In this document: in pieces, positions 1 to 64,000 of the stretch
Position numbering within the stretch: the stretch's first letter is position 1
Layout: each line of letters begins with the position of its first letter
Assembly (NCBI GenBank): GCA_037576195.1
Contig: CM075103.1
Coordinates: 23,560,001-23,624,000, forward strand
DNA from: Phytoseiulus persimilis
Lineage: Eukaryota > Arthropoda > Arachnida > Mesostigmata > Phytoseiidae
DNA length: 64,000 nt
Direction: 5' to 3'
The notes under the pieces: generated by a model
The model's database searches: none
What the model was told of the DNA's origin: nothing
The model's input: the letters and a program-made list of their open reading frames with translations, nothing else
Made by a program: the position numbers and the translations under genes

Positions 1-1925
1 GGAAAATTTGAAGAAAAGAGGATTCGCCTTCTACCTCGTGATGCGTCCCAGAGAGTAATTCGCAAGCCTTCAAATACTGTGATTGAACCGGAGAGAGGAT
101 CAGAACTCGTCGCTACTCCGATTCGTACGGGCAAGGCCTAACTGATTGACTCTTGATCCGATCCGTCGTATGTGCGTAGTCAATGGGCTAGTCGAATGAA
201 CCCTCCACCTCACGGGCCACAGCGGATCGTCTTGCCTCCTTTTCCCAGTTTCCAAGGTGAGGCTCTATCTTATACACCGTCGGTTGGTCTTTTACCTTCT
301 CCTCAGAGTTCCTCAAGTCCTCCACGTTCTCGAAACGAATCATTCGTGCTCGTTTGGTCGACTCCACGTCGGTCGACGTGCCGGCCTTGGCGCTGTGGCA
401 CGGCTCACGAACGCCGTCACCTCGTACAAGGATCGTTCTCGAAGCCTAATATCGATCTCCCGTCCCAGCTGTCATCGGATCAGCCTTCGATTACAAGACT
501 GCCGTCGCGGTCAAGACATGTTCCTCCGTCTCCTCACATTCAACCGTCGAAAGGAGTCCTAATGAGTGCGCTCGCCTCTTGGCTTAGTTGTCAGTCGCTC
601 GCCACTCAACCGGAATGGCGGTGTGCCGATCTTCAGGAAGATGTCTGGGTTTTGAGGTACGGGATCTTCTGCCCGAACAAGTCGGATTACTGCTTGCGAG
701 CCGCGGAATCCGGTACGATATGTTGCCACACAAAACCGGAATGTGATCCCGGGAAATTGTTATCCCCATCTCCCTCTGTGCTCTCGCACATTGTCCGCAG
801 AACTAGTCGAGGAAGGGTTGGGTCGCGTCCACGATTCCAGTCTCCTTTGCGTATTCGCGCGTGAGAACTCCGATACGGCGTGTTCTGTTCTCGACAAGCA
901 GTCACCCGTCGTTCGCAGGTCGCTGAACGGCTTCGCACGAACCAAGGGTCTACTCCGGTCGGCGGTCGGGGAACTTCATCTGTCACGTCCTCTTATTTCT
1001 CCAGAGCTGGTCTTCAGAGTGGAAGGGGAGTAGTCGGGATCGCAAGGGCGATTCTCGAGTGAAAGATAATCCAGAAGAACGAGTGGAGAAAGTTGATTCC
1101 CAAGGGAATGATGAAAGGATTCACCGGATACGACGCTGTCCACAGTGATCGACGTCAAGCTGAGCCGAATTGATGAGCCCAAATGCAAAACGTCGTAACT
1201 CTAAATTTCTCAGAGTCGAGTTTCCAGCGAAATAATATGGGTGTGGCGTACGGCCCATAGGGATCGCCAAAGGGTTTGCACATGCACAACAACACATCAC
1301 ACAGAGAAGATACTGTACATGTGAGAACCATTTATTAATTATGTCGAAAGCGAATCATCACATTGGTGTCAAGTCCACATCATACGTGCCGCCAAGGAGG
1401 CAGCGACACCGGTCATTCGGGCTTGTCAAGAAATAAAGTACGAGAGAACTTCAAGGGGCGCACTCGGAATCACGAGTCACAGGCTCTGACGTCAGCGCGG
1501 CTTCTCCCGCTGACGTCACCATCTCAAGTCCCTGGAGCCAGCTGATCGTTCTGGCTCCAGCGGCCATGTCAAGATTTGACCTCGAAGCAATCGGCTCACG
1601 CGCGGATCCTACGGAAAATCCCGGTTCAGTGAGCAAACTCGGCCCGAGTTTGAAACCCAGCCGGACTCCTAGCGATTCCCTCCAGAGCCCACGGTTCATT
1701 ATTTCAACAGCGTAAGCCGCTCCGGCGCCGCTAGTAGTGAATCCCAGTGCGCCCGTCGTTCCTCTCGGTGAAGGACAGCAGACGTGTTTTCTTTATCCTC
1801 CGGAGCGTGGGCCACAATGGGTATAGTCCTGTGCTACATTCAAAATGCGATCATTCCTGTCAAAGCCCGATTTCCCCTATACTTTTTGTGAGCCGAAAGT
1901 CGGGCACAGATTCGAGTCGACGTCT
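1..1925. repeat. Dispersed repeat, copy 1 (split by an insertion)
   Basis: This stretch matches 11464-12793 in the same orientation almost base for base, with small indels. It starts with GGAAAATTTGAAGAAAAGAG and ends near CGGGCACAGATTCGAGTCGACG. It may extend left of the window. The match is broken by an extra segment at about 1242-1816 that is absent from the other copy. No coding frame is open and conserved in both copies over a convincing length. The repeat is therefore of unknown class, most likely transposon derived. Confidence 0.75.
1242..1816. mobile_element. Candidate solo LTR nested in the dispersed repeat
   Basis: This 575-bp segment is missing from the matching repeat copy at 12.67 kb, which gives the empty site. 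It begins TGTGGC, ends GCCACA, and is flanked on both sides by ATGGG (1237-1241 and 1817-1821). The empty site reads TTGGG at the same place. TG...CA ends with a 5-bp duplication are typical of a solo LTR. An AATAAA lies at about 1434. A non-autonomous DNA element with a 6-bp inverted terminus is the alternative. No internal retrotransposon genes are present. Confidence 0.55.
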
Positions 1926-1944
1926 TTCATTGTTCGCCGGAACA

Positions 1945-3079
1945 CCTCTTTTCCTTTGAGCAGTGCTTCCTTCTCCTCGAGGATGCAGGCAAAGAGTCTG
2001 CTTGTCTTCTCACAGGCTTATTGGCTCTCAATGATGTTTTCGAGAAGCCGCGGGATGCTGTCGGTGTCTGCCAGGTTACCTCTGGCGGAGCTAAGCGCCG
2101 GGCACTCCAGAACCGTATGATGGAGGTCATCCAACCCTCCCGTTGTACATGGTGCACACTGCTTCGTTGGGCCTTCCTAATGCGGTGTAGGCACGACTGA
2201 ATACAGCCGTGACCCGTGAGGACTTGACTTGTACGGTACGATAGCTCTCCATGTTCCCTGTGCATCCATTTCTTGATGTGCGGTATGCAGAGATGCGTCC
2301 ATCGTTGATGTGTCCCATCCCGCCTGCCACTTAGAGATGGTGTCATCTTTTATGTCCTCCTGATCTTTATTATTCGTTTCGTTGGGGTCTTCGAGGCGTT
2401 TATTTCCCGTTCTAATCTCAGCTCGCTCCGCAGCCAGCACAGGCCATGGGATGGATCGAGCTAGGACCAGGAGCGCTTCCGTCGATACCGTTCTGTAGCA
2501 TCTGACTGTTCTTATAGCTGTGATTCTCTGCGTCTTCAAGAGTAGCGACCTGTTTCTCGCAGTTCCCAGCGCCGTGGCCGCCCATATTGGACTCCCGTAG
2601 AGAACGATGGACTCCGCGAAAGTCGCCTACATTCTTCTTTGCCCCTCCGTTGTCCCGTATGCTCTCGGCAAGATTCTGGCACTGTCGGTGCTTGCCTTTC
2701 TCGTTTCCATCGTGGCTGCGCGGACGTGGTGGTTCACGCTGAGGTCCTCCTGTAGGTGGATCCCAAGTAGGTGGACCACGCTGGTTTGGGAACCATTGAT
2801 CCTCAAGTAGCCCAGTATCTGGCTCATCTGTTCGGTAGGTGTCTTCCCGATGTGCCGAAAGTAATTGCACCGAAATCCCGTAGGGCCGAAAACCCTCTCT
2901 CTCGTTCCGATGGTTAAGCGAATTGAGCAAAGCTTCCATGCATACGTCTGAGAGACTGCCCTCGTGTCATTCTGAAGTTGTGGTATTCGAGCAAACGATC
3001 TGCAGTGAAGTCGAGCTTGCTGGTGCCCCGCGAAAATTCCAATGTTGAGAATTTCCTCGACGTAACCAGCTTCCCTCAC
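1945..3079 (-). pseudogene. Non-LTR retrotransposon RT, C-terminal part, R1-like, decayed
   Basis: Minus-strand frames carry the end of a LINE reverse transcriptase in several pieces. At about 2627-2760 the frame reads a LLGIHLQEDLSVNHHVRAA-like block, followed by ARILPRAYGTTEGQRR, as in the thumb/connection region of R1-type RTs. Further down, at about 2150-2300, come TSQVLTGHGCIQSCLHRI and a VHHV..EGWMTSI block, which resemble the C-terminal Cys/His region of that group with cysteines lost. At least two frame changes are needed. The YxDD catalytic segment is absent, so this is a 5'-truncated dead copy. The left end abuts the dispersed repeat. Clade is inferred from motif style only. Confidence 0.65.
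2848..2895 (+). repeat. Left arm of an imperfect inverted repeat
   Basis: Bases 2872-2894 are the exact reverse complement of about 3278-3300, and 2848-2862 the reverse complement of about 3370-3384. The left arm lies inside the R1-like RT fragment. The right arm has the same two blocks in mirrored order, but with about 60 extra bases of T-run and TTTTCGG-like sequence between them. Confidence 0.7.
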
Positions 3080-3277
3080 ATCACCAGTGTGTAACTGATC
3101 AGTAACCTACATAGCTCGGCTCGCTATCAAGTCGGGTATCATTTGGATATACAGTTCCCAAGTTTGTCATGATCAACTTTGTCTCTTCTCGCTCATCCAA
3201 GTGAAGTTTCTCAGTCTCAGACCCTGTGCTGTGCATAGAAGCTTAGCTGGATCCGCTTGACTATCAGAACGTGAAAA

Positions 3278-3384
3278 GGGGTTTTCGGCCCTACGGGATT
3301 TTTTTCGGCCCCGCGCGTTTTCGTAGCAGGGTTTTTTTTTCGGTTCCCCGGGTTTTCGCTGCAATCGGTTTCGGCACATCGGGT
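3278..3384 (-). repeat. Right arm of the inverted repeat, expanded with TTTTCGG-like sequence
   Basis: This is the mirrored copy of 2848-2895. Between its two matching blocks sit runs such as TTTTTTTCGGCC and GGGTTTTTTTTTTCGG, not present in the left arm. It looks like a local inverted duplication followed by slippage-type expansion. About 380 bp separates the arms. Confidence 0.65.
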
Positions 3385-4220
3385 ATGAACCGATCGGTAT
3401 ACGACGCGACTGGCATGCTGTCCAAGATGATGCAGGAATATTTGGCTTCAACTCGGTGCTTCAAGATTTCCCCAATCCCGGTCTCCTAGTAAAGCGAATA
3501 TTCCATTCTGGATAGCCGGCGACAGCGATTTCCCAAGCGTGACTTCCGCAACACTGGGGTTCCAGCTTTTCCGGATAACCCGACGATGATCGAAGCTCCG
3601 TACTGAAAGGAAGATTTTAGAGGCTTCAGCTGAGTTGGAAGAATGTGTTTTTCGTTCGGGATCGTGAAGAGGAAGAGTGTTCACGATCACCGATATCAGG
3701 TGGAGTGTGACCTGAGTGAATTGGAACGGACGCATTTTGTGTAGGGAGCTCTTCTTAGCGCGCGTCCTTAATCTATCCAATCTACTTCCGCATTTGATTG
3801 ATTCGACACAGGTAATTGACTTTTCTTCGGTTTACCATGTTTGCTTTCGCGACAGCTCACGCGAGCTCCAAGCAAGCTGAGCCAGGACGATGTCGCGGAG
3901 AAGTTCCGGAAGAGAAAGTCTCGATGTTTTCGATCAACCAGAGATGAGAAAAGTCAGAAGCGATGATGCCGCAGTGAGAGGTGCCGCGCGGTACGGGCCG
4001 CAACTCCCCTCCAGCTCCGCCACTGCGGTACACAAAGACCATGCTCGGTGCACCTAGGCTCTGCAACGGTTAATCTAACCACGGTTAATAACCGCGATGA
4101 CCGCGAGGGAAGTGCGGATACGACCGCAATTATTCACGGGCTATTCTCCGGCGTATGAGACGATTTTCTTCCAGGAACTCGAACTTAATCGAAGCCGCTC
4201 CTTTTCTGATAAGTGTATGA
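3385..4220. other. No recognisable gene or repeat
   Basis: Only short, unconserved frames are present. A minus-strand frame at 3448-3780 (110 residues) has no recognisable motif. I see no RNA gene, terminal repeat or family match here. Confidence 0.4.
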
Positions 4221-4228
4221 TTCCTTGG

Positions 4229-5064
4229 CAATGGCGTATCTAGCTCAAGCGGCGCTCGGGGCGAACCGGCGAAAATGCGCCCCCCCCCCTCTCCGAGCGC
4301 GCGGGAAACTTTGGTGAGCTATCGCAAGAGATCTTCCTGTTGAGAACAAGGTCATGTTCACTCAATGTTACCACGAGAGTGTAATGACCTGAATCGCGCA
4401 CGATGAGCCTTGACTGCGGCTCCAAAAGCGTTTTTTTTTTCGTTTCGTCGCTCAATGCTCGAAAATGCTGATGCACCCAGCCTCTCTTGAGCCATAATGA
4501 TCCCCGGCAAGGATCAACGTTTCACAGTCATTTATATCATCACAAAGTTTTTCCGATAGATCGAAGTTGAAGTTCGATTCTACGCTCCTCAGCTCCATGG
4601 GTCGCGATTATGTTCTCGATTCCGATTTTTCTGCCGCGGTGGAGGAGATCGACAGAGCTTCGAACTCCTTTGACTCTAGCTATGCGCCCTCAAGACGTAG
4701 ACATGCAAGCCCTCAGTCCTCTGGTGCATGTTGCAGTGCCTAAGTGGAGGCGATTTTTTATTGCAGTCCTGGACATTTATGGTAATTCACCTCTTCTGCG
4801 CCCCTCACGTGTGCGCCCCTGACTTCTCTGAGGCGAGATTCCGAATCTCTAATGCAGACACGGATATGGACGAACTTCAACTGTGTTCTGGCACCCCTCA
4901 GATCTCTTCGGCGTTTATTCGTTCGGAAGACAGATCAAGTTCATTTTGCGGTTAGGGCTACGGGTAAAAATCAAGTAGGGTTTCACGCCCCATAACTGAG
5001 CGCCCCATCAGCTTCGCGCCCGGGGCACGAGCCCCCTCTGCCTCCCCCCCTAGATACGCCACTG
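4229..5064. mobile_element. Non-autonomous hAT-type DNA transposon (836 bp)
   Basis: The left end reads CAATGGCGTATCTAG and the right end CTAGATACGCCACTG, an imperfect terminal inverted repeat of about 15 bp, with C-rich runs just inside both ends. It is flanked by an 8-bp direct repeat, TTCCTTGG at 4221-4228 and TTCCTCGG at 5065-5072 (7 of 8 identical). An 8-bp duplication and a CAGTGGCG-type terminus are hallmarks of the hAT superfamily. The interior has no transposase, so it would depend on an enzyme supplied in trans. Confidence 0.75.
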
Positions 5065-5072
5065 TTCCTCGG

Positions 5073-5840
5073 GGAAGCGTCTTATCGGATGGGCATACTC
5101 TGAGGGCTGAGATCTGGCATCTGGCGCTAGGAATAGCTCAGGAATGAATTGCACGTTGAACTAGGGACATCGTGTGTGGGGACTAGACCTATTTTTCGTT
5201 ATAACGCATTACGGATCATAATAGTATTTCCGTCATAACGGAAACGTTTGGGGAAAAAAACCTGGGAGACTCGCTACCTGTCTAGACTTTGCAGTACTTT
5301 TCGAGAACCAGGACTGCCGGGGGACAAGGAACCATGGCCATCTCGCGCGGCGGTGGGGTCTTCGGAATCCGAAGAGCGAATATCCGCTCCCGGTCGCCGG
5401 CAAACGGAGAATATCCGAGAATTCCCTGCGAGAAGCTTCGTGTGACGTGTGATCCTTTCCACGCTCCGAGCGAGACGCTCTGCTCGATGTCTCCAAGGTG
5501 GACGATTCGTGATCAGTTTACCTGTTCGTCAATTAGAGATGGATCCACTTGGAACTTACATAAATATCTTCATCCAATATCTCTGTGATAGACACAGCGG
5601 TGACTTCGATGTACATGTATCTGCTCGTTGGTCGCACTCATTGACTGTCATTCAATCGTGCATAGACCCTTCGGGAGCGCTCTGTGTGATATCCCGTACT
5701 TCCTGTACCTCGGCAAGTATATTTGTTGCATCATTGTGGCTCATAAGTTCGATCGGTGATTAGGTTTTCATAACACAGATGTCGAGGAGGTCGAGGTGTG
5801 AGTATCTCAATTTCCAACTCTCCGGAACTTCCTTTGTCCA
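5073..5840. other. No recognisable gene
   Basis: The stretch between the hAT-type element and the next RT fragment has only short frames without recognisable motifs. It contains no terminal repeats that I could match to another part of the window. Confidence 0.35.
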
Positions 5841-5844
5841 CCTT

Positions 5845-6199
5845 GTTTCTAGATGATGGGACGCGTGATGGTTTGGTAGAGTCGGTGTTGGCTGACATCC
5901 AGAGAGTCAGGAGGTCCGCCTAAGACTCGGGCTTGCCTCTCAACGACGCCAACTGCGAAGTGGCTATCGTTTCGGACGACGCTCAAACACGTTCCGAGTG
6001 CCTCCGGAGCATGCGGGACTCACCCCCCAACGCTCGGCTCCTGGAGGACTCACAGCTCGAGCTGCTCGGTGCTTCCGTGAGCACCCAGCCTTTCGCCGGA
6101 GCGCTTGATCAGAAGCCGGCACTCATGGACCCACCCGCTAAATTAGCGGGGACCTATCCAGAATCGGGAGAGTGTTTGAGTCTGGCATATAAGGCCTAA
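5845..6199 (+). pseudogene. Non-LTR RT fragment with FLDDG motif
   Basis: The frame reads FLDDGTRDGLVESVLADIQ at about 5848. FLDDG corresponds to the catalytic YxDD box of a LINE RT, and ESVLADIQ to the following helix. After an in-frame stop at about 5923 it continues with SGLPLNDANCEVAI and LLEDSQLELLGASVS, which match the usual LxxNxxKCE and LLGxPL blocks. Only about 120 residues of the palm remain. It is a dead fragment from a family common in chelicerate genomes (family knowledge, not a search). Confidence 0.6.
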
Positions 6200-6204
6200 C
6201 CGCG

Positions 6205-6567
6205 GTGTTCCCAGACGTCCTAGGGGTGACGAGAGGGGATATAATGGGCGAAACAGTCAGGGAGGTGTTGGAATGGGCCATGCAAGGTCAGGAACAATTC
6301 CCGTTTGTGATGAGCTTCTTTGAAGTCGTCATAAGAGAAAAGGTCAGACGCGAAGAAAAGCGAAGAGCAGTGGTTCATGGTGGCACTCTCCGGCTGGGAA
6401 GGGATGCTCTTGTGCCACTATGCCGGAACAACCCATCGGAAACGGGCGGGAGGGAAAGGGGCCAGTCTGGGGTTGACGTCGAAGATGGGTCGGCGGTCCG
6501 CCCGGGCCGGACTAGCGAAGGTGTCAAGTTTCGGCCGACTTGTGTCTGGTCTTTTTGTTGCATATGA
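6205..6567 (+). CDS. Unrecognised 120-residue reading frame
   Basis: An open frame follows directly after the RT fragment. Its first half is acidic/basic and helix-like (FFEVVIREKVRREEKRRAVV) and its second half is low-complexity Gly/Arg-rich. I recognise no family, and there is no second copy in the window to support coding. It may be part of the neighbouring LINE remnant or chance. Confidence 0.15.
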   Translation: MFPDVLGVTRGDIMGETVREVLEWAMQGQEQFPFVMSFFEVVIREKVRREEKRRAVVHGGTLRLGRDALVPLCRNNPSETGGRERGQSGVDVEDGSAVRPGRTSEGVKFRPTCVWSFCCI

Positions 6568-6729
6568 CGTGGTGGAAGCCGTGATCTGTGCCTCTGGTGA
6601 AGCGATGTCTCTTCTTGAACTCCGACACTTTCAAACAATCTAATGTTATTGCAGGAGAGGAGTGGAATGCTGGATCGATGGCTTCTCTTTCTCGCTTGCT
6701 GCTTTCGACATGTTCTTGGTATGATGTGA

Positions 6730-7205
6730 TCAGCGGAGATCAAATTTCATTCGCAGAGTCTCGGTCATGCTGTCTGTGTTTACGAGAGAGAAGGAGAGTC
6801 TGTTCTCGGTTGATCGGTGCAGTTGTAGGGTTAGCTTGACGTACGCTGCCCAGAGTTTGTCAAACGATTCTAGCTGTGATCGGGTGAGATTTTCCCAGAT
6901 AAGCTGGATTCCGTATGATGCGCTCGGCGATATCTTCAGCTCAAAGAAGGCGGTCTGCAGCGACAGCTCGTTCGGGTGCGGTATTGAGCCGAATGCTATC
7001 TTCGCCTTCTCAGCCTCTGTTTGACGTGTTTGGCGAAGTTCTCTCCGTCTACACGCAGCTCGATTCCGGGCTAGCACGAACTACTCACTTCCTCGATGCG
7101 GGCAGGATTTCTCCTAAATTCTTACAGTGTAAGAGAAGTCTGATTTTTTCATCTGAGTTTTTGCCCTCTCGACGAACCATCATGAATTTTGTGCGATCCT
7201 GCCTG
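6730..7205 (-). pseudogene. CR1-like non-LTR RT, C-terminal fragment
   Basis: The minus strand encodes LSLQTAFFELKISPSASYGIQLIWENL, followed by FDKLWAAYVKLTLQLHRSTENRL and SFSLVNTDSMTETLRMKFDL. This order is typical of the region downstream of the catalytic palm in CR1/L2-type LINEs of arthropods. An upstream piece (about 7078-7205) lies in a shifted frame. The catalytic domain is absent, so it is a 5'-truncated pseudogene. Confidence 0.6.
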
Positions 7206-7642
7206 ATGGATGGGCGATGTTGAGTTCCTCTTGTTTCCGCCTCAGATCAGGGAACGATCCTCATGAGAGGTGGCTCCTTAGAACTCCTAAAGTTGATCTA
7301 TCGATTCAAAGTATTTTTGTTACGAGTGCCATGATGATGCTTCGAGTCTCTCTGACGAGAGACAGCGAGGACGGCAGAAGTTTTCGCATGACGGCTAACG
7401 ACACCTGTTCGCGAAGTTCAGCAAAGTTGGACAGCGAAAATTTCGTCGGTGTCAATAAAAGGCTAGACGAGCTCAAATCTCTCTGTCCTCATCGGGGAAC
7501 TCGAGTTCAAGGGAATACATTCTCATTACTCTAACAGTGCTGCGATTCAAGCTTCACGCCAGAAAACGACTCGGAAACGGAACAACAACAGAAGATCATC
7601 TACAAGATTGGTCGCACCTCCCCAATCGTCGCCCAGGAATCA
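7206..7642. other. No recognisable gene
   Basis: Between the CR1-like fragment and the MULE-like remnant I see only short frames without family motifs and no matched repeats. Confidence 0.3.
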
Positions 7643-8356
7643 ATGGAGAGCGAAGGATCGCTAGCGAGAATTCATCAGAGGGCACGACATCGTTTTGGCG
7701 TTCCAGCAACTGATTTCAGATATCGTACTGAAATTTTCATAGCGGACGAGTACACTGTCTACGGGAGCATGCCTGAAAACTTTGAGCAGTTCTTGCTCTG
7801 CGTTACAGGTCACACGGAAAACCCCGATCGAATTCTCAGATTGATTGGTTTATTAACCATTCCTTGTCCATATACATTTCGTCATACGTCAGAAAACCCA
7901 TCCGCGGGGGCAGTAAACTCTGCTGGTTAGGATCCTTGGCATGCACAGCGTCGCGGCGTGTATCGCATTGAGTGAGGGAATTGATGTTGACGACACGTTG
8001 AGTTTCGCGCCGAATCTGTTTCCTCAAGTGTTCGTCGTCCTCGAGGGGCGCCGTGGTGATGTAACTCCGATCCGCGATGCCCTCCTCTCAAAAAAACAAA
8101 TAACGGTACAAAAAAAGGTGAGAATCCGAGCTTGACGATGTGCTGTGATGACGATATGCTCCGCCAGATGATCGACTTATTGAAGCTCTGCTGGCCCGAG
8201 ATCAATCCGACAATCCTTATGGATTTTGAGAATAGCCTGATGGATGCTTTTGGTGCTCATTTCCCGGCAGCTGGGTTCCATGGCTATTTCTTCCACTTTG
8301 TTCAGAAAATGAGAGAGAAAGTTGCTTCCTCCCATGAAGAGACGGTATCGAAATGA
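7643..8356 (+). pseudogene. MULE-type transposase fragment
   Basis: Three plus-strand frames in order resemble the core of a Mutator-like transposase. The first is IADEYTVYGSMPENFEQFLL (about 7740). Then comes a block reading LFPQVFVVLEGRRGDVTPIRDALLSKKQ (about 8020-8095). Last is LCWPEINPTILMDFENSLMDAF...FPAAGFHGYFFHFVQ (about 8170-8300), where MDFE carries an expected catalytic acidic residue and HGYFFHF matches the CxxH-like region. Frame changes and a stop separate the pieces. The remaining catalytic part is not visible. It is an inactive remnant with no terminal inverted repeats found. Confidence 0.6.
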
Positions 8357-8654
8357 GCCGGAATCAGCTCTGGAAAAGGAAATAATCCCAGGACTCGCAT
8401 TCATCCCGCTGGAACGGCCAGGAAGCGCGCCGGCGCAACTCCGTGGAATTTGCCTGGCGAATAGCAAGTGCTTCCAGACTACTTTGACGCAAATACATGG
8501 CACGCCTCCAGGTTCGACATGATAGAACCCTCAGTACGCGAGCACCAACCTTCCCTGTTTCATGTGGACTGTTTGCAAACGAAGTTTTCAAGAACACTCC
8601 CTGACGGACAAACATGTAGATGCTACCCACGAGAGCCCACAACGTTAGTTTAAT

Positions 8655-9320
8655 GTCGCCCACCCGGCTCTGCTGGATTTCATCGATGGTATGCGGTGTG
8701 CGCAAAACTCTGAGGACGCTGAAATCGAACGGCGCACCGCTGGACACGCGGTTCCGGAATGCGGAGCGCTGGTACCGCTCATTACGAAGCTCCTTAACGC
8801 CTGTCTTGGAAATGGGGATATCCCAGTCGAATTGAGAAACTGTGAACTTGTTATCACTCTCAAACGCAAGGCAAACCAACTGGAACCCGCCTCATGCAGA
8901 GGGATCGCGAAGCGCAACGTCCTCAGTAGACTTCTATCATAGCTGATCAGCGAGAGACTGGTCGACTTTCTTGAATTCAAGAACAACATTGTCGAGGAAC
9001 AATTCGTATTCAGGCGCGTTAGATCAACTATAACAGCTTGCAGCAAACTGCTCGAGAGGATCAGAGTGGCCTTCAATAAGGGCACAAGCACCGTATTACG
9101 CAATATTCGTTGACCACAAGGCAGCTTTTGACCTTGCATCAAGAACGATCATTCTCGAAAAGATTACATGGGCTGGTGTTCCGACCAGAATGCTCCGACC
9201 TATTCTGGCAGTGCTTCGAGGAGGGATGCTCCAAAATGCTCTGGGGGGTAGAAGGCAGTACTGACGTACCAGACACGGGGAGCATTCTGATTCTAGGCTG
9301 ATGGGTGACGGCTCAAAAGC
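8655..9320 (+). pseudogene. Non-LTR RT fragment, N-terminal palm region
   Basis: Plus-strand frames encode LLNACLGNGDIPVELRNCELVITLKRK, then CRGIAKRNVLSRLLS, a stop, ISERLVDFLEFKNNIVEEQFVFRR.RSTITACSKLLERIR and VDHKAAFDLASRTIIL in a shifted frame. These are RT domains 1 to 3 of a LINE (the IP.xW, YRPI-like, EQFGFR and DxxKAFD blocks). Several stops and frame changes are present and the catalytic YADD is missing. A dead fragment lying just downstream of the receptor gene, in convergent orientation. Confidence 0.6.
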
Positions 9321-9361
9321 ATCGTTGTTACGGTTCCTGGATGGTGAAGGAGCCTTCCGCG

Positions 9362-11113
9362 TCACATACATGATTGTTGGCGGCTATTGTTCAGTACACT
9401 GCGAACGCAACACGGGATCGTCGATTTACAAGTTTGACAAACTTCTTGACAAAGCCTTGCCAATATGAAGACACAGCATAGAGCGAAGAGAGGCTGTATC
9501 TTCACGAATCCGTCCATGTCGAACGTGTCTCTTGTCGTGTTGTAGGTCAGGTGCTTCTCGAACATCGGTGTCAGGGTCTCGAAGAATACCACGGTACTCT
9601 TGTACATGAGGGCATCCACCATGTCCCTCGCCGAGTACTTAATCGTGTCAGTTCCTTTGTAAACTCGCATTTCAAGAGTTTTCATCCTCCGGAAAGATAC
9701 GATCCCAGACTGGAGCATTCGGTCGAGAATTTTTCCGGGATGACTCAGCACCAACGGCAACGGATGGACGGTTGAGGATGTTTTCGACCAGGACGGACTC
9801 GTTTCCAGATTCAAAGATTCCCGGTTCCGCTCCGTAACGTGACGTCGCTCCAGGGGACGGTAGCGTTGCAAGGGCTTTCCTATCTTGGGATACACATGTT
9901 GAGGCATACTACACACGGGTACGAATTGTAAACTCCTTGATATCGCGCTAACGTTTTCGCAGGCTTTGGTAGTCTCGCAGTCGGAGAAGATGGGATTAAA
10001 TTGCAGCTTCCCGGTCGGGCTCAGGAAGGAGGACATCACGTCATTCGTGTAGATGTGTCCCACGAAGAAGGTGAATACGAACGCCGTGCATCCAATCATC
10101 AGGGTGGTGTAATTCCTCGGTGAGGTCTCGATCCCTCGACTGGTCACGATGCCAAGTAAGAGCCCACAGAAAATCGGAGAAGCTGACGCACGCGCCATGA
10201 GTGACCAAATAGCTGTTAGAATGAGCAATACGAGCAGAATGAAACACCAGGTTTCTCGTTCGAATGCTTCCAGGAGGGCCGTGACATCTGCGCTGACCAC
10301 TGGGATGTAGGTGAAGCAACGGCGACTATATTCTTCGCGGAGGATCCATCTTCTCTCCAACTGGAACGCAAGCGGCTCCGTTTTGGCAAGCATCGGGCGT
10401 GCATAGAAGGCTAACGTAGCGCGCGTGGAGTTGCATCGGACTTTCGATGTGACTTTGAAGGCTGCCAATGTAGAGGCCGTGGTGTCGGTCACCTGTTCCG
10501 TTCTACAGGTCCCAATTGCGAATCCGCAAGCAGTGATGGCATGCCCAAGCACTTCATTGAACAGATTGTCCTGATTCCTGACGCAGTGAAAACTTCTCAT
10601 TCCGCGCCCTGTCAGTACAAGCGTTCGGACCGGGAACAACTTTGGGCGAAATCGTTGCAACTCGTTTCCGTCGGAGTCGCTGTTGACCAAGACCAGGAAG
10701 AGGAATTTATGCCGTATGTTCTGAGTGAAATCGGAATGATAAAACGGGCGTTTTTCCTTACATTCCCTCCGCGTCGTCAGAAGAATGATGTATTGAGGCG
10801 CTGCCAACGCTTCGTACAGAGCGGTGTGTGCGACCAGAGGGAACATACCCCTACCATATTCAGGAGTAGAAGAACCAAGCAGGAGCGAGCTGAACTCGGG
10901 GCTTAAACTACCCGATGAGAGTGTTCCTCCCATGTCGACGAGGAGAAGAGACGTTGGATCTGCGCCCAACTTGATTGCAGTTTGTTCGGCCGCAGCTACG
11001 ATTTCCGAGGGGAACGCTTGTCCTCGAAGCTGGCTGACTCCAACGGCCAAGCAGACCAGGAGCTCGATCATGTTGCCGCACATGAAATCCTGACTACAGC
11101 TAATTTCTGTCAC
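9362..11113 (-). CDS. Ionotropic-receptor-like chemosensory channel
   Basis: This single open frame of 583 residues has the layout of a divergent arthropod ionotropic receptor (iGluR-related ligand-gated channel). Visible parts: a likely signal peptide near the N-terminus (MIELLVCLAVGVSQLRG, so the true start may be Met11 or Met15, at 11083 or 11071), an extracellular ligand-binding half to about residue 285, TM1 at 289-307 (CFILLVLLILTAIWSLMA), a short pore-like segment at about 311-326, and TM2 at 335-352. TM2 runs into VGHIYTNDVMSSFLSP, equivalent to the SYTANLAAF gate of iGluRs. A second ligand-binding lobe and TM3 at 540-556 follow. The product would sit in the plasma membrane of chemosensory neurons. 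It is the only plausible host gene here. Single-exon structure in a repeat-filled locus could also mean a recent duplicate or pseudogene. Confidence 0.7.
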   Translation of the reverse strand: MTEISCSQDFMCGNMIELLVCLAVGVSQLRGQAFPSEIVAAAEQTAIKLGADPTSLLLVDMGGTLSSGSLSPEFSSLLLGSSTPEYGRGMFPLVAHTALYEALAAPQYIILLTTRRECKEKRPFYHSDFTQNIRHKFLFLVLVNSDSDGNELQRFRPKLFPVRTLVLTGRGMRSFHCVRNQDNLFNEVLGHAITACGFAIGTCRTEQVTDTTASTLAAFKVTSKVRCNSTRATLAFYARPMLAKTEPLAFQLERRWILREEYSRRCFTYIPVVSADVTALLEAFERETWCFILLVLLILTAIWSLMARASASPIFCGLLLGIVTSRGIETSPRNYTTLMIGCTAFVFTFFVGHIYTNDVMSSFLSPTGKLQFNPIFSDCETTKACENVSAISRSLQFVPVCSMPQHVYPKIGKPLQRYRPLERRHVTERNRESLNLETSPSWSKTSSTVHPLPLVLSHPGKILDRMLQSGIVSFRRMKTLEMRVYKGTDTIKYSARDMVDALMYKSTVVFFETLTPMFEKHLTYNTTRDTFDMDGFVKIQPLFALCCVFILARLCQEVCQTCKSTIPCCVRSVLNNSRQQSCM

Positions 11114-11463
11114 TCACGAGTTTTCCTTAGAGTGAGGAACGCCTTCAAGGGATATCTCCATTCCTGGAACGCATGACGACAAGGATCCCGAAGCGAGAAC
11201 TCTGATGGCTCGACCAGGTATGGAATCAAGACACACTCTGGAGGAACTCTGTATTGTTCTCCTACAGGAATCGATAGCGGAGCCCACGAATCATTCCTGT
11301 CTCATGGGATGTCCCCGCCCTGCACTGTGCGAAACACGCTTGAGATAAGAACGGAAACCGTCGTTGTCCTTCGATCGGACGCCGAAAATAACCAATGAGC
11401 CCTCGATGTTCGCTGTCCCCGCAGTGGATGGGTTCTATATTCTCTCTCAGACAGATGCAAAAG
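11114..11463. other. Upstream flank of the receptor gene, nothing else recognised
   Basis: This is the 5' side of the minus-strand receptor gene and would hold its promoter. I could not identify a convincing TATA box or initiator and no repeat or second gene is evident. Confidence 0.3.
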
Positions 11464-12793
11464 GGAAAATTTGAAGAAAAGAGGATTCGCCTTCTACCTC
11501 GTGATGCGTCCCAGAGAGTAATTCGCAAGCATTCAAATACTGTGATTGAACCGGAGAGAGGAACAGAACTCGTCGCGACTCCGATTCGTACGGGCAAGGC
11601 CCAACTGATTGACTCTTGATTCGAGCCGTCGTATGTGCGTAGTCAATGGGCTAGTCGAATGGACCCTCCACCTCACGGGCCACAGCGGATCGTCTTGCCT
11701 CCTTTTCCCAGTTTCCAAGGTGAGGCTCTATCTTATACACCGGCGGTTGGTCTTTTACCTTCTCCTCAGAGTTCCTCAAGTCCTCCACGTTCTCGAAACG
11801 AACCATTCTTGCTCGTTTGGTCGACTCCACGTCGGTCGACGTGCCGGCCTTGGCACGGCTCACGAACGCTGTCACCTCGTACAAGGATCGCTCTCGAAGC
11901 CTAATATCGATCTCCCGTCCCAGCTGTCATCGGATCAGCCTTCGATTACAAGACTGCCGTCTCGGTCAAGACATATTCTCCTGTCTCATCACCTTGAACC
12001 GTCGTGAGGAGTCTTAAGAACTGCGCCCGTCTGTCGGCCTGGTTGTCAGTCGCTCGGCTCTCAATCGGCTCTAGTCATGCAGTGAACTCCCGAAAAGTCG
12101 GAATGGCGGTGTGCCGGTCTTCAGGAAGATGTCTGGGTTTTTCGGTACGGACTCTTCTGCCCGAACAAGTCGGATTACTGCTTGCGAGCCGCGGAATCCG
12201 GTACGATATGTTGAAACACGAAACCGGGATGTGATCCCGGGAAATCGTTATCCCCATCTCCCTCCGTGCTCTCGCACAGCGTCTGCAGAATAAGTCGAGG
12301 AAGGGTTGGGTCGCGTCCACGATTCCACTGTGCGTTGCGGATTCGTGCGTGAAAACTCCAATGCGGCGTTTTCCGTTCTCGACACGCAGTCACCCGTCAT
12401 TCGCAGGCCGCTGTACGGCTTCGCACGGACCAAGGGTCTACTCCGGTCGCCGGTCGGGCAACTTCATCTGTCACGTCCTCTTATTTCTCCACAGCTGGTC
12501 TTTAGAGTGGGAGGGAAGTAGTCGGGATCGCAAGGGCAATTCTCGAGTGAAAGATAATCCAGAAGAGCGAGTGAAGGAAATTGATCTCGAAGAGAATGAT
12601 GAAAGGATTCACCAGATACGACGCCAAACTCGAAAAGTCGTGACTCTAAATTTCTCAGATTCGAGTTTCCAGTGGAATAATTTGGGTATGGTCCTGTGCT
12701 ACATTTGGAATGCGATGTTTTCTATGAGAGCCCAATGTTCCCTATACTTTTCGTGAGCCGAAAATCGGGCACAGATCCGAATCGACGAATCTC
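11464..12793. repeat. Dispersed repeat, copy 2 (uninterrupted)
   Basis: This copy is uninterrupted and matches 1-1925 in direct orientation, about 11.46 kb away, lacking the 575-bp insertion of copy 1. A minus-strand frame at 11651-11884 looks protein-like (MYEVTAFVSRAKAGTSTDVE at its start) but I recognise no family and it is not fully conserved in copy 1. The receptor gene and five transposon fragments lie between the copies. Confidence 0.75.
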
Positions 12794-13175
12794 CATTTTA
12801 CTCCCGAGATTCAAACGTCACAACTTCCTTTCCTTCCGAGTTCAGCCGGTTGCGACTCCTCTCTTCTAGTGAAGATGAAGGTGGGAGTTGGGAGTCGACG
12901 AACATTTTCCAGCTTGGTACGCAACCTGCGACACTCCCCTGCCGGGCGATTTCTTCCTCATCGGTTTCCGAAATAGACCGCCCGTTCCTCAATACCCATG
13001 CGCTGTGAGAATTGATTTCTGGTCACTGTGCTATGCGCTCTTAGCAGCTTCTCTCCGCCACATCCCAGATTTGCACCCCAGACACATCGCTATCAAGCGA
13101 TGTTGCATCTTCGAAAAGAACAGTCTCCCGTCGCTGCTTCCTCGATCGAATCACATCACACTCATCCGTTGCAAG
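12794..13175. other. Unassigned sequence between repeat copy 2 and the hAT end
   Basis: No open frame with recognisable motifs and no matched repeat was found in this stretch. Confidence 0.3.
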
Positions 13176-13860
13176 CAGTGTCGGATTCAAGGGGAAAAGT
13201 ATATCCAGCGAATTCCACGCGAATTTTATTATGAGAGCCGCGCTTCCGGGCTCAGCTATTGTACCTTGAAGGCGCTCCTGGCTTTCTGCTCGGCAAGTGT
13301 TCCAATCGCATGGTCCAAACTCAAGGAGTCGGCAACTCGTCGCTCTATATAGAGTACAGCAAAATTGTTGAGCGTTGTATCCGTTAAGGTTGCTCGACGA
13401 TATCCCTTCACGATTTTCAAAGAGCTCATGACGCGTTCCGCGCTCACCGACCCTACCGGGAGGGTAAGGAATATGCGAAACAAGCTGCAACACGCCGGAT
13501 AGCTATCCATCATATTGTTGTCGACCACAAACTCCAGGTAGCTGAGCGGCGTGTTCTACAGAAATCACTGTTGTCGTGCGTGAAGTACATCTCTCTGAAA
13601 GTCATCAACTCATAGTTCGAGCTGTCGTGAGAAACTCGGGATAAGTTTCCATGAAAAGATCCACGCTGCGTCGCAGACACGCGTCTATGGTACTCAACGT
13701 CTCGGGCAGCAACAACTCGAACACAGAATCTATTTCTTGGAAACCCTTTTCGCGTTCTCGAAGCTCACACTTCATGCCGTCCAGAACTTCGAAGTAGCAT
13801 TGTCGATGCTTGCCCTGGCCGTCCAGTCCCGTGTCTTCAGCCATTCAGGCTTTCTAATTT
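13176..13860 (-). pseudogene. hAT transposase C-terminal fragment with terminal repeat
   Basis: The minus strand encodes MAEDTGLDG...QCYFEVLDGMKCELREREKGF (13605-13844) and, in another frame, the hAT dimerisation segment (13256-13528), with FLTLPVGSVSAERVMSSLK and LNNFAVLYIERRVADSL as key blocks. Its architecture resembles ZMYM1-type domesticated hAT proteins. The end of the element is probably CAGTGTCGGATTCAAGGGG at 13176, because the second hAT copy at 23.1 kb begins with a matching GTGGCGGATTCAAGG. The N-terminal and catalytic parts are missing. The BEL/Pao LTR starts 75 bp to the right. Confidence 0.65.
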
Positions 13861-13934
13861 GGTGATCGCTGCGGCAACGCACCTCTGAACCATCATGAAA
13901 TCCAACTCGTTCTTCTGCAGCTGCACCTGGGCAG

Positions 13935-14392
13935 TGTCACGAAAGGTGGTCGGACCTCCGGGTCTCGACACGTTCGTGGAAGCGATTCATGTGGTTCGGC
14001 CGTAGGCCACCGAGGGGGCGCCACAAGCGCACCGGAAGGAAACACAGAATCGCTCCATTTAACCTGAAATTTCTAGAGTGTAGCGCCGGGGCGCTACCTG
14101 GATCAATGTATCTAGGTAAAAAGCCAGCTAGCAGTGCGGCTAACCTATACGTGAAGGCAAATAAAAATGGTCAAGTCGTGCCCAGGGTGCCCGGCGGTTA
14201 GCTGCGGCGCAGCGCCGCGCGTTGGAACATTGCACGTTCAGTAACTTACTCGCCGTTCAAACAAACGGCACGGGAGAGCCAGCGCTCTCAATAAGTGCAA
14301 TTTCCACAGGCCACCTGGGACGGCTGCGGCCGGTACGAACCATCCAAAGCGACTCGTCAATACTCAGGTTGGAGACTGCAGGTTTTGCATCA
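13935..14392 (+). mobile_element. BEL/Pao element, 5' LTR (458 bp)
   Basis: Begins TGTCACGAAAGGTGG and ends GGTTTTGCATCA. It is exactly as long as the matching LTR at 21388-21845. The first 350 bp differ clearly between the two copies, while the last 100 bp are identical. The 5-bp flank on this side (GGCAG) does not match the flank of the other LTR (TACAT), so no target duplication is visible. Confidence 0.9.
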
Positions 14393-14393
14393 G

Positions 14394-14408
14394 TGGTGTC
14401 GGAAGGTC
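14394..14408 (+). promoter_or_regulatory. Primer binding site of the BEL/Pao element
   Basis: One base after the LTR comes TGGTGTCGGAAG. It begins with TGG, the complement of a tRNA CCA end, and resembles the tRNA-Leu-type primer sites (TGGTGTCAGAAG) known from other LTR elements. Primer identity is inference. Confidence 0.6.
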
Positions 14409-14489
14409 AAGAGAAGAATCCACACAAGAGCCAGCGCTCGAGCGAGGTCGGACAAGGTCACGCCTGAAGGAGAATTTTCTGAGTGACGC

Positions 14490-17400
14490 TTGAAGAAATA
14501 TAGTGGCAGGATGCCAATGGAGGACAAAGCAGATGTCGAGCTGTCGGGACGAGAGGTCCTGGGCGGAAATACGGATGGCCTGAAGAGGGAACTGTCGTTG
14601 GCTAGAGCTTTGGTTACCCGATCGATTACGCGAACAAAAAACGTGATCGAACAGGGATCCTGCGAAAAAGCAGTGGCAAACGCCAAGGAAGCAGCCAATC
14701 TGCTTAGCGAACAGGGACAGCGGCTGGCCAAAGCGACGCAGCGTGTGGTGGACTCAAAGTTGTTCTCGGACGACGTGCAGGAGGCGGAGGCCGCGAAGGC
14801 AATGGATTACGAGCTGAAAATCGCCGATGCGAAGTTCGAAATCGGGGCGTTTATCAGAAGCTTGGAGCCAGGGACTTCCGACAGCGCGGGGTCCCGGCGA
14901 GAATCCGATTCCATCCAGCATGATAGCGTCATGGAGAGAGAGTCACGATTCCACTCGACATTGGAGCACAGGACATCAGGTCCAAGAAGCTCATGGAAGG
15001 ACATCTTAGAGAGGATTCCGAAATTCGACGGTGATCCCACGAGGTTCCGGAGATGGAAAAACGCATTCGTACTGCACGTGGACTCGACGGCGATGGACCC
15101 GCTGGAAAAATTTGAGCTCATGCTGAAGACGTTGTCAGGCAGAGCAGCGAGGTGCCTAGGAGGCCGCGACATCACGGCGGAGAATTACGAAGACGCGAGG
15201 AACTCCCTCTACGACAGATTTGATGACATCGTCCTGGCCGAGGAACAACATGTCAACACGGTCATCAGCCTATGCGGCTGGAGTTTCAAACGGGAAGCGG
15301 TGGCCAACCGCAAGTTTGTAGACTTCGTTGAAGACCTCGCACAAAACATCGATTCGTTGGTCTTGTTGGGAAACAGCTACGAGGGTATGTCAGCGTTCGC
15401 TTCCACATTAATTATGCAATCGCTAACGTATGATCTGCGGAGGGACTTTGATAGAGCAAATAGAGCTCAGCCAGAGGAGGAAAGAGAGTCGAGGCTCGAG
15501 GCGTTGGTCGCTTTTTTGTCTGAAGAGAAAAAACAGGTCGAACGGCTGAAACTATCGTCGAGAGGCATAGTGGAGGCAGCTGGTCCTTCGAAGAATATGA
15601 AGGGAGGTCGGTTTGGCGGCGTCTCAAGCAACAACTCTTTCCGGCGAACAGAGAATAATAGGTTCAGTGTTGCCGGTGCAACCGGGGCTGTAAGTAGCCA
15701 ACACTCGTTCGCAGTCCATGCCAGTAACCTATCCGCAGATCAGGCGTGTATTTTTTGTTCTGAGCAGCATCCTAGTAATAAGTGTAGGAAACCAATGTCT
15801 CAGGAGGAACGTAGGAAGTGTGCAACGACGAAGAATGCCTGCTACAAATGCCTGAACCGTAATCACCGGGTCGACAAGTGCAAAGCCAAGCCTTGTGCGA
15901 GATGTAAGGGTAGACATCACGAGTTGCTGTGCAGTAAGTCGAACGCAGAGGTCGCGGCGTCGGCACCGGTTGTGACTCAATCCACGGGGCGGGCTAGCGT
16001 GAATTCCATAAGGATAACGAATGTTGCGGAAAGGCGGCTCCCCACGGGGTATGTGGAGGTGGTAAGCGATCACTGCGAGGCAGTCGGGAGGATCGTCCTG
16101 GACACGGGGTCGCAGAAGACGCTTATTTCAAATCGGTTCGCGGACGCTATCAAAGCGAAGTCGGTGGGCACGGATAGTTTCTTCCTACAGGCAGCTGGCC
16201 AAGCAGAGCCCAAGAAATGCAAGGGAAGAATTGTCGAGATCACGTTAAAGAGCCGATTCTCGGATAAACATTTGGTCATACACGCCACTGCGCTGCCGAA
16301 TGTGGTAGAAGGTTGTTTGCCGGAGGCAGGGTGTGTAGGGAACCTGGGCCCAATAGCTGATAGGAACGAAGGACAATGGTCGAGCGAGATCAACATTCTC
16401 ATAGGGGTTGATTATTTGTATCCTATCGTGGGGCAGTCCATAAAAAAAGTCGGGGGTTTCGTGGCGTTTGAAACGCTGTTCGGTTACTTTCTATGTGGAA
16501 CCGGACAACACCAAGAGACACAGGCAAACTCGCCTTTATTGTCGGTTATCAGGCAAAAGAGGGAAGCTTGGTCTGGAGGGAAGGAACCTAGGAGTGAAAC
16601 AGCAGTTTCATTGGCGGTTGTGGTACGCGCAAAGTACGAACCGGAGGACATTTCGTTTCTCTGGGACACGGAAGTCATGGGCATCGAGCCATACTTCAAG
16701 GAGAACGACGAAGCACCGGACGAGGAGATTAGGCGGTTCTTTGAATCAACGACGACGAGAGACCCAGACGGGCGGTACGTCATTCAGCTGCCGTTCAAGC
16801 CAAACATTCATACCTTGGGAGACAATCGGGATCTCACAGAGCGGCGTCTGAGGAGTTTCCTCGTTCAAGCAAGAAAAAACCCACAGCTGCTCGAGGCGGT
16901 GGATGCAGAAATGCAAGATTTGCTCGAGCAGGAGTTCATAGAACTCACGGATCCTCCCAGGCCCGGAGAGCAGTCTCATTATCTGCCATTACTAGCAGTA
17001 ATCAAGAAGCAGGCGACAGCCACTTCGAAGATGAAAGTCAGAGTAGTGAACGACGCCAGTGCGCGGTCACGAAATGCGGCAGGCCTGAATGATGTATTGT
17101 TCCAGGGTGAAAATCTCATTAGGGAGTTGATTGCGGTGGTGTTACAGTTTCGTCAGTTGCCAATAGTCATAACGGCAGATATAGAAAGGGCATATCTACA
17201 ATTCAAAATCACGCCGGAACATAGGAAGGTTTTGAGGTTTCTGTGGCCGTTAGGAATCAGCAAGAATCCGAGAGCCAAGTTTCGAGAAATGCGATCGTGT
17301 CGTTTGTCATTCGGCTTGCTCTCGGCACCATTTCAACACTGCGCGGGGATCCGATTGCATCTAGAGCACGAGATCGCGCGGAGACCGGAGCATCGAACAC

Positions 17401-18974
17401 TCCTGGAATTCGTAAAGAAATATTTCTACGTCGACGATCTATTGGCAGGCGCGGAAAATGTCCAACAGGGACAAAAAGTGGTGGAAGTCCTGAATGAGTC
17501 GTTTGCTGCGGGATGTTTTCCGCTCAAGAAGTGGTCAACGAATTCAGCGGAACTCGGGGAATTCATCACAGCAAAATATCCGGATGCGACCGTCACTTTC
17601 CAAGACGAGAATTTCAAATTTCTGGGTGTCCGATGGAATCAAAGAGCGGATTCGCTGCATATTGACGCGACTAAGACAATCGAGTTTTTCAAGGCGGGTT
17701 CTCCATCGAAGAGAGCTTTGCTGAAAGGCGCTAGTCAAGTTTTCGATCCAATCGGTCTTGTCGCGCCAATAATGCTAGGATTCAAGAGGCTGCTCCAGAA
17801 GTACTGGCAGAAAAAACTAGATTGGGACGCACCGCTAGACGAGGCAGATAAGGCGGAATATTTGGAAACCACGGGTCGCTTAATGCACGTGAAAGAGGTC
17901 CGCGTCGAGCGGAATTTCGGGAAGATGGTTGGGCAGACGTGCGCCAGCGCGCAAGAACTGCATGTATATTGCGATGCCAGTTTGTTGGGTTATGGTTGCG
18001 TAGCATATGCGAGAGATATCGGCGAGCCGGGTAACGTGAAGGTAGCTTTCATAATGGCGAAGGGCAGAGTAGCACCGTTGAAGGGGGAATGGTCCATCCA
18101 TAGACTGGAGCTGTTGGGTGCCATTGTTGCCACGAGGATCGCGAAGAAAATTGGCGAGGCGGTGAACGTTCCCTTTGTATCGGTGAATTTCTGGTGCGAC
18201 AACGCATGTGTCCTAGCTTGGATTAGAGATCGACCGGAGCGGTGGAAGAGCTTTGTGGAGAACCGCATCAGAGAAATCCAGAGTAGTTCGGAAGCACGGC
18301 AATGGAGATACGTCAGAACAGCGGACAACCCGGCAGATCTTGTTTCGAGATTCTCAGCGCTAGATACGGCGGAACTCAGAAAGTTCTGGTTGTCGGGACC
18401 GAGTTGGTTGGGAACTATGGGTATGCCTCGGAGTCATTCCTTAAACCCAGACGAGCTAGAACGGGAGGTCGCGAGCGAGAAAAGGTCGCAGTGTTTCGTT
18501 GGAGCAACCACGGCGAGCGTAGGAATGCTGAATATACCGTTGGGCTCTTCTTGGGCGAAGTCGATGAGAGTTTTGGCGTACATCTTTCGATGGAGACGGT
18601 ATAAGAGGGTTCTCAAACCACAGTGGCTACAGACAGTCACGGCGCCAGAATGGCAAGCTACGGAACGGGAGGTGTTCAAACGGGTGCAACGGCAGCATTT
18701 CGGGGCAGAACTCAGCCAGGGGCTCAAGGAGCTGTCGAAAAAGAGCGAGATTTCCCAGTTCAGTCCATTCCTGGATGCGGACGGGCTCATCAGGTGTCGG
18801 TCGAGGTTGAGTAATCTCAAAGATGTCACGTTCGACATCAAGAATCCAGTGAGTCTTCCAGGAGAGAACGAGGTGGTAGCGGCATACATTCGCTGGACGC
18901 ATGAGCAACTATGTCTGCACGCCGGCGCGGTGCAAGGGATTCTACAGCGGTTAAGGAGGAGGTTTCTCGTGTAA
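14490..18974 (+). CDS. BEL/Pao Gag-Pol polyprotein (frameshifted before integrase)
   Basis: This open frame of 1494 residues encodes most of a Pao-type polyprotein. In order: a coiled-coil N-terminus; a DUF1759-like gag region from about residue 167 (IPKFDGDPTRFRRWKNAF); three Cys/His knuckles at about 420-481 (CYKCLNRNHRVDKC in the middle); an aspartic protease with LDTGSQ at about 536; RT with ITADIERAYLQ at about 893 and YVDD at about 979; the Pao-specific linker (FDPIGLVAPIMLGFK); and RNase H with YCDAS at about 1159. The frame stops in the zinc-binding part of integrase after LQRLRRRFLV, and the rest continues at 18911 in another frame. A single-base indel at about 18965 explains this. 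The copy cannot make a full integrase. Met start is the first in-frame ATG after the primer site. Confidence 0.93.
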   Translation: MKKYSGRMPMEDKADVELSGREVLGGNTDGLKRELSLARALVTRSITRTKNVIEQGSCEKAVANAKEAANLLSEQGQRLAKATQRVVDSKLFSDDVQEAEAAKAMDYELKIADAKFEIGAFIRSLEPGTSDSAGSRRESDSIQHDSVMERESRFHSTLEHRTSGPRSSWKDILERIPKFDGDPTRFRRWKNAFVLHVDSTAMDPLEKFELMLKTLSGRAARCLGGRDITAENYEDARNSLYDRFDDIVLAEEQHVNTVISLCGWSFKREAVANRKFVDFVEDLAQNIDSLVLLGNSYEGMSAFASTLIMQSLTYDLRRDFDRANRAQPEEERESRLEALVAFLSEEKKQVERLKLSSRGIVEAAGPSKNMKGGRFGGVSSNNSFRRTENNRFSVAGATGAVSSQHSFAVHASNLSADQACIFCSEQHPSNKCRKPMSQEERRKCATTKNACYKCLNRNHRVDKCKAKPCARCKGRHHELLCSKSNAEVAASAPVVTQSTGRASVNSIRITNVAERRLPTGYVEVVSDHCEAVGRIVLDTGSQKTLISNRFADAIKAKSVGTDSFFLQAAGQAEPKKCKGRIVEITLKSRFSDKHLVIHATALPNVVEGCLPEAGCVGNLGPIADRNEGQWSSEINILIGVDYLYPIVGQSIKKVGGFVAFETLFGYFLCGTGQHQETQANSPLLSVIRQKREAWSGGKEPRSETAVSLAVVVRAKYEPEDISFLWDTEVMGIEPYFKENDEAPDEEIRRFFESTTTRDPDGRYVIQLPFKPNIHTLGDNRDLTERRLRSFLVQARKNPQLLEAVDAEMQDLLEQEFIELTDPPRPGEQSHYLPLLAVIKKQATATSKMKVRVVNDASARSRNAAGLNDVLFQGENLIRELIAVVLQFRQLPIVITADIERAYLQFKITPEHRKVLRFLWPLGISKNPRAKFREMRSCRLSFGLLSAPFQHCAGIRLHLEHEIARRPEHRTLLEFVKKYFYVDDLLAGAENVQQGQKVVEVLNESFAAGCFPLKKWSTNSAELGEFITAKYPDATVTFQDENFKFLGVRWNQRADSLHIDATKTIEFFKAGSPSKRALLKGASQVFDPIGLVAPIMLGFKRLLQKYWQKKLDWDAPLDEADKAEYLETTGRLMHVKEVRVERNFGKMVGQTCASAQELHVYCDASLLGYGCVAYARDIGEPGNVKVAFIMAKGRVAPLKGEWSIHRLELLGAIVATRIAKKIGEAVNVPFVSVNFWCDNACVLAWIRDRPERWKSFVENRIREIQSSSEARQWRYVRTADNPADLVSRFSALDTAELRKFWLSGPSWLGTMGMPRSHSLNPDELEREVASEKRSQCFVGATTASVGMLNIPLGSSWAKSMRVLAYIFRWRRYKRVLKPQWLQTVTAPEWQATEREVFKRVQRQHFGAELSQGLKELSKKSEISQFSPFLDADGLIRCRSRLSNLKDVTFDIKNPVSLPGENEVVAAYIRWTHEQLCLHAGAVQGILQRLRRRFLV

Positions 18975-20000
18975 GAGCACGTCGGGCCGCTAGCAAGGCG
19001 CTGGTGGCGTGTCGCACATGCAATCGTTTCAAGGCGCGACCAGCGGCCGAAGAGATGCCGGACTTGCCTGGGTTCAGAGTGGCCACTGCACCAGCGTTTC
19101 ACACGACAGGTGTCGACGCGGCGGGACCACTCACGGTCAGGAATTCGGCGGGGAGAAAGGTTCCGGCGTACGCAATGATTTTCGTATGTCCAGTAGCGCG
19201 GGCAGTGAGGATAGAACTGGTCGAGAATTTATCCACGTATGAATTCCTGATGGCCATGCGGCGGTTCTACAACAGGAACCCTACGGTTAAAGCTTTTTAT
19301 TCGGACAACGCCGCTGCGTTCCGACGGGCGGCGAAAGAAGTGAAAGCCATGTTCGATTTGTCGAGAGCGGCGGAAACGCAGAGTTTCCTAGCAAAAAATT
19401 CGCTCAGTTGGTTTCACTCGACGGAGAGGGCGCCGTGGAGGAATGGTTTCACGGAAAGGCTAATAGGAACGATCAAACGCCCGTTGAGGAAATTCTGGGG
19501 AGAAACATTCCCACGTTTAGGGAACTAGAGAACGATTCTCACGGACATCGAGAAGATAGTGAACGACAGGCCGTTAACGTGCGTCAGCACGAATCCCGAT
19601 GAGCTGCTACCGTTGAGGCCGTCAGATTTGCTATACGGGAATCAGTGCAGCCAGCGCTGCCAGATCTAACGAACGTGATAAACACGTCGGAGTTGGCCAC
19701 ACCAATCATATTATCGGAAAGATGGAAATATCAGCAGAACATCATGAACGCGTTTTGGGCAAGATACGCAAAGAGTACTTGGTTCAGCTGAAGTCCAATT
19801 TAGCAAGGCTACCGGTAGAAAGTAGATCATTGAAAGAGGGCGATATAGTTCTCCTAGACGACCCAGCGGCATCGCGAGCGTATTGGCCCATGGCTCGCGT
19901 GCATTCTGTTTGCCGCGGGGAGGGAGGCTCAGACGGACGCGTCAGAACCGTGATCGTACGACTACCTACGGGGAAAATTCCTTAAAAGACCCATCCAGCT
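18911..20000 (+). pseudogene. BEL/Pao integrase, broken
   Basis: The frame at 18911-19528 overlaps the end of the polyprotein frame and resumes the integrase. It has the CRTCNRFKARP half of the zinc finger, HTTGVDAAGPL with the first catalytic Asp, FYSDNAAAF with the second, and GFTERLIGTIKRPL with the Glu. A further frame change near 19515 and another stretch of stops separate it from the C-terminal part at 19722-19985 (AKEYLVQLKSNL-like, then GDIVLLDD and RAYWPMARV). This is the DUF5641-type tail of Pao integrases. At least three lesions inactivate it. Confidence 0.85.
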
Positions 20001-20049
20001 ACTCTACAAGATAGATGTGGCGCCAGCCGTAAATAGAGAACAGGAGTCG

Positions 20050-21387
20050 GGCGTGTTTCGGTGACACAGTTTATTGCCGTATTTACGGGTCATCCCGCCG
20101 GTACACACAGGAGCCGACAATCTTCGGGCGGCGGTCCTTCGAGATCGTTCCACTCGGCCATCTCTCGCGGGCCAGCCGGGCGGCCGACGCTGCCGCAGTG
20201 GGCGGCGGCGCGCCGGCTTTCCGGACCGGGAGGGGGGCCGGAAGGGCGTGGGGAATCGGCGGCTGGTGGACGGCGGGCTGGAGGTGGCGGCGGCAACCGG
20301 TGCTGGGGGGCGTGGGTTGGGGTCACTGCGGTGGCGGCGGTTTGGTAGGTGGCGCGGCGGGTCGCTGGCGGCTGCGGTGGACGGCAGGTTGGCGGTCGTG
20401 CGGGGGTCATTGGCGGCTGGTGTGACGGCAGATCGGCAGGCTGCGGCGGGGTCACTGGGGGGCGCGGTGGCGGTGGCGCGTTGCGGGTTGCTGGGGGGTC
20501 ACCCAGCGGCGGTGCGGCGCGCAGGGGGCGGCAGTGGGAGCGAATCAAAGAGGCGGTGGCGGGGGCCCGGAGTGGCAGGAGCCAGCCGGCGTCAATGAGG
20601 GCCGTGGCCATACGGGATAGGGCGCGGGGACAGCCGGCACGCCGGCACCCTTCCGCGCTGGCGGAAAGGGTGCGCAGGGCGGCCGGACTGGCCGCGGCCA
20701 AGTAGTATCCAGGCGCTGGCCCCGGCGGCGTCGCACAGCGCTCAAAGCCGGGGCAAGTGATACGCCACATCAGGGCGAGAAACCCCCGTGGGGTACACGC
20801 ATACTCTAAATGCATGCCGCTGGCGACCAATGCGCTCGTGCACATGTGTTTGAAAGGGTTGGCCATCGTTGACCTGGACTGAAAGGGAGCATGGAAGATA
20901 ATAGGAGGACATGTCCGAGGGGGGAAAATGGTAGGTCTGGTGTGGGGAAATATGGGCGGAAACTTACGATCGTTGAATGGACGGTGGAAAACAAGAAATC
21001 TCACGGAGAGACGCCAGCCAGGTTGACGAGTTGTGAGGACAGAGGAGATCACAATGGCGGGTTTTATAGTCCAGGGCACTGGGGGGGTGGAGTAAAAGTC
21101 ACCGCCAGTGCGGCCCGGGTGTGATTCGTCCATAATCCTCCAATCAAGTTCCTTGGTCTTTGCATAAGAAGATATCGGGATTACGGTGTCAAATGGCATG
21201 GCAGACTTTCGTCGGAGTTTCAAATGTGGTAGTTCAAGTGTGCTCGAAGTATCATGTAGCGCGAGATCCTCCGGTTGTTGGAGACGAACTGTTCCAGTCT
21301 CGCGGAAGCAATGTAAAATTACGTACGACAAGCGTGAAAAATGAATTGTCCAATGATAATCAGAACCGGAGCCCGGTTCGGCGGGAG
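20050..21387. other. GC-rich segment inside the BEL/Pao element with a minus-strand promoter-like signal
   Basis: This segment lies between the end of pol and the 3' LTR. Bases 20120-20720 are extremely GC-rich with GGCGGC/GGTGGC runs, unlike the rest of the element. The minus strand carries CTATAAAAC at 21061-21069 (a TATA-box match) and AATAAA at 20070-20075, about 1 kb downstream. The layout suggests either an LTR from another family inserted in antisense or a captured transcription unit. The left boundary could be TGACACAG at 20062, but I found no matching target duplication. A minus-strand frame of 464 residues is Pro-rich and probably a composition artefact. Confidence 0.5.
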
Positions 21388-21845
21388 TGTCACGAAAGGT
21401 GGTCGGACCCCAGAGTCTCGACACTTTCGTGGAAGCGATTCCGGCAGTTCGGCCGTAGGCCACCACGGGGCGCCGCAAGCGCACCGGTTGGAAACACGGA
21501 ATCGCTCCATTTCACCTAGAATTCTGAGAGTGTAGCGCCAGGGCGCTACCTGCATCTTTGTTTCTAGGTAGAGGGCCAGTCAGCAGGACGGCTAATCGAT
21601 ATTTGAATGCTAATAAAATATGGTCAAGTCGCTCCCAGGGTGCACGGCGGTTAGCTGCGTTGCAGCGCCGCAGGGTGGAACGTTGCACGTTTAGTATGAA
21701 TCTCTCCGTTCACGGGAACGGATCTCGAGAGCCAGCGCTCTCAATACGTGCAATTTCCACAGGCCACCTGGGACGGCTGCGGCCGGTACGAACCATCCAA
21801 AGCGACTCGTCAATACTCAGGTTGGAGACTGCAGGTTTTGCATCA
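21388..21845 (+). mobile_element. BEL/Pao element, 3' LTR (458 bp)
   Basis: Begins TGTCACGAAAGGTGG, ends TTTTGCATCA, the same length as the 5' LTR. It abuts copia-family sequence at 21846 (TACATCACATAGG), so the element or its 3' half landed in an old copia copy. Divergence from the 5' LTR is concentrated in the first 350 bp. Confidence 0.9.
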
Positions 21846-22396
21846 TACATCACATAGGATAGTACAAGCACAGTCAATATGCCTGCATACAGCTGAATGA
21901 AATTTAGTCCATTCGTTGGAGTCGGAACTGGCTGCGGCGGTTGTTGTGGGTAAAGTTGTAATAGTCTATCCAAATGTCTGATCCACCCTGAACATTTCCG
22001 TCTGGATGCATACACACAACTTAGGTGACGCCAATTCTTTACAGGCATCGTTCAAGTCAATGCAATCTACCCGGAAAATTTCTGGATTACGCTCGTGTAG
22101 TGTGCATGGTTATTTTAGTCGGATGCAGATGGACGTGCAATCTTCAGCGCATTCGATGTACGCGGCGACCTTGGTCGCCATCATGATTGTGATCATGAAC
22201 ATCTTCAGTTGCATCTTTTCTATAACCGGCAAGATTTCGTAAGCGGACGAATTGAGTTTCTGCTAAGCTTCAGTTCCCAAATCAGAGATATTTAACTCTG
22301 GAGGGCAATGGATTATCTTGAAATCTCCATTTTCAATCTTTTCTCTTAACCAGAATTCACGAGTCTCAATGTCTTGGGAACGCCGTGGAAATCTGT
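21846..22396 (-). pseudogene. Old copia fragment: surface-protein gene and RNase H end
   Basis: This 550-bp piece (fragment F) matches element A at about 31727-32207 and element C at about 62271-62812, but is roughly 10 percent diverged, whereas A and B differ by about 1 percent. It holds the TM region and ectodomain of the type I membrane protein gene (a frame ending ...NGLNFIQLYAGILTVLVLS) and the end of RNase H. The surface-protein frame has a stop (TAA) after the CIRLK block. It is an older insertion of the same family, cut on the left by the BEL/Pao LTR. Confidence 0.8.
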
Positions 22397-23074
22397 ACCC
22401 AATCGAGTCGGATGGATGCATTTTTAAAGGGACCTCCGACCGCTGAGCTGGCGGCGCGTTCGCTGCTCCGTGTTTACATCCGCGAGATCGTGCTCACATC
22501 TGTGGCGGAGAATTGAGAACACGGAGAAGCAGGCGCAAAAAAAAACCTCTGAGAAAGCGACTGAACTGAGCAGAAATTATCGAACTCTGAGTTAATCGTG
22601 CTGACTGACATGAAGTATCGTAGTCACCAAGCACTGAACGACTAGCGGATGACTCGAATGGAGACTACGAATGTCAGATCGAAGGAGATCCATGTACTCA
22701 TATCAATACGATACGGCGTAATCATCAATACGTTTCGGATGAGCTGAGGAAGTGTGTGCAGAGAATATGAACCACAGTTCTCGGATCGCGAGGGTATGGG
22801 CGGGCCATGTGATACTCTAGAAGCAGTGGCGGATTCAACGGGTGGCGAAAGGGAAAATGCTTCTGTCTACTAGTCGGGGCACCCCTCCTGGAAGGAGAGA
22901 TGAGTTAGGGGACCTATGGTCTCGAAAGGCGACCTGGAACTCTATTGCCCGTGACCCACGGTCCCTCGAATCTCCAGCTAGCTGAATATGTCTCACCGGT
23001 GCCTTCAAGCGGTCTGGAGACGGAAGAATTATAATGAAGGCCAAAAAGTGGAGCCTTTCAAATGAGCCTCCTGA
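22397..23074. other. Unassigned sequence with one hAT-like terminus
   Basis: CAGTGGCGGATTCAACGGG at 22824 resembles a hAT terminus and the ends at 13176 and 23075. No transposase frame is recognisable before 23230. The rest has no features I can support. Confidence 0.35.
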
Positions 23075-23465
23075 AAGTGGCGGATTCAAGGAAAGAAGCC
23101 CAGTCAGCAATTTTTTCGAGAGGGGGGGGCACCTCTGTGATGCTCGACGCATGATATTGGAATGGAGAGTCAGCCATGAATATTCAGTGGATTTCACGCA
23201 AATTTCATTTCGAGAGCCGCGCTCTGGGTTTAGCTATTGTATCTGAAGCCGTGCCTGGCTTTCTGCTCGGCAAATGTTTCAATCGCATTGTCCAAATTCA
23301 AGGAGTTGGCAACCTGTCGCTTCATATAGAGTATACGGAAATTGTTGAGCGTGGTATCCGCTGAGGTGGTCCCACGATATTCCCTCACAATTCTCAAAAA
23401 GCTCATGACGTGCTCCGCGCTCGCCGGCCGCCACGGACCAGGGTCTGGAATGGACGGCACAAGCT
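23075..23465 (-). pseudogene. Second hAT transposase C-terminal fragment
   Basis: The minus-strand frame at 23230-23460 contains RPASAEHVMSFLRIVREYRG and LNNFRILYMKRQVANSLNLDNAIETFAEQKA, colinear with the fragment at 13256-13528. The sequence between the frame and the terminal GTGGCGGATTCAAGG also matches the first copy. It is truncated at 23465, where copia element B begins. Confidence 0.7.
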
Positions 23466-23471
23466 GTCACG

Positions 23472-26453
23472 ACAGAACATGCTGTCCCGGAGCAGGGTCT
23501 ACTAATCTATAGACCTCATTCGTTCTGAATGATTCAAGCTCTAATGCCATTGCAGCATACCATTCATTTTTGAATCTAGAGCGATTCACATCATTCAGGT
23601 TCAGTGGCACGCTGGCCTCTTGCTCCATAGAACTATTCAATGTGGATGGAAAACCACAGGAAGCAGCATTGGCTTCACCTGCTTGATATCTATCTGGTTT
23701 TCTCCTAATTCTTTTACTAGTTCTACTTCCCTCGGTTTGTCCTTCCGTCGCTGCCGGTACTCTATTTGATGAACTGCGCAGTCTGTATTCTTGGGCAGGC
23801 GGGCTCGTGATGACCGAATCTTGTTCGGGAGCTATACCAAGCTCTTTGTCCACTAGGCGTTCGCTATCCTTTGTGACTCCAACACCTTCTTCATCATCGG
23901 TGGGGTCAGTTGGTTGTTGCTCCTCTTCATCTTCTGGTGGTTCTTCTGTGGTTGCTGGTTTGTCTTCTTTCGATGGTATCGGAGGAAATTTGTTCTTATC
24001 ATCTTGTAGTGGTGCTGGTTCCTTCACTACGATGTCTGGGATACGATGCACTTTGGTGGTTCCTTTTTCTAAGACGCGATAGCTGAGTCCGTCATCATCT
24101 ATCCCTACGATTATTCCAGGGATAGCTCTCTTATCCAGTTTGCCCTTTGTTGGATTAATGTTGTAGAACCAACAACGAGTGCCGAAACGACGTACCCTTC
24201 CTAGGTATGGTTTGTGATCAGTGATGATTTCGAAGGGTGTCTTCTCTTCTGGTGATATGATTTTGATGGTGTTGAGACAAAACGTACCGAATGAAACGGC
24301 CTCAGCCCAAGCTGCCTTGCTTGAGTCACTATCGATGATCATTGTCCTTGCAAGATCGAGAAGAGATCGATTCAGTCTCTCAGAAACCCCGTTATGCATC
24401 GGAGTCCGCGGAGCCGAATTAGATAGTCACAACCCGTTGAACGAAGGTAGGTTTGCAGCCTCTTATTCTGGAATTCGGATCCTCCATCTGAATGCAGGTG
24501 ATATACCTGTTGTCCGGTTCTTGATTTGAACCACTTCGTGAAATCCACGATTCGATCATAGACCTCTGTTTTATCACGGATGAAGTACGTTTTTCTAAAA
24601 CGACTCTTGTCATCAGTCAGTGTGATAAAAGCAGTATGTCGACCGTAAGAGGGTACGCTTACAAAGCATGTGTCGCTATGTATCCACCCGATACGAGGGG
24701 AAATCGAGCTTATGGGTTTCAATCGGAAACTTGCTCTATGCATCTTTCCTTTGATGCAACTGTCACAACTGACAAAATCGGGGATAACTTCATAGCCTTC
24801 TCTTTGTAACAATGCTTTGAGCCAACCAACGTTGATATGAGCGAAACTTCGGTGCATTTCCATAAGGCTGACCTTCTTCGGGCTCTCGACCTGATGTCCT
24901 TCAGGGATATCTTCGGCATACAACACGTATAGTCCGTTTTTACGAGCTGCGTGTATATTGACTTTTCCTTGAGTCAATATGATGGATTTGCGGCAAACCT
25001 GAATCTTGAAGTTGTCATCTGCGAGCTTGGAGACGGAGATCAGATTTCTCCTTAGCTTGGGAAAATACAGGACTTCCCTCAGTTGGATGGTGTGACGTTG
25101 GTTATTGTGCACAAATGTCACACGGACTGTTCCGAACCCAGGAGCGCTCAGGGTTCGGGATCCTCCCAATCTGATTTGACGAGCTTGATGATATGGAGTG
25201 TATTCTATCATATGATCTTTTGTGTTACTCATATGGAAGTTTGTTCCACTATCAATGATGTACTCATTTTCTGATGTCATCATGTGAGTCTCCATGGTAC
25301 CGGCTTCGCAGTTCAAGGCTTCTGTGATGTGAGCACGGCCATAGTTTGCATTGGCCTGGGTTTGCTGCCTGCGGTTTGATGGACGCTTGCCTGTCCTTTT
25401 TGCTGACGACGACTGATGAGAACTACTCGAACCGGGTTGTGAATAGGTGCTGGAGTGATATTGGTTCTTGCCTTGATGAGGTCGGTTGTTGTAGTTCTTC
25501 TTGGGAGCAGTACACTGAGATTTGATGTGTCCCTGACGACCACAGTTATAACATGTCGTTGTAGTAACTGTGCGACTGGCGTATGTCCTTCTCTGGATTG
25601 TACTCTTGCGTCTATGTCCTTTGTTTGACACACGCATTCGGGAATACAGAGCTGTTACCTCGTTGGTGTCGAACTTGCCTCTCCTGAGTGCTTCACTTTC
25701 TATTGCCAGTTTGAGGTGGGCAAATGATCTTCCAGAGTCCTCTCTGGCTGTGAATGCCTGTTTGAATGGCTCCCAGTTTGACGGAAGTGATTCAAGGAGA
25801 ATGGTGATCTTAAGGCCATCTGGAGTTTGAACTCCAAGTGCTTCAATATGACTAGTTATCTGACTGAAGCGGAAGAGGTTCTCTGATGCTGTTTTGTTCT
25901 GCTGGTACTTGTATCCCATGAGTTTTGCCAGAGCCAACTGTTTAAGTCCACCATTGGTTAGTGAGAACTTTCCAGTAATTAGTCTCCACATTTCTGGAGC
26001 GTCGATCGTCAATGAGTTGTGAGCGAAGAGGGACACTGCGAGTGATGACTGCAGGGATGCAAAGAGTGTGCATCGTGCCGCTCGATTCCCAGCGATGTAT
26101 CTTTCCATCTGCTTCTTTCCCGCTGGTTTGTTTTGATCAACTGGAAGTGGTGGTGCTAGATTGCCCGAGGTGACGTCGAGTGCGAATGGGTCCGCATCAA
26201 GAGCAGCTGGTATAAGCACCTTCCACTCCTTGTAGTTACTGCCATCCAACCTGAGCACCACGCCGTTGCGATTACGATGACGCGTGCCCATGTTCAGATC
26301 ATCTCCAATGCCATCGTCGCTTTGCATGAGGTTCATACCGCTTGTTTCGCCGATTCTAATAACCGATGAGTCTGCTCTTGGGTCACCTAAATCACTGTAG
26401 CCGTGGGAGCTTGCGGAATCTTCAAGTGTGGCCGGATTCTCTGCGGGATCCAT
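23472..26453 (-). pseudogene. Copia element B Gag-Pol, truncated in RT
   Basis: Reading on the minus strand from 26453, the frame encodes gag, a CCHC knuckle (CYNCGRQGHIKSQC), protease (IIDSGTNFHM), the integrase zinc region (CDSCIKGKMHRASF) and the integrase core (WIHSDTCFVSVPSYGRH, LHSDGGSEF, NGVSERLNRSL giving D, D and E). A small indel at about 24400 shifts the frame (24399-23467 continues the protein). The sequence stops matching element A at 23472, just at the start of RT (LVDPAPGQHVLS), where hAT sequence begins. RT, RNase H and the accessory module are missing. Nearly identical to A over the shared length. Confidence 0.9.
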
Positions 26454-26576
26454 AGAACTTGTTGTGTATGCACCGGAATATCACTTTTTGATCATTTCAA
26501 AAGTCACAATCAAGTCTACACAGAGTCACACACTTATACACCGCACTATCTGATTAAGAATGTTCGCAGATTCAAT

Positions 26577-26592
26577 CGTGCTTGATAACGAA
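26577..26592 (-). promoter_or_regulatory. Probable copia primer binding region of element B
   Basis: Right after the LTR (minus strand) comes TTCGTTATCAAGCACG. Elements D and E have TCGTTATTGCGCACGAT at the same place, so this block is conserved across three copia families here and is the likely primer site. The tRNA partner was not identified. Confidence 0.5.
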
Positions 26593-26931
26593 TGTTGGAT
26601 ATTTGGGCTCACTAGCTAGTTGGCGAACAGTCTCAATCTGAAAATGGGTTGAAGATCACGGCACGAAATAAACAGACAGAGTTTCAGTTAGAAACATCTA
26701 GCTCCTCAGAGCTGTGCTTTATTAGCTCTGGTATATATACCCAGGGGAAAGTGCTGTAACAGGTGGTAAGCAGATCCGAAGCTGGGTTGCCTTCGGATCT
26801 GTGTCACGACATGCGAATGCAATTCTCCAAAGTGTCAGAGGTGAGCTTCGTGTTCACCTCTACCTCTGACCACTGACCGTAATCACACTGACGGGTTTCA
26901 GATACCCGCAATATGGCTAAATAATGCATCA
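26593..26931 (-). mobile_element. Copia LTR shared by elements A and B (339 bp)
   Basis: On the minus strand it runs TGATGCATTATTTAGCC ... ATCCAACA. It is 339 bp, the same as the LTRs at 36532-36870 and 57137-57475. Promoter signals on the minus strand: TATA-like GTATATATAC at 26740-26731 and AATAAA at 26723-26718, giving a very short R region. On its right lies the polypurine tract and accessory module of A, so it is the 3' LTR of A. On its left lies the primer-site region and gag of B, so it is also the 5' LTR of B. Confidence 0.92.
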
Positions 26932-26949
26932 TCCCCCTTTATATGGAAG
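26932..26949 (-). promoter_or_regulatory. Polypurine tract of element A
   Basis: The minus strand reads TAAAGGGGGA directly before the 3' LTR. The same tract precedes the LTR of element C (57476) and lies outside the far LTR of A (36871), with TAAGGGAGGA at the matching place in element E (49181-49190). Confidence 0.75.
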
Positions 26950-27023
26950 CCGAGTGTTGATTACCTAGATTACATCCTACATATCATGACTACCTAATAT
27001 ATGTACAGCATATTTGATTTTAC

Positions 27024-27746
27024 CTATGACCACTCAAATTTGGCGGGCTCTGTCCAGTGGTTAGGAGGAGAGTCACTCCTCCCCTCGTAGAGGAATGAAT
27101 CGAACCCAACATCTCTTTTGATGAAGAGCTTGAAGAAATCGACACTTTCCACTGGGGCCGGGCAGCCCTCCCTTTTGTCTCTTCTACTTCTGAATAGTAG
27201 CATGAAGTTGATGTGGTCAATCAACCACTGGATGATCAGTCCTCTTCCGACACACTGAATTGTCTTTTTGAAGTTCCGGGATTCTCCTTCCCATCTTCGT
27301 TGGATTGATCTCTCTGATGGGAGAACTTCATGGGTCACTGCCATGTAGAATGACAGCCCGTACAGGTACGCGTCGTAACCTGTGAGTGTGTCGGGTCTGA
27401 ACTCATCCGTGAGTTCAGCCTCTGCAATCTTGGTTTCGAACCATTGTCTCAATGGCTCTGGCATGTCCTCTATCTCATTTGACAGGGCTGTCCGGTCAAT
27501 GATGTCCCAGTTGTTAATATACTGGCCTCCAAGGAAAGTATTCGTATTTTTCCCTGATAGGTGAAGTGGTGAGTCAATCTTACACTCACCGGATTCGCAC
27601 CTACATGCCATGAGTCCGTCAAGATCTTTCACCTCTGGGAGGTGTGCGAAGCGTAGTGCTAATCTGTTGTAGCGGATGCGGTGCGCTGTGATGTCCAACT
27701 GGGGTGATGCCATGACGAAGACTTTTCTACAGGTTTCAGAGCACAA
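27024..27746 (-). CDS. Accessory protein next to 3' LTR, unknown function (element A copy)
   Basis: This is a 240-residue frame in the sense of the element, ending about 80 bp before the polypurine tract. A second copy at 57568-58290 has the same length and about 90 percent identity. The start may be the internal MASPQLD (residue 12), since the copies agree strongly from there. Features: a Cys cluster CRCESGEC at about residue 48, an aromatic stretch (YDAYLYGLSFYMAVTHEVL), a semi-hydrophobic helix (RGLIIQWLIDHINFMLLF) followed by RSRRDKREG, and a C-terminus ending WTEPAKFEWS. There is no signal peptide or clear TM. I recognise no family. A TATA-like TATAAAG lies upstream at about 27825 on the minus strand, so it may have its own promoter. 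Confidence 0.7.
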   Translation of the reverse strand: MCSETCRKVFVMASPQLDITAHRIRYNRLALRFAHLPEVKDLDGLMACRCESGECKIDSPLHLSGKNTNTFLGGQYINNWDIIDRTALSNEIEDMPEPLRQWFETKIAEAELTDEFRPDTLTGYDAYLYGLSFYMAVTHEVLPSERSIQRRWEGESRNFKKTIQCVGRGLIIQWLIDHINFMLLFRSRRDKREGCPAPVESVDFFKLFIKRDVGFDSFLYEGRSDSPPNHWTEPAKFEWS

Positions 27747-28289
27747 AATTCACTATGGAAGGCCGACGTCTTACTACCTTGAAGGTTTTCTTCAGTATGA
27801 GCTTGTCTTTGAACTTTTCTGCTTTATACGAACTGCCCTCTATGGGTCAGAGGCCGGGCTGTGGTGTGCCCCTTCGACGTGTTGTTCGGCTGTTCAAAGC
27901 ATTCTTTATGTTCTCACGAATGTTTGATACCGACGAGTAGGTATTAACACGAGACCGCTGTTTTCTATCTCTTTGAAAACAGCATCTTTGTTATTAGAGG
28001 CACTCGTGTATATGTTCCCTTGTTTTTCCGAGTCCGAGTCGCTCAAGTTCTAAGCACTCAATCCTCTGATCGATATTTTTACAGTAGACTTGTCTAAATA
28101 GTCTCGTTTATCGGAATTTTTCAGTCGAGGACTGCTTGTTCTGTTCCGACATTGGAATCAGGGCTACTAATCATAACGAACGATTAGAGGGGGAAAGTCT
28201 AGACCCTTTATCACCAGTATCTGAGGTCATGAGGCCATCACAACTCCTCACGAACTCTGGTCAAACGCTCGTTTGGTCTCCACTGTATC
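27747..28289. promoter_or_regulatory. Divergent intergenic region of the accessory module (element A)
   Basis: This region separates the minus-strand 240-residue gene from the plus-strand coiled-coil gene, which point away from each other. On the minus strand a TATAAAG box at about 27825 precedes the minus gene. On the plus strand TTTTTCAGTCGAGGAC at about 28116 contains TCAGTC, a good arthropod initiator. The element C equivalent (58291-58834) is well conserved, including TTCAGTCGAG. A bidirectional promoter is inference. No other gene is present. Confidence 0.5.
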
Positions 28290-29875
28290 ATGGATCCGAA
28301 CCAATTGCCGTACAGTGTTGTTCCATCACCATCACCACCGCCTCGCTTCAATCATCCTCCAGGTATTCAATCTCCCGTTCCAATGAACTACACTGGTTAT
28401 CGTCCTCCGGTGCCAGTTAATGTTCATGGGGTTCCTATGCCTGTTCCTGTGACACCTGGTCAAATGTTGTTCATCCCAACAACGATGGGAACGTTGTGAC
28501 TGTGAACGTCCAGGAATCAGGACTCGTATCCGAGTATGGGAAGCTACTCATGGATCGACTTGTTCAAATGGAGAATGCAGTCTCCATTTATCAAAGTGAA
28601 GCTCTCGCCATCCCCAATTCAAACATTGATATTGGAGTGCTTCATGAGGAAGTCAAAATTCTTCGCTCCAATCTCGACACCTATGCCGAGAATTTCTCCA
28701 GTCTTCTTACTCAGCTCAATGCATTTGCTAAGTGTGTTCCCAAGACTGCCGCTCTTGATGAGGTCATCAAGTCCATGGGTCAAATTCATGATCAGGTACA
28801 GGACCAAGGATTGGCCATCAAAATGACTCGTACAAGTCATAGTGGACTCTCTGATCGTCAAACTGAATTTGCGTCAAAAATGGCCACAATTGAACAGATT
28901 CAACTTGTCCATGAAATGATTGCCAGTGTCCGTACTGACGTTGCCAAGGTTGTAAGTCAGGTTGGAGTCATGTCCTCCAAAGATCGTTCTCCCGACTCAT
29001 CCACCACGGGGAATGTTGATTCCCTGACGCGAAGCATTGCTGAATTGAGGGACAACATTCATCGTCTTGAGAACAAGATCATCACGGTCGATAAGTCAGC
29101 CAAGAAGCATTCTGAGATAAACTCAAGAAACATCAATGAGGCGCTCACCAAGATTACACTTACCGAGTGCTCACTCAAGTCTCATGATGATGCCAGCAAG
29201 ATGAACTGGGCAGCGAACTCGGGAAATCTCCAAGAAGTTCGCGATCAACTCGCACGCAATAGTGCCGCCGTTGCCAACATCCTGGTGTCGCTGAACGAGA
29301 TCTCAGCACATGTGGACCGAGTTTACACGATGTGTAATAACTTACAAACGAACCAGTCATCATTCGAAGAAGAGCATGAAGATATACCACCACCGCCGCC
29401 TGCTCGAAGGAGATTTTTGATTCGTCTATTTCAAGAACTTCTGAACTATGTTCTCACATGCAGAGGGTGCTGCATTTTTCTCATTCTTCTACTGATTATG
29501 GGTATGTATTTCACCCTTCTAGAACTATCAGCAATAAATTTCTGATGGGGTCTTATAAATCAAATCTCCTTTCTTCTAGTTGGAAGTATCTCCTTCGGCA
29601 TCTACCGCATTCATCACGCCGGTGGTGTTGTGGTGACCTCCTCAGCAATACCTGACCTCTCCGATGACGACTCAATCGTTCCCGCGAGTGACCCACCCCC
29701 AGTGATTCAGCAGCGTCCTGTGAACCGCACAGGACTCGTCAAGAAGTCAGATTCGGAAAATGTTGTTCTTCGCGACTATGGATGCAAACGTAACCCTCAG
29801 GTCTCTGGATGGATATGTATTCATGAGACCTCTAAGGCATGCTTGAGTGTTCCCGGCAATAAGCCAGTTACCTAA
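28290..29875 (+). pseudogene. Antisense coiled-coil membrane protein gene, damaged copy (element A)
   Basis: This gene runs opposite to its element and is the counterpart of the intact copy at 58835-60499. It begins MDPNQLPYSVV with a Pro-rich head, then is thrown out of frame near 28463 by a one-base loss (ATGTTGTTC versus ATGATTGTTC in C). The long coiled-coil part continues at 28496-29501. A 78-bp GT-AG intron (29502-29579) follows inside the TM codons, and exon 2 ends early at a TAA at about 29873 where C has CAA. So this copy has two independent lesions. The role is unknown. Confidence 0.75.
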
Positions 29876-30225
29876 ACAGTCCTGTGTACTCACACTATTG
29901 ACAATAGTGTCTGTGGTGTTGGCAAGTCCACCACTGTTTGTAGTCGTGTTTGATTTTACGCCTGTGGTTAGGCGGTTTTTAATTCGAAACCTCAATCACT
30001 TTCAGACCGTCACTTGATCTTTGGATGTCGACGTCTGTATCTTTTGATGAGCTTGATTGTATTGGCAACGAAATAAATCAAAACATTGGCTTGGAGATAT
30101 GGAATCTTGTATTTCTGTGTTTTCGTAACACACGATGGCTCCTCCCCCTTTTCTCTATAGTCGGTAATACTCCGTTTCGTTCTGGCATTTACTGCCATTC
30201 ATCGGCCTTCCAATCAGTCGTTAAG
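29876..30225. other. Spacer between the two antisense genes (element A)
   Basis: This holds the former end of exon 2 and a leader for the next gene. A short stem (CGCCTGTGGTTAGGCG) occurs at about 29958. No other frame is supported. The open frame reaching back to 30025 is probably leader rather than coding, since copy C starts at the equivalent of 30226. Confidence 0.4.
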
Positions 30226-31536
30226 ATGCAGGTCCGCGTTTCAAACAGTGCGAGTATTGCTTTTGTATGTTCAGTTTCCATGTGTCTGTTGTTCATTTGG
30301 ACAATCATCCTGCATATTGGAAAACCTGACTCAGTGTCCAAATCAGGAGCGAGTGTAGTAACCTCTTTACTCTCCTCAAATGAGTCTTCTGAACCTGAGC
30401 GTGACTATGTGAGGGTGACCATCGATTCATCATTCCGTTTTTCTTCTCCCAGTTCTGGTGTATTACCCACGGAACCCAACGCTGATGCCCAGGTTAGTGT
30501 GGGCATGAGCAATGCTCCACCACATTCTGAACATCATGTACCATCTCCATCGCTTGCTCCATCTTCAATGGAGCCGTTCCGCACTGCCTCGACTCTGCAT
30601 CCAACGTTCAGAACTGAACTTTCAACAAGTGCACCTATATTTACGACAAAGACCTCCGTCTTTCGTCCCTCCACTGCTCAACTCTTGATGGAGCTGAGGG
30701 AACGCTTGTTCACCGAGTCGGGTCAACAACCCGATCGCATTCCTGATCGGTACCACCGATCTCCAGTTCGGTCACAACGACCAATAATCCACGGTAGTCC
30801 CTTTTCTAAGCCTATGAGTGTGAGTGTCACAGCTCCACCACCCATGTCATTTGAGAATGCTGCATCTTCAAATCAACATTTATCTCAGCGTGGCCTGAAT
30901 GGACAATCAAGAGTTTCCTCTAATTTTGACCTCCAAGGAAGTGATTCTAACTTATCATCAGTCAGAATGAACCCACGGACGGCTTCTAATCCTTCAACAC
31001 CGTCATTGCATTCGTTCACAACGACCACTTCCTCAACCACTCGGAAACCAATGATCAAAGGCATGGCCTCAACAACTACCTCAACAACAACGACTACATC
31101 AAAACCAGCCAGCAAGCCATCAACATCCACCATGACCCAGGAGTCTTCATCCGAGAGCCTTTCTCTCAGTACCACGGTCTCACCAATTGCTGATGAGAGT
31201 CCTGTACAGAAAGTGGCAGCCTCTTCCACTGAGACATCATCAATAGAGGTCCCTTCAGAGTACTCAAAGCCTCAACTGACCACCACCAGTGTTCCGCCGC
31301 CTGAAGTTCTCCCCATGCTCTTTCACATACCTTCCAACAGATATCAATGTGAAATCATTTCATACAATCGATTATGCAGATCTATTGTAGATCGGACATG
31401 TGTTCTTGTAAAACGGATGACCAGACTCAATCATTATCTATCTGTTGTCCCATACAAGAAAGATGATCATGTCCTGGATGAGGAACATTCAAAGATTCTA
31501 CAGGTCTGTGATGGTCATCGTAACTTCATTGCGTGA
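30226..31536 (+). CDS. Antisense mucin-like type II membrane protein (element A copy)
   Basis: Opposite in strand to element A. From the ATG at 30226 (MQVRVSNSASIAFVCSV) it encodes about 436 residues, colinear with 60772-62082. A hydrophobic segment at residues 9-30 lacks a cleavage-like end and would act as a signal anchor. There follows a long Ser/Thr/Pro-rich stalk, including TTTTSSTTRKP and STTTSTTTTTSKPASKPSTS, expected to be heavily O-glycosylated. A C-terminal domain of about 90 residues has Cys residues (RYQCEIISYNRLCRSIVDRTC, then VCDG). An upstream in-frame ATG at 30025 is less likely because copy C has no equivalent open frame. The layout resembles attachment glycoproteins, but I found no family signature. 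Confidence 0.7.
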   Translation: MQVRVSNSASIAFVCSVSMCLLFIWTIILHIGKPDSVSKSGASVVTSLLSSNESSEPERDYVRVTIDSSFRFSSPSSGVLPTEPNADAQVSVGMSNAPPHSEHHVPSPSLAPSSMEPFRTASTLHPTFRTELSTSAPIFTTKTSVFRPSTAQLLMELRERLFTESGQQPDRIPDRYHRSPVRSQRPIIHGSPFSKPMSVSVTAPPPMSFENAASSNQHLSQRGLNGQSRVSSNFDLQGSDSNLSSVRMNPRTASNPSTPSLHSFTTTTSSTTRKPMIKGMASTTTSTTTTTSKPASKPSTSTMTQESSSESLSLSTTVSPIADESPVQKVAASSTETSSIEVPSEYSKPQLTTTSVPPPEVLPMLFHIPSNRYQCEIISYNRLCRSIVDRTCVLVKRMTRLNHYLSVVPYKKDDHVLDEEHSKILQVCDGHRNFIA

Positions 31537-31587
31537 AAAGTAAATTTTCAATTTGAACCATGAGAGGGTCATTCATTTTACTATGAG

Positions 31588-32154
31588 TTAAGTATTCATA
31601 ACAGTTGAGCTGTATGGAGATTCAGGGCTTGGTTCCTCTCTCGAATCTGGTGGCTGTTCTGTTTCAAGCCGCTGATACGCACGTCGGCGTAAAATCTGAG
31701 TTGTGCAAGCGAACAAGCTGTACATCACATAGAACAGTACAAGTACAGTCAATATGCCTGCATATAGATTAATGAAATTCAGTCCATTCGCTGGAGCCGG
31801 GACTGTCTGAGGTGGCCCGCTGTGGGTAAAGTTGTAATTATCTATCCAGATGTCTGATCCACCCTGAACTTTTCCGTCTGGATGCATACACACAACCCTA
31901 GGTGATGCTAATTCCTTACATGCATCGTTCGAGTCAATGCAATCTACCGGGAAAATTTCTGGATTACGTTCGTATAATGTGCATGGTTGTTTCAGTCGGA
32001 TGCAGATGGGCGTGCAATCTTTAGCGTATTCGAAGTACGCGGCGACCTTGGTCGCCATCATGATTGTGATCATGAACATCTTCAGTTGCATCTTTTCTGT
32101 AACCGGCAAGATTTCGTAAGCGGACGAATTGAGTCTTGAAATCTCCATTTTCAA
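31588..32154 (-). CDS. Type I membrane surface-like protein overlapping end of pol (element A copy)
   Basis: A frame in the sense of the element, starting within the end of pol. It encodes a signal peptide (MQLKMFMITIMMATKVAA), a Cys-rich ectodomain (YAKDCTPICIRLKQPC, CIDSNDAC, VVCMHPDG), an N-glycosylation site (NFT), a Pro-rich stem, a TM segment (LYAGILTVLVLFYVMYSLFAC) and a basic tail (RRRAYQRLETEQPPDSRE). Length from the likely Met before QLKMFM is about 165 residues. The position between pol and the 3' LTR is where retroviral env genes sit, but it is much shorter than known Env proteins and I see no fusion peptide. The upstream start MKMEISRLN exists only because of a local deletion in A. 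Its tail differs from copy C, which has a one-base frame change after RRRAYQRL. Confidence 0.7.
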   Translation of the reverse strand: MKMEISRLNSSAYEILPVTEKMQLKMFMITIMMATKVAAYFEYAKDCTPICIRLKQPCTLYERNPEIFPVDCIDSNDACKELASPRVVCMHPDGKVQGGSDIWIDNYNFTHSGPPQTVPAPANGLNFINLYAGILTVLVLFYVMYSLFACTTQILRRRAYQRLETEQPPDSREEPSPESPYSSTVMNT

Positions 32155-35100
32155 TCTTTTCTCTCAGCCAGAACTCACGAGTCTCAATGTGCTTGGAACG
32201 CCGTGTTACCTGGTTCTCGGTGAGAAGCTGGATACAGGCGGTGTTGTCCACTCGTAGTATCGGTGTGATTGGATACCCAATCTCTCTGAGCAGCCTAGCT
32301 AGCCATAAGCATGACTTTCCCATTTCGCTACAGGCCAAGATTTCACTCTCCATTGAAGAGAGGGAAACACAGCTCTGGCGTCTGGATGACCAGATCACGC
32401 CTGCTCCACCGATCATAATGAAAGATCCGCTGGTGCTTCTTCCTGTTGATCGACATCCACTCCAGTCAGCATCGCGATACGCATTGATACCGTCTGAGAT
32501 GTCTCCGGTATACATGGGTCCTAATGTTTTGGTGCCTGAGAGATATCTCAATACTCGAAGACCAATTTCCCAAAGATGCTTGGTTGGTGCTGCTAAGTAG
32601 CGCGATAGAAACCCAACCGAATAACTGATGTCTCCGCGGCAAGTCACCGAGGCGAACATCAATCCCCCTACTAATTCTCTGTACTTTAAGTTCAGATCAA
32701 TCTTTCCTTCAAATGCAGTTTTTGATGTTGCATCAATGGGGGTGGCAATAGTTTTACAGTTCTGCATTTGGAATCTATCAAGTAGCTCATTTATGTACCG
32801 AGCTTGATTGATCCTGATTGTCCCTCTGTCTGGGGAAACAATGATTCTCAATCCCAAAAGAAACTCCAACTGCTTGGATGTCATTTCAAAGGTTTTCTCA
32901 AGTTCTTTTATAATCTCTTTGTTCAGTTGCTCCCTCTTTGAGGCTATGAGGCAATCATCTACATAGACGAGAACAAAGGCTCTTTTGGGGGGGTTTGAGA
33001 AGTACAGGCATGGATCTTGTGAACTTTGAGTGAGTTGAACTGCTTTCATTTTTAACAAGGTGTCACTCAGCTTTTTGTTGAAACATCTTGAGGCCTGTGC
33101 AGTTCCATAGCATGCCTTCTTTAGCTCACAAATTCTCTTGGTTCCATCTCCGAACCCATCCGGTTGTCGCATATAGTGTTTGCGATCTAACGGAGCTGTC
33201 AGGAAGGCTGTGCAAACATCAGCCTGAACCAAGAAAAGTCTCTCACTTGCCGAGATAGACAATATAGTTCTAATTGTCTCAAAACTCGCTGTGGGGCTGA
33301 ATAGGCTTCCATATTCAATTCCAGGGCGCTGTTGACACCCTCGGACAACAAGACGAGCATTCCTTTTGATAAGTTTTCCATCTTTATCCTTTTTTAAAGA
33401 AAATACCCATCTGTTTGACAGAACATGCTGTCCCGGAGCAGGGTCTACTAATCTATAGACCTCATTCGTTCTGAATGATTCAAGCTCTAATGCCATTGCA
33501 GCATACCATTCATTTTTGAATCTAGAGCGATTCACATCATTCAGGTTCAGTGGCACGCTGGCCTCTTGCTCCATAGAACTATTCAATGTGGATGGAAAAC
33601 CACAGGAAGCAGCATTGGCTTCACCTGCTTGATATCTATCTGGTTTTCTCCTAATTCTTTTACTAGTTCTACTTCCCTCGGTTTGTCCTTCCGTCGCTGC
33701 CGGTACTCTATTTGATGAACTGCGCAGTCCTTATTCTTGGGCAGGCGGGCTCGTGATGACCGAATCTTGTTCGGGAGCTATACCAAGCTCTTTGTCCACT
33801 AGGCGTTCGCTATCCTTTGTGACTCCAACACCTTCTTCATCATCGGTGGGGTCAGTTGGTTGTTGCTCCTCTTCATCTTCTGGTGGTTCTTCTGTGGTTG
33901 CTGGTTTGTCTTCTTTCGATGGTATCGGAGGAAATTTGTTCTTATCATCTTGTAGTGGTGCTGGTTCCTTCACTACGATGTCTGGGATACGATGCACTTT
34001 GGTGGTTCCTTTTTCTAAGACGCGATAGCTGAGTCCGTCATCATCTATCCCTACGATTATTCCAGGGATAGCTCTCTTATCCAGTTTGCCCTTTGTTGGA
34101 TTGATGTTGTAGAACCAACAACGAGTGCCGAAACGACGTACCCTTCCTAGGTATGGTTTGTGATCAGTGATGATTTCGAAGGGTGTCTTCTCTTCTGGTG
34201 ATATGATTTTGATGGTGTTGAGACAAAACGTACCGAATGAAACGGCCTCAGCCCAAGCTGCCTTGCTTAGGTCACGATCGATGATCATTGTCCTTGCAAG
34301 ATCGAGAAGAGATCGATTCAGTCTCTCAGAAACCCCGTTATGCATCGGAGTCCGCGGAGCCGAATAAGAGTAGTCACAACCCGTTGAACGAAGGTAGGTT
34401 TGCAGCCTCTTATTCTGGAATTCGGATCCTCCATCTGAATGCAGGAGATATACCTGTTGTCCGGTTCTTGATTTGAACCACTTCGTGAAATCCACGATTC
34501 GATCATAGACCTCTGTTTTATCACGGATGAAGTACGTTTTTCTAAAACGACTCTTGTCATCAATCAGTGTGATAAAAGCAGTATGTCGACCGTAAGGGGG
34601 TACGCTTACAAAGCATGTGTCGCTATGTATCCACCCGATACGAGGGGAAATCGAGCTTATGGGTTTCGATCGGAAACTTGCTCGATGCATCTTTCCTTTG
34701 ATGCAACTGTCACAACTGACAAAATCGGGGATAACTTCATAGCCTCCTCTTTGTAACAATGCTTTGAGCCAACCAACGTTGATATGAGCGAAACTTCGGT
34801 GCATTTCCATAAGGCTGACCTTCTTCGGGCTCTCGACCTGATGTCCTTCAGGGATATCTTCGGCATACAACACGTATAGTCCGTTTTTACGAGTTGCGTG
34901 TATATTGACTTTTCCTTGAGTCAATATGATGGATTTGCGGCAAACCTGGATCTTGAAGTTGTCATCTGCGAGCTTGGAGACGGAGATCAGATTTCTCCTT
35001 AGCTTGGGAACATCCAGGACTTCCCTCAGTTGGATGGTGTGACGTTGGTTATTGTGCACAAATGTCACACGGACTGTTCCGAACCCAGGAGCGCTCAGGG

Positions 35101-36392
35101 TTCGGGATCCTCCCAATCTGATTTGACGAGCTTGATGATATGGAGTGTATTCTATCATATGATCTTTTGTGTTACTCATATGGAAGTTTGTTCCACTATC
35201 AATGATGTATTCATTTTCTGATGTCATCATGTGAGTCTCCATGGTACCGGCTTCGCAGTTCAAGGCTTCTGTGATGTGAGCACGGCCATAGTTTGCATTG
35301 GCCTGGGTTTGCTGCCTGCGGTTTGATGGACGCTTGCCTGTCCTTTTTGCTGACGACGACTGATGAGAACTACTCGAACCGGGTTGTAAATAGGTGCTGG
35401 AGTGATATTGGTTCTTGCCTTGATGAGGTCGGTTGTTGTAGTTCTTCTTGGGAGCAGTACACTGAGATTTGATGTGTCCCTGACGACCACAGTTATGTCG
35501 TTGTAGTAACTGTGCGACTGGCGTATGTCCTTCTCTGGATTGTACTCTTGCGTCTATGTCCTTTGTTTGACACACGCATTCGGGAATACAGAGCTGTTAC
35601 CTCGTTGGTGTCGAACTTGCCTCTCCTGAGTGCTTCACTTTCTATTGCCAGTTTGAGGTGGGCAAATGATCTTCCAGAGTCCTCTCTGGCTGTGAATGCC
35701 TGTTTGAATGGCTCCCAGTTTGACGGAAGTGATTCAAGGAGAATGGTGATCTTAAGGTCATCTGGAGTTTGAACTCCAAGTGCTTCAATATGACTAGTTA
35801 TATGACTGAAGCGGAAGAGGTTCTCTGATGCTGTTTTGTTCTGCTGGTACTTGTATCCCATGAGTTTTGCCAGAGCCAACTGTTTAAGTCCACCATTGGT
35901 TAGTGAGAACTTTCCAGTAATTAGTCTCCACATTTCTGGAGCGTCGATCGTCAATGAGTTGTGAGCGAAGAGGGACAGTGCGAGTGATGACTGCAGGGAT
36001 GCAAAGAGTGTGCATCGTGCCGCTCGATTCCCAGCGATGTACCTTTCCATCTGCTTCTTTCCCGCTGGTTTGTTTTGATCAACTGGAAGTGGTGGTGCTA
36101 GATTGCCCAAGGTGACGTCGAGTGCGAATGGGTCCGCATCAAGAGCAGCTGGTATAAGCACCTTCCACTCCTTGTAGTTACTGCCATCCAACCTGAGCAC
36201 CACGCCGTTGCGATTACGATGACGCGTGCCCATGTTCAGATCATCTCCAATGCCATCGTCGCTTTGCATGAGGTTCATACCGCTTGTTTCGATTCTAATA
36301 ACCGATGAGCCTGGTCTTGGGTCACCTAAATCACTGTAGCCGTGGGAGCTTGCGGAATCTTCAAGTGTGGCCGGATTCTCTGCGGGATCCAT
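32021..36392 (-). pseudogene. Copia element A Gag-Pol, three lesions
   Basis: Read from 36392 on the minus strand: gag (to 35493), CCHC knuckle, protease (IIDSGTNFHM), integrase zinc region and DDE core (WIHSDTC, LHSDGGSEF, NGVSERLNRS), RT (LVYVDDCLIASK) and RNase H (RDADWSGC and WLARLLREIG). Three lesions are visible by comparison with B and C: a 5-bp loss in the knuckle at about 35495 that shifts frame and removes its first Cys, an in-frame stop at 33731, and a loss of about 66 bp near the end of RNase H at about 32134. The order protease, integrase, RT, RNase H is diagnostic of Ty1/copia. Confidence 0.92.
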
Positions 36393-36531
36393 AGAACTTG
36401 TTGTGTATGCACCGGAATATCACTTTTTGATCACTTCAAAAGTCACAATCAAGTCTACACAGAGTCACACACTTATACACCGCACTATCTGATTAAGAAT
36501 GTTCGCAGATTCAATCGTGCTTGATAAGGAA

Positions 36532-36870
36532 TGTTGGATATTTGGGCTCACTAGCTAGTTGGCGAACAGTCTCAATCTGAAAATGGGTTGAAGATCACGG
36601 CACGAAATAAACAGACAGAGTTTCAGTTAGAAACATCTAGCTCCTCAGAGCTGTGCTTCATTAGCTCTGGTATATATACCCAGGGGAAAGTGCTGTAACA
36701 GGTGGTAAGCAGATCCGAAGCTGGCTTCCCTCCGGATCTGTGTCACGACATGCGAATGCAATTCTGCAAAGTGTCAGAGGTGCGCTTCGTATTCACCTCT
36801 ACCTCTGACCACTGACCGTAATCACACTGACGGGTTTCAGATACCCGCAATATGGCTAAATAATGCATCA
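36532..36870 (-). mobile_element. Copia element A 5' LTR (339 bp), also 3' LTR of a lost unit
   Basis: Same ends and length as 26593-26931. On the left is the primer region and gag of A. On the right, 36871-36888 reads TCCCCCTTTAGATGGAAG, which is the polypurine tract and adjacent internal sequence of the same family. So another unit once lay upstream. Its remainder is replaced by the LTR of copia element D at 36889. Confidence 0.9.
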
Positions 36871-36888
36871 TCCCCCTTTAGATGGAAG
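36871..36888 (-). mobile_element. 18-bp remnant of a third tandem copia unit
   Basis: The minus strand reads CTTCCATCTAAAGGGGGA, identical to the pre-LTR sequence of element C (57476-57493 region) apart from one base. It is cut by the first base of element D's LTR. Confidence 0.75.
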
Positions 36889-37233
36889 TGTTGAGAAATA
36901 TCGTTACACTTCAGTATCTGAAACATGTCCCAACTGCTCACACCCGTAACGGGGACAAGGACAAGTCGTGTGCGTGATTACGCCACGGGCTTTCAGCGCC
37001 GGGCTAAGACGTGTGGCCTCGGCTCGAAGGCTACCCGCTTCGAGCCGGGCCCCGGTCAGCTCACGCTTTCCCTACTGGTATATATACTGCTAATAAAGAA
37101 GCTTCGCTCCCGAGGAGCTACGCATTCCCTAACCGGAACTCTGTCTGTTTATTTGGTGCCGTGATCTTTCAGCTTCCAGAGAACATTCCAGATCAGTGTC
37201 TGCCGACTGCCTTCAGGGAACGAAAATCCAACA
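36889..37233 (+). mobile_element. Copia element D, 5' LTR (345 bp)
   Basis: Begins TGTTGAGAAATATCG and ends AAATCCAACA, followed by the conserved primer-region block TCGTTATTGCGCACGAT. GGTATATATACTGC (TATA) and AATAAAG lie close together at about 37079-37100, the same compact layout as the A-family LTR. No 3' LTR of this element is in the window. Confidence 0.8.
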
Positions 37234-37359
37234 ATCGTTATTGCGCACGATACGACTCTGTGGACACTGTCGTTTGGAAGTGAACACTGTGAAGTGAGTG
37301 TGTGTGACTCTCGTGTAAAGTGACCTGCCGGTGAAGGTACTACAAGGTGCGACAAGAAG

Positions 37360-39267
37360 ATGGATCCAGTCGGGAGTCAACGAACACTAGAAGATTCCAG
37401 CAGCTCCCACGGCTTTAGTGAGGTTGGAGAAGAAATGCCAGGACATTCTTCAAAAACGGGTGATGAGGCGTTGGACTTCAGCCAGAAGACCATTGGGACC
37501 ACTGACGACACTGACAAGGACTTGAACGACTTCAATATGGGCTCAAGACACCGAGCAAGAGATCTGGTGAAACTGAAACTGGATGGAGCAAACTACACCG
37601 AATGGCGAGTAATGATTTCTGCAGCACTGGACGCTGATCCATTCGCCCTGGACGTGACGATGGGAAATCTAATTCCACCACCGGCCACGGCGAAGAGTGC
37701 AGCCGCAAAAATCCAGAAAAGGAAGTTCGAGGCAGGAAACCGTGCTGCACGCTGTACCCTGTTTGCTTCACTCCAATCCGATCTAGCGGTCTCGCTTTTC
37801 CATGCCAACGCTGAGACGGTTGATGCCCCTGAAATGTGGAGGGACATCATCGGACGATTCAACAGTGCAAATGGAGGTCTGAAGAGAGTGGCACTGTCCA
37901 AGTTCACTACCTACAAATATCTGACAAACAAAAGCGCTGGCGAAAATCTGCTCAGGTTCAACAAGATATTGAGCCGCTGTGAAGCCCTAGGAGTTCCCCT
38001 GCCCTCTGACTTGAAAATCACGATTCTGCTTTCGAGTCTGCCACCAAACTGGGAGTCGTTCAAGCAGAGCTTTACTGCCAGAGATGAGACAGCTCAATCT
38101 CTCGTCCACTTAACATCAGCCATCGAGATGGAAGCAATTCGAAGAGGGAAATTCGATACAAGTGAAGTAACAGCTCTATTCTCGCGACTTCGGGGCCCGT
38201 CAGGTAGACGACCCACCCGAAGGACGTTCAACAACAGACCCAGAGGAGGCAGGATGCCGACTGGCACGCCAACCAAGGTCTGCTATGGATGTGGTCGCCC
38301 AGGTGATGTACGTGCACAGTGCCGTACTCCTCAAGGAAATGAAAACCAAGGAAGAGCCCAACAGCAACACCCGAATCACTCAAAATCTTCGCAGCCACCC
38401 AGGCGAAACCAGCAACCTCGGCGCGGTGGAAGGAGACCCCTCAACCGCCAACGTCCACAACACGCAAGGGCACATCACACGGAAGCTGATGTAGTCGAGA
38501 TCCTGAACTGTGAAACCAGGAGTGCAGAGTCCCACATTGTAACACCAGACAACGAGTATGTGGTGGACTCCGGAACAAATTACCACATGTGTAATTCTCG
38601 CGAGCACATGACTGACTGCGTACCATTTGAACAACCACGTCAAGTAAGACTGGGAGGTTCCCGAACCCTGAGCGCTCCTGGGTCCGGAACCGTCCACGTG
38701 ACGTTCATTCAGGAAGGAAAGCCGATAACAGTCCAACTGAATGAGGTACTGTACGTTCCGAAAGTCCGCCGAAACCTCATATCAGTCTCGAAACTTACTG
38801 ATGAGGATTTCGAGATCAGGATCTCCAGAAGGACAGTCCGTATGACTCAAGGAAAGGTGACCATTTGTGCAACTAGAAAGAATGGTCATTACCTCCTGTA
38901 CGCCGTAGATTTCGCTGAGGGAAACAACGCCGAGGACAACAAGCCGAAGAAGATCAGCCTCACTAACATGCACCGGAATTTCGCTCATATCAACATCGGA
39001 TGGCTCAAGTCAATGCTGCAGCGTCAAGGATATGACGTGATCCAAGATTTCCTCGGCTGTGATAGCTGTGTAAACGGAAAAATGCCAAGAGCTAGCTTTC
39101 GGCCGAAACCCAGCAGCTCACGCGCCCCTCGTATTGGATGGATCAACAGCGATGTCTGCTTCGTCAGTACGCCTTCCTACGGCAGACATAACGCATTCCT
39201 GACATTGACTGACGATTATAGCCGATTCCGAAAGGTCTACTTCCTCCACAACAAAGCCGAAGTCTTT
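37360..39267 (+). pseudogene. Copia element D Gag-protease-integrase, truncated
   Basis: The frame starts MDPVGSQRTLEDSSSSHG, similar to the A family. It contains gag, a knuckle at about residue 307 with Asp in place of the zinc-binding His (CYGCGRPGDVRAQC), protease (VVDSGTNYHM, about 401), the integrase zinc region (MHRNFAHIN to CDSCVNGKM, about 536-572) and the first integrase Asp (WINSDVCFVS, about 593). Homology ends after FLHNKAEVF at about residue 636. The same open frame then runs on into Helitron repeats to 39948. Protein identity to the A family looks like roughly half to two thirds, so it is a separate family. Confidence 0.88.
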
Positions 39268-40456
39268 GTGATTCCGGGGAGTCCTATTGATACCGAGATC
39301 CGTCGAGTTCGAGACGCTGAAAGAAAGTCTAAAAAGAGAGCTTCAGAGAAAACCGAAGAAACGTTCCAACGTCGGATGCGACAAGCTGCAGCACAATCCG
39401 CGAGACGATTTTCAGAAACATCGGAGCAAGTAACTCAGCGTCGAGCTCGAGAAGCGGAGGCGCAAGCCAGGAGAAGAGCTTCAGAAAGAACGGAAAAAGC
39501 AATCCAGCGTCGGATTCGAGATGCTGAAGCGCAATGCTTGAGGAGGGCTTCAGAAACCTCGGAAGAAACAGGTCAGCGTCGGATTCGTGAGGCTGAAGCG
39601 CAATCCTGGAAAAGAGCTTCAGAAACCACAGAAGAAACAGCTCAGCGTCGGGTTCAAGAAGCTGAAGCGCAATCCAGAAGAAGGGCTTCGGAAGAAACCC
39701 GAGAAGCATTCAGACGTCGAGTACGAGAAACTGAAGCGCAACGCACGAAGAGAGCTTCAGAAACAGCCGAAGAAACGATCCAACGACGAACTCGAGAAGC
39801 TGAAGCACAATCCAAAAGGAAGGCTTCAGAGACAGCCACAGAAATGATGCAGCGTCGAATTAGGGAAACTGAAGCGCAATCCACTAGAAGGGCTTCAGAA
39901 ACAGCCGCAGAAACTTTCGAGCGTCGAAATCGAGAAGCTCAAGCTTAAACCTTTCGGAGAACTTCTGAAACCGCAGAAGAAACAACTCAGCGACGGATTC
40001 GAGAAGCTAGAGCACGAGCCACGCAAAGAGCTTCAGAAACTACAACAGAACGCAACCTGCGTCTTTCATCTGACGCCGAACTACATCGATCAATGCGTGC
40101 TATGAATCTAAGTTCACGAATCGCTCTGGACTCTAGAGAAGTCGAAGCGCATTATCTAGGTCCGATGTGTTACCAATGCGAACACTGTCGCGCAAAACAT
40201 TTCGCGGCCGAACGGAAACCACAGCATCCAAATTTATACTTGGATTGTTGCAATCTTGGAAGATTCCTTCTGAACAAATTCGAGAATTTTCCTCATGTTC
40301 TTCGACAACTCTTGGTACGCGGATCAGACAACAGCGCTGAGTTCCTGCATCTCCAGAAGAACTTCCATGATCTGATTCGGAATTTCAACTCCTCACTCGC
40401 AATGGCTTCCATGGGCGCGCAAATCATCCAACCCCGTGGAAGGGGACCGTACACCT
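39268..40456 (+). pseudogene. Helitron N-terminal region, first part
   Basis: From about 39290 the frame is a tandem series of about 23-residue units of the form RASETxEExxQRRxREAEAQS. This RASET-type N-terminal repeat is known from arthropod Helitron Rep proteins. A stop at 39948 ends it, but the protein resumes at 40093 with YLGPMCYQCEHCRAKHFAAE (Helitron-like N zinc region), NFPHVLRQLL and MGAQIIQPRGRGPYTLL, where the copia element E interrupts it. The next Helitron residues follow at 49504. The true 5' terminus (TC) could not be placed. Confidence 0.8.
40452..40456 (+). repeat. Target site duplication of copia element E, left
   Basis: CACCT before the 5' LTR equals CACCT at 49504-49508 after the 3' LTR. 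It lies within the Helitron codons for GPYT-F, so E is a simple insertion into the Helitron gene. Confidence 0.9.
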
Positions 40457-40769
40457 TGTTGAAATACAGCCATATTTCTGGGTAGCTGTAATTAGTTTGA
40501 AACACTGATGGGTCCAGAAGACGAGGACATTCTGACCGGAACCCTTTTCTGTGAGATACTGACAACGGCGTCCGTGAAGGACTTCCGGTCTTCACGGACG
40601 GGTGCAGCTTTCCACACTGATATCTAAACCCTGAATAAAGAACTGCTCGGGGAGCTACATGATTCTAACACCGAATCTCTGTCTCATAATTCCGTGCCGT
40701 GATCTTCCAGACTCACAGAGTACTTCCAGATCGTGTCCACCGACTGACCCCAGTGGGTTATTTCCAACA
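40457..40769 (+). mobile_element. Copia element E, 5' LTR (313 bp)
   Basis: Begins TGTTGAAATACAGCC, ends TTATTTCCAACA. Two substitutions distinguish it from the 3' LTR of the same length. AATAAAG at about 40634 is the likely polyadenylation signal. The primer region TTCGTTATTGCGCACGAT follows at 40770. Confidence 0.92.
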
Positions 40770-40875
40770 TTCGTTATTGCGCACGATACCGCTCTACGGA
40801 CCCATACGACTGGACAGTGTACTGTGAGGTGTGTGACTCTCCCGTGAATAGTTCGGTGCAACTCCAACGAGTGAA

Positions 40876-41574
40876 ATGTATCAAATGGAGAGTCAGCCAA
40901 CACACGGAGATTCCAGTAGCTCCCACGGCTCAAGCAACGCAGGCGACCAGATGCCCGGGCACTCAGCAACAATAGAAAGTGGTAGGCTGAAAGCAGAAAA
41001 CAAGCAGAAGCGAGAGTATGGTGAGGACCTGGAGGACTTCAACAACCTCGACGTAGGCTCGAGAAACCGGTACCAATACATCGGTGTGCTGCGGCCTGAT
41101 GGTGCGAACTACACCGAATGGGTTGTTTTCCGCGACTTTGGATGCAGACCCGTTCGCCCTCGATGTGACCCTGTGGAAACTAATGCCACCGTGAGCGATC
41201 TCCAGGCGGTCATTCACCGCGAGGGAGGAATCCGGAAAATCCCTTGTGCCCCTAGTGACTGCTATGGGGATTGAAGCTCTAGTACCCACGAGGTGAGGGC
41301 TCTGTCCATGGAGCTCCAGACTTCCCATGGAGAACAGCATCGCAGAAACACTCATAACCGTAGGGCCAGCATCAACCGAACGGTCACCAGTTCCAGCGAG
41401 AGATCCTGTTTCAATTGTGGAAGGTCAAATGATCAGACTGCCCAATGTCGGGCCCCAATTCAGAAAAGGAACTCAAGCCGATAACGTCAACAACATCGTT
41501 CACAAAGCCCTCAACAGTCCCACCGATACCAGCATGTACGTCCCAGAGGACGACCCTTGAATCGACAACAGCTA
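40876..41574 (+). pseudogene. Copia element E gag, decayed
   Basis: It begins MYQMESQPTHGDSSSSHGSS, like gag of element D, but with large losses after ANYTEWVVF. A knuckle remnant CFNCGRSNDQTAQC at about 41400 has Gln in place of His. Frames change at least twice. It cannot make a functional capsid protein. Confidence 0.75.
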
Positions 41575-41579
41575 TGAAG

Positions 41580-42468
41580 TTTCAACGACACTGAAACTCA
41601 CGTTATCGAAGCTCTCAACTGTGAGACAGGTATCGTGGAATCAAGCAACGTATTAACCGATAATGAATACTTCGTGGACAGTGGAATGATCCCTCACACG
41701 ATCATCTACACGCCCTATCATCAGCCACGTGAGATCAGATCGAGTGGTTCTAGGACCCTGAGCGCTCCTGGGTTCGGAACTGTTCGTTTCACCTCCATCT
41801 ACAACGGACGTTCTCAGACTGTGCAGCTGAATGAGGTGTTGTATCTTCCACAAGCCCGACGAGATTTCTTATCAGTCTCAGAACTGGCTGACGATAACTT
41901 CGAGATGGCTGTTCTTCAAGACTTTATCACCTTGAAACAAGGGAACATGACTCTTCTGGAAGAACGCAAGAAATGTCTCCACGTTCTACGCTTTACCTAC
42001 ACTTCTGAAAGAAATGAAGCTGAAGGCAACAACAGTGTCAGCCTCGCGCCAAAGCACCGAAAAGACGCTCACATCAACGTAGGAAAGCTGAAGTCGATGT
42101 TTGAGAGAGAAGGATATGGAGTGATCCCAGAATTTACCAGCTGTGAGAGCTGTGTTGACGGAAAGATGCATCGAGCTGGCTACCGGCAGAAGCCTAGCAG
42201 CAGACTTGCCCCTCGCATTGTATGGATCAACTGCGCTGTCGGTTCCGTAAGCACGCCTTCTTACGGAAGACATGACGCATGCCTCACATTGACTTATGAC
42301 CGCAGCCGTATCCGTGAATCGTACCTCCTCCGGAAAGAATCCGAAGTCTTCGATCGGATTAGGGATATGCTCGAAAGGTTCTACAACTGCAAATCTAACA
42401 AGATCAGGCTCGACCAGCGAGCTATTGCCAGAACCGTTATCAACATAGAAGAAGATGGACCGAGTTGA
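41580..42468 (+). pseudogene. Copia element E protease-integrase, decayed
   Basis: The frame retains YFVDSGMIPH (protease), VNVGKLKSMFEREGYGVIPEF-like and CESCVDGKMHRAGY (integrase zinc region), and WINCAVGSVSTPSYGRH, where the first catalytic Asp is replaced. The second half of integrase is deleted; the frame jumps to CKSNKIRLDQRAIARTVIN and stops at 42468. Confidence 0.75.
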
Positions 42469-43190
42469 AGAATCCTCAAACTCGGAACTAAGGACGTTCA
42501 TCGAATCCGTGACATCACTGGACAGAAACCAGTACTACCCAATGGAAACGCTAACCAGCGTCCTCCACTGTCCCCAGATGAACCCAACTTCGACGGACAT
42601 CATCGGACTTCCCTTACCAAGAAGAAACGTGCCATCTCCCAGAAAACATCGACGGTTGAGACAGCGTCAGAGAATGGCAACTGGAGTGGAGTGAGAAATC
42701 ATGATAAGATGATGAGTTTGAAAGTTAGGAGTGGCTGTCGATCGCGTATCCAGCACTCAGATCCTACCTGCCACAGGTCCGCGCGGACAAAATAGGATGG
42801 TTCCCGGCAAGGACAAAGGATCAAGACGAGGGATGCAAGTATGATTTGAGAAATCGAGGTAGCTCGTCGCTCGAAGCTCGTAGCTCATAGCTCGGAGCTT
42901 GTGAAAGCCAGATCGCATTGAGGCTTGGATAGCCCACTGTGTCTTCAGTAGTACTACGACTTACAAGATTATCAAGAAACTAGGCAGTTCGAACCCACAG
43001 GTAGACGTACCTTCCCGCCTATAAGATAATAAGAACTTGACACATACACAGGAAAATGAACAACTAACAGCGATGGCTTCTGAACTAGGATAGTTCGAAT
43101 CGAACCGGTATGACAAGCTGGTCGATCCAGCTCCAGGATTGCGTGTCCTGTTGAGCCGCTTGGTTTCTCCTTGTAAGCAGACAAGGATTG
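42469..43190. other. Element E, decayed linker between integrase and RT
   Basis: A short tract after 42469 still resembles the post-integrase linker (LGTKDVHRIRDI). The rest has only scattered stops and no recognisable domain. Confidence 0.4.
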
Positions 43191-44540
43191 AAACATGATC
43201 GAGCGAAAGGCGAGGCTTCAAGTAACAGATTGTGATCGGCATCACTTTCGGAAGCCATTACAGCCCTGTGGCGAGACTCGCAACTATACGGTCAATATTG
43301 TCTGTCTCGGCCAAGGAGCAATCATGTCTCACTCAGGCAGATGCTGGCACCGAGCACCTCTCAGTTCCTTTGGATGCGGAGCTCAGCTCGCGCAAACCAG
43401 CTGATCTTGTGCACGGAAGCGATCGAGGTCGCGAAGCCGATAGGACAGCAAATGTGACTGTCATCGAGTAATGCACTGCTGAGTTTGAGGACTGTTAACA
43501 GACAGGGAATGTACAGGACCCTTGTCTGTTCTTCTCGAATTCCCCTCAGAGAGTTCCATGTCCACGCATGATCGTTCAATCAACTTCAGCAACGGCAAAG
43601 GCTTGAGGACACAGTTTGAAAAACTCAAGAACTCACCTCGAAGTGGTTCGAGTTCGTCTTAGGATTGAGATTGAAAAATCTCTCCAGACTGAGGGAGGAT
43701 ACGGATCAATCAGACCCAGTTCAAAGCTGAGACTTTCGATTGCTCCCGAATGTCAATCCGAAAAGTGTTTCCGGTTCCTATCGATGTCACGTTCGGGCCG
43801 CCATTCGGGGAAGTGTTGATCTCACTTTGAAGTATTGTCAGCGTATTGGAGTCTCTTAAGTTGGCACCGATCGCAGGCAAGAATAAGATCAGTCACGTAG
43901 TAGGTTTTCTCTCAAGATGTCCAGAGTAACCTATACGTCATCCGTGGTATACAGTCTTCTCCCGCTACTTCCCGGTTCGATCATCACGGTTTCACTCTAT
44001 CGCGATTTTTCCGAGCCGGCCGAAATAGGTCATTGAAACAGAGAACAGGCTCTTCATCGGACAGAACGCATGAAACCATGTAGATCGTGGAGTAAGCGTA
44101 CCAGTTCGGGAGGGACTCTACTCGTCAAACCAGACGCGTACTGCAACACAGATCGGGCTGATTGCAAACGAACGAGAAGAGTGTTTGAGTGGCGCGTTTA
44201 CAACGTTCGGCAGCGTCGCCGCGATTTGGTCAACGCGGCTCCAGAGTTGCGCAACTCTCAGAAGCATGGAAAGTGCAGTCGTTACCCACAGTGAAACTAG
44301 CTGACTAGTCACGCTCACGCTTTGTGTTGACTATGACGGACACCCTTAGCTGTTCACGAGGATTCAGGTAACTAATTGTAGAGAGCATATTGAGTCCAGG
44401 CGATTTCAATCCTACGAAAATATGGAGGGTAAAGAATTCAACATCGAAGGATATTCCATTGATGAGAATATTCCGTGGCCAGGAACTCACTCCGCTCGCT
44501 TACAGAAACTAGCAGGACTTGTGGATCATAATACAAGACA
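43191..44540 (+). pseudogene. Copia element E RT and RNase H, decayed
   Basis: At 43232 the frame reads ITFGSHYSPVARLATIRSIL then LTQADAGTEHLSVPLDAEL, the start of RT with a damaged VQADVCTAFL motif. RNase H traces follow in two frames: DAYCNTDRADCKRTRR at about 44130 and GAFTTFGSVAAIWSTRLQSC at about 44180, then REHIESRRFQSYEN and ARLQKLAGL near 44400-44520. The catalytic YVDD region is not recognisable. Everything is broken by stops and frame changes. Confidence 0.7.
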
Positions 44541-47500
44541 GAAACGTAAGCATCCACCTGCTGGCTGCAAGACCAGCCACGCTTTTCCAGTAAGGCTCTG
44601 AGTGTTCACCATCTTTCATCAAACAAAAACTATCGTCAGGATTTCCGAGATAAGTCCGAACTTATTTCCCAGAAAATTGTCCCTCAGTTAGCACCACCTG
44701 TACAGAGAGAGCGTCAACAAAGATAGCATGCCTGCTGTCGAATGGAAACTGTCTAGGCGAAGATGACAAACGGATCGCATATCAGCTACACTCATAGAAT
44801 CACCAGCTTATGCATACATGGAACAAACTTTCTCCAACTCTGAGCAGAGCTTGTAAGCAACTTGAGTTTGCTCATAGCACTTCTTACTGCAAGAGTTGTT
44901 CGCTCCAAAACAGGCGACAGTCACGCTACCAGCAGCCCGGCGGATACCAGCTTTCTTTCTCTGGCTTCCCAGTACTCGCTAGCTCTCCATGGAAAGTCTA
45001 TAGTAGAGAAAGGTAGATTCTCACCCCTCTTCCCCATTTCTGATGGACAAGTGGTCTTCAACATTTCGTACGAGTGCAACTTCATTCAGTCTTAGGTGAT
45101 GAAATTATTGAAGTCGTGCCCTGATTCTGTGGTCAATTTGTTCTTTTCTGTTCATTGGGGAATCTCACGACTCTGTGCCCATGTGTTGCTGAATGGAAGT
45201 ACAAAAGTAATTGTAATTGTTCCTCAGACGCTTGTCTCAAATGGATTGGGTGGACTCATGGATGGAGCAGTGGTAAGCGGAGCAGTGATAGGATTTTCGA
45301 TGCTGGTTACTACGGTTGGACTATGAGTGCTCGAAGCACCAGTATGTACTTGATTCACCGATAGTAGTTTCGGAAGCTGTTTTGTGAACAGAGGACTTGG
45401 TGGTCAACAATAACGCCATGCCTCATCGTGGAGCTCTGTAGAGAAAGGAGACTGAGTGTTTAAGCTTGAACTGGAGTGGGTAACTAACGACCCTGACTCC
45501 AAAGCATCCGGTCAAACTTTGATACATTCTGAAGTGCTTGTCCAGCAGTCCCACCGCTGATATTCTTCAGCGTTGATAGAACCCTGGAACTCATGATTCC
45601 AAACAACCCAGTGAACTCAGTATCAAATGAGGCCGTGAACTCAGACGAAATGCTCGTCAGAGTGGATTCGATTCAAAGAAGAATCAGTACTCATGCCTAC
45701 AGGAATGGTTGACGATGGCGCCAGAGTCGCGCGCTCTAAAATTTCTCTCTTGGTAACAACGATGAAAGGTGTGAGCACTTCCAATCCAGTAAAGTACATG
45801 GAAGATGAGTTGAGATTCCGTGGAGAGACTCGCTCGCAAGGAGTTCGAGTCACCACTGACCACGACACGCTGTCAGATCTCTTTGGTTCTGAATTGACAG
45901 TGACGGCTTTGTTCAAATTAGCAAAAGCAAGCCTGTAGAAATGGTCTTGGGAAAGGAACCAGATGGCAGAAGATGAGCTTGACTTCTAATGTTGCCGAGA
46001 AGCTGTTATGGATTTTCTGTTGCATTATTATGTTTTGCACGTGCTTGGAACCGAAGTCAATGATACCCTGCTCTCCTGCTGCTGCAACTTACGGTTCATG
46101 TTGGTAGACTCTGATCAAGGTTGACTCGGAGGGAGGACAATCCTTCGAGGTCCCTGTCAGAGCAATGCATGCCCTAGTGGATGAATGAACAGGTCACTGT
46201 ACGAAGGCTATGCGTATGAGCCACTGACTCTGTCAACACTGGGTATTGACTCAAAAGAAAATCACGCTCGACGAAAAGCGCGAGAGAAGCCGTGATTGAC
46301 ACGTCATCATGTGAAGTATGGAATCCATGATAGACATTGCATGGTGCGGTCAACAAATGGTCCTATACTTTGTGAAACAGGAGAGTGGGCTCCTGAAGCA
46401 GGGATAACTCACTCCAGTCAAGGAACGGTTTTGGAGTTTCCCTCAGGATAGATGACTCTTGATCATCATGAAATGGTGTATCAATTGAGTAACTCACAAG
46501 CTGTGAGAGTTGACTTAGCAGGAACGCATTCAGTCCGGAGAAATCATTGAGGACATGAACAAAGGTAATGAGCGTTCCTGAGCACCTCATCATTTAGGGA
46601 TTCAAGTTGACGGTCTGATCAGCTGTTCTTTCATTGACTCTACTTGGTGCATGTACTGATGGTAAACATTGACCCCGCAGAAAATCGTGAGAGGGTCACA
46701 TTCAGGTCTTCCAGTAACAGAGAACTGGTAAAGACGCAAGATACGAGAACAAAGATGAAGTCAAGTGCACAATGACATGAGACAAAGATGATCGTCTGAA
46801 CATGCCGGCATGATTGGAACAGCATGCCCAATGAATCTTTGCTTCGAGTATCGAAAAGGAAATCGTAAAGCCTCTGAAGAAAGAGAGGATGGTTTCTGAA
46901 CTCTCTCGGTGCTACTATAGCATTCTGGTCAAGGATCCAATGGCGATTGTAATGGAATTATTAATCTCGGATTCCTTGCTTCCTCGACCCTGCTTATGAA
47001 TATGGCGGGTTAAATCCAACCGGAAGTTGAGATGGAGGGAGGAGAGTTCTGTGGTCGAAAGTTCGCGTGGAAGCGATTATGCTAGTGATTCTCGATTAAA
47101 CTGAGAACACATCCACCGAGGCAAAGCGAATGCTTTAGAGCGAACTGACTAACGTAGATCTTACTGAAGCATGGGAGGATGAATTGATCCCAGGATTCAA
47201 AAGGATATTCCTCAGATAAGTGCCTGCAGAAGATCAGGGGTCTTTTATGACACCCAATCAGTTTTGATCTCGGTGAAATCTGTTCGATGGAACAGACAAG
47301 AGCACCAGACTCCCGAGAAGGTCAGAGGTTGGAAGTATGAATCGTGTTGGATTCATCCCAATGAGAAAAACGACCTGGAACAACCTCACTAGAAGGTAAT
47401 CTCGAAAGTCTCACGTGAGAAGCTCATCTGAATACTTCAGTGGTTGGAAAGTTCCGAAATCAGCAAAACTGAAAACAAGGCAGAGCATTTCGATGGAAAT

Positions 47501-49190
47501 GTGGTTCCTATTTGACATTCTCGCAGAGAGCAAATACAGAGCTGTCTCTCGAGAACCTCGAATGCTCATGTCCTTGATCCTGACTTGAACAATCGAGATC
47601 CGAAACGTGGTATCCATGTGAGAACCAGCTCCAGCTTATCGAGACTGTGATTTGAGGGGTGTTCTTGGTCTGGAACTCATCAAACATCGTTGACAGCCCC
47701 ACAGATATCGGAGATGTTCAAGTGCAGAGGACGAATGTGCTAAACGGTTACAATATGAGCACCAGACTCATTTTCAGGATGACCGTAAGCCCAAGTGGTT
47801 GAGCTGACGTATCAGTTTGGACTATCGTCTCGGTACAGGTCTATTCAAGACTGTGTTAGACTGTATTGATCTGATCCCTGATATTGTCACCGATGTTACC
47901 GGTGAAAGCTCCCAAGATAAAAGATGAACAAAGCATCTTTGCTGATCAGTGTGTTCTGCAACGAACGCTTCAAGGGTGATTCATAGCGAACCCAGCTGTC
48001 TAAGTTCATTTAAAAGCTACGAACTCACGTTGCCTCTTGGTTTGCTATCCAAACAAGAGATCGAACTTGGAAGAATTCTATCGAACAAAATCAATGCATA
48101 AACATCAATTCTGAACTAACGGTTCTGGAGTTTCACGGTTTCACGCCTGAAGTGGCTGATCGTGACAAAGCATTGTAATGGAATCCAGTGGCAATACAAA
48201 GTGTATGCCTGGAGTAGAGAAACCAACGTTTCGGCTGTCACCTTACGATCGAACCCTCACTCAGTCGATTCCAGACAGGATAGAAGCCAGTATTTAAGAT
48301 CAGTAAGAGCTCACTAAAACATGTGACTCGATGATCTCCCAGTTATGTGAAGCAACCTAACTCCACGTGTCACGGAAGTGGAGAATCCCCAGAAATCACA
48401 ATTCGATGATTCGCCGCGGTGGATACCAGAGCAACGAAGATAACCTTCTCAAGCTGAGGGTTAGACAGTTTAGTGAACGACGACGCGATTGATCCCCGCT
48501 TACCATGATGGTGCAACAGGCACAGTTTCGAGAGGAAGAGGATTGATCCAAGAGAGACAATCTCCTCTGCGCCATGGTGAATTACAACGTTTCGAAGTCT
48601 TCCTTTCTATCGGATGCGATGAGGTTTCCCGGAAACAAGAGACCTCATTCTTGGCGTTTGTGAAAGACTAGTCGGAGATCCAAGTTACGCGCCCAAAGGG
48701 GAATGTGTAAGGTTCGCTTGCAAGCACATCATCGCATCAGAGACGGAAATGGAACACGACGAATTCGTTCGAGAGGACATTTCTGTCCTAAGTCAGAACA
48801 ACTCTTCATCGATGATGAAGAAAGACCAAACATACATTGCCGGAGGGAACATCCTGGTCCGTCACCGAGTAGAATCAATCGAGATCCTCGGAAAGGATCA
48901 TGAGGATCCACCTTGAGAACTTCATGATGTCAGAAAGTTCCCAGGATGACAACTCCGAACGTTGTTCCGGAATCATACGGCAATGAGTGATCTAATATGA
49001 CTAACGATTAGATACAATATCTCACGCGGAAGCCGCGTTGGAGATAAAATGAGAACCAGATAGAAATTAATGAACAAAAATTAATTTTTGTGGACTGCAT
49101 GCCAGTGAAGTCCAGATAGGAAAAGGGGAAACTAAGTGTTCATCAGTGAAAGGTAAAAGCTCATTCAGACTTCTTCCATCTAAGGGAGGA
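44541..49190. other. Long post-pol region of element E, decayed, no supported gene
   Basis: About 4.6 kb lie between the end of pol and the polypurine tract TAAGGGAGGA (49181-49190). That is close to the 4.7-5.1 kb accessory modules of A and C. No frame longer than about 92 residues is open. Two tracts look protein-like: LCPCVAEWKYKSNCNCSSDA at about 45170, and a 45693-45938 frame. I cannot align either with the A/C accessory proteins by eye. The size match suggests the module is old in this lineage, but homology is not shown. Confidence 0.4.
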
Positions 49191-49503
49191 TGTTGAAATA
49201 CAGCCATATTTCTGGGTAGCTGTAATTAGTCTGAAACACTGATGGGTCCAGAAGACGAGGACATTGTGACCGGAACCCTTTTCTGTGAGATACTGACAAC
49301 GGCGTCCGTGAAGGACTTCCGGTCTTCACGGACGGGTGCAGCTTTCCACACTGATATCTAAACCCTGAATAAAGAACTGCTCGGGGAGCTACATGATTCT
49401 AACACCGAATCTCTGTCTCATAATTCCGTGCCGTGATCTTCCAGACTCACAGAGTACTTCCAGATCGTGTCCACCGACTGACCCCAGTGGGTTATTTCCA
49501 ACA
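49191..49503 (+). mobile_element. Copia element E, 3' LTR (313 bp)
   Basis: Matches 40457-40769 except for two bases (C/T in ATTAGT(C/T)TGAAAC and C/G in GACATT(C/G)TGACC). CACCT follows as target duplication. LTR identity above 99 percent implies a young insertion in spite of the decayed interior. Confidence 0.93.
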
Positions 49504-52500
49504 CACCTTTCGTATACATGGGCAGATATACCATAACATAGGACCACTGCACCCTGCCAATGAAGAAAACAGACAATTCGGGCAGATTTATATCCTGGAT
49601 ACAGCAGAAGCGGCGGCTCAAAGGTTACAACTTCCACAGAACATACAATGCAACCCAAGACTACTCGAAAGCTTGGGTGCGCTCATCGCTGCGGTGAACC
49701 CCTACGCGCGATCCTACCATGGTATAACCATGGTTTTTGATGATGTTCGTCCGAGAGGAATCCAAGGAAGACTATACGACCTGCCAACAACAAACGAAGT
49801 TGCAGTTGTATACGTCGGAGACGATGGTGACGTTCCACCTACACGATCCATTTGCATTCATGAAAGAGGAGGTACGCTGATAAATATCTCGCACCTGGAC
49901 AAACGTTGTGATCCGTTGACATACCCCCTACTTTTCCCCACAGGAGAAGATAGTTGGGAACCTTCTCTGCGAGACAACCGGGGGAAAAGAATTACTCAAA
50001 AGCAATTTTACTCCTATTTGTTCGCTGTCCGAGAATCTTTCAATCCCATCCAGCCTGCTGGGAAGCTATTTCAGCAATTCGCTGTTGATTCTTTCGTGAA
50101 AATCGAGCAAAATAGATTGAATTACTATCGACAGAACCAAGCTCAAATACGTGCAGAATCGTATCAAAAACTTCAGGATTTCTTGGTCGAATGCGACGAC
50201 AATTCGGGTCCTGCAGGTCGTCGTATAGTGTTGCCATCCACTTTCATTGGATCCCAACGGCACATGCAACAGAGCTATCAAGACGCGATGGCCATTGTTG
50301 CCCGTTCCGGGAAGCCAGACATATTCATGACAATAACTTGCAATCCCAAATGGAGAGAAATACAAGAAAATCTGTATCCTGGACAGGCCGCTGAAAATCG
50401 CCCGGATTTGGTATCGAAAGTCTTCAAATACAAACTGAAAGAAATTTTCAACGACTTATTACAGAAGAAAGTGTTCGGTGACATCGAAGCATACGTCATG
50501 GTGGTAGAATTTCAGAAGCGCGGTTTACCACACTGCCACACATTGCTCATATTAAAAGAGCAATTCAAGCCTCGCGCCGCTGAATTGGTTGATCGTGTTT
50601 GCTGTGGGGAGATACCAGATCCGATCGCGGAGCCACGTTTGCACGAGGCTGTTAAAGCCTTCATGATTCATCGGAACTGTGGAGTATCCAACCCTGAAGC
50701 TCCATGTATGAAAGATGGCCGATGCTCGAAGAAGTTCCCGAAGGAGTTACGATCTGAAACATCTATAGCCAACGACGGCTACCCACATCTGCGCAGACGA
50801 ACGCGATTTTCAGCGCAAATCGGACACGTTGCCTATAGTGATGAATGGGTTGTGCCTTATAATCCGTACTTCCTGCTTAAGTATGGATGTCACATCAACG
50901 TTGAAATCTGTGGCATGATTTCTTCCGTGAAATACCTCTACAAGTACGTTTACAAAGGCTCGGATCGTGCATCCATCGAAATCAACTCAACTGAAGACGA
51001 CTGTGATGAGATAAAAAAACATTTGAATGCGCGTTACGTTTGTGCTCCAGAAGCTTTGCATCGCATTTTCGGATTCGAGCTCCAAGATAGATCTCACACT
51101 GTTCTGAGACTCGCCATACACTTGCCCAACCAACAGAACGTCATTTTCCATGACGGCGAAGAGCAATCTGCACTCGAAAGTGCAACGAACAAGTTCACCA
51201 CCCTGACAGCTTTCTTCGAGTTGAACTCCACGTGGAACAGGCAAACCCTCAGTATCTGGGACCAAAGCGACCTCTTCTACTACCAAATCCCAGAATATTT
51301 CGTCTTCAAGCCAAGAACAGGTTGGACGCGCAGGAAACGAGCCACTAAAGGTATTATCGGGCGAATGTACACAGTTTCCCCTCGAGATACGGAGCGGTAT
51401 GCTCTTCGCATACTTCTGTTGAACATCAAGAGTCCCAAATCGTTCGAAGATCTCAGAACGATCAACGGAACATATTACTCCACGTTCATGGATGCTACAA
51501 AAGCTGCAGGGCTTCTCAATGATGACACCTATTTCTGAAGCAGCCTCGAAGAAGCGTCGTCTTTCCAAAGTCCGAAAGTTTTGCGAGTTTTCTTCGCATG
51601 TGTCATCGCATTTTGTGAAGTTTGCGATATTCAAACTCTCTGGAATGATTTTTCTAACGTTTTGGCCGAAGATTTCTTCCGTCGTGGCTTTTCAGCCGAA
51701 GTTTCGTCTGCTTTAGCGTATCACGACATTTCTGAAATATTGGCGAATCTCGGCGTTCAATTCCAGAACATAGTGCAAATTCCGCAATGCGAGATTCCAC
51801 AGCTCACAACAATTGACGTTGACCATGATCGACACTCTTCGGAAGGCGCTTTCATGTACGCGAATCTGAACCCAAATCAGAGAAAGGCAGCTGACGAGAT
51901 CCTCGGAGCTCTTAGAGAATCCAGAATGGGCTACTTCTTCATCGACGGTTCCGGTGGATCCGGGAAGACCTATTTATACAACACAATATATAACCTCGCG
52001 GTAGGTGAACGGCGTCGCGTACTGTGCGTTGCCTGGACCGGAATAGCTGAAAACCTGTTACCGAACGGTCGCACCGTGAGCTCAACATTCAAATTGAACG
52101 TCAACGACAATAACCGCACATCAACAATGAGCCGCCAACAGAAAGAAGCCAAAAAATTGGCGGAGTTGGACATCATCATTTGGGACGAAATTTCCATGGT
52201 GCCCAAAGTAGCGTTCGAAGCAGTTGATACGCTTCTCCGAGACATTTTCCAAAATGACCTCCCTTTCGGTGGTCTCATTGTTGTCGTAGGAGGAGATTTC
52301 CGCCAAACACTGCCGATCGTTGAACGAGGTTCGGCAGCGGATACCCTCGAAGCTTGCGTTCCACGATCAGGACTGTGGTATAATTTCAAAACTTTCGAAC
52401 TGACTGAGAATATTCGTTCAAGAGGTAGTGACTCATCATGGCAAGAGTTCCTTCTCCATATTGGAAACGGGGAATCCGGGAATGCCCAGGGCCACGTGAC

Positions 52501-53211
52501 CGTTCCTTTGGAACTGATGTGCCAAAATGATATCATAGATGAAATTCACGGATCTGTAATACAGCCCGGGAACTTTGATGAATCGGCCGAAAAAGCAATC
52601 TTAGCACCAACGAATGTACACGTTTTCAATTTGAATCAAAGGATACTCGACCGGCTCTCTGTAAATTTCGCTCTGAGGAACAGATCTACAAAAGCATCAA
52701 TGAAATTGTTGAAAACAACCAAGGAGAAAGATCTTTCTTCCCAACAGAATACCTCAACAGTCTAACACCCACGGGTATGCCTCCTCATGAATTGCACCTA
52801 AAGAAAGGCGCCGTTGTAATGTTGTTACGCAATCTGGATGTCACTCATGGTCTTTGCAACGGAACAAGGCTGAGAATCGAATGTTTAGGTCGAAATACAC
52901 TTGGGTGCACATTCATCGCTGGAGTGAGGCGGGGCGAGTTCGTCATCATACCTCGGATCGACAACTATTGCGACTCGCGGATCCCATTCCGTTTAAAGCG
53001 ACGACAATTCCCAGTGCGGCTAGCTTTCGCGATGACTATAAACAAAAGTCAAGGGCAAACCTTCTCAAAAGTCGGGCTGTTTTTAGAAAGCCAAGTTTTC
53101 AGCCATGGTCAACTGTACGTGGCATTTCCAAGAGTTCGCCACCCCAACCAGCTGAAGATAAAAGCGCCGAACAACATTCTAAAAAACATCGTACTGCGAA
53201 ACGTCATCTGA
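49504..53211 (+). pseudogene. Helitron Rep-helicase, second part
   Basis: The Helitron protein resumes with FRIHGQIYHNIGPLHP. The rolling-circle Rep domain has MTITCNPKWREI, the HUH-type motif FQKRGLPHCHTLLIL (about 50515) and the Tyr motif YLYKYVYKG (about 50937). The PIF1-type helicase has Walker A GSGGSGKTYLY (about 51953) and Walker B IIIWDEISM (about 52172), then MPPHELHLKKGAVVMLLRNL and MTINKSQGQTFSKVGLFL. Lesions: an in-frame TGA at 51536, a one-base frame change near 52690 (the protein resumes as FFPTEYLNSLTPTGMPP), and the element E insertion upstream. Rep would nick and join DNA and the helicase unwind it during rolling-circle transposition. The catalytic residues survive but this copy cannot make the whole protein. 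Confidence 0.92.
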
Positions 53212-53377
53212 ATAAACCGTATTTGTTACGTAACTGATATCACTCTCTTCATTCACGAATTACAATTCAGATAGAGAAACACAAGCGAACCACCATGCTT
53301 AAAATACACAATGTGCACCTAATCTAAACGAAACTAACTTAATGAAGGGGAAAAAATGTACCCGTCCAAACACGCGT

Positions 53378-53570
53378 GAATCAACCACGCGGAGCGCGGC
53401 CGACTCCAGTCGGCCGAAGGCCGGCTGGTTCGGTATAATTGCTTTGAGGAACCCTCGGCTCAATGAATGCTCATCAAGAATAATTCCAATCGATTCCCGC
53501 GCCGACCGAAGCGGAAATGTGATTATCCGCTCCGCGCGGAGCGGAGCGCGAAAATTATTCCCGCTTTCCG
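53378..53570. repeat. GC-rich palindromic tract upstream of the RPA-like gene
   Basis: It contains CGGCCGACTCCAGTCGGCCG and CGCTCCGCGCGGAGCGGAGCG, both able to fold into strong hairpins. It lies between the helicase and RPA-like genes. It may act as terminator or as a relic of a Helitron end, but no CTRR end was located. Confidence 0.45.
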
Positions 53571-53584
53571 TGGGGCGGGAAGGC

Positions 53585-54756
53585 ATGTCTAAACGACAGC
53601 TGGTAGCCAAGAGACCACGACCTGCAGCTGAACATACCCCTACAACATTGCTTATTCGTCGAGAGAATATCCAACAGCCTCAAAATCTTACGATATCAAC
53701 TTCGTCCGCAGTATCTCCTACGCTCTACCCGTCACAGTCCCCAGGCAACGGTCAAACCTCCGAGCACCCGTTCTTGCCTCTGGCTAACTTACAGCTGGGA
53801 TCACAACTCAAATCGATTCGTGCGGTTGTGACGCGGAACTCAGATGTCCGTTGCTGGACGAAAGGCGCAAGTAGTGGGTCCGTGTTCTCAGCGGATCTCA
53901 AGGACGACACTGGTGATGTTCGCGTTGTAGCTTTCAATGAAGCTTGCCAGAAACATCACAAATTCTTCAAAGTCGGTCACACTGTACAAGTGGAATCATT
54001 CCATTGTCGATTCACTGATCCACGTTACAAAACGACAGATTCAGAATTCGAAATCGTGCTCAATTCTACAACGAAAATCAGTTGTTCTTCTGAGGAGCTT
54101 GTGCTAGCAAGCAAACCGCAGCCAGTTTATGACACGTTGGCAACTGTCGCCTCCCGAACACCAGAGCAAATGATCAGTGTTTGTGTAATCCTTGTTCGAG
54201 TGCGTGACGTCAAACCCTTCATCCGTAAGAGCGACGGGAAACCCGGTTCGAGACGCGAGATTGTACTGATCGATGAGAACATGGTCCCTATCGAGGTGAC
54301 ATTCTGGAACGAGGCAGCAACCGCGTTCACTCAGACTGAACATACGGTTCTCTATATTGATCGTGCTCGAACTAAAATTTATGCCGGGGTTCAGAACCTC
54401 TCAGCCACCACAATCACTACAGTGCAAGCCAATCTGAACCCTCAACGCACATCTGACTTGCAACTCTGGTGGTCAAGCGAAGGCCAGAAACTATGGACAC
54501 AACGAGGAGTTGTAGAAGTTCCGGGCGTATGTAGAATCGTCCATGACATTCCTCGAATGCATCCAACAGCTAGAAATCGCCCAGGAAAAAAAAGGATCCG
54601 GCGCCCCTTCATTTCTGGAATACAGTAGAACTCTTGGTGCTACACTCCGATGGGTTTTTATACAAACGCTGCACGAACAACCTATGCTCGAAAAAAGTCG
54701 AAGAAACAACGGTAACAACCTGGTACTGTCCGGAATGCAGAATTCAGATTCAGTAA
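53585..54756 (+). pseudogene. Helitron-associated RPA-like single-strand DNA binding protein
   Basis: The start at 53585 (MSKRQLVAKRPRPAAEH) is preferred over an upstream ATG at 53342, which would run through a GC-rich palindromic tract. The protein has OB folds like RPA1: LQLGSQLKSIRAVVTRNSDV with a following DDTGDVRVVAFNEAC block, and a second fold with VTFWNEAATAF. The frame stops at 54628. The RPA-type zinc finger continues in another frame as YKRCTNNLCSKKVEETTVTT and WYCPEC to 54754, with an indel near an A-run at 54586. RPA-like genes are known passengers of some plant and animal Helitrons. It probably coats single-stranded intermediates. Confidence 0.85.
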
Positions 54757-54893
54757 CTCTTCATTTAAAAAGGTAGTATAAAATGTAAAACATCACAACA
54801 GCGCCGACAAAAATACATCACTGGCGATGTGCCCGTTCGTGAGTTTTGAACAAATACGCCACGAGTAGCAGTGTCTTACTGCATCTGTCCTCG

Positions 54894-55820
54894 CTATGGA
54901 TTTTGTTCTGACTGTACATTTGCTTCGGCGATTGTTCTTTGATACGACAAAATAATGTCCTGTGTCGCCTGGTCGCCTGATAATATAATCTGCCTTAGCA
55001 TCCGTGTATCCTGGTTTGCCAGAAGATCAGTAATTGGCTGAAGGGAGACCACTCCATGATGAGTGGGACATCGCCGGTTAAGTCTCCTAGTGGAGTATTT
55101 CTGTACCGATTCTGTCATTTTAACGTGTTTCACTTTGTAAGGAAGCCAAACTTGACAACAGTAGAGAAATTTTGATATGACTAGCGAGTTGTAGAGTCTC
55201 GTGTAGAATTCGGGTCGTTTAACAACGATGCATCTGTAAATGTTGTTGATCACAGACCTAGCCGAGGCAACCGTGATTGCAATGTGACGGCCGAAATCGA
55301 GATCTGATGAGACTATGACCCCGAGGTCCCGGATGGTGCGGACCGAGGGTAGTAGCTCTCCGTTAATGGAGTAGGACGGGGGAGGTGCATTCGAGCCGCC
55401 GTCCACGGGGACCGCACACTTTGAGATCGATAGTAACATTTTGTTTTCTGTGCACCATCGGACCACGCCGTCGATTGCTGCTTGTAGAGTTGTTCGGTCA
55501 ACATGGTCGCGAGCAGGCCCGACGAGTTTTAAGTCATCGGCGAACAGAAAGTAGCTGGTGGACGGGGGGAGGTAATTACGGATATCTAGTACAAAGATTA
55601 CGTAGAATAATGTGGAGAGGGGGCCGTCTTGGGGTACGCCAGACGTGGCGGGGTATGGCACAGATAGGTGCTTGTCGATCCTCACTCTGAAAGATCGGTG
55701 CGATAGGAAGCTGCGACACCACTCAACGGTCTTGTGGTGAAGTCCTATGTTCGTCATCTTCTGAAGCAGTATCTGGTGATCGACTTTGTCAAATGCCGAT
55801 TTTTGATCGAAGTACACTAC
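54894..55820 (-). pseudogene. Non-LTR RT, 5'-truncated (jockey/CR1 group)
   Basis: A 307-residue minus-strand frame begins FDQKSAFDKVDHQILL and has ATSGVPQDGPLSTLFYVIF (Asp in place of the second Gly of the PQG block), the catalytic LFADDLKLVG, and RDLGVIVSSDLDFGRHI, followed by YNSLVISKFLYCCQVW. These are RT domains 3 to 9 of a LINE. The endonuclease and first RT domains are missing, as expected for 5' truncation. The frame itself is open, so it is a fairly young dead copy. Confidence 0.85.
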
Positions 55821-55904
55821 GTGAAATGGTTATGGTTATTTATTGATCCTCCAATGAGATATCTACATTTTCTTTTATATACATATCACATGGGACCCAG
55901 TTCC

Positions 55905-57136
55905 TGGGGCGATTGCGTTCAGCGGATCTCTCGGGTTTCATTCTTCCATTTTTCCAGGGTCATTCTCGTATCCCTCCATGTCTCCTGTCTGCACTTCTCA
56001 GTCAGACCCAGTCTTCTAGCGAGTTCTTCCGTCTCGGGTTGATTGGTGACACATTTCATTATAATGTGGGGGATGGTTTAAGGCTCCCGTCCGCATCTTG
56101 TGCATCGGGTGTCGGTTTCCTGGTATTTTGAACGGTGCACTCTACTCTGTAGCATTCCTGCCCGAGCCAGTGCCATCAGTGCGCTTCCGCGGTCGTTTGT
56201 ATACAACCCAAATGGTGTGACACCTCGTTCTTTCCACTCTCGATATAGGGTTAGACTTGGTTTGGAGTTCATCGACTCCCTCCATGCCTGATCCATCTCT
56301 TCTCTTATCCGCTTCCTAACGGCTATGTTGAAGAGTCCGAACTTGGGTCTCCCATTCTCTCCGTATTCAAGAGGAATGTCCCAGCATGCGTATTTCGTTT
56401 TCAAGAGCTTCAGTCTACGAATCGCTTCAGTGTAGGTATTCTCGGTTGCCATCATGGATAGAATCATCCTTGGCCACCTGGCAGGATCCATCGCACTTAT
56501 TCGTGCGGAGTAGCGAATCTTGCTCTGAGCCTCTCTGGTTTCGAAGGTTGACCATCCGAGTTCTCCTAATATGAAGTCGGAGGCAACCTTCTGTCCTGAG
56601 ATTCCCATAGCCCATTTGCCTGCCGCGACCTGTGTTCTGTCGAACATAGCCGTCAGCTGCTTCGTCGCCCATGATGCTAACGCCGCGTTGGCGTATGTCA
56701 GTTCGGGCACCCCTGTGGCTTTGCATTGGATCCTTGTAATTTCGAATCGGTTGAAGGTCCACATGGCTTGGGCGTGTAGTCTCTGCAACGTATTGTGCGC
56801 CTCCCTCTTCCAGTCTTGTTCTTGCTGGCATAGATAGTTTACTTCGTTGCTTATTTTGATTCCCAGGTATTTGTAATGGTCCTGGAATTCGATTCTCTTG
56901 CCCTGCATCGTCAGTTCTCTTGGCTCTCCAAGTCTCTCTGTGTTGAAGATGACGACAGCGCTCTTCGATGGGTTGAACGTGAGATCTTTCTCGGTTCCCA
57001 TCTCTGTGGTGACCGCAAGTTAGAATGTTCATCTCCTCGTAGGTGCGCCCTAACAGTACCAGATCGTCTGCATACAGCAGTCCCGGTAGCTTTGAGCTCT
57101 TTGTTTCGCCGTCTGCTCGTACAGTCAGTTCGAAAC
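55905..57136 (-). pseudogene. CR1-like non-LTR RT, interrupted by copia element C
   Basis: Reading left from 57136 the minus strand gives FELTVRADGETKSSKLPGLL with YADDLVLLGRTYEEM (catalytic YADD at about 57070). A frame change follows, then a 307-residue frame (57001-56078): FNPSKSAVVIF, YKYLGIKISNEV, GELGWSTFETREAQSKIRYS and FGLYTNDRGSALMALARAGM, ending with the zinc-knuckle-like CTRCGREP. A stop interrupts the tail, which continues TIPHIIMKCVTNQPETEELA to about 55905. The 3' end has an AATAAATAACC run. The 5' half must lie beyond element C, outside the window. Confidence 0.85.
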
Positions 57137-57475
57137 TGTTGGATATTTGGGCTCACTAGCTAGTTGGCGAACAGTCTCAATCTGAAAATGGGTTGAAGAT
57201 CACGGCACAAAATAAACAGACAGAGTTTCGGTTAGAAACATCTAGCTCCTCAGAGCTGTGCTTTGTTAGCTCTGGTATATATACCCAGGGGAAAGTACCG
57301 TAACAGGTGGTAAGCAGATCCGAAGCTGGGTTGCCTTCGGATCTGTGTCACGACATGCGAATGCAATTTTCCGAAGTGTCAGAGGTGAACTTCGTGTTCA
57401 CCTCTACCTCTGACCACTGACCGTAATCACACTGACGGGTTTCAGATACCCGCAATATGGCTAAATAATGCATCA
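57137..57475 (-). mobile_element. Copia element C, 3' LTR (339 bp)
   Basis: Same ends and length as the A/B LTRs (minus strand TGATGCATTA ... ATCCAACA). Its left neighbour is LINE coding sequence, not a primer site, so this is a true element boundary. The polypurine tract CTAAAGGGGGA lies at 57476-57486. The target duplication should be GAAAC (57132-57136), testable only outside the window. Confidence 0.92.
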
Positions 57476-57567
57476 TCCCCCTTTAGATGAAAGCCGAGTG
57501 TTGATTACCTAGATTACATTCTACGTATCATGACTACCTAATATCTGTACAGTATGTTTAACTTTAC

Positions 57568-58290
57568 CTATGACCACTCAAATTTGGGGGGTTCTGTCCA
57601 GTTGTTAGGAGGTGCGTCGCTCCTTCCCTCGTAAATGAATGAATCGAATCCAACATTTCTTCTGATGAAGCGTTTGAAGAAACCAACGCACTCCACTGGG
57701 CCAGGGCATCCCTCCCTTTTGTCTCTTCTGCTCCTGAACAAGAACATGAAGTTGATGCGGTCAATCAACCACTGGATGATCAGTCCTCGTCCGATACACT
57801 GAATCGTCTTCTTGAAGATCCGGGATTCTCCTTCCCATCTTCGTTGGATTGATCTCTCCGATGGGAGAACTTCGTGGGTCACTGCCATGTAGAATGACAG
57901 CCCGTACAGGTACGCGTCGTAACCTGTGAGTGTGTCAGGTTTGAACTCATCCGTGAGTTCTGCCTCTGCAATATTGGTTTTGAACCATTGTCTCAATGGT
58001 TCTGGCATGTCCTCTATCCCATGTGACAGAGCTCTCCGGTCGATGATGTTCCAGTTTTTAATATACTGGCCTCCAAGGAAAGTATTCGTATTCTTTCCTG
58101 ATAGGTGAAGTGATGAGTCGATCTTACACTCACCAGATTCACATCTGCATGCCATAAGTCCGTCAAGATCGTTTACCTCTGGGAGGTTTGCGAAACGTAG
58201 TGCTAATTTGTTGTAGCGGATGCGGTGTGATGAGATGTCCAACTGGGGTGATGCCATGATGAAGACTTTTCTACAGGTTTCAGAGCACAA
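57568..58290 (-). CDS. Accessory protein next to 3' LTR, unknown function (element C copy)
   Basis: A 240-residue frame, the intact counterpart of 27024-27746. Conserved features are CRCESGECKID, NTNTFLGGQYI, GYDAYLYGLSFYMAVTHEVL, PSERSIQRRWEGES, the semi-hydrophobic RGLIIQWLIDRINFMFLF and the end NWTEPPKFEWS. Differences between the copies are mostly single substitutions and none breaks the frame, which suggests coding. The preferred start is MASPQLD at residue 12, since the first 11 codons could be leader. It is transcribed with the element. No family recognised; a soluble intracellular protein with a zinc-binding Cys cluster is one reading. Confidence 0.75.
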   Translation of the reverse strand: MCSETCRKVFIMASPQLDISSHRIRYNKLALRFANLPEVNDLDGLMACRCESGECKIDSSLHLSGKNTNTFLGGQYIKNWNIIDRRALSHGIEDMPEPLRQWFKTNIAEAELTDEFKPDTLTGYDAYLYGLSFYMAVTHEVLPSERSIQRRWEGESRIFKKTIQCIGRGLIIQWLIDRINFMFLFRSRRDKREGCPGPVECVGFFKRFIRRNVGFDSFIYEGRSDAPPNNWTEPPKFEWS

Positions 58291-58834
58291 AATTCACTAT
58301 GGAAGGTTGACGTCTTACTACCTCGAAGGTTTTCTTCAGTATGAGCTTGTCTTTGAACTTTTCTGCTTTATACGAACTGCCCTCTATGGGTCAAAGGCCG
58401 GGCTGTGGTGTGCCCCCTTGAACGTGTTGTTCGGCTGTTCAAAGCATTTTTTATGTTCTCACGAGTGTTCGATACCGACGAGTAGGTACTAACGCGAGAC
58501 CGCTGTTTTCTATCTCTTTGAAAACAGCATCTTTGTTATTAGAGGCACTCGTGTATATGTTCTCTTGTTTTTCCGAGTCCGAGTCGCTCAAGTTCTAAGC
58601 ACTCAATCCTCTCATCGATATTTTTACAGTAGATTTGTCTAAATAGTCTCGTTTATCGGAATTTTTCAGTCGAGAACTGCTTGTTCTGTTCCGACATTGG
58701 AATCTAGGCTACTAATCATAACGAACGATTGGAGGGGGAAAGTCTAGACCCTTTATAACCAGTATCTGAGGTCATGAGGCCATTACAACTCCTCATGAAC
58801 TCTGGTCAAACGCTCGTTTGGTCTCTACTGCATC
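58291..58834. promoter_or_regulatory. Divergent intergenic region of the accessory module (element C)
   Basis: Counterpart of 27747-28289, with conserved TATAAAG on the minus strand (about 58370) and TTTTTCAGTCGAGAAC on the plus strand (about 58661). There is no gene in it. A GAAAACAGC repeat pair (CTGTTTTCTATCTC and TTGAAAACAGC) at about 58503-58528 could form a hairpin. Confidence 0.5.
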
Positions 58835-60499
58835 ATGGATCCGAACCAATTGCCGTACAGTGTCGTTCTATCACCATCACCACCGCCTCGCCTCAATCAT
58901 CCTCCAGGTATTCAATCTCCCGTTCCAATGAACTACACTGGTTATCGTCTTCCGAGGCCATTTAATGTTCATGGGGTTCCTATGCCTGTTCCTGTGACAC
59001 CTGGTCAAATGATTGTTCACCCCAACAACGATGGGAACGTTGTGACTGTGAACGTTCAGGAATCAGGACTCGTGTCTGAGTATGGGAAATTACTCATGGA
59101 TCGACTTGTTCAAATGGAGAATGCAGTCTCCATTTATCGAAGTGAAGCTCTCGCCATCCCCAATTCAAACATTGATATTGGAGTGCTTCATGAGGAAGTC
59201 AAAATTCTTCGCTCCAATCTCGACACCTATGCCGATAATTTCTTCAGTCTTCTTACTCAGCTCAATGCATTTGCTAAGTGTGTTCCCAAGACTGCCGCTC
59301 TTGATGAGGTCATCAAGTCCATGGGTCAAATTCATGATCAGGTACAGGACCAAGGATTGGCCATCAAAATGACTCGTACAAGTCATAGTGGACTCTCTGA
59401 TCGTCAAACTGAATTTGCGTCAAAAATGGCCACAATCGAACAGATTCAACTTGTCCATGAAATGATTGCCAGTGTCCGTACTGACGTTGCCAAGGTTGTA
59501 AGTCAGGTTGGAGTCATGTCCTCCAAAGATCGTTCTCCCGACTCATCCACCACGGGGAGTGTTGATTCCCTGACGCGAAGCATTGCTGAATTGAGGGACA
59601 ACATTCATCGTCTTGAGAACAAGATCATCACGGTCGATAAGTCAGCCAAGAAGCATTCTGAGATAAACTCAAGAAACATCAATGAGGCGCTTACCAAGAT
59701 TACACTCACCGAGTGCTCACTCAAGTCTCATGACGATGCCAGCAAGATGAACTGGGCAGCGAACTCGGGAAATCCCCAAGAAGTTCGCGATCAACTCGCA
59801 CGTAATAGTGCCGCCGTTGCCAACATCCTGGTGTCGCTGAACGAAATCTCAGCACATGTGGACCGAGTTTACACTATGTGTAATAACTTACAAACGAACC
59901 AGTCATCGTTCGAAGAAGAGCATGAAGATATACCACCACCGCCGCCTGCTCGAAGGAGATTCTTGATCCGTCTATTTCAAGAACTTCTGAACTATGTTCT
60001 CACATGCAGAGGGTTCTGCATTTTTCTCATTCTTCTACTGATTATGGGTATGTACTTCACCATTCTAGAACTATCAGTAATGAATTTCTAATGGGGTCTT
60101 ATAAATTAAATCTCTTTCCTTCTAGTTGGAAGTATCTCCTTCGGCATTTACCGCATTCATCATGCCGGTGTTGTTGTGGTGACCTCCTCAGCAATACCTG
60201 ACCTCTCCGATGACGACTCAATCGTTCCCGCGAGTGATCCACCCCCAGTGATTCAGCAGCGTCCTGTGAACCGCACAGGACTCGTCAAGAAGTCCGATTC
60301 GGAAAATGTTGTGCTTCGCGACTATGGATGCAAACGTAACCCTCAGGTCTCTGGATGGATATGTATTCATGAGACCTCTAAGGCATGCTTGAGTGTTCCC
60401 GGCAATAAGCCAGTTACCCAAACAGTCCTGTGTACTCACACTATTGACAATAGTGCCTGTGGTGCTGGCAAGCCCACCACTGTTTGTAGTCGTGTTTGA
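58835..60499 (+). CDS. Antisense coiled-coil type II membrane protein, two exons (element C)
   Basis: The gene runs opposite to element C. Exon 1 (58835-60047) encodes a Pro-rich head (PSPSPPPRLNHPPGIQSPVP), a long heptad-rich region (residues about 70-370, for example LHEEVKILRSNLDTYADNF and IAELRDNIHRLENKIITVDK), then EDIPPPPPARRRFLIRLFQE and the start of a TM segment (CIFLILLLIM). A 78-bp intron (60048-60125) has GTATGT at the donor and a pyrimidine tract with TTCTAG at the acceptor. Exon 2 (60126-60499) completes the TM (VGSISFGIY) and adds about 115 residues with six Cys. Total about 528 residues. Unspliced, the frame ends 14 codons into the intron. Topology predicts a cytoplasmic coiled coil and external Cys-rich tail. 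Family unknown. Confidence 0.75.
60048..60125 (+). other. 78-bp spliceosomal intron in antisense orientation
   Basis: Donor GGTATGTACTTC and acceptor CCTTCTAG/TTGG, phase 1, joining G with TT to make a Val codon inside the membrane segment. The intron at 29502-29579 in element A has the same length and position. Because the intron is antisense to the genomic RNA of the element, it would not be removed during retrotransposition. Confidence 0.7.
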
Positions 60500-60771
60500 T
60501 TTTACGCCTGTGGTTAGGCGGTTTTTAATTCGAAACCTCAATCACTTTCAGACCGTCACTTGATCTTTGGAAGTCGACGTCTGTATCTTTTGATGAGCTT
60601 GATTGTATTGGCAACGAAATAAATCAAAACATTGGCCTGGAGATACGGAATCTTGTATTTCTGTGTTTTCGTAACACACGATGGCTCCTCCCCCTTTTCT
60701 CTATAGTCGGTAATACTCTGTTTCGTTCTGGCAGTTACTGCCATTCATCGGCCTTCCAATCAGTCGTTAGG

Positions 60772-62082
60772 ATGCAGGTCCGCGTTTCAAACAGTGCGAG
60801 TATTGCTTTTGTATGTTCAGTTTCCATGTGTCTGTTGTTCATTTGGACAATCATCCTGCACATTGGAAAACCTGACTCAGTGTCCAAATCAGGAGCGAGT
60901 ATAGTAACCTCTCTACTCTCCTCTAATGAGTCTTCTGAACCTGAGCGTGACTACATGAGGGTGACCATCGATTCATCATTCCGTTTTTCTTCTCCCAGTT
61001 CCGGTGTATCACCCACGGAACCCAACGCTGATGCCCAGGTTAGTGTGGGCACGACCAATGCTCCACCACATTCTGAACATCATGTACCATCTCCATCGCT
61101 CGCTCCATCTTCAATAGAGCCGTTCCGCACTGCCTCGACTCTGCATCCAACATTCAGAACTGAACTTTCAACAAGTGCACCTATATTTACGACAAAGACC
61201 TCCGTCTTTCGTCCCTCCACCGCTCAACTCTTGATGGAGCTGAGGGAACGCTTGTTCACCGAGTCGGGTCAACAACCCGATCGCATTCCTGATCGGTACC
61301 ACCGATATCCAGTTCGGTCACAACGACCAATAATCCACGGTAGTCCTTTTTCTAAGCCTATGAGTGTGAGTGTCAAAGCTCCACCACTCATGTCATTTGA
61401 GAATGCTGTATCTTCAAATCAACATTTGTCTCAGCGTGGCCTGAATGGACAATCAAGAGTTTCTTCTAATTTTGACCTCCAAGGAAGTGATTCTAACTTA
61501 TCATCAGTCAGAGTGAACCCGCGGACGGCTTCGAATTCTTCATCACCGTCATTGCATTCGTTCACAACGACCACTTCCTCAACCACTCGGAAACCAATGA
61601 GCAAAGTCATGGTCTCAACAACTACCTCAACAACAACGACCACATCAAAACCAGCCAGCAAGCCATCAACATCCACCATGACCCAGGGGTCTTCATCCGA
61701 GAGCCTTTCTCTCAGTACCACGGTCTCACCAATTGCTGATGAGAGTCTTGTACAGAAAGTGGCTGCCTCTTCCACTGAGACATCATCAGCAGTGGTCCCC
61801 TCAGAGTACTCAACGCCTCCACCGACCACTACCAGTGTTCCGCCGCCTGAAGTTTTCCCCATGCTCTTCCACATACCTTCCAATAGGTATCAATGTGAAA
61901 TCATTTCATACAATCGACTATGCAGATCTATTGTAGACCGGAAATGTGTTCTTGTGAAACGAATGACCAGACTCAATCATCATTTATCTGTTGTCCCATA
62001 CAAGAAAGATGATCATGTCCTGGATGAGGAACATTCAAAGATTCTACAGGTCTGTGATGGTAATCGTAACTTCATTGCGTGA
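60772..62082 (+). CDS. Antisense mucin-like type II membrane protein (element C copy)
   Basis: This 436-residue frame starts MQVRVSNSASIAFVCSVSMC. It has a signal-anchor TM at residues 9-30, a Ser/Thr/Pro stalk of about 310 residues with a TTSTTTTTSKPASKPSTS core, a region richer in charged residues near 150-200 (LLMELRERLFTESGQQPDR), and a C-terminal domain with four Cys (RYQCEIISYNRLCRSIVDRKC and VCDG). Its stop (62082) faces the stop of the surface-like gene (62142), only about 60 bp away, so the two transcripts converge. Copy A is colinear with substitutions only. The layout suggests a mucin-like cell-surface or attachment protein. Confidence 0.75.
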   Translation: MQVRVSNSASIAFVCSVSMCLLFIWTIILHIGKPDSVSKSGASIVTSLLSSNESSEPERDYMRVTIDSSFRFSSPSSGVSPTEPNADAQVSVGTTNAPPHSEHHVPSPSLAPSSIEPFRTASTLHPTFRTELSTSAPIFTTKTSVFRPSTAQLLMELRERLFTESGQQPDRIPDRYHRYPVRSQRPIIHGSPFSKPMSVSVKAPPLMSFENAVSSNQHLSQRGLNGQSRVSSNFDLQGSDSNLSSVRVNPRTASNSSSPSLHSFTTTTSSTTRKPMSKVMVSTTTSTTTTTSKPASKPSTSTMTQGSSSESLSLSTTVSPIADESLVQKVAASSTETSSAVVPSEYSTPPPTTTSVPPPEVFPMLFHIPSNRYQCEIISYNRLCRSIVDRKCVLVKRMTRLNHHLSVVPYKKDDHVLDEEHSKILQVCDGNRNFIA

Positions 62083-62141
62083 AGAGTAAATTTTCAATTT
62101 GAACAATGAGAGGGTCATTTATTTTACTATGAATTAAATAT

Positions 62142-62654
62142 TCATAACAGTTGAGCTGTATGGAGATTCAGGGCTTGGTTCCTCTCTCGAATCTGGTGGC
62201 TGTTCTGTTTCAAGCGCTGATACGCACGTCGGCGTAAAATCTGAGTTGTGCAAGCGAACAAGCTGTACATCACATGGAACAGTACAAGTACAGTCAACAT
62301 GCCTGCATATAGATGAATGAAATCCAGTCCATTCGCTGGAGCTGGGACTGGCTGAGGTGGCCCGCTGTGGGTAAAGTTGTAATAGTCTATCCAGATGTCT
62401 GATCCACCCTGAACTTTTCCGTCTGGATGCATACACACAACCCTAGGTGATGCTAATTCCCTACATGCATCGTTCGAGTCAATGCAATCTACCGGGAAAA
62501 TTTCTGGATTACGTTCGTATAATGTGCATGGTTGTTTCAGTCGGATGCAGATGGGCGTGCAATCTTTAGCGTATTCGAAGTACGCGGCGACCTTGGTCGC
62601 CATCATGATTGTGATCATGAACATCTTCAGTTGCATCTTTTCTGTAACCGGCAA
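62142..62654 (-). CDS. Type I membrane surface-like protein overlapping pol (element C copy)
   Basis: The frame overlaps the last 90 bp of pol in another frame. From the probable start MQLKMFM (about 62636): signal peptide, ectodomain with about eight Cys (YAKDCTPICIRLKQPC, CIDSNDACREL, VVCMHPDG), NFT glycosylation site, Pro-rich stem (HSGPPQPVPAPANGLD), TM (LYAGMLTVLVLFHVMYSLFA) and a basic tail starting RRRAYQRL. After RRRAYQRL a one-base difference gives a tail unlike that in A, so one copy is frameshifted. Its post-pol place is that of env genes. Expression would need splicing or an internal promoter. Function unproven. Confidence 0.72.
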   Translation of the reverse strand: MPVTEKMQLKMFMITIMMATKVAAYFEYAKDCTPICIRLKQPCTLYERNPEIFPVDCIDSNDACRELASPRVVCMHPDGKVQGGSDIWIDYYNFTHSGPPQPVPAPANGLDFIHLYAGMLTVLVLFHVMYSLFACTTQILRRRAYQRLKQNSHQIRERNQALNLHTAQLL

Positions 62655-64000
62655 GATTTCGTAAGCGGACGAATTGAGTTTCTGGTAGGGCTTTCGTTCC
62701 CAAATCAGATATATTCAACTCTGAAGGGCAATGGATTATCTTGAAATCTCCATTTTCAATCTTTTCTCTCAGCCAGAACTCACGAGTCTCAATGTGCTTG
62801 GAACGCCGTGTTACCTGGTTCTCGGTGAGAAGCTTGATACAGGCGGTGTTGTCCACTCGTAGTATCGGTGTGATTGGATACCCAATCTCTCTGAGCAGCC
62901 TAGCTAGCCATAAGCATGACTTTCCCATTTCGCTACAGGCCAAGATTTCACTCTCCATTGAAGAGAGGGAAACACAGCTCTGGCGTCTGGATGACCAGAT
63001 CACGCCTGCTCCACCGATCATAATGAAAGATCCGCTGGTGCTTCTTCTTGTTGATCGACATCCACTCCAGTCAGCATCGCAATACGCATTGATACCGTCT
63101 GAGATGTCTCCGGTATACATGGGTCCTAATGTTTTGGTGCCTGTGAGACATCTCAATACTCGAAGACCAATTTCCCAAAGATGCTTGGTTGGTGCTGCTA
63201 AGTAGCGCGATAGAAACTCAACCGAATAACTGATGTCTCCGCGGCAAGCCACCGAGGCGAACATCAATCCCCCTACTAATTCTCTGTACTTTAAGTTCAG
63301 ATCAATCTTTCCTTCAAATGCAGTTTTTGATGTTGCATCAATGGGGGTGGCAATGGTTTTACAGTTCTGCATTTGGAATCTATCAAGTAGCTCATTTATG
63401 TACCGAGCTTGATTGATCCTGATTGTTCCTCTGTCTGGGGAAACAATGATTCTCAATCCCAAAAGGAACTCCAATTGCTTGGATGTCATTTCAAAGGTTT
63501 TCTCAAGTTCTTTTATGATCTCTTTGTTCAGTTGCTCGCTCTTTGAGGCTATAAGGCAATCATCTACATAGACGAGAACAAAGGCTCTTTTGGGGGGGTT
63601 TGAGAAGTACAGGCATGGATCTTGTGAACTTTGAGTGAGTTTAACTGCTTTCATTTTAAGCAAGGTGTCACTCAGCTTTTTGTTAAAACATCTTGAGGCC
63701 TGTGCAGTTCCATAGCATGCCTTCTTTAGTTCACAAATTCTCTTGGTTCCATCTCCGAACCCATCCGGTTGTCGCATATAGAGTTTGCGATCTAACGGAG
63801 CTGTCAGGAAGGCTGTGCAAACATCAGCCTGAACCAAGAAAAGCCTCTCACATGCCGAGATAGACAATATAGTTCTAATTGTCTCAAAACTCGCTGTGGG
63901 GCTGAATAGGCTTCCATATTCAATTCCAGGGCGCTGTTGACACCCTCGGACAACAAGACGAGCTTTCCTTTTGATAAGTTTTCCATCTTTATCCTTTTTT
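62566..64000 (-). CDS. Copia element C Pol, RT and RNase H (runs off window)
   Basis: The frame is open from the window edge to 62566. It has GKLIKRKARLVVRGCQQRPG, the RT blocks FLVQADVCTAFLTAPLD and FVLVYVDDCLIASKSEQL (YVDD), and RNase H with YCDADWSGC, LSSMESEILACSEMGKSCLW, RVDNTACIKLL and ISDLGTKALPETQFVRLRNL. The 66-bp block missing from A (HCPSELNISDLG region) is present. No stop or frame change is seen in the visible part, so this is the best-preserved copy. It is the 3' part of the polyprotein of the A family. Confidence 0.92.
   Translation of the reverse strand, partial: KKDKDGKLIKRKARLVVRGCQQRPGIEYGSLFSPTASFETIRTILSISACERLFLVQADVCTAFLTAPLDRKLYMRQPDGFGDGTKRICELKKACYGTAQASRCFNKKLSDTLLKMKAVKLTQSSQDPCLYFSNPPKRAFVLVYVDDCLIASKSEQLNKEIIKELEKTFEMTSKQLEFLLGLRIIVSPDRGTIRINQARYINELLDRFQMQNCKTIATPIDATSKTAFEGKIDLNLKYRELVGGLMFASVACRGDISYSVEFLSRYLAAPTKHLWEIGLRVLRCLTGTKTLGPMYTGDISDGINAYCDADWSGCRSTRRSTSGSFIMIGGAGVIWSSRRQSCVSLSSMESEILACSEMGKSCLWLARLLREIGYPITPILRVDNTACIKLLTENQVTRRSKHIETREFWLREKIENGDFKIIHCPSELNISDLGTKALPETQFVRLRNLAGYRKDATEDVHDHNHDGDQGRRVLRIR

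What the first reader, a model, noticed from the sequence alone, without database searches (positions are those of the whole stretch)
57476..62654. Copia elements with an ambisense four-gene accessory module
Elements A and C carry about 5 kb between pol and the 3' LTR with two sense genes (a type I membrane protein and a 240-residue protein) and two antisense genes (coiled-coil and mucin-like type II membrane proteins). Seen: all four frames are present at matching positions in both copies, and the two LTR-bounded loci are independent. Known: canonical Ty1/copia elements encode only Gag-Pol; a few plant lineages add one sense env-like frame. An ambisense set of three membrane proteins in copia is not something I know as described. 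Inference: an envelope or cell-surface cassette, perhaps for cell-to-cell transfer.
Basis: partly seen in the sequence, partly recalled or inferred. Interest (0 to 1): 0.93.

Follow-up and report, generated by a model that had tools for sequence, protein, structure and literature searches.

The report
Copia retrotransposons with two-way membrane genes
A large group of jumping genes (copia retrotransposons) in an arthropod genome carries, beyond the usual genes, a conserved set of membrane-protein genes read from both DNA strands, which may help the element pass between cells as a virus does.

Summary
The four-gene ambisense module is real and selected. In the window it lies between copia pol and the 3' LTR in elements A and C: sense type I protein (t1), antisense mucin-like and coiled-coil proteins, sense ~230-aa protein. 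Pooled dN/dS is 0.20 (230-aa), 0.21 (coiled coil), 0.38 (mucin), 0.38 (t1); pol 0.21. It is not confined to one family: t1 hits (identity 22-100%) merge to 138 loci, and the antisense partners sit opposite t1 at 50 of 60 mucin-head and 36 of 54 coiled-coil loci, 0 on the same strand. The antisense genes show gene signals: a predicted 78-nt intron, convergent poly(A) signals, and a slow-changing intergenic region with a TATA-like box. The two antisense proteins share a Cys head. No relatives were found in Pfam (all four proteins) or, for t1 and the 230-aa protein only, in the large protein database. C lacks its 5' half, and neither window copy has all four genes intact. Best explanation: a surface-protein cassette for spread between cells. 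Coding and layout are shown; function, topology and transcription are inferred. No RNA, structure model or other eukaryotic genome was available.

The parts
57137..57493 (-). 3' LTR of element C (~357 nt)
   Evidence: same repeat at 26593-26949 and 36532-36888; this LTR lies next to the 229-aa gene in 13 of 13 copies checked
57568..58257 (-). sense gene, 229 aa from ATG (240 codons from TTG at 58290); weak HMG-box-like hint in one divergent relative
   Evidence: pooled dN/dS 0.20 over 12 copies; HMG-box PDB chains at E 0.02-0.08 for the L073 ORF only
58291..58834 (.). intergenic region between the divergent sense 229-aa and antisense coiled-coil genes; TATA-like CCCTTTATAACC at 58749-58760; candidate two-way promoter
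   Evidence: K 0.118 against dS 0.319 and 0.810 in the flanking genes, C vs L028; motif
58835..60047 (+). antisense coiled-coil gene, exon 1: coiled coil and start of the membrane anchor (ORF as listed 58835-60091)
   Evidence: pooled dN/dS 0.21 over 9 copies
60048..60125 (+). predicted 78-nt intron, GTATGT...CTTCTAG, inside the membrane anchor
   Evidence: same place in A (29502-29579); donor in 8 of 9 other copies scanned
60126..60499 (+). antisense coiled-coil gene, predicted exon 2: rest of the anchor, stalk and Cys head
   Evidence: open frame ending at 60499; head aligned with those of other families
60772..62082 (+). antisense mucin-like protein, 436 aa: N-terminal anchor, Ser/Thr/Pro-rich stalk, C-terminal Cys head
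   Evidence: 34% Ser+Thr in residues 31-365; pooled dN/dS 0.38 over 10 copies
62083..62141 (.). convergent gene ends with poly(A) signals on both strands (ATTAAA for the mucin gene, AATAAA for t1)
62142..62636 (-). sense type I membrane protein t1 of C (frameshifted near the C terminus); its ATG lies upstream of the pol stop codon, so it overlaps pol in another frame
62566..64000 (-). copia pol (RT/RNase H end) of C, running past the window
   Evidence: RVT_2 E 1.3e-28
26593..36888 (-). element A, both LTRs present; 3' LTR shared with tandem copy D
27024..27713 (-). 229-aa gene of A
28290..29543 (+). coiled-coil gene of A (frame broken near the N terminus); predicted intron 29502-29579
30226..31536 (+). 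mucin-like gene of A
31588..32091 (-). t1 of A, open over 167 aa from ATG
21846..22232 (-). t1 of copy D, cut by the LTR of a BEL/Pao element

Best explanation
The module is a conserved ambisense accessory cassette of a large copia lineage, and its most likely job is to make a surface-protein set that lets element particles or RNA pass between cells (envelope-like or contact-dependent transfer). Proposed working: the 5' LTR drives gag-pol and, through a subgenomic or read-through mRNA, the small type I protein t1, whose ATG lies inside the end of pol, as env does in retroviruses (general knowledge). An internal two-way promoter between the coiled-coil and 229-aa genes drives, rightwards, the antisense type II proteins (one a coiled coil inside the cell with a Cys head outside, one a mucin-stalked Cys head) and, leftwards, the 229-aa protein, ended by the 3' LTR. 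t1 and the antisense transcripts end head-on at facing poly(A) signals. The type II heads would be the receptor- or partner-binding part, t1 the partner recycled by its YxxPhi tail, and the 229-aa protein a regulator. SHOWN: gene content, strands, selection, recurrence across families in this genome, intron and poly(A) signals as sequence. INFERRED: topology, transcription units, splicing, complex formation, function.
For: Own-frame pooled dN/dS 0.20-0.38 for the four genes; pol 0.21. Antisense partners opposite t1 at 50 of 60, 36 of 54 and 26 of 34 loci, 0 on the same strand, and at 19 of 42 with 1 same-strand. Six cysteines (each in 20 or 21 of 21), GG..W, Y of YxxPhi (20 of 21) and terminal PY (20 and 19 of 21) kept in t1. 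Antisense Cys-head ORFs read in L051, L052, L053, L071, L072; a TM in the same or the neighbouring antisense ORF in L051, L052, L071, L072. Splice-donor sequence at the same point of the TM in C and L051, whose coiled coils are about 25% identical. Poly(A) signals 1-50 nt after both stops in C, L051, L052. Slow-changing intergenic region. Copia pol end directly upstream of t1 in several diverged families.
Against: No homology to an envelope, fusogen or receptor-binding protein: Pfam and PHROGs for all four window proteins, Pfam for nine t1 members and nine relatives, PDB for t1 and the 229-aa protein, NCBIfam; the mucin and coiled-coil proteins were not run against PDB or the large protein database. 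No fusion peptide or cleavage site was looked for. No transcript evidence. For t1 the within-family test is not frame-specific: the antisense wobble frame is as low (0.33 against 0.38), so its coding case rests on cross-family conservation. The presumed signal peptide of t1 is judged by eye; it does not pass the hydropathy cut used. Poly(A) signals are missing in A (0 of 2) and L053 (0 of 2). In the L070/L073 family the layout is unclear. No structure model could be made.
Confidence: 0.55

Rival explanations
1. The cassette acts inside the cell that makes it: the membrane proteins build or remodel a vesicle or membrane site for particle assembly or export (Arc- or copia-like vesicle transfer) or shield the element from host silencing, with no attachment or entry role.
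For: A coiled coil of over 300 residues before the TM could bind Gag or the cytoskeleton; YxxPhi and PY motifs in the t1 tail suggest trafficking; no envelope homology. Copia capsid transfer across the fly neuromuscular junction is described in a paper seen only in a search listing (PMC11838888).
Against: Two Cys heads on stalks and a mucin domain are typical of exposed, partner-binding proteins (general knowledge).
Confidence: 0.27
2. A regulatory set as proposed for plant antisense ORFs: antisense genes and the 229-aa protein control transcription or copy number, and the antisense RNA matters more than its proteins.
For: Plant Tat-lineage elements have antisense ORFs in the same place, some with predicted DNA-binding domains (PMC7264820, PMC11963269 passages); an ORF resembling the 229-aa protein hits HMG boxes weakly.
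Against: Antisense proteins are under protein-level selection (0.21, 0.38) and have strong hydrophobic anchors; no TRP28 or other DNA-binding domain at the cut-offs used.
Confidence: 0.12
3. The module is a separate virus or transposon, or captured host genes, inserted once into one ancestral copy.
For: No known relatives; such captures occur in other LTR elements (rotifer TelKA env from paramyxoviruses, PMC5408684 passages).
Against: Present in many families with t1 identity down to about 22-30%, in the same place and strands, so any capture is old and the module has since evolved with the elements.
Confidence: 0.04
4. Chance or residual open frames without function.
For: Young pairs (C with L010/L011) have omega near or above 1 in the accessory genes, as expected after insertion; for t1 the antisense wobble frame scores as low as the proposed one.
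Against: Deeper comparisons with C give 0.17-0.55 in the 229-aa, coiled-coil and mucin genes, with pooled wrong-frame values 0.82-1.82 apart from the antisense wobble frame; cross-family conservation.
Confidence: 0.02

Closest known systems
Plant Ty3/gypsy Tat-lineage elements with antisense ORFs (Grande, RIRE2, Retand)
   Same: Conserved antisense ORFs between pol and 3' LTR; in Grande a promoter upstream of the antisense gene (PMC7264820 passages)
   Different: Gypsy, plants; antisense proteins nuclear (Grande) or with TRP28, predicted to bind DNA, and in the Retand set none of the sense ORFs of that region encodes a putative transmembrane region (PMC11963269 passages). Here copia, arthropod, membrane proteins on both strands
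Sireviruses (SIRE1; plant copia with env-like ORF)
   Same: Copia with an extra env-like sense ORF (SIRE-1 title in the reference list of PMC5408684; the rest recalled)
   Different: One sense ORF, plants, no antisense genes (recalled); no sequence relation was tested
MDG1-group gypsy elements with sORF2 (412, Stalker2)
   Same: Insect LTR elements with a small membrane protein used for transfer from soma to oocyte (PMC11952523, abstract and sections 8 and 10)
   Different: sORF2-like proteins are 63-107 aa, four of six MDG1 ones with a predicted myristoylation motif, ectodomain about 30 aa, usually upstream of gag, all in forward orientation; t1 is 167 aa with about 80 residues between its start region and the TM and has antisense partners
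Bdelloid rotifer LTR elements with ORF3 (TelKA, Vesta)
   Same: Extra ORF after pol, some with TM, Cys and coiled coil (PMC5408684 passages)
   Different: A single ORF3 per element in the passages seen; TelKA's is a recognisable paramyxovirus F; no ambisense set described there
Paramyxovirus/pneumovirus type II attachment proteins (HN, G) - resemblance only, recalled
   Same: Type II anchor, stalk or mucin region, Cys-bearing head; acts with a second membrane protein
   Different: No match in Pfam; ambisense retroelement context

Membership tests
Ty1/copia (Pseudoviridae) | copia-type reverse transcriptase (RVT_2) | tested here: met
   RVT_2 E 1.3e-28 for the pol of C; 79 protein hits, most carrying PF07727
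Ty1/copia (Pseudoviridae) | LTR-bounded element | tested here: met
   element A, LTRs 26593-26949 and 36532-36888, 8 of 357 differ; not met for C in the sequence read
Ty1/copia (Pseudoviridae) | integrase before RT in pol | tested here: inconclusive
   read by eye (gag-protease-integrase-like ORFs precede the RT ORF); no integrase profile was run on them
Retroviral or errantiviral Env | homology to a known envelope or fusion glycoprotein | tested here: not met
   no Pfam match for the four proteins or their relatives; PDB searched for t1 and the 229-aa protein only
Retroviral or errantiviral Env | membrane glycoprotein gene after or overlapping pol, sense strand | tested here: met
   t1 ATG inside the end of pol in C and A; pol end directly upstream of t1 in several families; glycosylation itself not testable
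sORF2/FAST-like | 63-107 aa, ectodomain about 30 aa, often a myristoylation motif (as in PMC11952523 sections 8 and 10) | tested here: not met
   t1 is 167 aa, starts MQLK, TM at 102-134
Plant Retand-type antisense ORFs | TRP28 (PF04195) domain in the antisense ORF | tested here: not met
   no such hit
HMG-box proteins (229-aa gene) | HMG-box profile match | tested here: inconclusive
   no Pfam match; the L073 ORF hits HMG-box PDB chains at E 0.02-0.08, the L051 one does not, and the profile of five gives none
Envelope function | surface display, receptor binding, membrane fusion | not testable with these tools
   needs experiments

The most novel reading that the evidence does not exclude
An undescribed clade of copia elements works as ambisense virus-like agents: they encode on both strands a multi-protein surface complex (type I protein plus two paralogous type II Cys-head proteins) with its own two-way promoter, introns and convergent terminators, used to spread between cells. 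That would be the first ambisense glycoprotein set known to me in a reverse-transcribing element.
Probability: 0.4. Interest if true: 0.95.

Novelty: new variant of a known kind. Interest (0 to 1): 0.86.

Why it matters
Copia elements are usually described as gag-pol parasites confined to their cell (general knowledge). A large, diverse copia lineage that has kept a two-strand set of membrane proteins under selection would show a separate route by which retrotransposons gained virus-like surface proteins, and a genome layout (sense replication genes, opposing surface genes, internal two-way promoter) not known to me in reverse-transcribing elements. It makes the question of how non-enveloped retrotransposons leave the cell testable in a new group of animals. 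In the searches made (open-access PMC papers only, listings capped) no paper describing such a set was seen.

Tried and rejected
Homology: large protein database with the 240-codon protein (103 candidates, none at E<=1e-3) and with nine t1 proteins (556 candidates, none); the third and last search went to pol as positive control (79 hits, best 55-56% from 'ena' contigs), so mucin and coiled coil were not searched there. Viral contigs with pol, t1 and coiled coil: none confirmed; a scan with the t1 alignment was not possible. Phages with the 240-codon protein: none. PDB and families: nothing convincing. Rfam and tRNA in the window: none.

Single-insertion, host-gene and chance explanations were rejected. 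The relation of the 229-aa protein of C to that of L051 is weak: BLAST E 6e-4, but the profile score 5.6 was passed by 1 of 500 shuffles (best 8.1; 317 of 500 gave a score), so it rests mainly on position, size and a short motif. Splice acceptor before the t1 ATG: CTTGCAG in L051 and L052, but it also codes a pol motif and is absent in L053, so not claimed. Host: 112 cuticle-protein (PF00379) hits point to an arthropod; no insect odorant-receptor (PF02949) hit, but that family rang in no control either, so it shows nothing alone; species not established. Rows dropped: for the 229-aa co-location I entered 15 of 24 rows and 9 of 13, leaving out mostly short fragments; dN/dS used copies with long matches only, so partial copies were left out (for the 229-aa gene L032, L033, L034, L037 and L044).
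Full report
WHAT IS THERE. Between the end of pol and the 3' LTR, C has: t1 on the sense strand, its ATG at 62636 lying upstream of the pol stop codon (62566-62568); a 436-aa mucin-like ORF on the other strand (60772-62082); a 418-aa coiled-coil ORF on that same other strand (58835-60091); and a sense ORF of 229 aa from ATG (57568-58257), then the LTR. A has the same set. Corrections: C's match to A stops at about 65261 and no 5' LTR was found in the 5,001 bases fetched; no gag/5' pol match is listed near it (40 of 100 candidates scored); the coiled-coil gene of A and t1 of C are frame-broken. Copies with module and gag/5' pol close together in one orientation, by coordinates, besides A: C1:1.950-1.960 Mb, C3:16.477-16.486 Mb, C3:16.519-16.529 Mb and C3:24.202-24.211 Mb. 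The 3' LTR sits next to the 229-aa gene in 13 of 13 copies checked, A and C included.

CODING. Nei-Gojobori counts pooled over all pairs of the copies used give, in the proposed frame, dN/dS 0.20 (229-aa gene, 12 copies), 0.21 (coiled coil, 9), 0.38 (mucin, 10), 0.38 (t1 with A as reference, 10) and 0.21 (pol RT, 6). The other frames give 0.82-1.82, except the antisense frame that shares wobble positions: 0.28, 0.29, 0.54, 0.33 and 0.32 in the same order. For t1 this antisense frame is slightly lower than its own, so the within-family test alone does not single out the t1 frame; its conservation across families does. With C as reference t1 gave 0.46 (antisense wobble 0.40), because C is shifted near the end. 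Very young pairs (C with L010, L011) are near or above 1 in the accessory genes where both counts are non-zero, as expected after insertion. Several copies carry premature stops, as expected of old insertions.

RECURRENCE. t1 is a big family: 150 hits, 150 of 215 candidates being scored, merged to 138 loci; identities 22-100%, open frames mostly about 165-190 codons. Twenty-one aligned sequences keep six cysteines (each in 20 or 21), F, GG..W, one TM, Y in a YxxPhi context (20) and a C-terminal PY (20, 19). Antisense partners were sought apart. Mucin head: 60 loci, 50 with t1 in the expected place on the opposite strand, 0 on the same. Coiled coil: 54 loci, 36 opposite, 0 same. L052-type head: 34 loci, 26 opposite, 0 same. 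t1 loci with such a hit mirror-placed upstream numbered 1, 3 and 5. The 229-aa gene (24 loci entered): 14 same strand as t1, 2 opposite, 8 without. L053-type head: 42 loci, 19 opposite, 1 same, 22 without. 78 of 138 t1 loci have an antisense partner from the first three searches; 19 have one from the fourth, at least one counted in both; the rest have none found. By reading, L051, L052, L053, L071 and L072 show an antisense Cys-head ORF facing t1; a TM is in the same or neighbouring antisense ORF in L051, L052, L071 and L072, not in the L053 ORF. Coordinates place a mucin head opposite t1 also for the L055, L057 and L059 families. L073, of the L070 family, has an antisense TM ORF, but no clear Cys head, and a 229-aa-like ORF lies antisense there. 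So 9 of 10 t1 families looked at show the antisense head. A match to the copia pol end sits directly upstream of t1 in L052-L058, L060, L062 and L063, weakly in L064 and L066 (E 0.013, 0.015); L061 shows an RNase H motif (E 0.22); L059, L065 and L067-L070 gave none in the short stretch fetched. Copies within a family are not independent, so the argument rests on about ten families (pairwise roughly 20-61% identical), not on a binomial count.

GENE SIGNALS ON THE ANTISENSE STRAND. In C the coiled-coil ORF ends just after its TM, but GTATGT (60048) and CTTTCCTTCTAG (to 60125) bound a 78-nt stretch; the frame beyond it continues through the TM into a Cys-rich head that stops at 60499. A has the same sites, though its head frame stops earlier; the donor is in 8 of 9 further copies scanned. 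In L051, whose coiled coil is about 25% identical, G|GTGAGT falls at the same point of the TM (2831), with acceptor-like AG at 2866 and 2916; the second leads in frame into the head ORF. In L052 a GTATGT follows the mucin-gene TM. Poly(A) signals start 1-50 nt after the stops of t1 and the mucin gene in C, L051 and L052 (6 of 6 ends), but not in A (0 of 2) or at the L053 t1 and head ends (0 of 2); none lies within 250 nt after the 229-aa gene in C or A; background 0.30 per strand-kb. The 544-nt region between the divergent genes changes more slowly than silent sites of its neighbours in the deeper pairs: C vs L028 K 0.118 against dS 0.319 (coiled coil) and 0.810 (229-aa); C vs L008 0.090 against 0.170 and 0.259; C vs L004 0.038 against 0.043 and 0.112. 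The closest pair, C vs L002, shows no such thing (0.013 against 0.000 and 0.007). The region holds CCCTTTATAACC 75-86 nt before the coiled-coil ATG.

PROTEINS. With a simple hydropathy cut there is one segment in t1 of A (102-134), one at the N terminus of the mucin protein (5-33), one at the C-terminal end of coiled-coil exon 1 (383-418) and none in the 229-aa protein; the start of t1 does not pass, so its signal peptide is judged by eye. No topology program was available. The mucin stalk is 34% Ser+Thr. Heads of the two antisense proteins share C-x8-C-x7-C in 8 of 9 aligned (C-x10-C-x7-C in the coiled-coil gene of C); a profile of three mucin heads scores the coiled-coil-gene heads of L051 and L052 above all 1000 shuffles each, and those of L071, C, L072 and L053 with 6, 16, 16 and 25 of 1000 shuffles as high. 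So the two antisense genes are probably paralogues. The 229-aa protein has no recognised domain; the ORF of L073 gives three PDB hits, all HMG boxes, at E 0.02-0.08, while L051 and the profile of five give none: at most a hint of a DNA-binding regulator.

MECHANISM. See Best explanation. The layout suggests three transcription units: the 5' LTR unit (gag-pol, t1), an internal rightward unit (coiled coil, mucin) and an internal leftward unit (229-aa) ended in the 3' LTR. This is inference from sequence. The surface-cassette reading is favoured because the membrane proteins carry small Cys-rich domains predicted outside.

COMPARISON. Plant gypsy elements of the Tat lineage carry antisense ORFs in the same place, but nuclear or predicted DNA-binding ones (PMC7264820 and PMC11963269, passages). 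sORF2 of insect gypsy elements is a small transfer protein, always forward (PMC11952523, abstract, sections 8 and 10, passages). Rotifer elements have ORF3s, one type from paramyxoviruses (PMC5408684, passages). PMC12440569 was seen as abstract and outline only. None of what I saw describes an ambisense membrane set in copia; eight searches of open-access PMC papers were made (one search concerned mite genomes), and subscription papers and Repbase were not available.

LIMITS. No RNA, no structure, no eukaryotic genome beyond this one, host species unknown, searches capped. Real ambisense coding module: about 0.97 likely. Surface or transfer role: 0.55.

Noticed in passing
13930-21845: BEL/Pao element (Peptidase_A17 in ORF 14490-18974) with ~463-nt LTRs (13930-14392, 21383-21845, 86% alike); its right LTR ends where copy D of the copia family is cut inside t1.
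   Followed up: partly
26593-26949: One LTR serves both A (3' LTR) and D (5' LTR): a tandem of two internal regions sharing an LTR.
   Followed up: partly
37360-54628: Another copia (gag-pol start at 37360, about 67% like the family here) runs into 69-nt tandem repeats (39301-40050) that code for repeats like the start of Helitron proteins (by eye, recalled); Helitron-like ORFs (by eye, no profile run) follow at 49433-53211, and a 313-nt repeat lies at 40457/49191 (99%).
   Followed up: no
1-1136 and 11464-12624: Direct repeat of about 1.1 kb, 89% alike, 11.4 kb apart: perhaps long LTRs of a further element.
   Followed up: no
L073:3301-3849: In the L070/L073 t1 family an ORF resembling the 229-aa protein lies antisense next to t1 and hits HMG-box structures weakly, a possible rearranged layout.
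   Followed up: partly
L061 (C2:6873620-6874240): An RNase H motif runs straight into t1 in one frame, apparently by an internal deletion.
   Followed up: no
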